Assembly (NCBI GenBank): GCA_030068145.1
Contig: JAPJBO010000047.1
Location: forward strand, 186,001-250,000
Length of the DNA: 64,000 nucleotides
Reading direction: 5' to 3'
Source: Diplonema papillatum
Lineage: Eukaryota > Euglenozoa > Diplonemea > Diplonemida > Diplonemidae
The notes below the pieces were generated by a model. That model did not search any database. It had not been told where the DNA came from and was given only the letters and a program-made list of their open reading frames with translations. Below, one piece after another: positions 1 through 64,000 of this stretch. Each line of letters opens with the position of its first letter. The stretch's first letter is position 1. Made by a program: the position numbers and the translations under genes.

Positions 1-968
1 GTCCGAGCCAGTCCTGAAAAAGCCGAGTTCTCGGTCGCAAACGTTTTTTTGACCTTAGCTGACTTCTGAACTGCCAGACGATGTTCTCATACCAAAGCAT
101 TTTATGTGCTCTTTCAACGACCCCTCGCACGTTCCGAAGGCTCACGAGTTCTTCCGCCTCCTTTGAGATGCCTGAGCTCGCTGCTGCACTTCCTCCAGCC
201 GAAGTGCGAGCTTGCGCACATCCGCTCATCTGTCTTCCACATACAGTGTCCACTCCCCTTGCCGAGAGCCTATCCTGAGAGCAAACTGATTACAGCGAGC
301 CCGAGTTCTTGGCAATCATTCAAAATTAGCTCAGCAGGATTGAACAGAACTTCTTACCTCGGGCTTATTTTGGACCGGCCGCGTTGCTGCCCTCAAACCT
401 CGCACTCGTGTGCTTGCTAACAAGAAGGGTTAACGGCAAACCAAGCTAGACCACTAAACTGCACTACTTGGGCCACGAAAGATACAATCCCGATACCATG
501 CCGCATAAAGAACATGAGTCTGCCCAGAATAAAGCCGCCCGAACAGTACAGTTTTTCGGGAGTGGAGCATGAAAGTGCACTAAAGAGACAACCCACGCCA
601 CATAGCCCTTACTTGCTCTTAGAGAAGCCATGTAACACAGGTCACCCGGAGCCTGCGAACTTTATCCCTAAAAACCAGACTAAAATAGGAACACAACCAG
701 ACCAAAGGACCGAAACCTGACCGAACCCGCATCAAGCCGAAACGGCCCACGGGAGTGTGGTTGTGCGAGCGAAGCTGGTGCAGCGATTTGGACGCAAGGT
801 GCGCAGAACCGAAGGCTGCCAACAACCCAGGGGAGACGGAGCGATGACCGGGCTTTGAAGACGACCACCTACATACATTTTTTTTGAGGTCCACCCCTTT
901 TCCGGTTCGTGCCCAGCAGGGAGGGGGCTGCTGTCCTGGGTCCTGGTGGTTCGGGTGTCGCGTCGGGA
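1..968. other. 5' intergenic region, no gene recognised
   Basis: Mixed-composition DNA upstream of the GT15 gene. Short open frames occur on both strands but none has a recognisable domain or the high GC3 of the real genes here. The last 100 bases before position 969 include a GC-rich stretch and an in-frame open extension without an ATG, probably 5' UTR. No promoter motif can be named with confidence. Confidence 0.5.
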
Positions 969-2075
969 ATGAATGGCATGAACGGCGTGGTGCCAAGGCG
1001 GCCGACCAGGAACGCCCTTCTCCAGTACGCAAACGGGGAGCCACGGTCTCGATCCAGCTCACCGACCAGGTTTCCGACCAAAGCGATGCTTTGCCTTCTC
1101 CTGTTGATCGTCTGGACGGGCGCGTTCATCCTCATGACTGTGCGACCAACGAGCAGCCAACTGTTCGCACTCGGAGAGACAAAAGTCCTGTCTCCCCCCA
1201 GGGAACCGTCGCCGTGCCTCGGCTGGCGGGCAACTAAGTACTGCGCGCCTCTCGGCTGGCCCATGTGGGAGAACGACGGCGGTTGCTTTGCAGCACTGCA
1301 CGGCAACGATTCGGGGTTTTGCGAGTGCGTGGACGGGATCATCGTGGAGCGCTCCTGCCAAGTCGCGCCCGCCGAGTTCACATGCCACGACAAGTGCGTC
1401 GAGGCGCTCACCATCGAAGAGCGGCTTGAAGCCCGAAAGGACAGGGTCGGCGCCCGAAGCGAATCGCCGCAGCCCTCGAACTACACCCCGTACCACCGTT
1501 TCGAGGACTTTTCGGAGCCAGATTCCGACGTGCCCGCAGGCCCGACAAAGCAAGCCGCAAGCAAAGGGAAGGAGACGAAGCTGAAAGCCGTGTACGTGAC
1601 CCTTACGAAGCTAGACCGATACCAGATGCTCCAGCGCACCTTAAACCGGTTCGAGAAAACGGTCAACGCGCGGCTGCAGTACGACTACGCCATGTTCGCT
1701 CCGACTGAGTACCCGCATCACATCCAGGCGAAGCTGGTTGCACAGGTTAGTACTAACATAACGTTCAACGTGGTGTCGCGCGACCGCTGGCGCCTGCCGC
1801 CCTCCTTAAGCCGTGAACAGTACCGCCGTACGACCAAGCCAAGCCCGAACGCGAGGTTCATGGATTCGCATGAGTTCCGGCATTCTGCGCGGTGGTGGAC
1901 CGTTTTCTTCTTCCGCGAGGAAGCCCTCCGTGACTACGACTACTTCTGGCGGCTTGCAGATGAGGCATTCTACTACTGCCCCACCGTCTACGACCCTGTG
2001 CAGTATCTGCACCAAACGGGCCGCGCGTACGCGTTCGTTACCGCCTTCCGAGAACCGAACATAACCAATCCCACG
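969..2075 (+). CDS. GT15 family (Kre2/Mnt1-like) alpha-mannosyltransferase, exon 1 of 3
   Basis: First exon of a type II membrane glycosyltransferase of about 524 aa. Kre2/Mnt1 enzymes add alpha-1,2-mannose from GDP-mannose to glycans in the Golgi. I start at ATG 969 because the frame upstream is open but has only a GTG. Residues 39-58 form a signal anchor. Residues 83-143 carry eight cysteines in a GW...C...END..C....SGFCEC...FTC..C module that I associate with protist glycosyltransferases. The catalytic domain starts near residue 204 (KLKAVYVTL). The stretch FRHSARWWTVFFFREE...YDYFWR...YDPVQYL matches the GT15 core. The family EPD-type motif after WR reads ADEA here, an unusual change. Exon 1 ends at 2075 before GTATGC, phase 0. 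Exons 2 and 3 complete the fold. Confidence 0.8.
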
Positions 2076-3345
2076 GTATGCGTCTCGTGAGGTTTCTTCC
2101 TCGAGCTCAACCCTTATCCCCCGAGCTGCATCGCCTGCCGCTGTCTGTCACACACAGATAATCGTAAACTATCACTGTGCACTACGTTGCATCGCTTCCT
2201 ATAGCGTCCCTCTATCCCCTGACGCTCCGTTGATATTGCTTGATGCTGTACATCACGGTACAATTGCAGGGTTGAGCTCCCAGAAGAAGTCTGTCAGGTT
2301 GAGCTATCAGAAGACTTGGGTGCAGACGGTAAGAGGAGAGGTCTGCCGCACAATTGCAGAGCCGAGCTCCCAGAAGAAGACTTGGGCGCAGACGAACAAA
2401 AGAAGAGGTCTGCAGAATTGCAGGGTTGAGCTCAAGCCGGTCCGACATCCCTCTTGTTCGTCTGCACCCAAGTCTTCTGATAGCTCAACCCGTGCTCTCA
2501 ACGCCATCCCGCGATCGATCTTGCTCACGCGATTTCTTCCGAGAGCTCATCCGACGGTCCACGTATTTCGGTCGTGTCGTCAGCTCGGTCTCTTCCGAGA
2601 ACTCAACCTGCTAACTCAGTACCCAATCCGAAACGAAAAAGGTCACGGCATCGAACTACACTATACTTTAGTTTTCCTGGCCCTGACCCAGGGCAGGTAA
2701 CCACACGATTGCCTCGCAGCGACAAATTTGTGGCAAATTGTCAAAAGACTGGTCCCCTCAAAAATCACTCAGAGCTGTTTGGAATTGCCTCAAACCGCAA
2801 AATAATCTGGTGTTTTTTTGGAGAAAATGGACTTTTTCAAGGCAAACCTCGGCAAATGGGAATCGAGGGGCGCATTTGGAAAGATTTCGTGGCAGATCTT
2901 TCAAATGCGCACCTCGACGCTACATGGAAGTGACCCAGGACGGGCACCCGTGACCTCTTGCAGAGACCCGCGAATTAACTTGAATTAACTACGCCATATG
3001 GCGTAGCTCGTCCGTATGTGGTTAAACACGGGCGGTACGGATTGCCGAGTGCCTGATCACTTGCACAGCCCCACCAGCCCCCCGCAAGAAAAGGAAGCGG
3101 AATAACCAGCGCTTCATGCTTGCTGCCTACACTTACCAGTCGCCTGAGCTCTGGATCCAACTACGAGCTTTTCAACAGCAGCAATATATGCCATTGGTGC
3201 TGTCATTACCGCGGGTGCTGGCACCAGACTTACATAGATATCATCCATTGCTTCTAACGTACTAAGTACGTGTCGAGGCTCTTTCTTTTCGCTGCCTCAG
3301 CAGTGTTGCTATTGCCACGTTCCACCAGGGACAGCCTCCCCGCAG
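2076..3345 (+). other. Intron 1 of the GT15 gene
   Basis: Bounded by donor GTATGC at 2076 and acceptor CCCCGCAG ending at 3345, phase 0 on both sides. It contains an inverted repeat pair (2297-2338 and 2451-2492) and a smaller hairpin near 2872-2911. The frame is interrupted throughout and I see no further exon. Confidence 0.7.
2260..2495. repeat. Direct and inverted repeats in intron 1
   Basis: A motif of the form GGTTGAGCTNNCAGAAGAAG recurs as direct copies near 2271, 2297 and 2368. A complementary copy lies at about 2451-2492. The pair 2297-2338 and 2451-2492 is nearly perfect over about 42 bases, so the transcript could form a long stem. It looks like a decayed small inverted-repeat element. 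Confidence 0.6.
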
Positions 3346-3564
3346 GGATGGACCCCCGGCATAAACGTGCCCACAACGCAGGTGTTTCCGCTGTACAAGA
3401 AGTACCTCGAACGAGCCAATCTCAATTTACTCTGGCCAGAGCCCTTGCTTACAGACAACGGCACGCTCCTTACGGAGTGCCACATCGACACGACGAGCGA
3501 AATTGCTCGGCTCGACTTTTTCCGCAGCAAGAACTACGCAAGCTTTGTGGACAACATGGACCTG
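3346..3564 (+). CDS. GT15 alpha-mannosyltransferase, exon 2 of 3
   Basis: A phase-0 exon of 73 codons starting GWTPGINVPTTQVF and ending SKNYASFVDNMDL. It corresponds to the segment just before the active-site loop in Kre2-like enzymes, where family members read N.CHFWSNFEI...FFRS..Y..YF.YLD. Here the matching residues are CHIDTTSEIARLDFFRSKNYASFVDNMD, quoted only to show the alignment in pieces. The donor is GTGTGT at 3565. The next coding piece that continues the family alignment lies 14 kb downstream at 17648. Confidence 0.75.
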
Positions 3565-3993
3565 GTGTGTGCCCTTTCCCTCGCTCCTTGTCTCGTTCAC
3601 GGTTCCCGGGGGGCGGCAGTTTTGGCTGGTGTAGGGTCACTTCAGACGAATCTGCAGCTGAGCACCGACACCTTCTCTCTTTTGCGACGTAGAAGGAAGA
3701 AAACCAAAAATACCGTCACTAAAAGGCAGGAAAAGACGCTGAAAGTAAATAATGTTGTCGACAACGAAAAGCAAAAGAATAAACCAAAACTACGCATCTC
3801 TTTTGCGACGTACCCGCGACACGTTCGGCTGAGCTGCAGCAAGCTGCCGGTCTCCCTAACAACAGCATAGGGTTTCGGTGCTTAAGGAAACTGCATAGCC
3901 AAACCCGTCCTGAAATAGAACTAATTCTGATTCTAATGGTGATACGTCTGCATCATTGCTGCGAAGAGAAGTCCTGTAGAGCCGTCGTAATTG

Positions 3994-6900
3994 AATTGCA
4001 CCAATATTTCCAACTTTGGCATGGAAGAATAGCAACAAAATGATGATCAAACTATGTTCAACAGTGTAGTGCGCATCTGACGTGGCTTTGCTGCGAATGG
4101 GAATACTGCATAGCCAAACTCGTAACTGAATCTCATCATTTGTCCTCGTCAGGATTGAGACGTGGAAGAATAGCAACAACAAAATGATGATCAAACTATG
4201 TTCAACAGTGTAGTGCGCATCTGACGTGGCTTTGCTGCGAATGGGAATACTGCATAGCCAAACTCGTAACTGAACTGCATCAATTGCTTCCTCACCAGGA
4301 TCGACACATAGAAACATAGCAACAAAATGATGATCAAACTATGTTCAACAGTGTAGTGCGCATCTGACGTGGCTTGCCGCGAATGGGAATACTGCATAGC
4401 CAAACTCGTAACTGAACTGCATCAGTTGCTTCCTCACCAAGATCGACACATAGACATAGCAACAAAATGATGATCAAACTATGTTCAACAGTGTAGTGCG
4501 CATCTGACGTGGCTTTGCTGCGAATGGGAATACTGCATAGCCAAACTCGTAACTGAACTGCATCAGTTGCTTCCTCACCAAGATCGACACATAGAAACAT
4601 AGCAACAAAATGATGATCAAACTATGTTCAACAGTGTAGTGCGCATCTGACGTGGCCTTGCTGCGAATGGGAATACTGCATAGCCAAACTCGTAACTGAA
4701 CTGCATCAGTTGCTTCCTCACCAGGATCGACACATAGAAACATAGCAACAAAATGATGATCAAACTATGTTCAACAGTGTAGTGCGCATCTGACGTGGCC
4801 TTGCTGCGAATGGGAATACTGCATAGCCAAACTCGTAACTGAACTGCATCAGTTGCTTCCTCACCAAGATCGACACATAGACATAGCAACAAAATGATGA
4901 TCAAACTATGTTCAACAGTGTAGTGCGCATCTGACGTGGCTTTGCTGCGAATGGGAATACTGCATAGCCAAACTCGTAACTGAACTGCATCAGTTGCTTC
5001 CTCACCAAGATCGACACATAGAAACATAGCAACAAAATGATGATCAAACTATGTTCAACAGTGTAGTGCGCATCTGACGTGGCTTTGCTGCGAATGGGAA
5101 TACTGCATAGCCAAACTCGTAACTGAACTGCATCAATTGCTTCCTCACCAAGATCGACACATAGAAACATAGCAACAAAATGATGATCAAACTATGTTCA
5201 ACAGTGTAGTGCGCATCTGACGTGGCCTTGCTGCGAATGGGAATACTGCATAGCCAAACTCGTAACTGAATCTCATCATTTGTCCTCGTCAGGATTGAGA
5301 CGTGGAAGAATAGCAGCATCAAAATGATGATCAAACTATGTTCAACAGTGTAGTGCGCATCTGACGTGGCTTTGCTGCGAATGGGAATACTGCATAGCCA
5401 AACTCGTAACTGAACTGCATCAGTTGCTTCCTCACCAGGATCGACACATAGAAACATAGCAACAAAATGATGATCAAACTATGTTCAACAGTGTAGTGCG
5501 CATCTGACGTGGCTTGCCGCGAATGGGAATACTGCATAGCCAAACTCGTAACTGAACTGCATCAGTTGCTTCCTCACCAGGATCGACACATAGAAACATA
5601 GCAACAAAATGATGATCAAACTATGTTCAACAGTGTAGTGCGCATCTGACGTGGCCTAGCTGCGAATGGGAATACTGCATAGCCAAACTCGTAACTGAAC
5701 TGCATCAGTTGCTTCCTCACCAAGATCGACACATAGACATAGCAACAAAATGATGATCAAACTATGTTCAACAGTGTAGTGCGCATCTGACGTGGCTTTG
5801 CCGCGAATGGGAATACTGCATAGCCAAACTCGTAACTGAATCTCATCATTTGTCCTCGTCAGGATTGAGACGTGGAAGAATAGCAGCATCAAAATGATGA
5901 TCAAACTATGTTCAACAGTGTAGTGCGCATCTGACGTGGCCTTGCTGCGAATGGGAATACTGCATAGCCAAACTCGTAACTGAACTGCATCAGTTGCTTC
6001 CTCACCAAAATCGACACATAGAAACAGAACAACAAAATGATGATCAAACTATGTTCAACAGTGTAGTGCGCATCTGACGTGGCCTTGCTGCGAATGGGAA
6101 TACTGCATAGCCAAACTCCTAACTGAACTGCATCAGTTGCTTCCTCATCAGGATCGACACATAGAAACATAGCAACAAAATGAAGATCATACTATGTTCA
6201 ACAGTGTAGTGCGCATCTGACGTGGCTTTGCTGCGAATGGGAATACTGCATAGCCAAACTCGTAACTGAACTGCATCAGTTGCTTCCTCACCAAGATCGA
6301 CACATAGAAACATAGCAACAAAATGATGATCAAACTATGTTCAACAGTGTAGTGCGCATCTGACGTGGCTTTGCTGCGAATGGGAATACTGCATAGCCAA
6401 ACTCGTAACTGAACTGCATCAGTTGCTTCCTCACCAAGATCGACACATAGAAACATAGCAACAAAATGATGATCAAACTATGTTCAACAGTGTAGTGCGC
6501 ATCTGACGTGGCTTTGCTGCGAATGGGAATACTGCATAGCCAAACTCGTAACTGAACTGCATCAGTTGCTTCCTCACCAGGATCGACACATAGAAACATA
6601 GCAACAAAATGATGATCAAACTATGTTCAACAGTGTAGTGCGCATCTGACGTGGCTTGCTGCGAATGGGAATACTGCATAGCCAAACTCGTAACTGAACT
6701 GCATCAGTTGCTTCCTCACCAAGATCGACACATAGAAACATAGCAACAAAATGATGATCAAACTATGTTCAACAGTGTAGTGCGCATCTGACGTGGCTTT
6801 GCTGCGAATGGGAATACTGCATAGCCAAACTCGTAACTGAACTGCATCAGTTGCTTCCTCACCAGGATCGATACATAGAAAATAGCAACAAAATGATGAT

Positions 6901-7143
6901 CAAACTATGTTCAACAGTGTAGTGCGCATCTGACGTGGCTTGCCGCGAATGGGAATACTGCATAGCCAAACTCGTAACTGAATCTCATCATTTGTCCTCG
7001 TCAGGATTGAGACGTGGAAGAATAGCAGCATCAAAATGATGATCAAACTATGTTCAACAGTGTAGTGCGCATCTGACGTGGCTTGCCGCGAATGGGAATA
7101 CTGCATAGCCAAACTCGTAACTGAATCTCATCATTTGTCCTCG
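3994..7143. repeat. 143-bp tandem array, left part
   Basis: About 22 head-to-tail copies of a unit of about 143 bp. Each contains AACTATGTTCAACAGTGTAG and GACGTGG...GCGAATGGGAATACTGCATAGCC. The first copy is diverged. There are two monomer types. The common type has ACTGCATCAGTTGCTTCCTC. The rarer type has TCTCATCATTTGTCCTCGTC and occurs at 4131, 5271, 5841, 6983 and 7126, that is at 8-, 4-, 8- and 1-unit spacing. Short open frames on the minus strand are a by-product of the repeat. Confidence 0.95.
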
Positions 7144-7285
7144 TGAGCCAATTCACCTACCCCCCCCTGAAAGCGACTTGAGCTCGATTACACTCGATTA
7201 CGCGTCGATTACACTCGATTACACTCGATTACACTCGATTACGATCGATTACAATCGATCAACTTTTGGTGAATTGGGGGGGTAC
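7144..7285. repeat. Left terminal region: TIR, CTCGATTACA repeats and internal inverted copy
   Basis: The TIR is followed by about seven short repeats of the form CGATTACACT (7186-7258). Then comes an inverted partial copy of the TIR core, TTTTGGTGAATTGGGGGGG, at about 7264-7282. The right end (16749-16773) has the same kind of ACACTCGATCACGCTCGATC motif next to the TIR. Subterminal repeats of this kind usually serve as transposase binding sites, which is inference here. Confidence 0.65.
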
Positions 7286-8904
7286 TGTAACAATTGATTA
7301 AACACACAGCACTCAGCCAATCCTGATTAGCTGATGCAACGTGTCTATTATCGAGCCTTCTTCTGGGGCTAAAGATGCTGATAGCACGATCATCGAATAT
7401 CGAACAAAAAGAAGCATATTCGTCTGAAAAAAAGATGTAGCCAGGCAGTGCAGCAGGGGACGAGGAAGTTCGGACTGACTTGTGGAAGCAGGTTGTCGAG
7501 TGCATAGGGGCTCGGGTACCATTTTCCCGTATTAGCAACCTTTGCAATTTAGCGCAGCTAATACTCGAGCCTTTTGGCATTCCCTGCGGGGCAGTTCCAG
7601 GCGATATGGCTGTTCGACAAGCGCTTGGCAGACACCCTGTCCTCGAAGATGTCAAGTTTCTGTTTGTGGGTTCGATCTCCCTGGCGATAACAAGGCGGTT
7701 GAAGACGGAGGCTAATCTCACCTTTAGGCGCATGCCATTGTCAGACGCTACCGTCTGGCATTGCGCAATTCGTGCCATAGTCGTTGGGGGTATTGACAAG
7801 GGGGTTCAGTGGACACTCATCTGTTGGCTCCTCGTTACTGCCCACGTAGGTTCCGGGAGGTCTGCTTGGCTGCACGCGGCTTGTGGTGTTGCTTCGTTCT
7901 TGAACTTTTTCTTCGGCTTCATGCGGTTCATCGTCCCGGCCTGCCCCTGGTACACGACTCGTCTCGTCTCCGTAGCTCGTCTATCCTGCTTCACTTCGTG
8001 CTTCCATCGAGCCTACTTGCGCTGTCACATTCCGATGGGTAGTGCGTCTGCGGGAGGAACCTGGCTGACACACCCTGTCCCTGCGGCCTTCATCGCTGTC
8101 TGCTCTCGTGCGGCCACTGTGGGGCATGATTCCGCCTCGGATCCTCGGTTGTGCTCCTTAGCTGGATCGCTAGCTCGATAAGAAGAGCTGGTGTGTGGGC
8201 ACAAGCGAATGTGGTTGCGGTTGCGGGCCGGCCGGCGTGACTGCGAGCAGACAGGCTGCATGCGCGTGGGCCCAATCGCGCCATTCACGCGGTACTCCAA
8301 AGGCCTAATCGGGCCGGGCCGGCACATACAGATTGCGACCGGGGCCAGCGTCGCACCTCGGTCTCGTCCCTTACAGCCGGAGCACGTGGCTCTCCCCAAG
8401 CCTCTGGGAAGGTGGCGGAGCTGGGAAGACGCGAGAGAAAACCAAAGTAGCGGCGGCCGACCTCTGTCTGCAAGCACGTCTCTGGCAGGGCAGTCGGCAC
8501 CAAACGGAGCACAGTACCTCTTCCAAAGCAGTCGGCTGAAGCGGAGCACAGTCAATGGGCATTCAGAGAGTGCAAAGCATGTCTCTTGTAGGGCAGTGGG
8601 CAGCGGGCTTTGACTTGTTTTGATGTGCTCTCGGGAAAGGTCAGCGCGGTAGCGATGACCAGGAGATCACATACAGATGGGTGGGGAGAGGCCCTGGGAC
8701 TAAGGCGTGACTACCCCCGTCCCTGTCCCTCCCAGGGCGCCACCCCGAATCTAGCCTGGCTCCACCACGGTGAAGGCCCACACCTGCGGTTTCCGTCCCT
8801 CGTATGCTTGTGCTTGGCACTTCTTGGGCCAGACAGTGGTCAACATGGTCGCTCATGGGCCAGCCAGGGGTCCACCAGTGGTCGAACCCAAAATACTAGT
8901 GTCA
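7286..8904. other. Interior of the TIR element upstream of the LINE
   Basis: About 1.6 kb with open frames on both strands, the longest being 7480-8181 (+) and 7239-7799 (-). None shows a confident transposase signature. One minus-strand stretch reads FFSDEYASF, faintly like a Tc1/mariner DE motif, but the context does not support it. A segment near 8630-8720 (TCAGCGCG...GGCGTGACTACC) recurs in variant form near 22250, 32030 and 32580, so part of this is dispersed repeat. Confidence 0.4.
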
Positions 8905-9008
8905 ATTTCGATCACACTCTACAACGCTCGACTACACTCTACTACACTCTACTACACTCTACTACACTCGATTACACTCTACTACACTCGATTACACTAT
9001 ATTACACT
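8905..9008. repeat. CTACACTCTA / CTCGATTACA microsatellite
   Basis: About ten short tandem units alternating between TACACTCTAC and CACTCGATTA. The array ends in ATATTACACT at 8999-9008. The same ten bases recur at 16748-16757, just after the LINE 3' end, so they may be the target duplication of the LINE. Because the surrounding DNA is itself repetitive, chance agreement cannot be excluded. Confidence 0.7.
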
Positions 9009-9183
9009 GTACTTTATTGGTGTCTTGCCGTGGACACTCTCGAAGGAGAGCGGCACCGGGATCCGTCCCGGTAAAAGGAAGCACCAAGAAAGTATCAAGA
9101 GGACGAAGACAAAGAGAGAAGACCGACGACACACACACACACACACGCGTACACATCAAGCGGTACAACCCCGAGAGCGCGCA

Positions 9184-11136
9184 ATGACGGATCCGGGGTT
9201 CAAGGAACTCGCCGCCCAGGTGCAGGCTCAGGGAAAGCAGATGGCTGATCTGATGGCCGCAGTCAGCGGGCTGGTAAGGCAGGCTCAGACGGATGGCGCG
9301 AAGAAGCAGAGTACGACGAACGCTCCCAGCTGGGCGGATGACGAGGGGGATGAGCGCGAGCTCTGCTGGGACGACGGCGGTGACGGTGTCGCGGGTTCAG
9401 ATGCAGAGAAAGCGGGCGGTAAAGGCGGAAAAGGCAAGGCGAGTGCAGGTGAGAACGACGAAACCAGCGGCGGCGGGGACGGCGTGGCGAAGCAAGAGGC
9501 GTCGGGTGGAAAACAGGGGAAAAAGAAAAAGAAGCGCAACGGAGGGTGGAAAGAGGTGCCGGGCAAGAAGCCGACGGCCGCGCGCGCGATGGAAGAGGAC
9601 GGACAGAAGAAGGCACAAGAAGGCGAGAAGGCAGTCGGAGGGGCGGGGAAGGCGAGGATAGAGCTGAGGCAGGAAGACTGGGGAGTGCCGGTGGTTGACC
9701 ACACCGAGCTGGCGGAAGCGACGGTGGCGTTCGCGCCCATGGCGAGCGCGCGCAGGATACGGCGTGAAGGGATGCCGGAGGGCTCGGCGGTGGTCACGGT
9801 GGCGGCTCTGGAGGGCAGCAGGCGGACGGACGTGGTGTGCCGAGTTGACGGCGCGGAGAAAGTGCTGCCGGGGTACGTGACGAGGTCCCCGGAGGGAGAC
9901 GTGGTGTACGCGCCCGCGGACGTGAAGAAGGTTGACCGCCCGCCGACATCGACGGTGCTGATTTGCGCCGAGATAGATGCACGATGGTGCGGGGCAGAGA
10001 CGTTGGCGGCCCTGCAGGAGCCATCGGGGGGGCGGGTGCTGAAGGCGGAGTGCAGGCGGCTCGCGGGAGAGGCGAAGGTGGACCTGAGTCCGCACAGCAT
10101 GTTCAACGTGCGGCGGGTAAACCGCGTATTTCAGATGATGGTGCGCGTCGAAGAGGAGCAGGTCGGGAGGTTGCTGAGAATTTCGGGCAGGAGGGGTCTC
10201 TTTCTACGCATACCGCGCTGGAAGGAGGGGTCGGAGACGAACGACGTCGTGTGGCTAGCTGACGAGGAAGCATCGCTGAAGAGCGCTCTCGTGCTCGCGC
10301 AGGGGAAAGGCTGCCTGGGCCTTGCTCGTAGTCGCGCGCGGCTGGGGGTGAGGGTCGAAGACGGCATGTCCGAGCGGGTGCGGGAATCGCTGGGCGAAGC
10401 GGCGGCGAAGCAGGGTCCGCCCGCGATGCATTACCTGGTGAGGGGGGCACAGGCGCGCGATGCCGCTTCGGATCTTGAGGCGACCATGAAGGCGGCGGGA
10501 TGGACATGTCGCCAAGTCGCGTCCTACCGGAGCAAGACGCATGGGGACACGCGCGTCGTCGCCAGCGAGGAGCCGCCCCCGCATCGACTGATAAGCGCGG
10601 GAGGAGCGCTGATGAAGGTCGATGACGAGACCGAGGAAGACAGGTCCGGACGGCGGCCGAAATCGCAGGTGTGGGATGCAAGGGCGGAGAGGACGCCGAA
10701 GGTCTCGTCGTACCTCGAGGCGTTGCGACGGCAGGGTCAGGAAAAGACGAGCACACCCGAGCAACCGAAGGGCGCGGGCGACAACAATGGCGCGGTGCGA
10801 CAGCTCCGGGCGGAGAACGCGGAGCTACGCGCGAAGAACGACGCGCTGCGAGGTGACATCGCAGCACTCAGTGCTCAGATGGCGAAGCTGACGGAGATGG
10901 TCGCGACGATGAGGCCGAAGACACCCCCGGCGATGCCCGTAGACCGGACCCCGGTCAAGAAGAAGGCGCCGAAGACGCCCGTCGCCACACCGACGAAGCA
11001 GAAGATGGGACGGGCCGAGGCTCCGTCTCAAGACGTCCACATGACGCAACCGAAGCGTCCGCTGGGAACGCCGGGGAAGTCACCGTTAGCGAAGACGAAG
11101 AAGGCACACCAACCAGCAGCGGCGAAGCGTTCGTGA
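9184..11136 (+). CDS. LINE ORF1 protein
   Basis: A 650-residue protein, presumably the RNA-binding partner of the retrotransposon. I start at ATG 9184, since the same frame is open back to 8770 but that part precedes the likely LINE 5' end. The N-terminal third is low-complexity, rich in Gly, Lys, Glu and Ala (KKKKKRNGGW near residue 115). The middle 200 residues look globular and include ICAEIDARWCGAETLAAL, with no family I can name. Residues 537-579 form a coiled coil (LRAENAELRAKNDALRGDI). The C-terminus is basic and Pro-rich. No CCHC knuckle is seen. The TGA stop is five codons upstream of ORF2, in the same frame. Confidence 0.85.
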   Translation: MTDPGFKELAAQVQAQGKQMADLMAAVSGLVRQAQTDGAKKQSTTNAPSWADDEGDERELCWDDGGDGVAGSDAEKAGGKGGKGKASAGENDETSGGGDGVAKQEASGGKQGKKKKKRNGGWKEVPGKKPTAARAMEEDGQKKAQEGEKAVGGAGKARIELRQEDWGVPVVDHTELAEATVAFAPMASARRIRREGMPEGSAVVTVAALEGSRRTDVVCRVDGAEKVLPGYVTRSPEGDVVYAPADVKKVDRPPTSTVLICAEIDARWCGAETLAALQEPSGGRVLKAECRRLAGEAKVDLSPHSMFNVRRVNRVFQMMVRVEEEQVGRLLRISGRRGLFLRIPRWKEGSETNDVVWLADEEASLKSALVLAQGKGCLGLARSRARLGVRVEDGMSERVRESLGEAAAKQGPPAMHYLVRGAQARDAASDLEATMKAAGWTCRQVASYRSKTHGDTRVVASEEPPPHRLISAGGALMKVDDETEEDRSGRRPKSQVWDARAERTPKVSSYLEALRRQGQEKTSTPEQPKGAGDNNGAVRQLRAENAELRAKNDALRGDIAALSAQMAKLTEMVATMRPKTPPAMPVDRTPVKKKAPKTPVATPTKQKMGRAEAPSQDVHMTQPKRPLGTPGKSPLAKTKKAHQPAAAKRS

Positions 11137-11151
11137 CTGGGGAACGACGGG

Positions 11152-14100
11152 ATGCGTGGCGGTGGAGAGACGCACGAAACGCTGGGGTTAAGGTTGAGAG
11201 AAGCCGCGGACGCGATGGGAGCGAGTGTGCAAGAAGTCCCTGGGGACGGGGCCTGCCAGTTCGCAGCGGTCGCAGCCGGACTGCCGGGGTGGTCGGTAAG
11301 GAGACTTCGTGCACGGGTTGTGGACGCGATGTTAAAAGACCCGACATTCGAAGCACACTTCGCGCCGTCCGAAAGGTACGGCAGCTGGTTTGCTTACGTG
11401 GAGGCAATGCGGGGGCCGTACGAGTACGGGGACGAGATGACGTTGACGGCAGCCGCGACGGTCACCGGAGCGGTACTCTGGGTGCTGGACAGCAGGAGGC
11501 CGCACATCCTGCGACGATACGCACCTCGCGTGGGCGCCACGGGGCAGCAGACGGCGGTCACGTACGTTCCGGAGCACTACGACCGGCTCCTGCTCCCGGG
11601 TACCACATTGGCGGAGCTGGCGCTACATGCAGACACGGTGGAAACTGTGGAGTTGAGCCGGGTCGAGCACGCGGTGAGGGTCGCAGCACATGAAGGAACG
11701 GACGCCAGGTCGCAGCAGGTGCCGCCGAAGCGGGACGGGGGCGTGTTACAAGGAGGAAGGGAGACGCTGAAGTTCGGGACGATAAACATGACATCTCTCG
11801 GGGGGAGGGCACACTTTTTGGATTGTGCCGCTGTCGACATTCTGGCGGTACAGGAGACGCTTTTGACCGACTGGGGTCAGAGGGAGTTCGAGGACGGCGT
11901 CAGGCGAGACTGGAAGTCGCTGTGGGGGGAACCGTGTCGGGAGCGACTTGACCGGCAGGGCAAAGCATCACCGTGGATAGCGGAAGCCGGCGGAGCGGGT
12001 GTTGCAGTCTTCGCGAAGAAACCGGCGCCGGCCTTCGTGGTCGGGAAGCCGTCACCGAGCCGGAGGTGGGTGCACGTGGCCGTCGGACTTGGAAGAGGAA
12101 ACCAATTTTTGCATGTCTTCACACTGTATGCGAACTCGGGGGACAAGGCGGCGCCGGAGAGGGAGAAGATTATTGCGGAGGTGCACCGAGAAGCAGCAAG
12201 TCTCGGACGAGTACCGGTCATTGTGGCCGGCGATTTTAATGCGGAGCCCTCGTCGTCGGCGGCGATGTCGTGCATGCTGCGATCGGGATGGTACGACGCC
12301 GCAGAGATCTGCACCGATGGCGGTGCCCCGAAGACGTACGAGAAGACGGGGACGCGAGGCACACGCATCGATCACGTCTTGCTGAACGACGTCGCGATAC
12401 ACTCACTGGTAGCGAGCGAAACCACCGTCGTCGTAGACGCGGAAGGGCAGCGGGTGCCCAGCCACAAGATGGTGACGGTAGAGCTGGACATCACCGCGTT
12501 TGCAGACACATGTGAGAGGTACCGCATGCCAAGGTCCATGAGCCAGGTAGACGTGACGCACGAAGGACGGGCAGCAGCGCGGGCGGAAGAGTTGTTAGTG
12601 AAGCACCGGTTCGAAGATGCAGCACCAGATGACGTGGAAGCGCTCTGGGTGTCGGCGACTAAGGCGTGCGAGGGGTATCTGGTCGAGCTGGCGGAGAAAC
12701 AGGGGTTGCTCGACGGGCCCGTTGCCGCCTATCAAGGACGGGGTGAGACAAGAAAGCCTAAGAGAGAACATTTTGCGTCCGTGACAGACACCGGGACGGG
12801 CGCGGGTACGTATGCCTCAAGCAGATTCCGGAAGATATTGAACGGCCTCGACGCCTACATCCGAGGGCTGCAAACACTGAGTGGGGAAGGACCCGGGTGC
12901 ATGCCGAGATCGCTGGAGAAGACATGGGAGAACGTAGTATCGGGACTGGAATCGATGGCCGGACGAGTACCAAAGGTGCGCGATTTGCCGCGACGCCCGC
13001 CGGACTTGAGCGTCGCCCAGACCTTGAGGCAGAAGCTGGAAGCGAGGAGCCGGTCACTGACAGCACAGGCGCGAAAGGGGAGAATAGCTCAGCTGGAGAG
13101 CAAGATGCAGAACTTCCACTGTGCAAACAGGGCGCAACTGCTTCCGTGGTGCAGAAGGAAGAAGGCGGACGGTCTGGTGGCGCTGAAAGTGGATGGCCGC
13201 TACACGGCAAATCTACGGGAGATCGACGCGACGTTGCAGAAAGAATGGGCGCCCATCAACCGGATGTACGCGAGTAGACCGGAACCGTGCTATGAAGCCT
13301 TCAAGGCGGAGTATGCGGAATACATCCGATGTCGACCGATGGTGTGCCGAGATTTGACGGGCGATGATCTGAGGAGCGTTCTTGGAAAGAAGCAGCGTGC
13401 CGGAGTCCCGGGCGTGGACGGATGGAGCACAGCAGAGTTAAAGAAGCTGCCACTGCCGTTGCTGAACGCCCTGGCGAAGGTGTTCAACGCGATAGAAGCG
13501 ACCGGAACGTGGCCGAACGCGTTGTTGGAAGCCGCGGTCACGCTGATCCCGAAAGACGAAACCCTCGACCCGCTGGCATTGCGGCCCATCACCGTCACAA
13601 GCGCGGTCTATCGCTTGTGGGCGAGCACGAGGCTCAGGGACGTCGTCCAGTGGCAAGAAGGCTGGATAGCAGATAGCCAGCACGGGTTCAGGCCCAAACA
13701 CGGAACCGTGGACGTGGTGTTTGAAATCGCCTCGCAGATTGAAGAGGCTCTCTTGACGGGAAAGGAGCTGTACGGCGTGGCCCTAGACTTTGCCAAGTGC
13801 TTCGACAAAGTGCCACGAGACGTCGTGCTGAAGCTGGTGGGGGATCTTGGCCTCCATGAGAGAATTCTCGGGCCGCTGCGCGATGTTTACGCGCGACTAC
13901 GAAGGCGGTACAAGTTGCACATGGGGCTGGGAGACATCTTTTACACCACCAACGGGATACTGCAGGGCTGCCCCCTGAGCGTGATCCTCATCAACGCGCT
14001 GCTGTCCATCGTGGTGCGCAGAGTGGACGACGTGGGGGGGGTGACGAGCGAGTCCTTCGCGGACGACCTCACCCTCCTGACGCGTCTCAGAGAAGCATGC

Positions 14101-16692
14101 TTGCAGGACGCCTTGGTGGAAGTCGACAGGTTTTGTGCGAACACCGGCATGTCGATCGGGATACCGAAGACGTTCGCTTTCGGGACGCCGAAGGGGTACG
14201 AAGCGAAGTTGAAGATAGGTGGCACCGACATCGTGACGAAGGAAGAGCTTACAATCGTAGGATGTCTGGTCGGCACGAAGCGGACACGCAGAACAACGGA
14301 CCTGCGCTACGACCAGCGTGCAGAGGAGGCCGAACGGTTGGGTGCCTTACCGATCTCGAGGGCGCAGAGGTCGGGGCTAGCGGCGATGGCGGTTCTACCG
14401 GCGGCGACGTACGGCTCCGAGTTCGCGCTCCCGACGGTGCGGGGGCTGGGAAAGTTCACCGCAGCACTACTCAGAGGCGTCTGGGACCCGGTGAGACTGC
14501 ATAGGGCGCAAGAGGCCGTGTTGGGCATTCTCAACAAGGCCCACTTACTCGACCCATACGCAGTGCTGCCATATCGGTCACTCGGCATGATCGCAGAAGT
14601 GTGCCGAAAAAGGCCGGCGTGGAGGGCCCGCGTCGCAACAGTTCGACGGGCGTATGGCAGCAGAATCCGCGCATGGGGACCGGTCGGTATTGCGGCCGAG
14701 CATGCAAAAAAGCTCGGTATACGATGGACGGAAGATTTCGACAACGCCGAGGACGAGGCAGGGAATGTGCTGAGGCTGGTGCGACAAAGCAAGGGGGAGC
14801 GAGGGCACACCCTGAGAAAGCTGATTCGCGGCTGGCGACTAGGGGAGCTTGAGAAGAGGCGGGTAGACTTCGATGGGGTACGGGCAGGTGTAGAGTACGT
14901 CGCGACGAATGCCTACGGGCTGAAGGCGTCGACAACGCTGACGGCTGCACGGGACGTTGCCGAGGTCGTGGCTGGGTCGGTGATGACGGAGTCACATGCG
15001 GCCAAGCTGTGGGGAGGTGACGGGCTGTGCAGACGCTGTGACGAGGCGACGGAAGAAACTCTGGGCCACATTTGGTGGCAGTGCCGGGCGTACGAACGAA
15101 TCCGAGGGCAAAACCAATATGCCGAAATTGTTGGCGCGGATCGCTCGACTTGGCCCCCGTGCCTGCAAGAACACGGGATACTGCCGAAGGGAAGTCGAGT
15201 CAACATCGAAGTGCTGCACACGTTCATGGCGGAGGTCATGCACGAGAGACGACGGCTGGAGAGAGAAGGAAGAGACCGGGCGGTCGGCCACCCCTGGAGA
15301 CAATTGCACCCTGACGACTGCCCCCCGCGCCGGCTGAATTTCGAAGCGATCGCTGGACCGGGGACCTTCGCGGCGGTCGGAGGAGAGAGGTGGTTCCGGG
15401 CGCTGCAGTATTGGCTGGATGGGATGTGCTGGTCGGTGGCGGGTGACGTGTCGACGGCAGAGCTCGCCATCGACTTTGAGGTATACACCGGATTGGACCT
15501 TCCAGGCAGTGTCGTAGCAACGACGGACGGGACACCGTTGAGCATGCGTGCGAGGGTACTCGCAAGGCTTTTGAAGACCGTCGGGGACGCGCTGGAGCGG
15601 AACGGCGACGAACCGCCTCTGCCGGGAAGGAAATTGGAGAAGATAGGGTCGTTGAGAACGGTGGGAGCCCCGCCGTGCCTCACGGGGTACGAGATGAGGC
15701 CAATCTTCCGTGGTGGTACGGAGACGATGGAAGTTCTCGAGACGCAGCTGACGACGGCTCGGCACGAGTTCAACGGCGAGGCGTGGGGGATGGACCTTTT
15801 CCCGACGTACGGAGGTGGAAGGGCGGAGCGCGCGGCGAGATGGGCGGTGTTCAACGACGCTACGGAGAAGAAGAAAGGAAAGAAGACGGCAGTCGTCGGA
15901 GGGGATCCGTGGTACGTGCCGGAAGGGGTTCCCCGACACGAAAAGTGGGGTGAGCGGGTGTGCCACGAGCACCAGAAGGTGAAATGCGACGGGTGCAAGC
16001 GCCAGGGCAAGTCGGTGGCGTGGTGCTGTAAGGCCCACCACAAGGAAGACGACGGCCTTGCGGTGAAGTTCTGCGCGCAACACCGCCTGACGCAATGCGC
16101 GACGTGCAAGACGATCGCGGAGTGCTGCCGCAACGGACACCACCGGTGCCTTGATCATGGCATGCCGACGTGTGCGCACTGCAGCCGGCTCGCGGACTTG
16201 CGGAGTCGAAGGCCGAAACTGTGCTGTCGGAAGGGTCACCACCTGGCGGCCGTGGCGAGGAGTTATGAGGAGAAGAGAGGAGAAGAAGCAGCATCGAAGA
16301 AGAGGAAGGCGGAGCTGGAGGGCCCCGCGCCGGCGCCGAGACAGGCGAAGCGTGAGAACGTAGTGTTCATTCTGCGGGAAGCAGCGGAAGGCGAGCGAGA
16401 GCCCGCAACATCAACGCCGACATCAGCAACAAAGGTCGGGAAGACGGCATCAACGCCAGCGAAGAAGCGGCAATCGGACTCCGCGGCGGAGCCGGTACCG
16501 AAAAGACGCAAAGGACGCGTCGATGCGCCACGACCATCGCCCAGGCGCCGAGAAAAAGCAGAAATCGACGCGCAACCGATGAACCTCGACGAGCAATCGA
16601 AGAAGAAGCGAAGCACCAAACGCGCGCCTGAGCGCGACGATCAAGACGAGCTAAAGAGGCGAAAGCATGACACTTCACGTGCGAAGAGATAA
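11152..16692 (+). CDS. LINE ORF2: OTU-like protease, APE endonuclease, reverse transcriptase
   Basis: An intact 1846-residue polyprotein. Residues 25-150 resemble an OTU cysteine protease, with GDGACQFAAV placing Asp32 and Cys35 and a PEHYD motif placing His142. Residues 207-450 are an APE-type endonuclease (TINMTSLGG, VQETLL, VAGDFN, GTRIDHVLLND). The reverse transcriptase spans about 740-1050, with GVPGVDGWS, Asp879 in ALDFAKCFDKVP, QGCPLS at 938 and FADD at 969-972. A CxxC...H...C finger lies near 1293 (CRRCDEATEETLGHIWWQC). Residues 1604-1700 are Cys/His-rich (CHEHQKVKCDGC and following). The tail is strongly basic. It would nick target DNA and copy the LINE RNA by target-primed reverse transcription. 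Confidence 0.93.
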   Translation: MRGGGETHETLGLRLREAADAMGASVQEVPGDGACQFAAVAAGLPGWSVRRLRARVVDAMLKDPTFEAHFAPSERYGSWFAYVEAMRGPYEYGDEMTLTAAATVTGAVLWVLDSRRPHILRRYAPRVGATGQQTAVTYVPEHYDRLLLPGTTLAELALHADTVETVELSRVEHAVRVAAHEGTDARSQQVPPKRDGGVLQGGRETLKFGTINMTSLGGRAHFLDCAAVDILAVQETLLTDWGQREFEDGVRRDWKSLWGEPCRERLDRQGKASPWIAEAGGAGVAVFAKKPAPAFVVGKPSPSRRWVHVAVGLGRGNQFLHVFTLYANSGDKAAPEREKIIAEVHREAASLGRVPVIVAGDFNAEPSSSAAMSCMLRSGWYDAAEICTDGGAPKTYEKTGTRGTRIDHVLLNDVAIHSLVASETTVVVDAEGQRVPSHKMVTVELDITAFADTCERYRMPRSMSQVDVTHEGRAAARAEELLVKHRFEDAAPDDVEALWVSATKACEGYLVELAEKQGLLDGPVAAYQGRGETRKPKREHFASVTDTGTGAGTYASSRFRKILNGLDAYIRGLQTLSGEGPGCMPRSLEKTWENVVSGLESMAGRVPKVRDLPRRPPDLSVAQTLRQKLEARSRSLTAQARKGRIAQLESKMQNFHCANRAQLLPWCRRKKADGLVALKVDGRYTANLREIDATLQKEWAPINRMYASRPEPCYEAFKAEYAEYIRCRPMVCRDLTGDDLRSVLGKKQRAGVPGVDGWSTAELKKLPLPLLNALAKVFNAIEATGTWPNALLEAAVTLIPKDETLDPLALRPITVTSAVYRLWASTRLRDVVQWQEGWIADSQHGFRPKHGTVDVVFEIASQIEEALLTGKELYGVALDFAKCFDKVPRDVVLKLVGDLGLHERILGPLRDVYARLRRRYKLHMGLGDIFYTTNGILQGCPLSVILINALLSIVVRRVDDVGGVTSESFADDLTLLTRLREACLQDALVEVDRFCANTGMSIGIPKTFAFGTPKGYEAKLKIGGTDIVTKEELTIVGCLVGTKRTRRTTDLRYDQRAEEAERLGALPISRAQRSGLAAMAVLPAATYGSEFALPTVRGLGKFTAALLRGVWDPVRLHRAQEAVLGILNKAHLLDPYAVLPYRSLGMIAEVCRKRPAWRARVATVRRAYGSRIRAWGPVGIAAEHAKKLGIRWTEDFDNAEDEAGNVLRLVRQSKGERGHTLRKLIRGWRLGELEKRRVDFDGVRAGVEYVATNAYGLKASTTLTAARDVAEVVAGSVMTESHAAKLWGGDGLCRRCDEATEETLGHIWWQCRAYERIRGQNQYAEIVGADRSTWPPCLQEHGILPKGSRVNIEVLHTFMAEVMHERRRLEREGRDRAVGHPWRQLHPDDCPPRRLNFEAIAGPGTFAAVGGERWFRALQYWLDGMCWSVAGDVSTAELAIDFEVYTGLDLPGSVVATTDGTPLSMRARVLARLLKTVGDALERNGDEPPLPGRKLEKIGSLRTVGAPPCLTGYEMRPIFRGGTETMEVLETQLTTARHEFNGEAWGMDLFPTYGGGRAERAARWAVFNDATEKKKGKKTAVVGGDPWYVPEGVPRHEKWGERVCHEHQKVKCDGCKRQGKSVAWCCKAHHKEDDGLAVKFCAQHRLTQCATCKTIAECCRNGHHRCLDHGMPTCAHCSRLADLRSRRPKLCCRKGHHLAAVARSYEEKRGEEAASKKRKAELEGPAPAPRQAKRENVVFILREAAEGEREPATSTPTSATKVGKTASTPAKKRQSDSAAEPVPKRRKGRVDAPRPSPRRREKAEIDAQPMNLDEQSKKKRSTKRAPERDDQDELKRRKHDTSRAKR

Positions 16693-16794
16693 CCGCGCCG
16701 TCGGCGATGCAGATTATCGCCACAGATTCTTTGCATTCTAACCCAAAATATTACACTCGATCACGCTCGATCAGGGGGTAGGTGAATTGGCTCA

Positions 16795-17233
16795 GGCCTC
16801 GTCAGGATTGAGACGTGGAAGAATAGCAACAACAAAATGATGATCAAACTATGTTCAACAGTGTAGTGCGCATCTGACGTGGCCTTGCTGCGAATGGGAA
16901 TACTGCATAGCCAAACTCGTAACTGAACTGCATCAATTGCTTCCTCACCAGGATCGACACATAGAAACATAGCAACAAAATGATGATCAAACTATGTTCA
17001 ACAGTGTAGTGCGCATCTGACGTGGCCTTGCTGCGAATGGGAATACTGCATAGCCAAACTCGTAACTGAATCTCATCATTTGTCCTCGTCAGGATTGAGA
17101 CGTGGAAGAATAGCAACAACAAAATGATGATCAAACTATGTTCAACAGTGTAGTGCGCATCTGACGTGGCTTTGCTGCGAATGGGAATACTGCATAGCCA
17201 AACTCGTAACTGAATCTCATCATTTGTCCTCGC
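16795..17233. repeat. 143-bp tandem array, right part
   Basis: About three more units continue the array on the far side of the TIR element. The first is the remainder of the split rare-type monomer. The array stops at 17233, immediately after TTTGTCCTCG. That is the same point in the monomer where the mobile element begins on the left. From 17234 the sequence is unique intron DNA. Confidence 0.95.
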
Positions 17234-17647
17234 CACCCTGAAATATCTGACTCTTGAGAGGAAACTCACTTAGATAAAAACTGGTTTCTCAAGTGAACTT
17301 TAACTGCAAAAGTCGACAGATTAGAATCGTCGGTGCTGCTAGGTTGACGGCTTCGCGCCTCTTCTTCGTTTTGAGTGCACTGTGGTGTGAGAGTACGACA
17401 ATCGCTCAGCAGCGATTATCGACGCGATAGTATGAGGTGGGTTGATCGGCTCGCCACTGCGGGAAGCATGGTAGTAGTGTCGAATCCCCCTCCTTGTTTT
17501 CTTGTTGTGCCACTGTCGGATGTTTGTTTCTCGCAAAGGAAAATGTGCGTCGGTTTGGCGAGTTGTGTCGAAGGGAGTAGAAAACGCAGAATTGTCGTAA
17601 ACGTGCGAATTAACACGGAAGGAGCATTCCAAAAAACCACCACACAG

Positions 17648-17896
17648 CATTCCGGATTCTACTACGAAAGGTGGTCGGATGCCACAATGCGACTGCTGGC
17701 TCTGTCTCATTTGACGAGGAGTCCAGCCCATCTGGTGCACATGGAATCACTTGCCTTTGCCGAGGGAAACGGCTTCCACCTGCCGTACGACTCGCGCTTT
17801 TGCCCCGCAGAGAGCGTTGTCCCAGAATATGCTACAGCACCGGCACAAGAGTGCTACGCGAGGTTCGTGAAGGCCGCGGATGAGCTGCATTCGTAA
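17648..17896 (+). CDS. GT15 alpha-mannosyltransferase, exon 3 of 3
   Basis: Last exon, 82 codons and a TAA stop. It begins HSGFYYERWSDAT, which matches the GGFYYERWGDAPVH active-site motif of Kre2/Mnt1 enzymes. The Glu at about residue 449 is the counterpart of the proposed catalytic Glu. The family His after the motif is absent. The downstream FHLPYDSRFCP matches the family Y.HPPY..CP motif thought to hold the metal-binding His. The acceptor is CCACACAG and the phase is 0, continuing exon 2. The larger open frame upstream of 17648 is intron. Confidence 0.78.
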   Translation, partial: HSGFYYERWSDATMRLLALSHLTRSPAHLVHMESLAFAEGNGFHLPYDSRFCPAESVVPEYATAPAQECYARFVKAADELHS

Positions 17897-18412
17897 AGGA
17901 AAGGATCCTAGCGACGAGGACCGCACGTGTCGCTTGGCGTTTTCTGATGGATCGACCCGCGAGGCCTGCGCTTTGTCTCCGAGAGCGGCGACGACACCAG
18001 CAAGAAAACCCCGGCGTGGCTATGTTGAGCAACCGGGCTCGCGACTGTAAAGGAAGTCGACGCATGCTCTTTTCTCCGCCAGCGCTAGAGCTTGTGTGTG
18101 TCGCGGTCATGTGCAGAGTCACCGTCAAACTCAGCGCACGAGGCGCGCCCGGCTCACGAGCATCGCTTGGCTTGCACCGAGGACAGCGCGCGCTGTGCCC
18201 CAGTTTTGCATTCTAACCTCAACAATTGTAGTCTGTCACAGTCTGTCAGCCGGGGATGGACCGGCTCAATTACGACGTGCTGGTGCCTGCGAAACTTGAG
18301 GTGAAACTACGTGACCTCGAAGACGAAGCCGCGCAGGCATTAACAAAGCCTTCGCTGGACACAGCCGTTGATCCGTCGAAGTGCTGCTCAAACAACAAAC
18401 AACTTTTGTTAC
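17897..18412. other. 3' flank of the GT15 gene with a short open frame
   Basis: Mostly unrecognised. A plausible coding-like piece begins at ATG 18256 (MDRLNYDVLVPAKLEVKLRDLEDEAAQALTKP, split here by description only) and is open to the edge of the 290-bp repeat at 18413. It could be the start of a small gene broken by that insertion. The GGGGATGGACCGGCTCA motif at its start recurs as a relative near 34305 and 39778, so it may instead be part of a dispersed repeat. Confidence 0.3.
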
Positions 18413-18702
18413 ATAAGCGCCAGCTTGAAAGGAAATGCTCGACGATGCTGCCCGACAAAGAACAGAAGGGATCCCAAGTGCTGTAACTACCGAACCACGT
18501 GTTGAACGGACGTGAGGTCATGCGGGTCTACCCCTACACGACAAATCACACAAACACAACAGGTCAAAAAATCCTGAGTGAGAAAACAACACACGGTGGT
18601 GTAAGCGAAGAACAAATCAGATTGTGTTTGTATTGTATTTGCCCCTTACCTCTATATTTCCCCCCTTCCATTCGGAGTCGAAGCAGCTACGTCGAGTATT
18701 TT
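18413..18702 (+). repeat. 290-bp dispersed repeat, copy 1
   Basis: Starts AAGCGCCAGCTTGAAAGG and ends GCTACGTCGAGTATT. Copies 2 (30643-30928) and 3 (34764-35052, inverted) are almost identical throughout. The two ends contain an imperfect inverted repeat, AAATGCTCGACG on one side and AAATACTCGACG on the other strand. That is MITE-like. No protein is encoded. Confidence 0.85.
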
Positions 18703-19560
18703 TTGCGCCCGAGCGCGGTATCTCTTTGCCCACACTGCCGTCGTAGAGTTACCAGCCATCAGGGGGCAAAAAGGACAAAAGCATGTCTCGTGTCATTTCG
18801 CTTATTCCACCTTTTCTCAGAGCATCCAGAGAAGCTGAGTGACCACTGAGATCCTAAGCAACAAACGACAAGCCGTGGCATACCTTGTCGACCTAGAGCT
18901 TTGCGCTGAACACAAGCCCATAGAAAAGGCTGACTTTTCTTCATTCTACGAACCGAGAATGAAGAAGTGGCAACCCTCCTGATGCAAAACCCCGTGCATG
19001 CCTTCAATGCCAGGATGAGGGGACTGCCGACATCGCCAATTGATGCTTATTCGTAGTCGCATGCGATGCTAGTTCTTAGATGATGGATATCAACCGATTA
19101 ATGATGGAAATGCCGCGAACAAACGAAGATCATTGACAGTTGGTTCGATTCTACGTACCGTTTGACTGCAGCAGCCCACACACCGGAGCCAACTAGCGCA
19201 AAGCGCACAACTAAGAATATCTTACTAGGTTCATGTTGCTGCATACCGCGTTTCCTAGATTTGGAACTTGTTCCTGCCTGACCACTCGGTTGGATGACTC
19301 CACAGCTTTAAAACGAGAAATGCTTCCGGACGCGCTGTTTATCTGCATACAAACCTCCACGCTAGCTTACATGATGGCGATTCAAGAGAGAGATGGGCTT
19401 GTCGTTCTTGAAGAAGCACAAACCGAGCCAGCGAGCTTTTTGTGTGTGGGTTTTATTATCCAAACAAAAAGGGCATTGCTCTGGTGTGGTCGGTATAGCC
19501 AGGGGGAACTACGGGGGAACTACGGGGAACTGACCTTGGGGTGTCTTTTTTTTTTCGGAG
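18703..19560. other. Intergenic region with dispersed repeat fragments
   Basis: No gene recognised. Positions 18998-19137 match 26305-26445 in inverted orientation, so a repeat fragment lies here. Near 19500-19537 the sequence GGGGGAACTACGGGGGAACT precedes a T-run. The same block precedes a T-run at 23653-23710. Confidence 0.5.
18998..19137 (+). repeat. Dispersed repeat fragment shared with 26305-26445
   Basis: Carries GCCAGGATGAGGGGACTG, CGCATGCGATGC and GAACAAACGAAGATCATT in the same order as the reverse complement of 26305-26445. The other copy keeps a longer open frame (FNARMRGLSTSPMTLVLSRM), so this may be decayed coding DNA of a mobile element. The family is unknown. Confidence 0.6.
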
Positions 19561-19954
19561 AAAACCATAAGGGAAGCACTTAAGTCGGGAAAATATTTAT
19601 CGGAAACTGTTTCCGATAAATATTTTTTTGTTTCCGATAAATATTTTTTTTTGTTTCCGATAAATATTTTTTGTTTCCGATAAATATTTTTCTGTTTCCG
19701 ATAAATATTTTTTTGTTTCCGATAAATATTTTTTGTTTCCGATAAATATTTTTCTGTTTCCGATAAGTATTGATCACTTTGACAGTAGGTTCACCTACTT
19801 TGTCCCGTGGACGACCGCGACGAAGCCAAATACGATCGTTTTTCTATCTAGTTTCGGGTCGAAAGCCTCCCCAGCAAAGGCTGTTCAATTTTCAACACCA
19901 GATACGCAAACCTTTTCGAATGCAGCACACGGGTATCCATCAAGTGACATCTAA

Positions 19955-20266
19955 CTATCTGGTTGCATTGAGCAGTATCCGGATCTGAAAGCTGAAGACT
20001 TTGTACCACTTCACCGCGACAAAGGTCACGAACCGGGTTCGGCTTACACTGCAGTTGCAGTAAAACTGCGTCTTGCGCACGAGCGCGGAAATCCGCCACC
20101 CACCATTCGGCTAGATATTGCAAGAACACAACTGCAAAGCTTACTACAAACGGATAGTGTTACAAAGGCGAACGAATCATGCGAGAACCTACGTAGGGGC
20201 CCCTCAACAGCTTTCAGAACGGCAAGTCAAGAAAAGGATAAGTTTGCACATTCTACTTCCGTCTGA
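19955..20266 (+). pseudogene. Open frame fragment inside the foldback element
   Basis: A stop-free run of 103 codons without a usable ATG, reading in part EQYPDLKAEDFVPLHRDKG and PPTIRLDIARTQLQSLLQ. It looks protein-like and ends at TGA 20264. The opposite strand (19848-20129) is also open, so the coding strand is uncertain. A second short protein-like piece follows at about 20265-20471. It may be the remnant of the element's own gene. I recognise no domain. Confidence 0.3.
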
Positions 20267-20639
20267 TCTGCATGTTCCCCAGTTCTACCCTTCGTTGATC
20301 TGTTGTGTGTATTCGCAACGACTTCATCCGGGTCCTATGCGGCCCCAATACGACAAAACTGCATGCGGTCCTGACCAGGTAACATCCTCCTACCTGAAAA
20401 TGTCTAACCACGACTACGGATTTGGTGCCATCGAGGCAGCCATGGAGTGTAAGTATGCCAACGGGGCTTAGTAGTATCGGGGCTGCCGTGCATACTAGTT
20501 CCCGTAAAATATTTGTTTCCCTTGACTTGTGCCATGTCGGACGGTAGGATTTTCCGCGTCAGCCTCATTTCAATCCTGGAGACAAAAGCACTCACACAAT
20601 AAAAGAGAGTAGCCCATTTCACGGGCCAAAACTGCCTTT

Positions 20640-21050
20640 GTTGCAGAAATCGGCAACAAAGGCAAGCGATGACAGAACAGCGCACACGAAGACGACCGGC
20701 TCTGAAGAGACCCGCGCCGCAAGCTGCGCGAGCAGAGGGTGCCAAGCAAACCACGAAGGAAGGCGAGGAGATTCAGATGGCACAGCAGGACGCCCGCGAG
20801 GGATCACCGAGGTCGAAAGACAGAAAAGGGAAAGCAGGCGTGGCCGGCTTGAAAAGCTGCAAGCGCGGAGAAGGCACAGGTACAGAGCAGTCCACATGCA
20901 GACGAGCAGTGAAGCGGCCCACATCACAGAGGTCTATCACACTGGCTCCGGATTACTTAGGGTCCTCGCAAAATCCAATGAAATTGCTTGCCCAATGGGA
21001 CTCCCCTTGGTCACATTTCGCACTGGGGACTAGTCCCCAGGAACCCGTAT
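20640..21050 (+). other. Basic low-complexity open frame in the foldback element
   Basis: From ATG 20669 the frame is rich in Lys, Arg, Ala and Glu (RTRRRPALKRPAPQAARA) and runs without a stop into the right inverted repeat. Composition resembles the basic tails of the LINE ORFs nearby, but there is no alignable match. It could be coding in origin. Evidence is weak. Confidence 0.25.
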
Positions 21051-21326
21051 CAAAAATATTTATCGGAAACAAAAAATATTTATATCGGAAACAAAAAAAT
21101 ATTTATCGGAAACAAAAAAATATTTATCGGAAACAAAAAAATATTTATCGGAAGCAAAAAAATATTTATCGGAAACAGAAAAATATTTATCGGAAACAAA
21201 AAATATTTATCGGAAACAAAAAAAATATTTATCGGAAACAAAAAATATTTATCGGAAACAAAAAAATATTTATCGGAAACGTTCCGATAAATATTTTCCC
21301 CACTTAAGTGCTTCCGATATGGTTTT

Positions 21327-22477
21327 GTCTCTTTTTTTTTTTGTAGTGGACTTTTTAAAACGCCACGCACCGGCGCCAAACCGGGAGCTTTGTAGTGAGC
21401 AAAACGGTTCCTCTTGCTTGGGCTTTCCACAGAAGGGCCAAGCCTTTTGAAAAATGGAGCCTTCGGGATGTCGGGGGTGGTGCTTTCGTGACGCCGTGGC
21501 ATGAAGGATTCGTTGGAAAGTAGACTCGAACGCTATCGCAGGACTCGCAGAAGTCGGTTGGCTCACGCTTGCAGGAACCTAAGTAAAGCTCGCTACCGGG
21601 CCCCCTTCAACGTTCCCCAAGAGGACTGTAGGAAAAGCACAGTTGCCACCATTGCGTGCTTGTACTGGTCCTTGAAAATAATCGCGTTATCGTGACGGAT
21701 GGCAGAGGCCTGACCGATCGAGATCTGCAGAATATCTTGGACATCCCACAGATAAAATTGGCAGCACGCAATCAAGAGTCCGGTGATAGACGAAAATATG
21801 TGCTTGAGTCCAACTTGTCTGCATGGAAGGGAAGCTGATAAGAAGTTACTGTCTGCATGGAAGGGAAGCTGACAAGAAGTTACTTCTTGATAAACTGCAT
21901 GCCCTCACCCGAAGCATGCCATTCAAGGCTAATGTTGTTGTCGGCAAACTGCTCTACGATCTCTGGAACAGAAGGATGCAGAGCCCGAAGAACCCAAGGC
22001 TTTGCCGTGTCCGAAGTCTCCCTCTCGCCAGCGAAAGAAGCAAACAAGCCAGAGCCTCTCCTTGCGCGCCATTCCGACACTCCAATCCCTCTTGGGTTTG
22101 GGCAAGAAGGTGATCTGCAATCACGTTCAGAAGCCCAGGTGGCGTTTGCATCAGCTCCTCTACTCTGGGAGAAACCGGAAGCTCTCCGGAGATGGTACCT
22201 GCATTCCAACTCGTCCTCTTGGGAAAGGCCAGTCGACGGCTGTATGCAAGTGGGCGGAGGTCCTGGGACTGCGAAGGCGTGACTACCCCACAAGAAGGAC
22301 TCGCTGTCTCTCTGTTCTGCCCCTGCCGCCATAGCCATCTTATCCTCGGCCAAGCACCAGTTTCTCCTCCTGCAACGCAACCTTGCCTTCAGCATGGCCA
22401 TTATGACTGTCATTCTGGTTATCAACCTTGCTCCTCGCTCGGGTTGCCGTCTTCGACCGCGACCGCCTCTGATAGTT
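21327..22477. other. Intergenic region, 21.3-22.5 kb
   Basis: No gene recognised. A 34-bp direct duplication containing GCATGGAAGGGAAGCTGA lies at about 21819-21886. Open frames on both strands near 21857-22425 overlap each other and lack a domain. The GGACTGCGAAGGCGTGACTACC motif at about 22265 recurs at 8697 and 32045, marking another dispersed repeat. Confidence 0.45.
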
Positions 22478-23217
22478 TGGGTTAGAATGCAAATAATCTG
22501 TGGCGATTTGCGGTGTCGCGGCTATCTCTTCGTACGTGATGTGTCATTATTTCGCCTCTTTAGCTCGACTTGATCGTCGCGCTCAGGCGCGCGTTTGGTG
22601 CCTCGCTTCTTCTTCGATTGCTCGTCCAGGTTGCACCGGCGCTTTCACACGCCGCACTTCACTTTCTGGTGCTCGTGGCACACCCGCTCACTCCACTTTT
22701 CGTGTTCCGTAGCGTTGAACACCGCCCATCTCGCCGCACGCTCTGCCCTTCCACCTCCACACGTAGGGAAAAGATCCATCCCCCACGCCTCGTCGCTGAA
22801 CTCGTGCCGTCGTCAGCTGTGTCTCGAGCACTTCCATCGTCTCTGTACCACCACGGAAGATCGGCCTCCTCGTGAGGCACGGCTCCCACCGTTCTCAGCG
22901 ACCCTATCTTCCCCAGTTTCCTGTCTGGCAGAAGCGGTCCGTCGCCGTTTCGCTCCAGCGCATCCCCGACGGGTTTTAAAAGTTTTGCGAGTACCCTCGC
23001 ACGCATGCTCAACGGTGTCCCGTCCGTCGTCGCTACGACACTGCCCGGAAGATCCAGTTTGGTACACACTTCAAAGTCGACGGCGACGTCACCCACCACC
23101 GACCAGCACATCCCATCCAGCCAATACTGCAGCGCCCGGAACCACCTCTCTCCTCCGACCGCCGCGAAGGTCTGCGGTCCCGCGATCGCTTCGAAACCCG
23201 GCCGGCGCGGGGCCTCT
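22478..23217 (-). pseudogene. 5'-truncated, internally deleted LINE copy
   Basis: The minus strand matches the end of the LINE at 9009-16747. It starts at GGGTTAGAATGCAAA (LINE 3' end) and runs back to the ORF2 segment FEAIAGPQTFAAVGGERWF. ORF2-like frame is kept over 22659-23217. Most of the Cys/His-rich region and the basic tail are deleted. A 3'-complete, 5'-truncated structure is typical of target-primed reverse transcription. Confidence 0.88.
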
Positions 23218-24417
23218 GGTAGAACATTTCCTGCTCTCCATACCGCAGCTGATCCTGTCACTACCTGTCAAACCGTGACTCGCAGTCTGTCCTTCCTTCT
23301 CATCCTATTCCTTCCTCTTCGGGGCACGCATAGCACATGGCCGCTCTGCGCAAGTTGGGACCGTAATGCTGCACCTTCCGCCCCACCTTCGCCAGGGCCG
23401 ACTGCAGAAAGTGGTCGCCACAAGGGATTTTCCCCCCGAAATTCACCGATTTTGGCCTGGACCAGGTGGCTTGTCTCCTGGGGTCTTTGATCTTGATACG
23501 CTCGAATTACCCGAAATTGTCCTTATTTTGTGACGAAAAAGTGCAAAGTAGCTTCGAAATGCTCTCCAGGACCCAAGGCTGCATCCCTGAAGCACTCAGC
23601 AAAAAAACAAGAAACGAAAAAAAAAAAGACACCCCCCCCCCCATGTTGAACTACGGGGGAACTACGGGGAACTGGCCCACCGACCACAGCGTGCTCTCTC
23701 TTTTTTTTTATTTTCCGCAAACCCGCAAACCCGGGTCCGCTAAAAATCCCACCCTTCCCGCCCCGGTCGCGCTGCGAGAACTTCTCCTGCGTCAGCACAG
23801 GAAGCGTACAGGCACACCAGCCCGCTGATGCTGGTAATGGCAAACGAAATCCTCGGCCCGTTGTGCCGGAAAGGCAGCCCGCTGCCAGGAAGACAGCCCG
23901 CTGTGCTGTAAAACCTCAGCTGAGGTGAGAAGGCAGCCCGCAGTGCTGCAGACAGCCCGCTGTGCTGCAGACAGCCCGCAGTGCTGCAGAACGTACCCGC
24001 AGCCCGCAGTGCTGCAAGACCGCAAAGGGAAGGGGGGTGGCTCACAGGACCGACACAAGCGTGTCTCCCCAGCGAAAAGCATCGCGAACCACAAGCGCGC
24101 AGGATACAAAAGAAAACACGTCGAAAAACACAATAGTCCGACACAACAGGCCTCGTCGGTTCTAACAACAAGAACAACAGCCGCAACGACAACAACAACA
24201 GCAACAACCCCGAACGTCCAGAAGTAAAAGACTAAGGCAACCCCAGGCTGAACCACCTAGAAAAAGAAGAGCGGGAGGTGCAAGCCCGCAAATTGTTCCA
24301 AACCCCGCGGTTTGGCGGTCGACATATACCCGACAGCGGGGAAGGGGAGGCTTCTTCGAAGTGACCAGCGTCGCGTCGCGCGGGCGCGAGAGGGGAGTGC
24401 GGTTTGGGCGAGGGAAT
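23218..24417. other. Intergenic region with simple repeats
   Basis: No gene recognised. It has a C10 run at about 23629 and the GGGGGAACTACGGGGAACTGGCC block at about 23655 (related to 19503). It also has 18-bp tandem repeats at 23925-24020. The last 200 bases are CAACAA-rich. Confidence 0.5.
23925..24020. repeat. 18-bp tandem repeat GCAGTGCTGCAGACAGCC
   Basis: Four to six imperfect copies of an 18-bp unit, with outlying copies back to about 23870. The unit contains a PstI-like palindrome. No coding role is apparent. Confidence 0.75.
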
Positions 24418-25197
24418 ATGTGGCTCGGAGACGTGCCGCCGAAGCCGCCCGTGCAGCAGCGGGCCCGCGCGCTGCGGAATCTGTCGCGGCAGCACCTGGA
24501 GGGGTGCGGGCTGGGGGAGGACGCGGCCACGACGATGGGGCTCGGGGCGTGCTCGCCGGTGGCTGCTCCGCTGAAGGGCCTCGTGCTGTCGTCGAAGCAC
24601 GCGGTGCTCGAGCGGCCGGCCGTCGCCGCCATTTTGGGAACCCGGCCGAAGATCGACTTCTCCCGCGCAACCTCCCCCGCGCCCCCGTCTCCAGCCTCCG
24701 ACCGCCAATCGCCGCCAGAACCGGATGGCGCCACAATATCGGACGCCGAAGATGCTCTTCTCGTCCCCCCGCCGAAATCGCTGGCTCCTCGCAGGACCGC
24801 GCAAGGCCCCGCCGCTGCTGTCGCTGCTTCGCTGGCGGCTGCAGCTGCGTGTGTCTTGGACAGTGAAAGCGTGGGTGCCTCTGCGGTGGCGACGGTCGCT
24901 CTGTTTGCCGCAGCGGCGGCGGCGGGGCTTGCGCAGGCACCGCCGAAGGCGGCGGTGTGCGCTGCGCTGGACACGGTCAAGTACCTGCCCTCCGACGCCC
25001 CGGACATCCCCATTGCCACCACGTCGTCGCCGGTTGCCCGGGTCGACATGATCGACGCCTTCCCGTCCCTCTCCGTGCCGTTCCAGCACCCCGAAGCGGC
25101 TCGCGTTACCGCGGGCACCTTGACCTCTCCGACGCAGATTGCGCCGCCAACACAGTCGCAGTGGGTTGTCGACACGAGCCACGCCGACACCAGCTAA
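24418..25197 (+). CDS. Hypothetical Ala-rich protein
   Basis: A 259-residue protein of unknown function. I choose ATG 24418 because the frame has almost only G or C at third positions from there on, like the certain genes here. Other frames and the minus strand are also open, as expected for DNA this GC-rich. The N-terminus has RARALRNLSRQHLEGCGLGE and CSPVAAP. Residues 120-180 are Pro/Ala-rich with two hydrophobic Ala/Val/Leu stretches (AAAVAASLAAAAACVL and ATVALFAAAAAAGL). Those could be membrane segments or plain low complexity. Its N-terminal part is duplicated at 25832-25955, and a C-terminal piece at 25222-25268. No domain is recognised. Confidence 0.6.
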   Translation: MWLGDVPPKPPVQQRARALRNLSRQHLEGCGLGEDAATTMGLGACSPVAAPLKGLVLSSKHAVLERPAVAAILGTRPKIDFSRATSPAPPSPASDRQSPPEPDGATISDAEDALLVPPPKSLAPRRTAQGPAAAVAASLAAAAACVLDSESVGASAVATVALFAAAAAAGLAQAPPKAAVCAALDTVKYLPSDAPDIPIATTSSPVARVDMIDAFPSLSVPFQHPEAARVTAGTLTSPTQIAPPTQSQWVVDTSHADTS

Positions 25198-25672
25198 GCT
25201 GACTCCCGCTGAGCAACGCCAACCTTGACCTCTCCGACGCAGATTGCGCCGCCGACACAGTCACAGTTGGCTGCCAAGCACCCCCCGACCGGTCGATAGA
25301 GGGCCACTTTTGTGGCCCTCTATTCGCCGAGCGGTGCTGTCAGCACTTGATCCGCGTCGCATCAAGTACATGATGCTGGCGGTTGGATCGGCGACCGCGA
25401 CTCAATTAAGGTGCGGTGAACAGTGACACCTAATGGGGGGAAAAGGGGGGAAAAGTGGAAATTAACCTGTAGGTGCTTGGTCGGAGTCGGGTTAATTCAC
25501 TGCTGATCTACGGTGTGGTTAGTGCGGGGTGGAGCGGATAAATCATACCGAGACGCCCAAAAAGAGTTTCACGGGCCTCGTGCAGCTTTGTATGCGGGGA
25601 TTTTTTCCACAGGGCATCGAACTGTGTTGTGTCGGCTGCCTTTTTTTATCCAGGTGCAGGCACTCTAAAGGG
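25198..25672. other. Downstream region with duplicated gene end, hairpin and piggyBac-like terminus
   Basis: Positions 25222-25268 repeat 25118-25165, the end of the upstream gene. A perfect 12-bp stem with a TTTT loop follows at 25296-25323. At 25461-25492 the minus strand reads TTAACCCGACTCCGACC and then GCACCTACAGG. This matches one end of the TTAA element at 31617-31869, so it is a solo terminus. Confidence 0.6.
25296..25323. terminator. Perfect hairpin downstream of the hypothetical gene
   Basis: ATAGAGGGCCAC, a TTTT loop, then GTGGCCCTCTAT: a 12-bp perfect stem about 100 bases after the stop codon. It resembles a 3'-UTR stem-loop such as the one on histone mRNAs in size, but not in sequence. 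A role in 3'-end formation is inference only. Confidence 0.4.
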
Positions 25673-25800
25673 GCTAATTAAAGGGGGGGGGGGGGGTCGA
25701 ATAATAGCCCCTGTGTTATTGTTCGATTTGTCGAATACTAAAAAGAGTTCCGGGTGGCCGAACAGTAGCAGGATTAAGTAGTAGTGTTTTTAGGCAACCC
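25673..25800. mobile_element. G-tract element, partial copy
   Basis: Begins TTAAAGGGGGGGGGGG and continues GTCGAATAATAGCCCCTG. It matches the first 130 bases of the complete element at 31422-31606, including GAGTTCCGGGTGGCCGAACAGTAGCAGGAT. It breaks off at about 25800, where the rearranged copy of the upstream gene starts. The right inverted end is missing. Confidence 0.7.
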
Positions 25801-25960
25801 GACTCCCGCTGAGCAACGCCAACTGTAGTGCACCCGTGCAGCAGCGGGCCCGCGCGCTGCGGAATCTGTCGCGGCAGCACCTGGAGGGGTGCAGGCTGGG
25901 GGAGGACGCGGTGACGACGGTGGGGCTCGGGTCGTGCTCGCCGGTGGCTGCTCCGCAGCA
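25801..25960 (+). pseudogene. Rearranged partial copy of the gene at 24418-25197
   Basis: GACTCCCGCTGAGCAACGCC (also at 25201, just after the parent gene stop) is joined to a near-identical copy of parental 24448-24570. That copy encodes VQQRARALRNLSRQHLEGC and LGEDA.TT.GLG.CSPVAAP. Order is scrambled relative to the parent, so this is a duplication with rearrangement. Most differences are single bases, several of them conservative in the parental frame. Confidence 0.75.
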
Positions 25961-26304
25961 CGTCCTCAGCGGATGCTTCCAGCTTGCAATCCGCGGCATC
26001 TCCCCCTCCGTCCAGCCCCGATGGAGCTAAAGCTCGAAGTAAAAAGCAGCGCTTTTTTTGCGTACCCTGGCACACCCCTTTTTACCACCCAGCTTCTGAG
26101 GCTGGAGCTCAACCCAAACGGACATCTCGCGCCTCATCGGCGGTCACCTGGCGACTTAAAGAAACGCACGCCTTTCTTTAAAAACAGCGAAACAGCCGTA
26201 AAAATACGGCTGGCCGCAAAAATAGCGTTTCTTCGGATTCTCTTCACGGCGCTACCGCATCGGGCAGCCTGCACGGGTATTAACCGGAAAGACGGTATGG
26301 CACC

Positions 26305-26445
26305 AATGATCTTCGTTTGTTCGCCGCATTTCCGTCATTAATCGGTTGATCATCTCAGGCTCATCTAAGAGCTGGCATCGCATGCGACTAAGAACGAGCG
26401 TCATCGGCGATGTCGACAGTCCCCTCATCCTGGCATTAAAGGCGT
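26305..26445 (-). repeat. Dispersed repeat fragment, inverted partner of 18998-19137
   Basis: The minus strand (26252-26449) stays open for 65 codons and includes HAFNARMRGLSTSPMTLVL and MINRLMTEMRRTNEDHW. The copy at 19 kb has frame breaks. This suggests a once-coding mobile segment. No family is recognised. Confidence 0.55.
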
Positions 26446-27090
26446 GCACAGGAAGGCCGCCACTCCGGTGATTTTGTGCACGTTGCAGATATCCGTGTTC
26501 CTACGGATTCACCCGTCGTCGCATCAACTAGGCATAGTGGTCAAACGATTCGCATGCGATAATAATTATCGCATTATCGCACAAAATTATCGCCTATAAT
26601 CGGCGTGCGATAATATGCGCACACAGCCTACCGAGACTCATTCCTTCAAGCAATTCGGTTACCAGGCTCGGAAGAGCTGACTTCGAACGATCATGGCCAG
26701 GTCCACCCAACTCCTGCGTGCGAGCCATCAAAAAAAAAAAAAACGAGTTTGTCCGCCTGTCCGCCGATTCAGGCGTTCCAAGCCGAGCATCACGCCTCAA
26801 GGTGCTGTCCCTAAAAAGTAGCTCTCGCAGTGTCCCAAAGTCGTCTGGTGGAAAACCCATCTTTTTGCCTCGAGACGTTGTTTTCTTGCACTCGAGTTTT
26901 CTCGGGCTCTCGTGGCAATCCGGAAGATTCTCAGAACGGCGGAGAACTTGGCCAAGAAGCAGATGACCCCCCCCCCCCCTAGGTGAGCTGACACGAGCGT
27001 TCGTCGGAAAGAAAGGCGACACTCCCCTGCTCCGACACTGAAGCCGGAGCAGCCGGATCGGTGCTCGGAAGCCCAATCTTTTTTTCGTAC

Positions 27091-27243
27091 TAACAATCTT
27101 GCGGGTTGCCCTTCAAGGTGTTGTGCGGGCTAAAAAGACGTAGACAGCGTGTTCTGGGGGTTGATCAGAGTTCCTTGCCTGAAAAACGCCGCAGGGCAAA
27201 AATACAAGTCGGAAAACGAGCAACCGGCACACGCACAAACAAA
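27091..27243 (+). repeat. 150-bp dispersed repeat (AACAATCTTGCGGGTTGCCC), copy 1
   Basis: Shares ACAATCTTGCGGGTTGCCCT, CTAAAAAGACG.AGACAGCGT and CGGCACACGCACAAAC with a near full-length copy at 58318-58463. A shorter copy is at 63854-63915. No inverted ends or polymerase III boxes could be assigned. Confidence 0.75.
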
Positions 27244-28141
27244 ACGAAGCGCCTGTCTTTTTTCTTATTTTCTTAAGAAAAGTGCGTAGCGCTGCTTCGT
27301 TCCGCAGCAATAGTCTTTTCCGCAGACCACTTTCCCACTTCCTTCCTCGTCACCGCATCAGGGACCCCGAGTAGTGGGCCGGCTGGCTTCTGTGGTCGTG
27401 CGCTGTTAGTTGAGGTAGGATCCCGAAAATGAACGTCACGAAACAAGCCACAGGTACCCTCGAAGCCACGTCCCAGAAATACCGAAAATGTTGCCCAAAA
27501 TCGGTACAGGTCAAAAAGACGGCCGGAAAAGGTCCTCCAAAGAGCCAGGGCCCAGAAGGACCCCAGAAGGACCCCAGAAGGACCCCAGAAGGACCCGAGC
27601 AGCTTCCTGCGGCAGTGTGCGCTGTCGAACGCCTTCGTTGCGGCAGAGAGGCTGTCCTGCAAATGCTGGTTCGCAAACCCTCTTCATTGTCCGAATTTCC
27701 CGACAGCCGGAGGAAAACTGGACCAAAGTCTGACGCGCTCACGGCTTTGCCGGGAAACTGTGCTTCACCCCTGCAAACAAGAAAACCTGGCGACTCAAAC
27801 ACATGCGTAGCAGGACAAAAAAGGAAGGGGCAGACGTGGGACTAAAAAAGGGGAGTCAAACACAGCAAAACGTACCCACGCGGAGAAGCACCTCGCCCCA
27901 CCTCCGCTCGGCCCTCACACCCTCCTGCAGCCCAACCCCTTCCACTTTACGCGGGTTCTACGTTGTCGCTCGGTAGCCCATTTCCTTAGCGGGGAGAGCG
28001 CGAGGCTTTTGCCTTGCAAAGGGCAAAGCGTCAGCAGCTAGAGAGAGGCGCCTTGCTCGTTGCCGTACGGTCGAAACCGGATCCCAGTTTCCGTGGGTAC
28101 GAACACCCCGCGGTTGTTGCGCCTGATTTCGACTTCACAGA

Positions 28142-28270
28142 ATGGCCACCGCACCGCAAAGACCGCACGATGCATCTGGCAGCAACGCCAACTACAACGC
28201 CAACAACGTCAACAACGCCAACAATGCCAACCGCAACAACAACAATACCAACAACAACAACAACAATACC

Positions 28271-28316
<46 letters not shown>

Positions 28317-29494
28317 CGTCCCAGAAGCAATCGATACTTACTTCAGTCAGCATGCCTTCGCTGGAGAGTCGTTTTGAGAACAGCCGCGGTGCTTGCGAGT
28401 TGTCCGGGGAAAGGCAGCCGTACAGCGGGCACAACACGAGTGGGGGTGGGATGTACCACAGCGGCGAGTATGGGCGGCAGCCGAGTATGCCGAGTTTGCT
28501 GGCCAGCAGCACCGAAAGGGAGAAGGACCCGCAGGCGGTGCACGCGAAGAAGATCGACCGCAACAAGCGGCACAACGAGTCTGGGCAGACCATCGTCACC
28601 ACGCCCTGGTACCCTCACGGGACGGTGAAGGACTCCATCAAGCTGGCGGACGAGACGATGGCCCTCAGCAAGCTGCTCACGCTCACGCCCGAAGAAGCCG
28701 CGGTGCGGAATCGCTGCAGGGCTGTGTTGCAAGATGTTGCGAGGGAGCTCTGGGCGGGGACGACCGTCAAGGTTTACGGGTCGTTCGCGTACGGGTTGTC
28801 CCTCCCGGGGTCTGCACTGGACCTCGTGAGTGAGGGGAGCAGCGAGATCAGCAAGCACATAGACCGGTTTGTAGAGAGGGTAGAGTCGTTCAACTTCAAA
28901 ATCGAAGGCCGGTACTGCGCCGACACGGAAGGGTTCGTCCGCCTGCGCGCGGGGGACGTCGTCGCGAACTTGTCGTTCGTCTCCGGCAAGTCGCTCGCCC
29001 GGCAGTCCGTAGCCGCGATCCGTGGGCTGCTGGAGCAGTTTCCGCTGGCCGCGCCCGTCTTCGCGGTCACCCGGCTGCTCCTGCAGCAGTCTCGGTGCAA
29101 CGATTCGAATGACGGGGGGCTCTCGTCATACGCGCTGCTCATCATGGTGTTCCACGTGTGCTTCAAGGTCGAACCGACCGACGCGGGGCAGCTACTCGTC
29201 GCATTCCTGAGGCAGTTTGCCGTGAACGCCGAGAACGAGGTGGTGGCCGCCCGGAAGCAGGACAAGCCGAAGGCGCTGAAGGACAACGCGTTCTTCGTCG
29301 AGGATCCGCTGGACCCGAGCATCAACGTCGCGCAGGGCTGCACGCGCCTCGTCCAAATTCGCTCCGTGTTCCAAACGTCGTCCATGACGCTGCAGAAGTG
29401 GCTTTCCACGCGGTGGGCGGGATACAGAGGGCGAACACCTCTTTCTTCCATCCTCGCCTACGGCGACCTGTGGGACCGTGCAACCTTAGAGTGA
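28142..29494 (+). CDS. TRF4/PAPD5-like non-canonical nucleotidyltransferase, probably catalytically inactive
   Basis: A 450-residue protein related to TRF4-type poly(A) polymerases, which add short A-tails to nuclear RNAs for exosome decay. The N-terminus has a long Asn run (residues about 19-58) from an AAC microsatellite. The nucleotidyltransferase core begins near residue 160. Gly213-Ser214 of the GS motif are present (GSFAYGLSLP). The family SDxD metal site reads SALD (residues 224-227), so the first Asp is lost. The third-Asp strand, usually VDISF, reads VANLSF with Asn276. The PAP-associated part is well kept (DGGLSSYALLIMVFH, then EDPLDPSINVAQGC). It is probably a pseudoenzyme with a structural or RNA-binding role. 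No intron is seen. Confidence 0.85.
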
Positions 29495-30510
29495 CGCGCA
29501 GGCACAACCCAGCCCAGCGGCTGCGGATCGAGCTGCCTGTTTCGATTCCAGCGACGGTGTCGTAAAACGGAGCCACCCTGGAGTCTTCTGCAGTTATTGC
29601 TGATGCAATAAGCAGCGCCGAACGGTGGGTCTTTTTTTTCGTAGTAACAATGCATTGTAAACACGAAAGAGAACGCTGGCAGCGTGTTTGGGAGAAGATT
29701 AGCCAACGTCGTTACGAGCATATTCACTCACTATCATCCACTAGCAGGCTAATCCTCCCCCGGCACGTACAAACAAAATTGCGTGTTGTAATCCCGATGC
29801 AATGATTCTTGTCTTTCTGAGGGAGCATGCAATCTTAGGGTGAGCAGGATTCAGCGGATAGATGCGAATTGTGCTATCTGGTTCAGTCGTGGGGCTGAGC
29901 CGTCTTCTGCAGCAAGGGGGGTCTTTCGGTCTCCCTCGGTCCCCCCGCCCCTTGTTAAACGCCACCTTTCAAGTCTGCAATCACCATGCGATAATTCTGG
30001 CAAAGGGCGATCTGTCGCTCTCACCCTGCCATGTTGGAGTCCTTCCATGGTACTTAGAAGTGTGATGTCCGCGGAAGGGAGCATCGCTTGCTTTGGCGCG
30101 GAAGCCCGCGTATCTATGTTGAGATCCACCCTTCGTCCTGCAGAGCCTTGTGCCGTCAAAGGCTTCCACTGGTCCCACGACCGTGGCAGATCGTGCGTTT
30201 GACAACAGGCACGTTTTGGCTTTTTTCTTTTGCAATCTTTCGGCCGTTGACCACGGCGACCATGCGTGACTCATTGTCCGGCAACTGTAGTTTTGTCGGC
30301 AGCGTATACAGGAGGGTCAGTGATCAACTCAAAACGGGTCGGCGGGGGAACATCTCCTTGCGGATGGTTGACCCGGCCTAACTCCAGGGTCTGTTGTGGA
30401 GTCCTGTGGTGTATCGGCGGCGCACATTCGAATAAAAACCGCTGAACGTGCGGATGCGTCAACGCAACAGTTTTGAAAAGATAGCGAAAGAGCGAAGACA
30501 TATTTCTTTT
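29495..30510. other. Intergenic region 29.5-30.5 kb
   Basis: No gene recognised. Short overlapping open frames on both strands lack domains or GC3 bias. Position 29495 onward is presumably 3' UTR of the TRF4-like gene. Confidence 0.5.
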
Positions 30511-30642
30511 GTATAAGCACCTGCTTTGTAGGAAATGCTTGAGGAGACTGCCAGTTGCGATATATCAAAGGAGGTAAATGTGCTGTAGCCCACACGAAAC
30601 ACAGGTAAATCTGGGTTTAGTGGCGGGCGTAAGCGTTCAACA
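30511..30642 (+). repeat. 130-bp dispersed repeat (GTATAAGCACCTGCTTTGTAGG), copy 1
   Basis: Contains GTAGGAAATGCTTGAGGAG, AGCCCACACGAAACACAGGT and GTGGCGGGCGTAAGCGTTCA. Near-identical copies lie at 39591-39723 and 60291-60425, and weaker ones at about 33690-33790 and 50880-50955. Its first 40 bases resemble the start of the 290-bp repeat, which directly follows this copy. Confidence 0.8.
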
Positions 30643-30928
30643 AAGCGCCAGCTTGAAAGGAAATGCTCGACGATGCTGCCCGACAAAGAACAGAAGGGAT
30701 CCCAAGTGCTGTAACTACCGAACCACGTGTTGAACGGACGTGAGGTCATGCGGGTCTACCCCTACACGACAAATCACACAAACACAACAGGTCAAAAGTC
30801 CTGAGTGAGAAAACAACACACGGTGGTGTAAGCGAAGAACAAATCAGATTGTGTTTGTATTGTATTTGCCCCTTACCTCTATATTTCCCCCCTTCCATTC
30901 GGAGTCGAAGCAGCAACGTCGAGTATTT
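30643..30928 (+). repeat. 290-bp dispersed repeat, copy 2
   Basis: Same orientation as copy 1 (18413-18702) and nearly identical to it. It abuts the 130-bp repeat at 30511-30642 with no gap. The join suggests insertion of one repeat at the end of the other, or one composite element. Confidence 0.85.
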
Positions 30929-31421
30929 TGCATGCAAACCACACTTTTGACGGGCGAGCCTGTCGTTGTCAACCGAGCGCTTTCATTTTTTGTCCAGCAC
31001 AAAACCGGGTGGCTGTATTTGTCCTCGTACCGCCAAGTATAGGCAGGGGTAGCAACTGGATGGACGGATTCAGCAGGTGCGTTGCGACACCTCCCCTTTT
31101 CGCGAGCAAACGCGTATCGGGGAAATCCCGTCACACAGGAGCCAAGCCTCGCGTTCGGCAGTGCTGCAGAGCCACGAGCCGGCGGGTTGCCCTAACCAGA
31201 ATGTGGTGCACCTGGGGGCTTGGCGCTTGCGCTGCATACGAGCCAGAGCGAAGCGGCCAGACAGAACAGACCGGGCGGGATCGTGTCACAAGTGCTAACT
31301 TCGACTCACGCTTTGCATCCTCGTGTCCTCGTGTCCGAGAGCGACGGGTGTTCTTTATTCCTTCCACCTAGGTGACTATGAGAGCACATACTGGTGAGCT
31401 GGAAGAGGCCCTGGGTCTGCT
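30929..31421. other. Intergenic region 30.9-31.4 kb
   Basis: No gene recognised. The open frame at 30928-31371 has no domain and no coding-like third-position bias. Confidence 0.45.
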
Positions 31422-31606
31422 AAAGGGGGGGGGGGGGGTCGAATAATAACACCTGTGTTATTATTCGATTCGTCGAATAATAATAAAAGTTCCGGGTAGC
31501 CGAACAGTAGCAGGATCAAGTAGTGGTAGTGTTTTTAGACAACCAGACGTGTGTCAAATAACTGTTATTATTCGACCCCCTCCCCCCCCCCCCCCCCTTT
31601 AAGACG
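31422..31606. mobile_element. Small G-tract element with inverted ends
   Basis: About 185 bp. The left end is TAAAGGGGGGGGG... GTCGAATAATAACA. The right end is its complement, TGTTATTATTCGACCCCCTC followed by a C-run and TTTAA. It is non-coding and MITE-like. A partial copy sits at 25673-25800. The right flank TTAA suggests a TTAA-type target, though the left flank reads CTAA. Confidence 0.75.
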
Positions 31607-31616
31607 ACAACCCACT

Positions 31617-31869
31617 TTAACCCTATTCCGACGGGGCACCTACAGATTCATTCTGGGGTTCTGAGACAGGGTCGACGTGGGCATATGCCTTGTGTCGGGT
31701 TTCTAAGTGACGACTTTTTGGCCTACGAGAGCGGCAATGGGAAGCCACGCCACAAATCGTTCCGTGCCATATTTCTGGAATTTTTGGGGCCCCGCCCATC
31801 CTGAGCACCAGAGGAAGAAAAGACCGATTCAACCCGACACATGTATCCGGCTCGTCGGAATAGGGTTAA
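31617..31869. mobile_element. piggyBac-like MITE with TTAA target duplication
   Basis: TTAA at 31617-31620 and 31866-31869 flanks a 245-bp element. Its ends are perfect inverted repeats CCCTATTCCGACG and CGTCGGAATAGGG. TTAA duplications with CCC-starting ends are the hallmark of piggyBac elements. There is no transposase frame, so it would depend on an element elsewhere. A solo end of the same family lies at 25461-25492. Confidence 0.8.
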
Positions 31870-32134
31870 CTTGTTGATGTGTTTTCTCTCTCTCGGCAGA
31901 GGTCAGCGCGTGCAATGACTACAGGAACATACGCAGGCGGGTGGACCGCTTTGGTTATCACACCCTTTACTAGTTCTGTTGTGTTCTTTCTCTCATTTCT
32001 CTCTCTCTTTCTCTGTCCCGGAAAATATTAGTGCAATTCCTGGGGCTGCGAAGGCGTGACTACCGCCTTACAGTATCCAGGCCCTGGACGGGCAACCCAC
32101 ACCCGTTGACTTGTTTTGATGCGTTCTCTCTCTC

Positions 32135-32165
<31 letters not shown>

Positions 32166-32772
32166 TTCCCCAGTTTGAATGAAAAAACTTCAAGTCTTGG
32201 CAAACAAGAAGACTTCTGTTGTGGTATTTACCAAAGAGTGCATTTTCTCGTGTTCATAACAACCTTATGTACGGCGGCTGAACCTCCAGAAACAGCGGAC
32301 CGCTCCCGAGGTATAGAAGCTGCTCTTCCCGTCGAATGGAAAGGAGTGCATTGATGGTAAGGGTCAGGAAGAGCGAACACTGAAGAAAGATACCCTCGGC
32401 CCGCACATGATGGTCCTGTTGCTTCTGTAGGTTGAGTTTGTGCACCGTACCCGCTTGGTTCGCTCACCTTTCGATGGATATCCGCTCCGATGAAACGACT
32501 TACGCCCGCCATAGTCCGGAGTAATGGGTAGCCTCCCCGGAGAGATGGTCCTCTCTCTCTCTCTCTCACAGAAAGGGTCAGCGCGCATAACGATGGGGGT
32601 GGGGAGAGTCCCCGGGGCCTGCCAACCCATTGCCTTGCTTGTTTTGTTCTCTCTCTTTCCCCCCCACTTCGGCATTTTTCTCCCCTACCAAACTAGCAAC
32701 GGGAAACCATGGCGTGGGGTTCTTTCCGAGAAAAGAAAACTACGAACTCACGCATTTCTTTCATACACAAGC
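31870..32772. other. Intergenic region with CT/TCTG microsatellite
   Basis: No gene recognised. It contains a CT-rich tract with eight or so TCTG units at 32125-32168. Two copies of the GGTCAGCGCG...GATGGG.GTGGGGAGAG type dispersed motif lie near 31900 and 32575. Confidence 0.5.
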
Positions 32773-33737
32773 TTACTTTAAGTTAAGTTTAACAAACAGT
32801 GCAAATTGGTGACCATGCATCTGTAGTACGGCCTTCAAATGCCGTCTTGAAGAGTTACCACCAAAAAGTCCCTATTGCAGATGCGATCCCACCCAAAAGT
32901 GACTCGTCTGATTTTCCGCGTTGCGAAACGGTATATATTCGTGGCTTCAGTGCTGCTTTCCCTAAAAAAGGGGAGCTCGGCGCTACTTTTTGGTCAGTGC
33001 ATTCAGTCGCAGCTTGTGATTGGGCCTTTCTCCAGAGGGGCCCACGCACCTAAAGCTCGGCGTACGCAAACCCTCAGGGCAACATCGCATCCGTGTCCGT
33101 CTCGTGGAGCCAGCACTGAGACGCTCAGTGTTTAGTGCCCCACGCGCATTGACATGGGAGACAGCAAAGAATAAGTCTACCCGCTTCATTAAGTTTTCGT
33201 TTGATTAAACAACGAAGAAGCAGTTAGAGCAACTGCTTCGTAAGTGCTCGAGGAGGTTACTTTAAGTTTAACAAACAGTGCAAATTGGTGACCATGCAAC
33301 TGTGGTACGGCCTTCAATGCCGTCTTGAAGAATTACCACCAAAAGGTCCCTAGATCCCACCCAAAAGTGACTCTCGTCTGATTTTCCCGCGTTGCGAAAC
33401 GTATATATTCGTGCTTTCCCTAAAAAGGGAAGCTCAGCGCTACTTTTTGGTGCAGTGCGTTTAGTCGCACCCTCAGGGCAGCTAGTGATTGGGCTTTTCT
33501 CCAGAGGGGCCCACGCACCTAAAGCTCGGCGTACGCAAACCCTCAGGGCAACATCGCAAGGCGTCGCTCATCCGTGTCCATCTCGTGGAGCCAGCACTGA
33601 GACGCTCAGTTTTACTGCCCCACGTGCATTGACATGGGAGACAGCAAAGAAAAAGTCTACCCGCTTCACTAAGCTTTCGTTCGATTAAACAACGAAGAAG
33701 CAGTTATAGCAACTGCTTCTACTCGAGGAGGCCGCCA
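32773..33737. repeat. Tandem duplication of a 484-bp unit
   Basis: Unit 1 (32773-33256) and unit 2 (33257-33737) match along their length. Both begin TTACTTTAAGTT..AACAAAC and end with a CTCGAGGAGG motif. Unit 2 has small indels, for example the CACCCTCAGGGCAG insertion near 33468. No coding potential. The ends resemble the 130-bp dispersed repeat family. Confidence 0.88.
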
Positions 33738-34354
33738 GTTGCAACGTCTCAAAAAAAGAAGGAAAATATGCTGCAGCCCACACGAAACACAAAAAACACA
33801 AGGTCGAAAGACACCAATCTGTACGTCCCACGGGATCGTCGGAAACACAAAAAGGCCTGTGCGTTGCTGTGGTTTTCTCCGCCGGGCGGCCCTCGAGTCA
33901 ATTCTGACCGGAACCCTGCAAACCTGGCCTCCTCCTGAAGTATACTTAGCCGTTCGACAGTTTGTGCCGAACGCAGCGCCTTTCTTTCCCCCCGTGTGTC
34001 ATTTTCTTCCGATCACCAGTCTCTCTGATTGTGCTGTTGTTTATCATTGCGAGACCAATAGCCGTAGACGGTCATTTTTCATGTGTGCCCTCGCTGGCCC
34101 TATCAGGACGTCAGCCCGTCCGATGTTTGGATCCTGCAATTATTCAAAAGTACGCCTCACCGCTCCTTTTCCACGCAACGTCAAGCCCTCGCAAGCGTCA
34201 ACGATCGCTTTGGTTCCTCCTTGTCATTCAAGTGTCAACTGATGGCTTACTTCTGGTGCAACGGTAGAGAGCAGGATACCTTCTCTTCTGTTCAACTGAG
34301 CCAGTCCATCCCCTGCTGGTCGACTGCGACAGACAGCAGCAAGCAATTCGGTGC
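33738..34354. other. Intergenic region 33.7-34.35 kb
   Basis: No gene recognised. It starts with a diverged copy of the 130-bp repeat (AGCCCACACGAAACACAAAA). Near 34290-34340 a GGGGATGGACTGGCTCAG motif on the minus strand is related to 18245 and 39778. Confidence 0.45.
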
Positions 34355-35205
34355 TTCTCCAGGGGATAGAGGGGAACACGCTCAATGAATTGGTATCTAC
34401 TTCGAAGACTTTTTGATGCTCGTGTCAACAAGTTTCCTCCGGTACACACCGCACAACGCAAAACGAAGAAAAATAATCAGATTCCGGATCATCTGTAGCC
34501 ACAGCCCCGCCAGCCGTGTCTCAGGCGTGTTTTCAGCTCAAGCGTCCTTTAAGACGTCTTGGAAGGGGTTTGTTCGTTCAAGTGTTGCAGCGAGAGCTTG
34601 TGAGGCCTTACTCCCCGTGTGCGATGGCTGGAGGCAAGGCATCCTCTTGCAACGAAACCGTATCGGCGCTCGCAGGAGGAGAGGGAGAGGGGGCGGGGGA
34701 GAGAGGAAGGAGGGGTGCAAGAAGCCCTCTCTGCGGCGTCTCCGACAAGAAAAGAAAAGAAAGAAATACTCGACGTAGCTGCTTCGACTCCGAATGGAAG
34801 GGGGGAAATATAGAGGTAAGGGGCAAATACAATACAAACACAATCTGATTTGTTCTTCGCTTACACCACCGTGTGTTGTTTTCTCACTCAGGACTTTTGA
34901 CCTGTTGTGTTTGTGTGATTGTGTCGTGTAGGGGTAGACCCGCATGACCTCACGTCCGTTCAACACGTGGTTCGGTAGTTACAGCACTTTGGATCCCTTC
35001 TGTTCTTTGTCGGGCAGCATCGTCGAGCATTTCCTTTCAAGCTGGCGCTTATATAAAAAAAGAAGCCCGTATTCCGAGGAGGCGGCGATGGGGGGGCGGG
35101 CGGGTAGGAATGGCCATGGCGGCCCGCGTGGTGAATGCGAACTACGAGCCCAGCTTGTCGTCCGAGTCGCAGGGCACGATCAAGACGATCAACATGTACC
35201 GGGTG
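34355..35205 (+). pseudogene. Duplicated 5' region of the K+ channel gene, split by a repeat
   Basis: Matches 35213-35790, the upstream region and first codons of the K+ channel gene, with about 5-10 percent differences. It contains the equivalents of the ATGGCTGGAGGC start and of MAMAARVVNANYEPSLSSES. The frame closes at a TGA soon after (35222). The 290-bp repeat is inserted at 34764-35052. The intact copy downstream shows the sequence before insertion. Confidence 0.85.
34764..35052 (-). repeat. 290-bp dispersed repeat, copy 3 (inverted)
   Basis: Reverse complement of copies 1 and 2. It lies within AAGAAAAGAAAAGAAAG and AAAAAAGAAGCCCG, which are continuous in the downstream duplicate (about 35615-35645). 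This defines both ends of the element to within a few A residues. Confidence 0.9.
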
Positions 35206-35491
35206 CGGGGCTGCTCCAGGTGATAGAGGGGGACACGCTCAATTAAATGGGTATTTTCTTCGAAGACGTTTTGATGTCAACCGTGCAGAACGCAGTCAAC
35301 AAGTTTCCTCCGGTACACACCGCACAACGCAAAACGAAGAAGAAGAATCAGAATCCGGATCATGCGTAGCCACAACCCCGCCAGCCGTGTCTCAGGCGTG
35401 TTTTCAGCTCAAGCGTCCTTCAAGCCGTCTTGGAAGGGGTTTGTTCAAGTGTTGCAGCCAGAGCTCGTGAGGCTTGACTCCACCGTGTACG

Positions 35492-37327
35492 ATGGCTGGA
35501 GGCAAGGCAACCGCTTCCTCTCGCAACGAAACCGTAACGGCGCTCGCAGGGGGAGAGGGGGCGGGGGAGAGAGGAGGGAGGGGCGCAAGAAGCCCTCTCT
35601 GCGGCGTCTCCGGCCAGAAAAGAAAAGAAAGGAAAAGAAGCCCGGATTCCGAGGAGGCGGCGAGGGGAGGACGGGTAGGAATGGCGGTGGCCGCGATGGC
35701 CATGGCGGCCCGCGTGGTGAATGAAAACTACGAGCCCAGCTTGTCGTCCGAGTCGCAGGGCACGATCACGACGATCGACCTGCACCGGGGAAAGAGCATC
35801 CGCTCCCAGCATCGCCGGCGGAGCGAGGTGGATATCAGTAGGTCGTCTGAGGCCGATGAACCCGACGACTTGATTTACGCGGTTCCCGTCAAATCGTCGC
35901 ACGTGGTCACCGACTGGAAGTGCGAGCACTGCGAGTGCATGCTGTTGCTCGAGATCCAAGTCCGGAAGAAGCCGGACAACCAAAGCGACAGCACCAACGA
36001 GAACGACAACAGCGGCAAGCAGGCGCAGGACCCCGCGAATCCCGGGCAAGGCAACGCACAATCGAAGGACGCGGCCCACGCAGATTCGCAGCAGCTCGCG
36101 CCTTCGACCTGGCGGGAAAGGCTCTGGTGCGTCGTGGAAATCACCGACTGCGAGGTGCCGCCGTACCCTGTTCTTTCTCGGTTGGTCGCGGGCATCGGCC
36201 TGTTGTTCATCGTCCTGTCCGTGGTCAACTTCATCATCGAAACGCAGCCCGAGTACTACCTCGAGCAACCGCCCCACCTCTTCCGCATCGAAGCCGTCTG
36301 CATAGCGTACTTCACCGCCGAGCTCGTCCTGCGGCTGGTGTCGGCGCCTAGTACGAAGAAGTTGCTGCTCGACGCGTACACCGTGGTGGACATCCTGTCG
36401 GTGGTGCCGTTTTACGTCGGACTCGGCCTGGGCAACGCGTCCGCGAAGGGGTTCTTCGCGGTGCGGATCCTCCGGCTGATGCGGGTGTTCAAGGTGTTCC
36501 GGATCTCGCGGTACAACGAGGCGGTCAACATCGTCCTGGGTTCGCTGAACAGCAGCTCCGAGGGGCTGTATTTGCTCCTGTTCCTCATTTTGCTCAGCAC
36601 GGTCCTCTTCAGCAGCGCGATATACTACGTGGAACGCGAATTCATGCACTTCGATGACGACGGAGAGTACTGGTACAGCGAACGCGTCGACTACTGGGGA
36701 AATGTCACGAGGGAGCGATCCCCGTTCCAAAGCATCATGCACGTGTCGTGGTTCTGCCTAGTCACGTTGACGACCGTAGGTTACGGTGACGACGTGCCGA
36801 CGTCCGTCGGAGGAAAGGCCGTTGCTGTGGTGACGATGCTGTGCGGGACTCTCGTGATCGCGTTTCCCATGGTGATCATCGGGCAAAACTTCCAGGAGAT
36901 GTACCGCAGCTACAGGCGGAAGAAGTCGAAGAAGAAGACCAAGTATCTCTCCCGGCAGCCGAAGCTTGTTGACAAATACGGCAACGACGGGCGGAGCCGG
37001 TCCGGGTTCGACAACGCGTTCAGCGCGTCGCACAAAAGCTTGAACCGAACCTTCCACGACGCGACGTTTCACGACCGCAGCCGCTTAGGCGACACCTTGG
37101 AAAGCTCCTTCCGCCGCATGCAGGACAGCTACAAGCCCATGCAGCCGCCCGTCCCCCCCGCGTTGCTCCAAGACTCTCTTACCAGAGGCTCGTCCACACC
37201 CAAAGCTCTCGACACCCCACCCTGCGGGCCTACACGTGTCGTCTGCCGCACCTCCTCCAGCAACCAAGAAGACGCATCGCCCAACACGCCTCGTAGGCTT
37301 ATATCTATGCCCAAGGTACGCGAATGA
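35492..37327 (+). CDS. Voltage-gated potassium channel (six transmembrane segments)
   Basis: A 611-residue Kv-type channel of the plasma or organelle membrane. I start at ATG 35492, since the frame opens at 35474 with a TTG. A start at about 35683 (MAVAAMAMAARV) is also possible. The N-terminal part is acidic and polar with a CEHCEC motif near 150. S1 lies near 229-250, S2 265-286, S3 294-316. S4 has charges every third residue: R325, R328, R331, K334, R337, R340. S5 is near 360-385. The selectivity filter TVGYGD is at 428-433 and S6 at 440-470. A basic, Ser-rich tail follows. The last codons read AAG then GTACGC, a possible phase-0 donor at 37316, so the true C-terminus may lie in a downstream exon. 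Confidence 0.93.
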   Translation: MAGGKATASSRNETVTALAGGEGAGERGGRGARSPLCGVSGQKRKERKRSPDSEEAARGGRVGMAVAAMAMAARVVNENYEPSLSSESQGTITTIDLHRGKSIRSQHRRRSEVDISRSSEADEPDDLIYAVPVKSSHVVTDWKCEHCECMLLLEIQVRKKPDNQSDSTNENDNSGKQAQDPANPGQGNAQSKDAAHADSQQLAPSTWRERLWCVVEITDCEVPPYPVLSRLVAGIGLLFIVLSVVNFIIETQPEYYLEQPPHLFRIEAVCIAYFTAELVLRLVSAPSTKKLLLDAYTVVDILSVVPFYVGLGLGNASAKGFFAVRILRLMRVFKVFRISRYNEAVNIVLGSLNSSSEGLYLLLFLILLSTVLFSSAIYYVEREFMHFDDDGEYWYSERVDYWGNVTRERSPFQSIMHVSWFCLVTLTTVGYGDDVPTSVGGKAVAVVTMLCGTLVIAFPMVIIGQNFQEMYRSYRRKKSKKKTKYLSRQPKLVDKYGNDGRSRSGFDNAFSASHKSLNRTFHDATFHDRSRLGDTLESSFRRMQDSYKPMQPPVPPALLQDSLTRGSSTPKALDTPPCGPTRVVCRTSSSNQEDASPNTPRRLISMPKVRE

Positions 37328-38819
37328 TAAGATGGGTTTAAGGCATTCAACACAAAAGCTCCCATATCAGTGTTTCTAGAGTTGCATGTTTGGGCAACTC
37401 AACATATGACGAGGCGAGTCCACCATGATGCCTGTCTTGCATCAGCTTAACACAACCTGTCTCAGGCATCAACTCACCACTGCCTGTGCCACAATGAGGA
37501 CCACATCATGAACCATCACGTTTTGCTCCCAGTCTGGATCTCTGTTGGTGGCCTCGAACATATGGGCTATTTTAAGATTACGGACAAAATCCATACAGAA
37601 GCGCGTGTCTGGTATCACCAGGCAGTCGACAGATCCAGTGATGCCGGAATCCATGGATTCACCTCCGACTACGCCTACCCGGGTATGCTTTGGGATGTGC
37701 AGGCTCGAACTCGTCAATGATAGACGATGTCGGCCGCGAATTGTTATTTATCGGCGCGTTGTCTCCAAAGTCTCATCCCGTTTTGATTCGTTGGTGCTCC
37801 CTGTCGTCAACAAGAAATGCTTTTCAGTCGCCAGGTCTGGCAACTCGCTGAAAACAAGCCGCAAGGAGGTAACAAAGTTAGTCCGATATGTGTTGCTACA
37901 GAAGAATTTCCGGGCAGTGTTTGCGTGCAAGCGTTGTGCTAGTTAGGTATCCTTCCCAAACGACCGCAGAAGCAGAAGAGCACATCCTATCAGAAGCGCG
38001 TTGGCAACCCTGGCGCCATCAACCCGAAGCTTGCTCAGGTGTGCTCGGCTCTTCAGAAACTATGCACACCATCCAACCCCCCCCCTCCCCCATCCCGGGT
38101 TCGAAAAAGACTTGCTGCTAACATCAAGTGCATGAAATGGTTCCGCTGCTTGCACCTAGCTTTTTTTGCTTCCCACAGTGTTCGTTGCAGCTCGATACTA
38201 TCGAAGCGAAGCTGGCAAACTTGCGGAGGCCAAGCAAAGATGACGGGCTCCCGAATGATTGCTTGTAAGGGATTCAAGGCGAGATGGATGCCTGCAGACC
38301 TGCAAATTGCTTGCGGAAGTAGGAGTCGGGCTGGTTCACGCTGATGTCTCGGAAGCGTCATCGCTCGGGGTTACCATCAGCCGCAGTAGGGGAGCGTGAG
38401 GTCTCTGTGCTGCGAAGACAGTGCCGTCTTACTGCAGATGTCATAACATCTCTCTGCGCACTTTTCTTGAACGGCCTGCTGACGGAACCGTCCGTCGCTC
38501 TCGTTCAAGATCCAATCATCGGGCATCGTCTGGTTCAGAACATTCGGCCCAACACGGACTGTCTACAGTTCTACAACCCCCCATCGATTGCTGGTCCTCT
38601 CTCAACCGCATTCGATTCCGTCCGATACTGGCAGTCGTCTGGTATCGTGAGGCGACGCTTCTAAGCCTTTCGCTCGTCTGCCATCGCGTCGTTTTTAAAT
38701 AAGTGACTTGCAGCAGGCCCCGCGGGCACGCCGGTGAGCCCCTCCTTTTGCAGAAACTCGTCCATTATCGTTGCGGCCGCGCTGTGATCTTGCTGGCATT
38801 GCGTTCTGCAACCTGCTAC

Positions 38820-39400
38820 TACATACCATCTGATTAAGGTGCAGTGCTTGACACTTAGTCCGAAAGCACTTGTACCTGCTACCTCATACAATCTGCACAT
38901 ACGGTTCCGAGTTGGGCCACACGGTGATTCAGGTGCAGTGCTTGACACTTAGTCCGAAAGCACTTGTACCTACTACTACATACAATCTGCACATACGGCT
39001 CCGAGTTGGGCCACACGGTGATCAAGGTGCAGCGCTTGACACTTAGTCCGAAAGCACTTGTACCTGCTACTGCATACCATCTGCACAAACGGCTCCGAGT
39101 TGGGCCAGACGGTGATTCAGGTGCAGTGTTTGACACTTAGTCCGAAAGCACATGTAACTGCTACTTAATACAATCTGCACATACCGCTCCGAGTTGAGCC
39201 AGACAGGTCCGAAAGCACTGATATCTACTACATACCATATGCATACCGCTCCGAGTTGGGCCACACGGTGATTAAAGTGTAGTGCTTGACACTCAGTCCA
39301 AAGGCACTCAAACCTGCTACTACATACCACCTGCACACACCGCTCCGAGTTGGACCACGCGATGATTAAGGTGCAGTGCTTGTCACTCAGCCCGAATACG
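38820..39400. repeat. 93-94-bp tandem repeat
   Basis: Six or seven copies of a unit with GGTGCAGTGCTTGACACTTA, GTCCGAAAGCACTTGTACCT and CTCCGAGTTGGGCCACACGG. The first four copies start near 38838, 38931, 39025 and 39119. Later copies carry deletions. Minus-strand frames through it are repeat artefacts. Confidence 0.9.
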
Positions 39401-39590
39401 CGGGACACTCATTACCTTTCTCATTTCCGGGCACCCTCCCCTTCCCCCGGGGGAAAGCCTGCGATTCACACACAATTGCAATCAATTTCCACCCTCCTGC
39501 GCAAGGTTGCCATGCTAGCCCTTTCTTTGGTTCTGTTTTGTCTCGCCTGTTGATCTCGCAAAGCCAAGCTTCCCGTTCCCTTTTCTTTTT

Positions 39591-39723
39591 GTATAAGCAC
39601 CTGCTTTGTAGGAAATACTTGAGGAGGCTGCCAGCTGCAAAATATCAAAGGAGGTCATTGTGCAAGTAGCCCACACGAAACACAGGTGAATCTGGGTTCA
39701 GTGGCGGGCGTAAGCGTTCAACA
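39591..39723 (+). repeat. 130-bp dispersed repeat, copy 2
   Basis: Same order of blocks as 30511-30642, here followed by GTGCATCGACC instead of the 290-bp repeat. This fixes the shared right edge at about GCGTTCAACAA. Confidence 0.8.
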
Positions 39724-40054
39724 AGTGCATCGACCTGCCTGCTGCTGTCAATCACAGTCTACCAGGGGTCTATCACGCCGGGGAGTGGACGGGCTCAGTG
39801 AGCTAACTCTGACTCAAGCTTTTGTTTCGCCTATACGGCCCGTTCGGACGCAGAGCCGGTTTCGTTGACCGCACTACCCTGAGCCCAGATCCTGGACGTG
39901 GTTTCAGGTGGCAAATTGGCAAGTGATCGTGAGCAGAAGGTCCTACTCGGGCGGTTCAGTTTCCTCACACGTTGCATGTGGCTAAACAAAAAAAAAAAAA
40001 AAAAAACACAAAACGAAGTTCGTCAGGGGAACTCTGTGGGGGTTGGGAAAGGGT

Positions 40055-43000
40055 ATGGCCCGTGATGGGTCGTGTGGTGATGATACACGGTCAGCCCCCG
40101 ACAGCCGAGATGAGAAAGACGACGGCTACGACGAAGACGATGAAGGGGACGACGACGACGAGTTCGCGAAGCTGACGCCGATGGAGGGCGTGTTCCTCAA
40201 AGGAATCGAAGAGCGCCGCTTCGCCCTCACGATGCGCTCGTCCCTGGGCGGCAGCTACGCGCGCATGCTGAAGACGGCCGACCTGACCCCCGAAGGGGAA
40301 GACCTGTACCCGCCGGGATCCCCGGCTTCCTCAGTGAACACGCCGGCCAACTGCCGCAAGCGCGGCGCCCCGCTGGCCTCGGTGGTGAACCACCTGAACC
40401 TGCACGGCGACGACGCGCACACGGTGCTGCACCTGGCCCCGACGCTCCGCATTTTCTTGGAGACCGCGCCCGTCGTAGCAGATGGGGGACACACCTCCGT
40501 AATGGACCAGGCGCTGCCAGTCGTCGTGCGGCTGATCGACAAACACGGCGGATCCGACGACGCGAACGATGCGGTGGCGGAACTATTCAAGTGCCTTGTG
40601 GTCATCCACAGTCGCAGCGACACCCGGACGTCTGAGGCGGAGATGAATGCTGCTATGAAGGTGCTGGCGGGCGGGACGTCGAACACCAGCCCCGGGTTTG
40701 CGCGGGTGATGGCGAACGCCATCGAGCTCGTGAATCTCAGCGCGGACGACGTGTCGACGGACGTCGCGATCCGACTCACGAAAAACACGCTCCGGCGCAT
40801 TCCCTTCGCGCAGGTCTGCGAGTACCAAGCGATCCTGTCCCTGCTCGAGCGGTTCCTCCTCGACGACGCCGTGATCCAATGCGTGCTCCCCTCCATACAC
40901 TACATCTTAGACGCAGTCAGCCCTCTGCCCAAACAGCGCGGCAGGTCCGGCAGCATCGTTCAATCCCAGAGGTTGTACTCTTCCCCCTCCTTCCGTCAAA
41001 GCACGCCGGCCCCCGAGTTTCTGGGGACCCCTGCGCTGTGCGAGGCGTATGCGAGCTTGCTGAGCCAGATTCTCGCCGAGGATTCGGTGCTTTCGCATTT
41101 GACCGGCGGCGGGCCGATGCTGGCGAGCCTCGCCTCGTTCACGTGCGGCGGAACGCCCGACAAGCGCAACATCCGACCGCAGAGCGAAGCCGGCTGGATG
41201 GAAGCGTCGGAAAGCGACGCCGGCCTCAGCGCGCTGCTGAAGGCCTCTCCCGAGAGGCTGCGGAGCCTCGACGACCACGACGACGCTCGCCCGGACACAA
41301 CCATCAACACCGTCGTCCACAACGGCAGCCTCGACACCACCGTCCACGACAAAGACGAGCCGCCGCCGGGTGAGGCGGACAAGCCGGCCCCGGACAAGCC
41401 GGCGGATGGTGAAGGGGAGGCGGACGAGGCGAAGAGGCACGAGACGAGGGAGTTCGGCGATTTTGACCCCCAGTCGACGCAGCCCGTGGGGGACCAGATC
41501 GCGCGGGCGCAGATGGAGTTCCGGGACCGGCGGCCGACCACCGCAACCAGCGGGTTCTCGGACGACGGAATGAGCGGGAGCCGCCGGATCGCGGAGGTCC
41601 TCGTCACCGTATTCGACCAAGCGATGCACCACGCCGAGCAGGCGTCGGCGCCCGACCCCCACGACGTCACGTGCACTGGCCTGCGGATCATCGTCAACGA
41701 CGACGCAGCCCTCGGCAGCAGCCTCGCCGCAAAGCGAGAGCCCGGCGGCGTCGTCGCCGTGCCTGCGCCCCCGAAACCCCCCGGTATGCCTCCGCTGTCT
41801 CCGAAGAGAGCTCCCCCGCAGCCCCAGCCTCAGCAACCGCAGCCGCAGGCTGGCCGGGAAGCGGAGGTGACCGGGGACCTGGCGGTGGTCCGTGTGTTGG
41901 AGGCTATGCGCAACGCGATGCAGGCGCCCGGCGTGACCGAGGAGCTGGCCGCCAGGCGCATCGCGTTGAAGCTGGCGGTCGTGTTCGAGAAGCGTGAAGC
42001 CTTCTGCGATGAGGCCCTCGAGCTCGCGTGCAGCACGCTCGAGCACACGGCCAGCGCCGGGCACCCCGACCCCAGCAGCATCCCGTTCGCCTCGCTCGTC
42101 GCGTGCATCGACGCCCACCTGGCACCCCCCGTGAACGTGAAGATCGCGGCCGCCGCCCTCGCCCTGCTGCGGTCGCTGTGCTCCACCTCGTCGAACACCA
42201 GCCAAAAACACCTCCCGGCGGGCCCCGGGTGGGGGGTTGTGTTCGAAGCGACGGACGGCGGGGTCGTGTCGTCGCTGTGCACCGCGCTCACGCAGGAGCT
42301 GGACCCCGACTCGACCGAAATTTGCGGCGAGGCGCTGCTCCGCATCGCGAGTTTGCCGAAGGGGTTGATCGCGCTCTGCTCCGCGGGCCCGGCGGATTCG
42401 ATGGCGCACATCGTGCGCGCCCTCGGCGCCGCGGCGCCGCGCACGCTGTCCCTCCTCCTGCGGCTGCTCACCCTGGTGCTCACTGCAGCGGGGCCCGACA
42501 GGGCCCAGATCTTGACGTCTGCCGGTTTGGTGCCCGCGCTTCTCTCCCTCCTCAACAAGTCGTCTTTGTCCAACGCGCTGTCCGTTTCGTCGCTTTCGTT
42601 CTCGTCCCTGACTATGCCGCCGGTTGGGCAAGCCACCGGCTCGGTCTCCGTCCACTGCCTCTCGATCCTCCTGCAGCTGGTCCAGGCCAGCGACCGGTCC
42701 GTCGAGAACGACACGCTTTCGCTGACCCGCCCCCACCTCGCGGGGAAGGCCGCGAGCGAAGCGAGGCTGAAGGGCGCGGCGGCAGACGCCGCGGAGCCGG
42801 CGGAGGGTAGACCCGGGCAGGTCGAAAGCGTATCGGCATCGCCGACGTCGTCGGATGGGGTCGACCGGGTTGAGCTCGCCCTGCGGGAGGCGGAGAAGGC
42901 GCGGAACGCGCGCGACCCGCCGACGGCGGAGGCGTTGGTCGGGGGGGGAGCGCAGCGGGAGGCTGAGGACGACGACGCTCGCGCGGCGCTGACCGGGCAC

Positions 43001-46000
43001 GGCGCGCACTTCGTCGTGTTCGACCTCTTTCGGAATGCGACCGGCCCCGTCCAGCACCTCTCGGGGGCCATCCTCGCAAGCATCTGCGAAGGGTCGTCGG
43101 ACGTGCTCGCCGACGTGCTGAAGCGCGGCGGCGTCGAGTCCGTGTTCCAAGTCTGGGAAGGAAAACGCGGCGATATAGAACTCGGCCACGTGTGCGGGTA
43201 TCTGCTGGCCTGCCTCTCGCTGGGGGGCGACGAGGTCTGCGGGAACATCGCCGCGGGGGAGGACGGGGTCAGTTTGATCTCGGGTGCGTTCAAGTTTCCG
43301 TCCGTGTACCTGTCACGGTACCAGCGGATCTTCTGCGAAGAGCGGCATCGCGAGGTCATCAAGCACAAGAGCACGGTGCTCGACGTCGTCGACGAGTTGA
43401 AAAAGCAGCTCGAGGACGAAAAAAACAGGACCGTGTACCTAGGGGAGTGCCTTCCCATGCTCGTGCGGCAGGACTACGCTCTTGCCTTGCAGCACCTCGG
43501 CTCGTCTCTCTCGTTCGTGCAGCCGTACACAGAGATTCTCCGCGCCATCATCCAATCGGACATCATCACCGCTGTCGTCGCGCTTCTGGCCGCGGCGGAC
43601 GTGTGCAACACGCCGTGGGAGGACAGCGGGCACTTCCTGCCAGAGGACGCGATCGAATCGTCGACGTTCTCCTCCCTCCGCTCCTGCTGCGCCCTGCTGC
43701 TCCGCCACGAGTACACGGAGGCGCTCGCTTCGCTCGGGCCGAACCGCGCGGTCTTCTCCCGAGAGCGCGAACTCATCCTCCAAACCCTGCTGCCCGCTGC
43801 CGTCGTCGCCGCCGGGCTGATCACCGCCGCGGTTGCCATCGACCCAGGGGGGTCCGCCCCCGCCGTCTGCGAAGTCCCCGGTCCATCCAGCTCGGAAGCC
43901 GCCCAGCAGGACCTTGCTGGGGGTGAAGAACTCGCGGCGTTGAAGCGGTGCTGCCTGGCGCTCGCGAAGGGCGATCGCGAGGGCGCGCTGTGCAGCTTGG
44001 CGGACATCCCCGGGCTCCGGGACCAAAAAGACGAAATCTTCGCGGCCCTCGAGGCCGAAGGCGCCGCGGCTGCGCCTGTCCCCGCCACCTCACCCAGTCC
44101 AAAAGAAGCCACGCAGCTGGTTGGAGAGGGATCGGCCTCGGCAGAACTCGCGGCGTTGAAGCAGTGCTGCCGGTTGCTGGCGAAGGGCGACCGCGAGGCA
44201 GCGCTGCGCAGCTTGGCGGACACCGCCGGGCTGCGGGAGCAAAAAGACGAAATTCTCGCGGCCTTCGAGGCCGAAGGCGCACCGGCCGCCGGACCTGACG
44301 CGCTCGCCTCTCTCCGGTCCTGCTGCGTCCTCCTGCTCCGGCACGAGTACGCGGAGGCTCTAGCTTCCCTCGAATCGGACCGGGCGGCCTTCTCCGCAGA
44401 GCGTGAGCTCATCCTCCAAACTCTGCTCCCCGCCACCGTCGTTGCCGCTGGGCTGGCCACCGCAGCGGTCTCCGTCGACCCGGAGGGGTCTTTCCCCGCC
44501 ATCTGCGAAGTCCTCGACCCAGCCAGTCCAGAAGAAACCCCGGGGCTGGTCGGAGACGGGTCGGCCTCTGAGGAGCTCGCGGCGTTGAAGCAGTGCTGCC
44601 GGTCGCTGGCGAAGGGCGACCACGAGGGAGCGCTGCGCGGCCTGGCGGACGCCGCCGGGCTGCGGGAGCAATCAGACGAAATTTTGGCGGCTCTGGCCTC
44701 GCGGAGCGCCGTCGTCGCTGCGGTGTCGATGGCGGCCGGCGCCGGAAGTGCGGCGGAAGGCGATTCGGACGCGTTCAAACGGTGCTGCGAGTGCCTGGCC
44801 ATCGGTGAGACCGAGCAGGCGCTGCAGTGCTTGGACGACGCCGGGGGGCTGGGCGAGGAGAGGGACCGCATCGCGCGGCTGCTGGCCACTCGGACCGCCG
44901 CCGCGGTGGGGCAGGCCGCGCCATCGGCAGCTCCTCTGTTAGCGCGGTGCTGCCAGCACCTCGCGATCCACGAGCACGCGGAGGCCGCCGCCCTGCTGGG
45001 CACCGCCGCCGCCGACCCCAGCGTGCACGCGGCGCGCGCCGCCGTCACCCGCGCCAACACCGTATCCACCGCGGCCGCCGCCTCGCTGGTCGCGGCGGCC
45101 TGCGCGAGCGCCGCCACGGCGCAGGGCCCCCGGGCGGCGGCGGGGCCCCCCGCGAGGAAGGGAAGCGTGGTTCTGGATGAGAGGCTCCGGTCCGTGATGG
45201 CTGAGATGCAAGTGCTGCGGGACCAGCGGGAAAAAGTCGAGGAACGCCTGGCGGAAGCTGAGTCGGTGCTCAAAGCCGGCGGCGACCACACGAAGCGCGA
45301 CCTCGACGACACGAAGGAGCAGCTCAAGCGCGCCGTCGAAGACCGCCGCGACTCGCTCTCCGCGTTTTCGCAGCTCAAAATCGACTTTTCGACGTCGAAA
45401 GTCGCGGTCGAAAACGTCAAGCTCGAGAACGAAAAACTCGGCAAAGAGAAGGCCCGCTTGGAGGCCAAGCTGACGGAGACCGCCGGCAACCGGAGGGCGA
45501 AGGGCGAAGAGCCCCCGTCGCGCTACGAGAAGATGTACAAGCGCGAGAAAAAAAGAGCGGACGCGCTCGAGAAGGCGGCCCGAGACCCGATCGACCGCAA
45601 GCTCCACACCAGGCTCGAAGAAGAGAACGCCGTCCTCAGGGCCGAGGTGAAGCGGCTAGCCGGGTCGACGCTCGCCGAAGGCCGGCCGCGGCACGTCAAA
45701 AAGCAGCAGTTCCTGCCCGAAAACGACACGTCGCAGACCCCTTCGCCGGGGAACCCTCGGCACCCGCTCTCCAACCACTGGCCGCAGCGGGCGGGGTCTC
45801 TGACGGCGATCAACCTGCCGTCGCCAGCCGGCCAGCACAGGCACTCCCTCGGGCTGCAGTCGTACCACCAGCCCGACAAGCGCGCGTCCAGCCCCCTCCC
45901 GGAAGTCACGTCTCGAACCCCTCCGAGTTCGACACCCCAAGCCAACCTGGACAACACCGAGCTGGACGCGGGCGCTGTGCCCCACCCGCTCCCCTCTCCG

Positions 46001-46834
46001 AAGCTAAGCACCGCCTCCGATGCAGGCACGGCCCGCAGCTTTGCCGAGCCGGAATCCGACTTCCACTCGCCGCCGCTCGTTCTGCCGGAGGAAGACCCGC
46101 GGAATGCGAGCGGGTTCCTCGAAAAAAAGGTCGCCCGGCTCGAAGCGCGCATCGCGGCGTACGTGAAGGCCGCGCGCGTCTACGACAGCGCCGCCGCTGC
46201 CTTCCTCGAGCGGGCGTCGAAGGACCCGAAGACGGGCGCGAAGGACCTGCTGGCCGCGGTCGGCGCCTGCCCGCTCGCGAAGGCGGCCGCCGGGCCCCGC
46301 GGCGCCCCGGCGAGCCCCGGGTTGTCGTCGCTGTCGCCCCCGGTGGCCTCGGCCCCGCCGAGCTACCAGCGGTCGGACGCGCAGTGGGCGGACCTGGTCC
46401 GTTGGTGGCGCTCGGTGCAGGGCCGGCTCAAGCAGGTCGTGTTCCCGGTGGACTCTTTGCTCCACCAGGCGTCCGGGCCTGACCGCGACTCGACGTCTCC
46501 GGAGGCGTGCGTGCGGGAGTTGATAGGCTGCCTGCAGCGTGGCCCGCTCCAGGCCTCGGCGAACAGCGCGAAATTCGCGGGCCTCGCCGTCGGCAGCAAG
46601 CTCGACGCCGTGTGGGTCTGGTGGCTCGAGGTGATCCCCTTCTACAACCAAGCCTACGTCGCGATCCTCCAGCAGCGGCACGCCATCCTGCACTCCCTGT
46701 CGCAGGCCACCTCGGTCAACGCCGGCAGCAGCGCGCACAGGACCACTTCGCCGCATCCCCCCGCGACTGCTTCCGCGCAAAATGCTCGCAAGCGCCGCAC
46801 ACTTCCGAACCCCCTACTCGACGGTGAACGGTGA
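40055..46834 (+). CDS. Giant helical-repeat/coiled-coil protein A, tandem paralogue of 51931-58275
   Basis: A single uninterrupted frame of 2259 codons; family not recognised. ATG 40055 follows an in-frame TTG. It has an acidic N-terminus, then an alpha-helical solenoid at about 103-356 (VVRLIDKHGG, VAELFKCLVVIH), an acidic linker, and a second solenoid at about 513-876 (VLEAMRNAMQAPGVTEELAA). An armadillo-like block at 983-1090 (FDLFRNATGPVQHLSGAI, VCGYLLACLSL) follows. Residues about 1132-1686 carry eight repeats of the type L..CC..LA.GD...AL..LAD..GL..... Then come a long coiled coil (about 1704-1869), a Pro/Ser linker and a C-terminal domain (about 2016-2226; AARVYD, ACPLAKAA, a WW pair). 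All major blocks recur in the same order in protein B. A scaffold role is likely but inferred. Confidence 0.85.
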   Translation: MARDGSCGDDTRSAPDSRDEKDDGYDEDDEGDDDDEFAKLTPMEGVFLKGIEERRFALTMRSSLGGSYARMLKTADLTPEGEDLYPPGSPASSVNTPANCRKRGAPLASVVNHLNLHGDDAHTVLHLAPTLRIFLETAPVVADGGHTSVMDQALPVVVRLIDKHGGSDDANDAVAELFKCLVVIHSRSDTRTSEAEMNAAMKVLAGGTSNTSPGFARVMANAIELVNLSADDVSTDVAIRLTKNTLRRIPFAQVCEYQAILSLLERFLLDDAVIQCVLPSIHYILDAVSPLPKQRGRSGSIVQSQRLYSSPSFRQSTPAPEFLGTPALCEAYASLLSQILAEDSVLSHLTGGGPMLASLASFTCGGTPDKRNIRPQSEAGWMEASESDAGLSALLKASPERLRSLDDHDDARPDTTINTVVHNGSLDTTVHDKDEPPPGEADKPAPDKPADGEGEADEAKRHETREFGDFDPQSTQPVGDQIARAQMEFRDRRPTTATSGFSDDGMSGSRRIAEVLVTVFDQAMHHAEQASAPDPHDVTCTGLRIIVNDDAALGSSLAAKREPGGVVAVPAPPKPPGMPPLSPKRAPPQPQPQQPQPQAGREAEVTGDLAVVRVLEAMRNAMQAPGVTEELAARRIALKLAVVFEKREAFCDEALELACSTLEHTASAGHPDPSSIPFASLVACIDAHLAPPVNVKIAAAALALLRSLCSTSSNTSQKHLPAGPGWGVVFEATDGGVVSSLCTALTQELDPDSTEICGEALLRIASLPKGLIALCSAGPADSMAHIVRALGAAAPRTLSLLLRLLTLVLTAAGPDRAQILTSAGLVPALLSLLNKSSLSNALSVSSLSFSSLTMPPVGQATGSVSVHCLSILLQLVQASDRSVENDTLSLTRPHLAGKAASEARLKGAAADAAEPAEGRPGQVESVSASPTSSDGVDRVELALREAEKARNARDPPTAEALVGGGAQREAEDDDARAALTGHGAHFVVFDLFRNATGPVQHLSGAILASICEGSSDVLADVLKRGGVESVFQVWEGKRGDIELGHVCGYLLACLSLGGDEVCGNIAAGEDGVSLISGAFKFPSVYLSRYQRIFCEERHREVIKHKSTVLDVVDELKKQLEDEKNRTVYLGECLPMLVRQDYALALQHLGSSLSFVQPYTEILRAIIQSDIITAVVALLAAADVCNTPWEDSGHFLPEDAIESSTFSSLRSCCALLLRHEYTEALASLGPNRAVFSRERELILQTLLPAAVVAAGLITAAVAIDPGGSAPAVCEVPGPSSSEAAQQDLAGGEELAALKRCCLALAKGDREGALCSLADIPGLRDQKDEIFAALEAEGAAAAPVPATSPSPKEATQLVGEGSASAELAALKQCCRLLAKGDREAALRSLADTAGLREQKDEILAAFEAEGAPAAGPDALASLRSCCVLLLRHEYAEALASLESDRAAFSAERELILQTLLPATVVAAGLATAAVSVDPEGSFPAICEVLDPASPEETPGLVGDGSASEELAALKQCCRSLAKGDHEGALRGLADAAGLREQSDEILAALASRSAVVAAVSMAAGAGSAAEGDSDAFKRCCECLAIGETEQALQCLDDAGGLGEERDRIARLLATRTAAAVGQAAPSAAPLLARCCQHLAIHEHAEAAALLGTAAADPSVHAARAAVTRANTVSTAAAASLVAAACASAATAQGPRAAAGPPARKGSVVLDERLRSVMAEMQVLRDQREKVEERLAEAESVLKAGGDHTKRDLDDTKEQLKRAVEDRRDSLSAFSQLKIDFSTSKVAVENVKLENEKLGKEKARLEAKLTETAGNRRAKGEEPPSRYEKMYKREKKRADALEKAARDPIDRKLHTRLEEENAVLRAEVKRLAGSTLAEGRPRHVKKQQFLPENDTSQTPSPGNPRHPLSNHWPQRAGSLTAINLPSPAGQHRHSLGLQSYHQPDKRASSPLPEVTSRTPPSSTPQANLDNTELDAGAVPHPLPSPKLSTASDAGTARSFAEPESDFHSPPLVLPEEDPRNASGFLEKKVARLEARIAAYVKAARVYDSAAAAFLERASKDPKTGAKDLLAAVGACPLAKAAAGPRGAPASPGLSSLSPPVASAPPSYQRSDAQWADLVRWWRSVQGRLKQVVFPVDSLLHQASGPDRDSTSPEACVRELIGCLQRGPLQASANSAKFAGLAVGSKLDAVWVWWLEVIPFYNQAYVAILQQRHAILHSLSQATSVNAGSSAHRTTSPHPPATASAQNARKRRTLPNPLLDGER
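43447..45115 (+). repeat. Eight tandem double-Cys protein repeats in protein A
   Basis: Copies start near 43447, 43676, 43935, 44151, 44315, 44580, 44770 and 44935. Two subtypes alternate: RSCCxLLLRHEYxEALASL with a long helical tail, and LKxCCRxLAKGDxExALRxL. Copies 2-3 and 5-6 are most alike at DNA level, pointing to duplication of a two-repeat unit. Protein B has only about three degenerate versions (from 55300). The expansion is therefore specific to protein A or lost in B. Confidence 0.8.
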
Positions 46835-48103
46835 GCACCGCTGTCGTCTCAGACCCCGCGCGGGTTGGTTCCGTTCCTTCTCTCGCTGGTTCCCGGATCT
46901 GACACGTATAGCTACAAATGCTCGCATACGGGAGTAGCTCGCTTGCATGCAGCTCGGGCCGTAGCAGCGCATTGCCTGATCGCAGCAGACGCTTGATGTG
47001 GGCCAACTTTTCTGAAGAGATTGGCCTTTCGAAGCCTTGCTGTGGGCCAACTTTTCGGAAGGGACTGGCCTTTCAAATCTCAAAGCCTTGATGTGGGCCA
47101 ACTTTTCTGAAGAGACTGACCTTTCGAAGTCTTGCTGTGGGCCAACTTTTCTGAAGGGACTAAGCCTTGATGTGGGCCAATATTTCTGAAGCGACTGGCC
47201 TTTAGAAGCCTTGATGTGGGCCAGCTTGCTGCCGCTAGCATGGAACCTGCCGCCGCTAGCTGACGCTAGCTCGGAACCTGCCGCCGCTAGCTGCCGCTAG
47301 CTCGGTGGGTACGTGTTCGTACCAGACGCCTCCTCAACAAAACCTGACCACCGCACGCACGGTCGATGCGCACATTAGGCAGGAGCAAACAAGAAGATAT
47401 CATGCTTCCTTTTTCTTTGTGCGGCGTGCTGGGGAAGTGCCGGAAGCCGTCACAGAGACGAAACTGTAAAAAGACCGACTAATATGCACAAGTCTGGATG
47501 CATGGCCAGGGCAACAGGGCTTGACCTACTGTGCTTAGTGTGCTCGAAAAAAGGCGAAATAGAAACAAGCTGCGCAACCCGGAAACCCTCGAGGTCACAA
47601 AACACCGGTCGGGTCTCTCTTGCTAACAAGCATTTTGACAGCTTGAAACGGAAAATGCATGAAGAAAAGTTCGGAGTTTAGTTTTTACGAGTCGACAGGG
47701 AGCTTCACACGGGGTCGCAATTCAGAGCTGTTGTTTCCCAACTTTCAGCCCCGAAATTGCAATCACGGGAACAGCAAACTGCCGAAGAAAGGAAAGAAAA
47801 AAGCAAACAAACAAACAACCAAACAAACAAACCTGAAATTTTGTTTCAGTGTTTCGTCATCTTCCCTTGAACTGCAAAGCACTCGCTGTGACTGTGGGTC
47901 CAGATCTTGTGTTGCTGTACCAAGGCAAAACGGAAACAGCAGACCCCCCGGGGATAGCTTCCCCGGGCGGGGCTGGGCTGGCAGATTTTGCTGCGGCTGG
48001 CGCGTAGTTGTGAAGCACGTCGCCAAAAACCTTCTTCGCAAACAAAAGAAAAAAGGTCGGAAGACCGTGATCAGTGTCTTCTCTCACGGGGGGGGGGGGG
48101 ATG
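46835..48103. other. Intergenic region 46.8-48.1 kb
   Basis: No gene recognised. It contains six imperfect 42-50-bp units (CTTGATGTGGGCCAACTTTT) at 46990-47222. About three 33-bp GCTAGC-rich units follow at 47222-47305, then AAAC-rich simple sequence near 47795-47830 and a G13 run at 48088-48100. Confidence 0.6.
46990..47305. repeat. Two adjacent short tandem repeats
   Basis: Units of TGTGGGCCAACTTTTCTGAA plus ACTGGCCTTTCGAAG make up 46990-47222. They lead directly into GCCGCTAGCTGCCGCTAGCT-type units up to 47305. Non-coding. Confidence 0.85.
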
Positions 48104-48233
48104 CACGACGCACTTGTCATGCACAATTACTTGTTATATAACAAGTGACCTAACAAGTGAAAATGTATAACAAGTGCCACTTGTTATATAACAAGCAATC
48201 ACTTGTTATATAACAAGTGATCACTTGTTATAT

Positions 48234-49015
48234 CAGTCATTCTCCTGGCGGCCGTTCAAATATGGAAGAAACCACCTGGAGGTCAACCCCTCGTCATTTT
48301 CTTTGGTCCGAGGGCGTTTTTGAACTGTTTTGAGTCCGATCTTTTCATTCCGACCCTCGGTGGGCTCCGAAGCTCGATATTGACGGGCTTAAGCCCAAAA
48401 TTAGGTTTTACGAAAAACGCATTCTCGTGTTTTGCCATCGAGGGGGTCGCCAGTTTTTCTGTAGCACCCCGGGAACAGAGTTCCCAGGCATGCTCCGGAT
48501 TAAAACCATCTTTGATTGACCAAATTAGAGGCGGGGATGGTGGGTGTATGGGCTGCAACAGCTTTTCCCTGTGGCACCGTACTATACCACAAGGGGCACC
48601 ACGAGGGCCTAGCACCCTGTGGGCTCAGTGCCCGCCATCCCAGTTCTGAAGTGCGTTCATAGGGTGATGGTAATTAGCCTGGTGAAGTGGGGTGCAACAG
48701 GAGGGTCATGGGGGTCAACCTTTTGTGTGATCCGAGGTGGTATTTTGACGATTTCGTGACCGATCTTTCCATTCCGTGTCTTCTCGGGAGCAACAGGCAC
48801 GTATCACACGCGCCCCCGGTATAATCTAAGTATAATTATATCGGGCCGAACTTGTCCAAGGGGGGTCGTCATTTTTTTCTAAAACCCCGGGAACAGAGAG
48901 ACCAGGGACACCTGCGCTCATAGCATCAAAGATTGGTCGATTTAGTGACACCTTTGGTGACTGTATGCGCTGCAATAGGATGGTCATTTTTGAACGGTCG
49001 CCAGGAGAATGACTG
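48234..49015. mobile_element. 782-bp TIR element inserted in an ACTTGTTATATAACAAGTG palindrome
   Basis: The ends are 30-bp inverted repeats beginning CAGTCATTCTCCTGGC, with two mismatches (48234-48263 and 48986-49015). The flanks are CTTGTTATAT on the left and ATATAACAAG on the right. Removing the element and one ATAT restores the palindrome exactly. Target duplication is ATAT, or TA if the ends start TCAG. The interior is an imperfect head-to-tail dimer (about 48270-48640 and 48700-48985, both with CCCCGGGAACAGAG). Non-autonomous. Confidence 0.85.
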
Positions 49016-49095
49016 ATATAACAAGTGATTGCTTGTTATAACAAGTGTTTGGCTGCAATTTCATAAGGAACCTGGGGTTTGTACCTACCTACGCC

Positions 49096-50102
49096 TACCT
49101 ACGAGAGAAAATCACGTGATCTGCAAGACACAAGGCTCCACCTGGTCCAGACAAAAATATCGGGGAGTTTCGGGGAAATTCGGGGAGTTTCGGGGTATTT
49201 CCTTTGTGGCGACCACTTTCCCTGCAGCCGGCCTTGGCGATGGCGGGGAGGGGGCTACGCTATTACGGCCCTACCTTGCGCAGAGCGGTCCCGTGTTTGG
49301 TTATGCCCCGAAGACGAAGATAGAGGCTGAGAAGGAAGGACAGACTGGGAGGACGCCCGAACCGACACCGAAGTCGAGACGCAAGCTGCGACCATCAGCC
49401 CAAAGCGCCACAACGGAAGCGGCGGATGCCGGCGCCAACACCGCCATCGAGAACGCCGCAGAAGGCGACGACACTAGGACGGCCGCTGCAACGAAGCGGC
49501 GGCGTAAGGACTCGCCATCATCGAAGACAGAGGTGCGAGATAAGGTGCCAGTGACGAAGAGAGGTAGCACGAAGAGGTAGTCACGAAAGAGAGCAGATGC
49601 AGATTATCGCCATGTACGGACCTTGGACTTTTCTGGCATCTGGGTGGGATATTATGGTCCCCTGAGTGCTTTTCTTGCCAGTGGGGGTAATTCTCGGGCT
49701 TCAGGAAGGCGTAACGGTAACAGTCAATCTCGCTCCCCGAAATAGGCAAAACCCCCTGATTTCGTTGACAGGCCGAAAACCCTCCTTTTTTGGCTTTGGT
49801 GCAAATACGCAGTTCCGCAGCTTTTTGGCCGTAAATTCGGTGTCATGCCGCAGTGGAGGTGATGTGCAATACCCGGAGTACAGTCACCGCCTTGGGCGAA
49901 AATGTCAAAAAACACGAAATCACGCTCGTTTGGCTGGGCCGTGGTACCCGGCTCGGGGTTTCTCACACGACAAGAAACTTCGACCCACAGAAAAACTCCG
50001 AATGAGCGGTTCGGGTGCGCAAATGCCAAGCGTGCTTACAGCAACCGTTTGTTTGCCCAAAGCCTAGTGTCTTGCAGATCACGTGACTTTCTCTCGTAGG
50101 TA
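49096..50102. mobile_element. 1.0-kb TIR element carrying a LINE tail
   Basis: The 42-bp inverted ends begin TACCTACGAGAGAAA and continue TCACGTGATCTGCAAGACAC, with two mismatches (49096-49137 and 50061-50102). It lies between copies of the ACTTGTTATATAACAAGTG palindrome. Positions about 49220-49610 look like the end of a LINE ORF2. No transposase is recognised. Confidence 0.8.
49220..49610 (+). pseudogene. Diverged LINE ORF2 tail
   Basis: An open frame ending at 49580 encodes a Lys/Arg/Ala/Thr-rich tail (RTAAATKRRRKDSPSSKT, then TKRGSTKR). This resembles the basic end of the LINE ORF2 at 16.6 kb. Shortly after the stop, GCAGATGCAGATTATCGCCA matches the LINE 3' UTR (GATGCAGATTATCGCCA at about 16705). 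It is a related but distinct subfamily, 5'-truncated. Confidence 0.5.
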
Positions 50103-50250
50103 CAATCACTAAACATATATTATATATCAAGTGATTGCTTGTTATATAACAAGTGATCATTTGTTATATAACAAGTGACCACTTGTTACATCACTTGTTA
50201 GAAATATAACTAGTTATGTCCCAAAAAAAACAGCTAACAAGTGCGTCGTG

Positions 50251-51930
50251 TGGGGATGCAGTCTTGTTAAGGCAGAATCCTGTGCTTTTGTCGTGGATAG
50301 CTTGGAACTGGTTCGGGAACGCATGGGTGGGATAGTCATATTACTGTACACTGCTCGTCCCTCTCGATCGACGACGCGCAGCACGAAAAGACGACGCTAG
50401 CTTCAAACCACTTCTGCCGGTAGAGAGACCCTGCCTCGAAGGAATCAACCGCCTTCAGGTGGGCTCGTCGCTGTCGTTGGGGAAAAACAAAAGAAATTGC
50501 GACTTACGGAAGCGGAGTCCGCTGATCCTGCTTTGTACCCTCGTTCACCCACGATTCGTTGAAAAGCGAAGTTCGTTTAGTAATTCTCGAAACGACCGCG
50601 GCCATTTTCAGATGGGGCATTCGGTGCCAGCAGCTCACAGAAGAGACCGACCTCAAGGCACACCGATGCCCTTGAAGTGAAAACCGAGCATGCTTGCTCG
50701 ATCCCAAGCCCGCCGACACGATCGGAATCACAACAAGATTTAGCCCTGCTAACTCCACATGTACTCGATCTTGCTGGGGCGGAGGCGGCTTCAAACACCT
50801 TCTCGAACCTGTTTTCACCATGTCCTGTCTGCCGGAGTGGCCACGCCAGATCCAGAGGGACAACGAACCCTTTTGTAGAATAAGCACTTGCTTTTCCGTG
50901 TGACACGAAACACAGATGAATCTGGGTCTCGTGCCGGGTGCAACACGCAGCAAGACCCATTCGTTTTTGCATTGTTTCTCCCCCTCTCTTTTCGCGGAAG
51001 ACGGTTGGCTCTAAAACAAAAGGAAAACATAAAGCATTCTCTTTTTTTCTATCTGTCAAGAGCTGCGACTCAACTATTCTGGCGCCGCATTCGGGGCTCA
51101 CACACTCTTCCCCTCTCAGCCCCGGTCGGGTTCGATTTCCTCCTTCCAGAGTTGGCCGGAGCTGCCTCTAGCCAGCAAACAAAGTGTCACCTATTCACAT
51201 CGTTTTCTTTGGTGAATTGTTCTGGCACGCAAAGAACACGCAACCAGACCCTTCAAAGCCTCTAGGCAAAACCCCGTTTTCACACTTCTTCAGTACACTA
51301 CATGATTTGGTTCCTTCACTCCAGCTTAACGCACGTTCCCGTTTTTACGCATGACCGGCAAAAGACTGACGCAGGAAGCCCCAGGCAGTCTCTATGTTAT
51401 GAATCCAAACAAGGCACTGTCGTACCAGTGAACCCATAGTCTTTGATTTCTCATTCGGAGAGTGCCGTGGGTGCCAAAATGACTTCCCTCGATCCTGAGA
51501 CGGCCTTGTTTACAGCAGTGGACTACGACGGTATCTGATCATCTTGGATCCCCACGCTCTCGTTCTTGATTAATGAAGACATTCTTGTCGAATGCTTTCG
51601 CAGAAGTTCGTCTTCCTACGATCTAAGAATTTCACCCCGGACGTAGGAGTACGTACGACCCCGCAGTATGCGACGTGTGGCAAGAGCGCCAGGTGTCACC
51701 AATTCCGCGGTATACGATTCACAACTAGGTCAACGACTAAATCGATCGGATTTGATCAAACTTGGCTTTATTTAACGGGGACTTGTTTTACCACCTACAC
51801 CTGTTTCAAAAGCGCACTCGGCAGGGAAAAAAGAGGGAAGAGGGGAGGAGGGGGGGTTTGAGGCTGGAAGCCATCCCGCCCGCGCGTCTCTCTCGGAGAG
51901 TGCGCGAGGCAGAAAACGTAGGAAACGAAG
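50251..51930. other. Intergenic region 50.25-51.93 kb
   Basis: No gene recognised. A diverged 130-bp repeat fragment lies at about 50880-50955 (GACACGAAACACAGATGAATC). Open frames on both strands at 50500-51265 overlap and lack domains. The last 120 bases (purine-rich, GAGGAGG) are likely promoter and 5' UTR of protein B. Confidence 0.5.
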
Positions 51931-54900
51931 ATGCGAGCCGAGGCGTCGGGAGAGGAGCACCCGCGGCTCGAAGCGGCGAAGCCGCCGATGCCGCCAATTG
52001 TCCTCCGGATCGAGTCCGGGGACGATGAGGACGACGACGAGGAGGAAGAAGACCAGGAGGTCAAGCCCTTCGACGACTTCTTTGCCCCGATGGCCTCGTC
52101 CCCGGCGTCCGACGCGTTTTCCCACGGCCCGCTCGGCTTCCACGGGAGCCCGGACCGCGGCCACGGGCCGTCTCCCCTGCGGATGCAGAGCCCTGATGCG
52201 CTCAGCATGCCGACGCTCAACTCCTCGTTCACGGAGCTGGCACTATTGACCGCGAGGAACAACCCCACGTCCGCCGTGGTTCACCTCAGGCAGTGCGGGG
52301 CCGACGACGTCGACGCCATTACGGAGGGTGCCGAAATGCTCCGGATATCCCTTGAAAGCGTGCAGAGTACTGCACCGTGCGAGCCCGGCGGCGAGGCGCC
52401 GGCGCGGCTGATGCAGGACGGCGGGCACGTCAAAAAGGCCATCAACGACCTGCTCGACCGGCACGGCCGCGAGCGCCCGAACATCGCCTCCGAGCTGTTC
52501 AAGTGCCTGGCGCTGCTTTACGAGAGCGGCACGATCTCGACAGTCCTGCTGTCCGACAAAGAAGTCGAACACGTGATGTATTACCTGCAGCGCCCCCACA
52601 CCGACGCCGCGCGCCCCCACGCGTGCGAAGTGGCCGTGCAGTACGTCATGTCCGGGAAGCTGTCGACGGAGACGTCCCTACGCATGGCAGACGCGCTGCT
52701 GCAGAGGCTGCCCGAAGCCAACGCGGTGAGCCTCCTCTTCTCGCTGCAGGCGCTGGAAGGCCTGCTGCTCGACGACACGGTGCTCGAAGCCAGCAAAAGC
52801 GACCTGCTGCAGGTTTTCAACGTCGTGCGGGCGCGCACGCCGAAGGAAGTCTCCTCGCTGTTCTCCGACACCTTCCTGCGGAGAGCCTACGCGAGCACGC
52901 TGGGCGGGATCCTGGCCGACGAGGCGCTGCTCAATGAGTTGGTATCCATCCCCCCTCCGGCATCGCCGAAGGCGAAGGCCGGAAAACCGACCAATGACGG
53001 GGCCTCCGACGTTTCATCGGACGCGGCGGAAGGCGGCGAGTCGGAGGAGGCAGTGGACTGCATCGTGGACTGTTTGAACAGGTTTCTCTTCGAAGTGGTC
53101 AAAGGCGCTGGACCGCATATGTCTATTGCTGCCCGTATGTCCATCGTCGCCGCCGTTGCAGTCGCCACGGCGGTGGCAGGGTGTGTCATGAAGCCCGTGT
53201 ACCGAAAAACGAGGATGGCGGCGGTGGTCAACCAGATACGACGGGACTCCGCGCAGTCGATGACCACGTTCCAGCCCGTGTCGGCGGCGCAGGCACCCCT
53301 CGACGCACCGCCGCCGCAAATCGAGCTCACGAGGGCCAGCTCGAACAACTTGACGGGGTCCCCGCGGTTTTCCCCCGCCTTCCGACCAATGGTCTCGGGG
53401 GCGCTTTCGATGGTGTCGTCGAACGCCGGCCTGCTGCAGCAAGACCTGGACTGCTCGGTCACAGGGCGCCGTCGAAGTCTGACGGGAACGCAGTCGCTCA
53501 TCCGCGTCATGACCGGGCTATCGCGCACCGCGCGCAGCCTGCGCGCGTTCACGACGAAGTGCGCCAAGGAGCAGGCGCTGCTGCACACGCTGGAGGCGGT
53601 GCGCAACGCGCTCGAAATCCCGGTCGTCAGAGACCGGCTCCGGCAGCGCAAGGCGTACGTCGCAGTGTCGGAGCTCCTGTCCTGCTGCACGCTTTGCCCG
53701 GAGGCCGCGGAGTTCTGCTCCGGGATTGTGTCTAAACTGACAGACGGCGCGTCTGCGCCGACTCAGCGGGTGAGCCGAGCGCTGGTTGACAGCATCATGA
53801 TCCATCAGTTCGACCGGAGTGTGCTGTGCTCGTCGGTGTCGTGCCTGCACGGCATCGCGTCCGACGACGCGAAAACACCGTGGTGGGGCGCGATCTTCGA
53901 GCACACCGACGGCCGCGTCCTCGAAGCGATCACGCTCGTCCTGATGCGGGTGAGGCTGCCGGAGATCTCGCTGCTCTGCGCCCGCGCGCTGCTCCGCCTC
54001 ACCTCGCTGCCGAAGGGCGCGAAGCAGCTCTTCAGGCTCGAGCCGCCGCTCGGCGTCAGCCCCATCGCCACCGTCGCGGCGGGCACCGCCGACGGGCCGT
54101 GCAGAAACGTGCTGCTCCGGATCCTCGAGGCCCTCAGCTCGAACTCGGGAAAAGACCGCGCCGAGACCTTGGTGATCCATTCGGTCGTCGGCGAGATGCT
54201 CAACCTCCTGAACCGAAGCAGCTCGGAAGACGCGACCGGCGGCGGTGACGACGTCGTGTGCTCGTGCCTGATCATCCTCAACAACATGCTGCTGTCGAGC
54301 GATCGACGGCAGGCTCCGGCGTATCCGGAGCAGCACTTGTCGATCACGTGCAGGAAGTCCGAGTCGTGCCCGTCGTCGCAGAGGCGCGACCTGGCGCGGT
54401 TGAAGTCGTCGTCGGCCCAGCCCGAAGCGGCGGACACGCCGCGCAGCGTCGACGACGACACCGACACCGTTGTGTGCTTGGACGCCTCGGACGCGCTTGC
54501 TGCTCTCCCGCCGACCAACGGCGCGGGCAACGACGACGACAGCAGCGGCGGGGTCACCAAGGGCAGCGCGAACAACAACAACAACAACAACAACAATAGC
54601 AACAACGCCAGCGCCGGCAACAACGACACTGGGCACCCTTTCGCTTCGACGGCGCCGGCGTACCGGGCGAAGCTCAGCCTGCCGCTGCCGCTGCTGCCGC
54701 TGCCGCTGCCGTCGCCGCTGAACTCGCCGAGCGGGCGGGACCTCGACGGCGGGCTGTTCCCCGTGTACTCGGAGAACACGCCCCGGTCGCCGCTCTCGCC
54801 GTACCTCGAGATGGCCGACCACTCGTTCACCCAGCGGAAGCCGGGCGTCGTCCGCGAAAAGCTGCTCGAGCTCGAAGCCCACACGACCCTCTTCGACCTC

Positions 54901-57900
54901 TTCCGCATGGCCACCGGCCGCACCCAGCACATGGCCGGCGTCCTCCTCGGTGGGATGGCGGAGGCGTCACACGACGTCAGGGAGGCGATATTGACCAACG
55001 GTGGGTTGAGCGCGATGTTTAAACTGATGGAAACTCACCGCGGTGATGTAGAGCTCAGCCACGCCTGCGGGTACCTCCTCGCCTGCTTGGCGCTGGAAGG
55101 TCCGGAGGTCTGTTCGGAGATCGCGAAGGAAGACGGCGGAGACGCGGTGATGAAGGCGGCGAAGTTTAAGTCCAGCCTCCTCACGGGCACGCAGCGGGCG
55201 CTGTGCTCGGAGCGGCACAAGGAAATCCTCAGCCGCAAGCCGTCTGTCGTGCACGAGGTCGAGCTGTTGAACGCTGAACTCGAAGCAACCCGGCAGCAGT
55301 GCAAGACGCTCGAGGCCTGCTTCACGCATTTGGTGCGCGACGATGCCCTCTCAGCGCTCTCCCTCCTCCGCAGCAGCACCGCCTTCGTCGACCAGCACGC
55401 CGCCATCCTCCGCGGGCTCATCCACGCCGAAATCGTCGCGGCCGTGCTCGCGGTCGCGGCAGCCTCCGCATCCCACCTGCCGGCACCCCCCCGCCCGGAC
55501 GCCCGGCTCTGCGAGTTCCTCCTGGAGCACGACTACCCCGCGGCGCTCGCCGAAGTCCGCGCGCACCCTGCGTTGAAGCGGCGGCACGGGGCTGCGGTCG
55601 CGAAGCGGTGGGCGGGTGCGGTCGCGCTGGCGGCCGGCGCCGCCGTCGCCAGCTGCGCGAGCAGCGGGCTGCCGCCGCCCGCCGCGCGCGAGGACGGCGG
55701 GCTCCGCGCGTTCTGCCGGCGGCTTGCCGCGGCGGCGCCCCGGCCGGCCGTCGACCGCGCCATCGAGGAGGTTCCCGAGCCGTCCCTCGCGCCCTTTTTC
55801 GAGTCGCTCCGCTCCCCGGCGGACGACGCAGCGGCAACTCCTCCTCCTCCTCCTCCAGCTGTTGCAGGGCATCAAGTTCAAACGACTGCACCTGCTGCCA
55901 CTCCGACTCCGGCAGCGTCCGGGCGCTGGTTCGAACACACCCGGGCCACCGCGCTGCACCGCCTGCGGGCAATCGGCGAGGGGTGGGATGGAAACCCGGG
56001 TGACCCGGCTCTGGCCGAAGACGTGCGCGAGGGCGTCCGCGCGTGGGAGGGCCTCGACCTGGAGGGGGCCGAAGGCCCCGAGACGCTGTGGGACGACGTG
56101 CGGCGGCTGGAAGCCGGCGTCAGCGACCTGCAGGCGCGGGCGGACGCGGCGCAGCGGAGCCCCGGCGGCGGCGGGGGGGCGTGGTTCGAGCATACCCGCG
56201 AAGCCGCGCTGCTCCGCCTGCGGGCTATCGGCCGGCGGTGGGACGGCTGCCGCGCGAAGCTCGAAGACCCGGCGCTGCCGGAGGACGTGCGCGCGGCCAC
56301 CCGCGCGTGGGAAAGCCTGGCGGCCGACGCCGACGGCTCCCGCGAGACAGCGCGCACGCTCGAAGAAGACGTGCGCAGCCTGCAAGCCCGCTCGGACACC
56401 GCCATCGACCACGCCGCCGCCGTCGCCGCCGAACAGGCCGCCCGGGCGCTGCGTGCGGCCAGCACACCCGACCCAACGACAGCGCCCGTCGTCACAGCCG
56501 CCGCAACCACCAGCCCTCAGACCCCCGAACAACGCCACTCGGACGCGGAATGGGTGCGTGCGCGGATGGCGGGGTGGGAAGGCAAAGGGCTCGACCTGGA
56601 CGACCTGCGCCGCGATGTCGGTTCTGCGGGTCCGGAAGACGGCGCCGGGCTGGTCAAGAAGTGGTGCGGCGTGCTCGAGCGCCGGCTTGCCGGCGGAGAC
56701 GCGGACCCGTGGGCCGCGGCCGCCGCGTCGGTGGCCGCCGAGGAGGCCGCAGCTCGCCAGCGCGACCAAGCCCTGCACCGCGTGGCGCTGCTCGAGGCCG
56801 AGACGGCCCGCCTGCGCGCCGAAGCCGATGCCCGCGCCTCCCCCGCGAAACCCGCACCGGGCCACCCGGCTCGGAAGACGGCGAGCCGGAAGCCTGCCGC
56901 ACACGTCGCGGGCAACGGGCGCAACGCGGTGAAATCTGCGAAGGTCGACCCCCCGCCCTCGTCCGCCGGCGAAGCGGACATCGACGTTCCGATCGTCGCG
57001 TTGGTCGGCGACGTGGACTACTTCAAGGGCAAGCTCGAAGGTGCGATCAACGTCATCTCCCAGCAGAGCCAGGAGATCGAAAAGCTCAAGCGCGGCCTCC
57101 GAGTCAAGCCGGCCGGGGCCAGACCAGCGGAGCGAACCGCCAACGCCTGGGGGAACACCGACCCGATCGACGAAGAAGAAGCGGAGCTGGAGGGATGGGT
57201 TTCCGAGCAAATCGAGCAAGACCGGCGCCTCGCCGAGAAGGACCGCGAGCTCGCCGCCCGACAGGCCGAGCTGGAGCGGTTGGCCACCGTGCTCGAGGCG
57301 AAGGAGGGCGAGCAGCAGAAGGTGCGGCACCTCTTCGAGGCGCGGGAAAAACGCCTCCGGAAGCTCGAAAAGCGCGCGCGGGCGCAGGACTCGGGGCTGG
57401 ACCCCGACGGGCAGGGCTCCGGCACACCCGACGCCGACGGCTCGCGCCCGCCGGCAACGCGGGAGGGGCTCGAGAGGCGGATCAAGCAGCTCACGGCGCA
57501 GCTGCAGGCCTTCGTGCAGGCGGCGCGCGTCTACGACCAGCCGTCAGCGACCGCGATCGCAAGCGCCCTCCGGGACGATAAGCTCGATCCCATCCGCGAC
57601 CTGATCCTCTCCTTCCGCGCCTGCCCCCTCTCCACCCCGCGTGCCCACGTCCGCAGGCAGACCCCCCCGTCCCTCCGCGGGCCGTCCCCCCTCCCCAGCG
57701 AGCACCCCACCCGCGACGCACGGGCGACCCGGGCAAAAGCGAAGGAGGCGCTGGCAGGGGTCTGGAAGTGGTGGAAACGGGTGGCGGCAACCCTGGACAG
57801 GATGCCGTGTGTCACCCCGCCTTGCGCCCCCGGCCCTGCGGTGTCGCCGACGGCGAAGCCGGTCGACTATGCGACGGGCGTGCGCGAGCTGGTGTGGGAG

Positions 57901-58275
57901 CTCCACCGGTGTCCTCTGTATCTGATAGGCGACAGAGTGTGCAAGACGGACGATCCGGAGCAGGTGCTGGCCGAAGTCTCGCAGTGGTGGGGCCCGGCGA
58001 GCGCCGTGTGGCAGCGGAGCTACGTGGCGTTCCTGCAGAAGCGGGCGGCGCTGCTTCATTCCCTCGTCAGCCTCACCGCGCAGGCGCCGCCGCCGCAGAA
58101 CCCGGGCGGCCGCGCCGCGGCGCCCGCGGCCTCCCCTCGCCCGCCTTCCGCGCCGAAGCCCGGCACCCGGAAGCAGACCCTCGATCCAAGCGACGACGTG
58201 TACTCCTTCGTATCGCGCCGCGAAGAGCGCACGGCAAAGCAGCGGGGGACCCTGCAAATTATGTACGGCGAGTGA
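51931..58275 (+). CDS. Giant helical-repeat/coiled-coil protein B, tandem paralogue of 40055-46834
   Basis: An intact frame of 2114 codons from ATG 51931; family not recognised. Block order follows protein A: N-terminal solenoid about 91-344 (INDLLDRHGRERPNIASELF), second solenoid about 544-791 (HTLEAVRNALEIPVVRDRL), an armadillo-like block about 977-1084 (FDLFRMATGRTQHMAGVL, ACGYLLACLAL), degenerate double-Cys-type repeats about 1124-1290, coiled coil about 1700-1824, and C-terminal domain about 1847-2050 (AARVYDQPSA, RACPLS). Features not in A are a hydrophobic stretch at 397-420 (MSIVAAVAVATAVAGCVM), an Asn run near 881-900, and two 80-residue repeats at 1331-1500 beginning WFEHTR and sharing ALLRLRAIG. 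It probably arose with A by tandem duplication. Function is unknown. Confidence 0.85.
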   Translation: MRAEASGEEHPRLEAAKPPMPPIVLRIESGDDEDDDEEEEDQEVKPFDDFFAPMASSPASDAFSHGPLGFHGSPDRGHGPSPLRMQSPDALSMPTLNSSFTELALLTARNNPTSAVVHLRQCGADDVDAITEGAEMLRISLESVQSTAPCEPGGEAPARLMQDGGHVKKAINDLLDRHGRERPNIASELFKCLALLYESGTISTVLLSDKEVEHVMYYLQRPHTDAARPHACEVAVQYVMSGKLSTETSLRMADALLQRLPEANAVSLLFSLQALEGLLLDDTVLEASKSDLLQVFNVVRARTPKEVSSLFSDTFLRRAYASTLGGILADEALLNELVSIPPPASPKAKAGKPTNDGASDVSSDAAEGGESEEAVDCIVDCLNRFLFEVVKGAGPHMSIAARMSIVAAVAVATAVAGCVMKPVYRKTRMAAVVNQIRRDSAQSMTTFQPVSAAQAPLDAPPPQIELTRASSNNLTGSPRFSPAFRPMVSGALSMVSSNAGLLQQDLDCSVTGRRRSLTGTQSLIRVMTGLSRTARSLRAFTTKCAKEQALLHTLEAVRNALEIPVVRDRLRQRKAYVAVSELLSCCTLCPEAAEFCSGIVSKLTDGASAPTQRVSRALVDSIMIHQFDRSVLCSSVSCLHGIASDDAKTPWWGAIFEHTDGRVLEAITLVLMRVRLPEISLLCARALLRLTSLPKGAKQLFRLEPPLGVSPIATVAAGTADGPCRNVLLRILEALSSNSGKDRAETLVIHSVVGEMLNLLNRSSSEDATGGGDDVVCSCLIILNNMLLSSDRRQAPAYPEQHLSITCRKSESCPSSQRRDLARLKSSSAQPEAADTPRSVDDDTDTVVCLDASDALAALPPTNGAGNDDDSSGGVTKGSANNNNNNNNNSNNASAGNNDTGHPFASTAPAYRAKLSLPLPLLPLPLPSPLNSPSGRDLDGGLFPVYSENTPRSPLSPYLEMADHSFTQRKPGVVREKLLELEAHTTLFDLFRMATGRTQHMAGVLLGGMAEASHDVREAILTNGGLSAMFKLMETHRGDVELSHACGYLLACLALEGPEVCSEIAKEDGGDAVMKAAKFKSSLLTGTQRALCSERHKEILSRKPSVVHEVELLNAELEATRQQCKTLEACFTHLVRDDALSALSLLRSSTAFVDQHAAILRGLIHAEIVAAVLAVAAASASHLPAPPRPDARLCEFLLEHDYPAALAEVRAHPALKRRHGAAVAKRWAGAVALAAGAAVASCASSGLPPPAAREDGGLRAFCRRLAAAAPRPAVDRAIEEVPEPSLAPFFESLRSPADDAAATPPPPPPAVAGHQVQTTAPAATPTPAASGRWFEHTRATALHRLRAIGEGWDGNPGDPALAEDVREGVRAWEGLDLEGAEGPETLWDDVRRLEAGVSDLQARADAAQRSPGGGGGAWFEHTREAALLRLRAIGRRWDGCRAKLEDPALPEDVRAATRAWESLAADADGSRETARTLEEDVRSLQARSDTAIDHAAAVAAEQAARALRAASTPDPTTAPVVTAAATTSPQTPEQRHSDAEWVRARMAGWEGKGLDLDDLRRDVGSAGPEDGAGLVKKWCGVLERRLAGGDADPWAAAAASVAAEEAAARQRDQALHRVALLEAETARLRAEADARASPAKPAPGHPARKTASRKPAAHVAGNGRNAVKSAKVDPPPSSAGEADIDVPIVALVGDVDYFKGKLEGAINVISQQSQEIEKLKRGLRVKPAGARPAERTANAWGNTDPIDEEEAELEGWVSEQIEQDRRLAEKDRELAARQAELERLATVLEAKEGEQQKVRHLFEAREKRLRKLEKRARAQDSGLDPDGQGSGTPDADGSRPPATREGLERRIKQLTAQLQAFVQAARVYDQPSATAIASALRDDKLDPIRDLILSFRACPLSTPRAHVRRQTPPSLRGPSPLPSEHPTRDARATRAKAKEALAGVWKWWKRVAATLDRMPCVTPPCAPGPAVSPTAKPVDYATGVRELVWELHRCPLYLIGDRVCKTDDPEQVLAEVSQWWGPASAVWQRSYVAFLQKRAALLHSLVSLTAQAPPPQNPGGRAAAPAASPRPPSAPKPGTRKQTLDPSDDVYSFVSRREERTAKQRGTLQIMYGE

Positions 58276-58317
58276 GAGGGAAAGAGAGAGAAAGGTGCGT
58301 CGACTGTTACTGTCACC

Positions 58318-58463
58318 AACAATCTTGCGGGTTGCCCTTCACTTGATTGTGCAGGCTAAAAAGACGGAGACAGCGTGTTCTGGTGGTTGATCAGAGTTCC
58401 TGACCTGAAAATGACACAGGGTAAATACAAGTGTGGGAAAACGATCAACCGGCACGCACAAAC
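58318..58463 (+). repeat. 150-bp dispersed repeat, copy 2
   Basis: Nearly full-length match to 27091-27243, starting 43 bases after the stop codon of protein B. It is therefore likely within that gene's 3' UTR or just beyond. Confidence 0.75.
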
Positions 58464-59424
58464 ACAAGAGTTGCTTATGGTTGGCTGGGAGAAGCCACCG
58501 TACGACCTGACTGGTTCCTGTACGTCCGGGCGCTCTTCCAACGCAGCGGCGCTGCGTCTACGGAACGTAACACGTCTTTCGCATATGCTCGATACGGCAG
58601 GGCCGGACTATGTTCGATAACCCAGTCCTCTGCTTCCGGGCCTGCCTTCTTCTCTGTCTCCGGTCGCGTTCTCGGAAATCCCACGTGGCCAGCGTTATTC
58701 GGCGACCGGCACGTGCAAACTAACATTCTTTTTTGGCGATTATATTTCCTCCTGCGCATCCCCGCCACGGCGATCCTTTAACTTGTGCAAGGGGGAGCGG
58801 GTTGCATTCGCTGGTACAGTACCGTGCTTTCCCCGCCTTCCGCATCCGGGTCTCTGCTCTCGGGAAGCTGACGCGCCAGCCCGGCGATGCCGGGTAGAAT
58901 GAACAGGGTTAGGCATTCTACCACCCTCCCCCCGGGAGTGACCATTACTTCTCCGGTTCTCTTGTTGTTCTTCTTCTCCTTCTTCGGAAAAGGTCGCGTT
59001 GGCGGGGACGGTTACCTATCGTAGTCGTCACAGAGTTGGAGGATGGAATGCAAGCAAATAAGTCGTATGGGAGAGCCCCGGGTCTTTTTTAGATTGCGAC
59101 GACACCCAAGCTAACGCACCAAGACCACACGACCTTCCCGAAACTAAATAGATGCACTGTGCAACCTGTTCTTAATTTTTTTTTAGTAAAAGAATAAAGC
59201 AAACCTACGCATTTCTCTTCCTTCTTTTCTCAACAGGAATGCGTCCTAGTCCAATCATCAGCTTGCACTTCTTCCGTTGTTGCTATTTGTCCACACCGCT
59301 CGTCGTTCCACTATTTGATTGAGGGAAAAAGTTAAACCCCCGAATTGGGGACAGACCAATCCGTACCACGTTAGTTAGCCTTGCATTTACCTGATAGATC
59401 ATGGTGTACCGTGGTACACCGCGT
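58464..59424. other. Intergenic region 58.5-59.4 kb
   Basis: No gene recognised. Short frames near 58431-58781 have no domain. GGTGTACCGTGGTACACC near 59404 is a small palindrome just outside the LINE fragment. Confidence 0.5.
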
Positions 59425-59745
59425 TAGGGTTAGTTTTGGGTAAGAATGGATAGAATCTGTCGCGATAATCTGCATCGCCGGCGGCGCGGTTATCTCTTCA
59501 CACGTGATGTGTCATGCTTTCGCCTCTTAAGCTCGTCTTGATCGTCGCGCTCAGGCGCGCGTTTGGTGCCTCGCTTCTTCTTCGATTGCTCGTCCAGGTT
59601 CATCGGTTGCGCGTCGATTTCTGCTTCTTCACGGTGCTTGGGCGATGGTCGTGTTGCCTTCGATTGCACATCGATGCGTCCTTTGCCGCTTCTTCACCGG
59701 CGTTGGTGCCGTCTTCCCGACCTTCGCTGCTGAGGCCGATGAACC
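59425..59745 (-). pseudogene. 5'-truncated LINE tail, third copy
   Basis: The minus strand matches the last 320 bases of the LINE at 16.4-16.75 kb. It includes GATGCAGATTATCGCGACAG, the TCACACGTGTGAAGAGATAACC-type 3' UTR and the basic ORF2 tail codons. The 3' end ACCCAAAA coincides with the other copies. The ORF is broken. Confidence 0.85.
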
Positions 59746-60290
59746 GCGACAGACGGCGGCAGGCAATTCCAGGTGATAGAGATGGACCGGCTTCAAGAAA
59801 AGAATGCCAACGCGTGGACCGTTGGCCGAAGCCACGGAAGGCAAAGACACTCGCGCGTAACATTGCAAGTTTGTACCTTATTTTGCATGCACCAGCTACC
59901 GTGCAGTAGCAAGGATATCCAGCCGCAGGACGTATGGATGCCCACCGGTGTCAACAAACAGAAAGCGCTCCCGCCGCCATCACCGCGCTCCACCTGGCCT
60001 CTCAGCGTCGAGTTCCAGGGCACTGGGAGGTCACAATCCCGCTCGTCACCACCCGGTGAGAAAAGCTGCGGTTTGACTACCTTGCAGCGCCGCGGGATCA
60101 CGGTTCTCAACAACCGACTAGTGGGTGCCGATACCCTTCAAGCAAAGAAAGATCCCCAGATGTAATTAGACACGTGAGCTCCCCCACCCCGAGCAATCAA
60201 AAGAAGAACAGTCCTCAATTGGAGCTTGCACTGGGAAACGAAGTGGCGGACGATCAGTATCAACGGATCGAAGCTGCATCTTTTCTTTTT

Positions 60291-60425
60291 TGTATGAGCA
60301 CCTGCTTTGTAGGAAATACTTGAGGAGGCTGCCAGCTGCAAAAGATCAAAGGAGGTAAATGTGCTGTAGCCCACACGAAACACAGGTGAATCTGGGTTCA
60401 GTGGCGGGCGTAAGCGTTCAACAAA
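60291..60425 (+). repeat. 130-bp dispersed repeat, copy 3
   Basis: Same blocks as 30511-30642 and 39591-39723, ending GTAAGCGTTCAACAAAA. It is closer to copy 2 (GAAATACTTGAGGAGGCTGC) than to copy 1. Confidence 0.8.
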
Positions 60426-62841
60426 AAAGACCCACTTTGTAGTTGTTTTATGGCAGTCCCTCGAGTATTTCTGACTTCGTTTACATCTTTTATGGGCAAC
60501 CGTCGCTCGTCCGGAGGATCCTCTCCGTACGACAGTTACTATTAAAGAAAGAAAAGGCACCTCCCCTGAAGAACTACTCGGGGGGGGGGGTGGCGATGGG
60601 GGGGTTTTTATTTGTCGCATACGATCGAAGATCTTAGAAAATTAAGACTATTCTGACGAGAATTAACACTTGTACAATGGTTGTTACCGTCGCTAACCTC
60701 AGAAAAAACACCGCGTTTTCACCCGTCGCTAGAAAGGTGGAGGAAATGAGAAGCTTGTCACCACAACCCGTGACGTTTTCAGTTGCGTCCTGCAACGCGT
60801 CTCTGCAAGCGAAACCGATCGGGCGCTGCGTGCCACGAACGCAGTGCCTGATCAAAAAAGCAACATTCTCCTCCATCATCAAACGTCATGGCGGTTGTGT
60901 GACGAGCTCTTGTTTCCTTACGATAGCAATTCGTGGGAACGCCTTCGTGCAGTGGACCAGCCGTTTCAGCTGTACCATCAGCCCTCTTGCTTTGTCTTTC
61001 TCCCAATGCCGCCATAGAAGCCAAATGCTGCTGAGATAGCCGCTGCTGGCGAAGTACTCTTTTTCTTTTGCAGTTAGTACCGGGATTAAGTAATCGCAAA
61101 CTCGAAAGAGAACGCTACGCACCTGCTTTGTCGCGTGCGAGCTAGGTGCGTGTAGAAATAGTATGGTAGCCCCCGTACAAAACACTTTGAACTGGTGCAG
61201 AAATGGTGTTGAAGGTGTGGGTATTCTACAGCCCGAGTGGCTGAAACCCGACGACACCCCCACACAGCCGTGTTTCCGTCTTGTTTTTTGCCCCTTTTTC
61301 TTTGGTGATGCAGCGGTGTTCCTGCAAGTTCTCGCCGCTCCCACGTTACCCCGCGTCCTATCTTTTTGGCACGTCTCGCCAACCGTGCAGGCAGAGGAAC
61401 TGTTTCCGTTGCACCCTGCGAGGTCTTTACATAGGCGTCGGCTTCGCAAGCAATACAAATAGAGCACAGATCTTTTACCAGAAGTGACAGCAAGGTACGG
61501 TAGGAGATGAGGGGTGGACTAGCTAGTTCAGTTGCAACCCTTTTTGCACCCCCCGTACAATTATCCTGAATTGTTATCCATGTTGCACTGAACAAGCAAC
61601 CACCATATGCATTGACGAGTATGCACCGCAAACAACCGCAACATGAACAAGAGGCAGCAACACCGACACGGAAGCACACCCCATAGACAGCCAAGCAGAC
61701 CTCCCAGGGCAGGCGGGAACCTACCTGCGGTGAAGTAGCGAAGCTCGTCCGAGTGTCCGATGAAACACCTTGTCAACCCAACGACTGGAACACACCTGCA
61801 CAATCCGGATGCTAGCGTCTGTAACATGCGACACAACCGTGTCTCAAAGGTAAGATGGGAGGCATCGATCACTGGCTGTCAGAGGACAATAACAGTCTAG
61901 CAAATAGGAGGGCCTACCGTAAGTAAGGTATGTGGATTATGGCCGAAACCACAAATGTCCAACAACCAAGGTACCCACCAATCCTCTTACCTCGTGTAGC
62001 CACCACTCTTACGACTCCCAGAGCACAAAGGATATCTTCCCATATTGACGAAGGTCACCCGGAGACTTTAAAACCCCGGAGTTTCAAGCGAACTTTCACT
62101 CTAAATAATGACAAAGAGAAGCCTTTGCGTGTCTCCCTGGGCTGCTCCCTCGCATTGCCCTCTGCAACCGGCTTCTCTCAAAACACGCCGCCCCCCCCGC
62201 CGTTTATCTATGCAGTGATAGCCCGCCTTTTGCGTCACGCCCTTTCACAACGCGGCGGGATGAACGAGTCTCGCCCAGATCTTCCGTGCCGACGGTAAGC
62301 ACCCTTTCGGCGACCTTTGCTCCCCTTTTCGCTGTAAAAGCACAAGGCCTGACTGTCCACCAGCAGCCCGATGAGTCGGATTTTGAAACGACTGTTGAAA
62401 GCGCCCAGTGGAATCTCAAACGAACTTTGCTGCGAATCTTTACGTGGCAGGTTCCGACATGTCCACAGCCTGATATGTTGATCCAAGCAAAAAAGGACGA
62501 AGTTCTTGAGTCAACGCCCACTGTGCTCTGTTGCACTTCGGTTGTCGAAGTCCTCCCAGCGTGCCAGTTTATCAACGGGGACTAACCCACTTGTCAGGAG
62601 ACTTTAGCACTTTGTCTGACCGAGCAAAAAAGTCGGGGTCAGCCAAAACCCCGGTTTTGGGGCTCTGCGGTGCCTGTGGGTGTCTGAGTGCCTGGAACTG
62701 TCGCCCCGCGCACGCAAGCAAGGGACCGGAGGGGGGTGGTGAGATATAGGCTTGCGGTGGCGGTGTGCACGTCTATCAAACTACGGAGATGGCGAGTGAA
62801 AAGCTTCGAATAGCAGTGACACGCCGTGACGCGCCACGTAC

Positions 62842-62876
62842 CTGCAGTACTGTACAGTAGAGGTACAGTACTGCAG
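62842..62876. repeat. Perfect 14-bp stem with 7-base loop
   Basis: CTGCAGTACTGTAC, loop AGTAGAG, GTACAGTACTGCAG. It stands alone with no TIR element or gene beside it. Possible hairpin RNA or footprint of a foldback insertion. Confidence 0.7.
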
Positions 62877-63496
62877 AGGCCACTTTTTCTTTCTCAAATG
62901 GAAGAAAAGAAAAAGGCCGCTCCTGGTCCAGAAACGTGACGGTCAACCACACAGCTTGCAAAGCTTGAGTCGGAGGCAGCACAGTGCTACAACCCCGTCC
63001 GCTCTGCCCTGCGGTTGACCGTCTCGACGAGCTTATGTTCAGCGTGAGCGCCAAGCCCCAAGCTGCGCCACGCCTTGATGCTTTAGTTTGGGAGAGGCCC
63101 GTGGCTCTGCAGTACCGCCGAACACGTGAAGCTTGGCTTCCGTGTAGCAGGCTTTCCCTGGTACCATGTACTTTCACAAATCGAAATTTATAAATTATGA
63201 AACCGGGAAACCGGTTTCAGAAGTCCCCGGGCACTTGTCCTCAGAAGCGAGAACATCAGTTCGCGAAAGAGCCATTCTTTTCTACGCACCGGGGGAAGAC
63301 TAGCCTGTTCGTGAACGTGATTATTAAAGGCTGATATCCTCCCAAACACGCTGCCAGCGTTGTCGCCCGAGTTGGCAACCTCGTTGCAGCTGCGAAATAC
63401 AATCCTCCCCAGGTGGCGGAGGGGAACAGAAATATCAGAAGAAGTCCGATCAAAAGAGGGGGAATAAACGGGAACTGAAGCAGGACTCCGCTGATC

Positions 63497-63847
63497 ATGT
63501 CTGGCACTTTTCCGGTTTACGTGCACCACGGGAAGCGAAAGCAGCGCGTTGATGTAACGAAGGAAACGCAGATGGTCGAGGTGATGCAGCGGGCGTGGGA
63601 CCTGTACTCGATCCCCGTCGAAAACCAGAGGCTGGTGTACAAAGGACGGCAGGTGGACCCGAACCTCAAGGCGTTCGAAGTCGGCCTGCAGATGAACGCC
63701 AGGCTGATGGTCATTGGCGACCCCATTGCGAAAATCCCCTCCGGGGCAGGCGAGAAGATGTTCGACAAATACGAGACGCAGCTCAAAACCTTGGAAGAAG
63801 AGCTCGGCGCTGCCGAATCCCGGCAAAAGATCGCCGGCGTCGGTGAG
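63497..63847 (+). CDS. Ubiquitin-like domain protein, probably BAG family, exon 1 (partial gene)
   Basis: The first 117 codons of a protein with an N-terminal ubiquitin-like fold (residues about 5-75). The pattern is VYVHHGKRKQRVDVTKET, then LVYKGRQVDPNLKAFEVGLQ, where ubiquitin has its IFAGKQLEDG and L..Y.I segments. A Gly/Pro linker follows, then the start of a helix (YETQLKTLEEELGAAESRQK) like the first helix of a BAG domain. BAG proteins bind Hsp70 and release its nucleotide. The exon likely ends at 63847 before donor GTACGC, phase 0. In-frame reading would otherwise stop at TAA 63854. The rest lies beyond the window. UBL is firm, BAG is tentative. Confidence 0.75.
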
Positions 63848-64000
63848 GTACGCTAACAATTTTTTTGCGGGTTGCCCTTCGCGTATTGTGCAGACTAAAA
63901 ACTCACAAACAGTCCCGGACAGGGCTAGCCATAACCCAAAACGAAAGCGTGCACCAAATATACAACCCAGCTCTTCATTGCTCCAAGAGAACCCATTTGT
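63848..64000 (+). other. Start of an intron containing a dispersed repeat fragment
   Basis: Donor GTACGC is followed within six bases by AACAATTTTTTTGCGGGTTG, a shortened copy of the repeat seen at 27091 and 58318 (to about 63915). No further exon before the window ends. Confidence 0.55.

Follow-up and report, generated by a model that had tools for sequence, protein, structure and literature searches.

Cytoskeletal and flagellar structures of Euglenozoa are built of large repeat and coiled-coil proteins, and diplonemids possess an elaborate feeding apparatus. The layout of the membrane tether p115 is that of a helical (armadillo) head followed by a coiled-coil rod. In SYCP2-type proteins armadillo repeats occur together with a PH domain and, at the C-terminus, a coiled coil, and recognition of KKT17/KKT18 itself needed profile-profile search (PMC8131943); two SYCP2 paralogs, DIPPA_35871 and DIPPA_35886, are reported in Paradiplonema papillatum (PMC11633173). 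For T. brucei, a genome search published in 2015 reported three proteins with armadillo repeats, of which two had been characterised before (PMC4406125). In Diplonema papillatum, roughly half of the protein genes predicted are stated to be without any indication of function (PMC10161547).

The 64-kb window (the whole stretch of DNA analysed) holds two neighbouring genes, A and B, arranged head to tail (Table 1), and the coordinates of the original prediction, two such frames of 2259 and 2114 codons, are borne out. Both genes appear intronless as read from the open frames alone, and GC3 remains within 0.79–0.91 along both (300-codon steps).

Table 1. Features of genes A and B (positions in the window; residue numbers prefixed by protein).
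Feature	Position	Strand	Basis or remark
Gene A	40055..46834	+	Single open frame, ATG at 40055, stop at 46834; 2259 aa; GC3 0.855
A block 1 (A24-354), acidic N-terminus and putative helical part	40124..41116	+	phmmer, BLASTP; helix moment z 2.8
A block 2 (A608-881), putative helical, armadillo-like at A796-843	41876..42697	+	Armadillo-unit z 5.7
A block 3 (A977-1100, CGYLLACL), armadillo-like	42983..43354	+	BLASTP; armadillo-unit z 6.6; profile match
A Cys/Leu helix-pair array, 8 units (A1128-1667)	43436..45055	+	Profile of units
A coiled-coil region (~A1701-1880, limits by eye)	45155..45694	+	Heptad score only at A1705-1741
A C-terminal domain (A2013-2247, AARVYD..CPL..WW..WW)	46091..46795	+	A-B alignment
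Gene B	51931..58275	+	Single open frame, ATG at 51931, stop at 58275; 2114 aa; GC3 0.862
B block 1 (B30-342)	52018..52956	+	phmmer, BLASTP; helix moment z 1.8
B block 2 (B547-792), putative helical	53569..54306	+	No armadillo-unit window over z 3
B block 3 (B976-1098), armadillo-like	54856..55224	+	BLASTP; armadillo-unit z 7.1; profile match
B Cys/Leu helix-pair units, 2 (B1127-1228)	55309..55614	+	Second unit weak in leave-out test
B-only tandem WFEHTR repeat, 2 copies (B1331-1491)	55921..56403	+	Copy-to-copy matches
B coiled-coil region (~B1695-1859, limits by eye)	57013..57507	+	Heptad score at B1796-1824 and B1842-1870
B C-terminal domain (B1839-2082)	57445..58176	+	A-B alignment

Comparison of A with B by BLASTP finds four blocks in collinear order, with 26–44% identity: block 1 (A103-354/B109-342, 26%, 66 bits; by phmmer also A24-294/B30-306), block 2 (A610-881/B549-792, 29%, 74 bits), block 3 (A984-1170/B983-1168, 44%, 155 bits) and a C-terminal block (A2022-2220/B1847-2050, 31%, 70 bits), separated by long linkers of low complexity. 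The best of 100 comparisons of A with shuffled B reached 28.5 bits, and phmmer of A against reversed B listed no match. All four blocks survive low-complexity masking, a check that the original prediction had itself proposed, with weaker scores (65.9, 44.3, 155 and 58.9 bits, the block 2 match being shortened to A610-770). On this significant, collinear homology, with four blocks in the same order, A and B form one family. Searching the window with both proteins (tblastn, E ≤1e-3) returned, besides themselves, only each other, and scanning viral and prokaryotic contigs with short peptides, which says little on eukaryotes, gave no further member. Homology of the blocks among themselves was rejected for block 1 with block 2 (hhalign probability 0.1%) and for block 2 with block 3 (0.2%).

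In block 3, A and B are identical at 0.52 of first, 0.62 of second and 0.44 of third codon positions, where shuffled third positions give 0.385; at its fourfold sites (n=64) the identity is 0.48 against 0.425. In all four blocks the codon positions agree with a pair of genes held under purifying selection. This points to a duplication of some age, both copies of which such selection has maintained, and the duplication originally proposed is supported because the blocks are collinear and the codon-position test agrees.

The four blocks look helical, the helix moment lying above and the beta moment below local shuffles in all eight of their stretches. For comparison, the helix moment is near zero in three of four linkers (−0.1, 0.7 and −0.7; z 3.1 in B linker 1) and is not raised in the Cys/Leu region (A 1.3, B −0.4) or the A coiled coil (0.9). 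Such periodicity is consistent with the ‘two helical solenoids’ first described, but a solenoid as such goes beyond what it can show. The predicted armadillo-like block with CGYLLACL corresponds to block 3 of both proteins, which scan and profile suggest to be armadillo-like, if weakly for each repeat. An armadillo-unit scan peaks there independently in A and in B. It exceeds z 3 in 13 of 148 windows for A (8 of 148 when the protein is reversed) and in 5 of 138 for B (1 of 138 when reversed). A block-3 A/B profile matches designed armadillo proteins in the PDB: the E-value of 1.2e-10 for OR497 is a sum over seven tandem copies, the best of which scores 12.5 bits, and the OR329 match sums five copies (best 13.6 bits, i-Evalue 0.25). 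The corresponding block-2 profile finds importin alpha weakly (E 0.23) and Pfam Arm scores 9.7 bits in A block 2 (E 1.2; curated cut-off 20.6); none of the armadillo models attains its Pfam cut-off in whole A and B or the ten block sequences.

Beyond block 3 lies a Cys/Leu helix-pair unit, found eight times in A and twice in B by a model trained on these same ten units. With training units left out, a model of seven A units scores 10.0 bits at B1129-1162 (best of 50 shuffled B, 5.3), only 4.6 at B1194-1219, under the shuffled best, and 1.3 at A1135-1162; a model of the two B units scores 6.8 at A1210-1227, 5.2 at A1132-1166 and 5.0 at A1422-1442 (shuffled best, −0.8). Because of these leave-out scores we regard the unit as an element that A and B may share, supported but weak. 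The two units common to both proteins resemble each other (hhalign 69%, E 4.3e-05, one comparison); the unit matched no Pfam family and no consistent PDB chain, its best match (E 0.018) being a cytochrome P450. The unequal arrays, and a WFEHTR repeat private to B whose copies share 54–58% identity over their longer matches, extend the earlier description.

Coiled-coil signals precede the C-terminal domain in both proteins. A heptad score devised for this analysis places 20 windows in A and 23 in B above threshold, where 20 shuffles of each protein average 1.4 and 0.25 such windows and yield at most 10 and 2, and weak matches to SMC coiled coils cover A1709-1844 (E 0.58) and B1742-1859 (E 0.5). 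The stretches occupy comparable positions and yield no significant alignment by BLASTP or phmmer. Of the shared blocks originally predicted, at least five, four thus align and the Cys/Leu unit is weakly supported, but the coiled coil lacks a significant alignment. Following the coiled coil is a conserved, Trp-rich domain of about 200 aa, the AARVYD...CPL domain that had been seen as common to both and that does align (31% identity, 70 bits). An internal duplication of this domain, hinted at by the recurring WW, was rejected, since its two halves could be aligned across just 17 columns (hhalign probability 8%).

No Pfam or NCBIfam model, and no enzyme model of Pfam, reaches its curated cut-off in A or B. 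Among Pfam matches below cut-off (ten block sequences scanned up to E 10, whole A and B up to E 1) are ELYS (E 0.0015) and HemY_N (E 5.9) in the A Cys/Leu region, ZER1-like in B block 3 (E 0.0077), CATRA-N (E 0.023) and SNAP (E 0.074) in the A C-terminal domain, TPR_CCP1_N in B block 2 (E 0.025), MCPVI in the B C-terminal domain (E 0.028) and Topo-V_HhH in A block 1 (E 0.12). Several are helical-repeat families, which would fit helical repeats, and none is adopted as a name because no two agree between A and B. In PHROGs, for which no curated cut-off exists, the single match is to an uncharacterised entry (E 0.0013) and lies in B's coiled-coil part; single-sequence PDB searches with A and B found nothing below E 0.089, and PDB profile searches with block 1 and the C-terminal domain nothing below E 0.49. 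Matches in these two collections are weak and appear helical or coiled-coil, except those of designed armadillo proteins to block 3. The ‘unrecognised family’ of the original prediction therefore stands against Pfam, NCBIfam, PHROGs and the PDB, qualified by what the block-3 profile finds; measured against their sequences, A and B appear to match no named family. A literature search by subject words, without gene numbers, found no description of the pair in the texts it reached. A and B are a real orphan pair, of a common kind.

We lean, without great confidence, towards reading A and B as giant scaffolds or tethers of a euglenozoan flagellate (perhaps a diplonemid), specific to their lineage and the product of an ancient duplication; the scaffold function is one that we infer from sequence. 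Each chain would oligomerise through its own coiled coil, hold partners on the armadillo-like face and the Cys/Leu helix-pair array, and be anchored by its C-terminal domain; the paralogs could then build long bridges between cytoskeletal or membrane partners, with their unequal repeat numbers setting reach or partner number. It is a bolder and rather unlikely proposal that the pair founds a euglenozoan- or diplonemid-specific giant-scaffold family with a new C-terminal helical domain (AARVYD..CPL..WW, WW recurring), in which the helix-pair array of one paralog grew from about two units to eight, giving matched adaptors that differ in reach and act as hetero-oligomers in a lineage-specific cell structure. 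Were the family confined to diplonemids or Euglenozoa, it would offer a handle on a large cell structure of that lineage's own, and the pair would show a giant adaptor changing repeat number after duplication; otherwise A and B are one orphan pair in a genome of a kind in which, for Diplonema papillatum, genes without indicated function make up roughly half (PMC10161547).

A euglenozoan cytoskeletal or flagellar structural protein (of axoneme, attachment zone or feeding apparatus) is a further identity to which we give a minor share of belief; it names a place for the scaffold and not another mechanism. A direct kinetoplastid counterpart is not evident, as far as the cited report goes, because the T. 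brucei search gave only the three armadillo-repeat proteins, two of them characterised (PMC4406125). True homology to p115/Uso1-like or golgin-like membrane tethers, a special case of the tether reading, is improbable: the order of armadillo then coiled coil is that of p115, and p115 is the only PDB match of B with E <1 (E 0.59, B673-794), but that match is not significant, no p115 model occurs among the Pfam matches, and the PDB searches found no match to the p115 head with A (to E 1) or the A/B block-2 profile (to E 5). In addition, p115 is about half as long as A or B and is not known to have such a C-terminal domain. More doubtful still is a reading of the pair as diverged paralogs of SYCP2 type (KKT17/18-like), belonging to the axial element or the kinetochore and having armadillo, PH and coiled-coil parts. 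An armadillo-like block and coiled-coil signals are indeed present, and the two paralogs on record in Paradiplonema papillatum (PMC11633173) would suit a pair. Yet no PH or SYCP2 model appears in Pfam (ten blocks to E 10, whole proteins to E 1, HMMER filters dropping most matches above 0.1), the conserved blocks have lower beta moments than their shuffles, the coiled coil leads into a conserved domain some 200 aa long, and the DIPPA numbers lie 15 apart where A and B are neighbours, if numbering follows position, which it may not. Chance frames get longer in GC-rich DNA, and antisense frames reach 760 aa in the same DNA, but that A and B are merely spurious frames or decaying sequence is hardly credible: it is contradicted by conserved codon positions 1 and 2 with third and fourfold sites near chance, and by 2259 and 2114 stop-free codons with A-B homology in the same frame.

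The giant scaffold or tether pair that we favour can be set beside three described systems. Like SYCP2 and KKT17-KKT18, for which paralog pairs in Euglenozoa are reported (PMC11633173, PMC8131943), A and B have an armadillo part and a coiled coil; on the other side, no PH domain was found, and they carry in addition a Cys/Leu array and, beyond the coiled coil, a further domain. With p115/Uso1 they share a helical head followed by a coiled coil, but without a significant sequence match; they are also much longer, and their coiled coil leads into a conserved domain. A resemblance to armadillo-repeat proteins (designed, importin alpha, ZER1-like domain) is seen in block 3 of the two proteins and in part of block 2 of A. 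Some two units can be made out in block 3 and a single one in A block 2, and long low-complexity linkers separate the blocks.

The two giant open frames, A and B, lie head to tail on the plus strand, and their ATG-to-stop limits agree with those of the original prediction. Their GC3 values are 0.855 and 0.862, respectively, and the DNA between and beside them has a GC content of 50-60% in 2-kb steps. BLASTP of A against B returns four collinear regions: blocks 1, 2 and 3, the last armadillo-like, and the C-terminal domain, at 66, 74, 155 and 70 bits, respectively. In that order these still score 66, 44, 155 and 59 bits with low-complexity masking on, compared with a maximum of 28.5 bits against 100 shuffles of B, while a phmmer search of reversed B with A listed nothing. 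The initial observation of shared blocks in the same order was right, and the caution attached to it apt.

Features of the A/B region and the surrounding DNA (nucleotide positions in the window; residues prefixed A or B)
Feature	Position	Details
Gene A	ATG 40055 to stop 46834	2259 aa
Gene B	ATG 51931 to stop 58275	2114 aa
Cys/Leu units, A	A1128-1667	n=8
Cys/Leu units, B	B1127-1228	n=2
143-bp satellite array	4029-7137	about 22 copies
LINE-type element	about 8770-16748 (limits guessed)	endonuclease and reverse transcriptase frame 11152-16692
143-bp satellite, further copies	16797-17232	about three, just past LINE frame
Two 21-bp repeat arrays	19608-19771, 21052-21280	mutually inverted copies, ~1.3 kb apart
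Degenerate tandem repeats, 44 and 31 bp	46992-47305	shortly past end of gene A
Palindromic 22-bp repeats, type CACTTGTTATATAACAAGTGAT	48104-50250, between A and B	both orientations

Identity between A and B at codon positions 1/2/3 is 0.52/0.62/0.44 in block 3 (277 codons; shuffled third positions 0.385), 0.44/0.53/0.42 in block 2 (248; 0.423), 0.44/0.60/0.39 in block 1 (228; 0.377) and 0.48/0.55/0.44 in the C-terminal domain (236; 0.398). At fourfold sites it is 0.48 against 0.425 by chance (n=64), 0.50 against 0.45 (n=48), 0.375 against 0.37 (n=48) and 0.43 against 0.39 (n=58), in the same order. Positions 1 and 2 are thus held while synonymous sites are at or slightly above chance, so that A and B are an old duplication with purifying selection on both copies, as fits the duplication first proposed. 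BLASTN of 37401-49400 against 49401-61400 found no conserved flank; its hits were to repeats of the dispersed type, to short pieces of coding sequence, or were weak.

A ~145 bp dispersed element lies either side of the pair in the same orientation (39580-39724 and 60280-60424, 95% identical), with a third copy at 30507-30644 and a 36-nt partial match between A and B (50903-50938). Near the end of the LINE frame, 16529-16748 has an inverted copy downstream of gene B (59434-59653, 94% complementary). Just upstream of gene B, and antisense to it, is a eukaryotic 18S rRNA gene fragment (51432-51938, minus strand, 153.7 bits in Rfam, model positions 626-1112), whose conserved part ends, by eye, near 51790, short of the gene; its sequence looks euglenozoan, and it is perhaps a dispersed rRNA piece. 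Among ten further frames searched against Pfam, only two of them minus-strand, four exceed the cut-off, all plus-strand: a GT15 mannosyltransferase, a LINE polyprotein, a poly(A)-polymerase-like frame and an ion-channel gene. The published D. papillatum account describes about 3600 scattered 28S rRNA gene pieces, introns in ~41% of genes, LINE-like elements and repeats adjoining gene ends (PMC10161547). For the present DNA a diplonemid source is plausible.

The strongest armadillo signal is in block 3, where searching the PDB with the A/B profile brings up two designed armadillo proteins (E 1.2e-10 and 2.3e-06, sums over seven and five tandem copies whose best single copies score 12.5 and 13.6 bits). 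Scanned with the designed unit, the two proteins peak at matching positions (A991-1038, z 6.6; B1006-1053, z 7.1), and A also does so in block 2 (A796-843, z 5.7), with no such peak in block 2 of B; windows above z 3 number 13/148 in A and 5/138 in B, compared with 8 and 1 when the proteins are reversed. Relative to local shuffles, all eight stretches of the four blocks have a raised helix moment (z 1.2 to 3.0) and a lowered beta moment (z -0.6 to -2.3). Three of four linkers are near zero, the fourth (B345-545) reaching z 3.1, so the helix moment does not cleanly separate blocks from linkers.

Heptad signals occur at A1705-1741 and A2020-2056, and at B1451-1501, B1796-1824 and B1842-1870, and weak matches to SMC coiled coils agree with them (A1709-1844, E 0.58; B1742-1859, E 0.5). 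Since the AARVYD motif of the C-terminal domain falls inside A2020-2056 and B1842-1870, both proteins seem to enter this domain through a short coiled coil. The domain contains two WW motifs; an internal duplication of it could not be demonstrated.

The model of the Cys/Leu unit, a helix-pair repeat, was trained on the same ten units it describes; leave-out tests supported B1129-1162 and A1210-1227, and B1194-1219 scored below the best shuffled match. Long near-duplications within A (A1218-1320 to A1430-1535, 66%; A1348-1400 to A1491-1543, 77%) suggest that the array in A was probably lengthened or homogenised once A and B had separated. Compared ungapped, they differ by 20 silent and 20 replacing changes in 77 codons and by 6 and 13 in 56, indicating no strong constraint. 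B instead has two WFEHTR tandem repeats, with longer matches 54-58% identical.

In Pfam, whole A had no match up to E 1, whereas B had two, both under their cut-offs: one ZER1-like (12.5 bits against 27) and one unspecific (12 bits against 28.4). PHROGs gave one uncharacterised match (B1748-1796, E 0.0013), and single-sequence PDB searches nothing below E 0.089 (A) or 0.59 (B). Relatives were found neither in viral contigs (queries B, block-3 and C-terminal alignments), nor in prokaryotic genomes (both alignments), nor in phages (tblastn with B); such scans, which either start from patterns of short peptides or cover collections that are not eukaryotic, have little bearing on eukaryotes.

Domain order and conservation are shown by the sequences. 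We favour a scaffold or tether role, in which the armadillo-like and helix-pair surfaces would bind partners, the coiled coil would mediate oligomerisation and the C-terminal domain could provide anchoring. More specific readings, as a p115/Uso1 or golgin-like membrane tether or as a SYCP2-type, KKT17/18-like axial-element or kinetochore protein, received no support from the sequence tests, although such tests are blunt for remote homology. A and B are a real pair, old and conserved, that falls outside the named families covered by the searches (Pfam, PHROGs and PDB); to that extent the unrecognised family stands, but its kind, that of large helical-repeat and coiled-coil proteins, is a common one.
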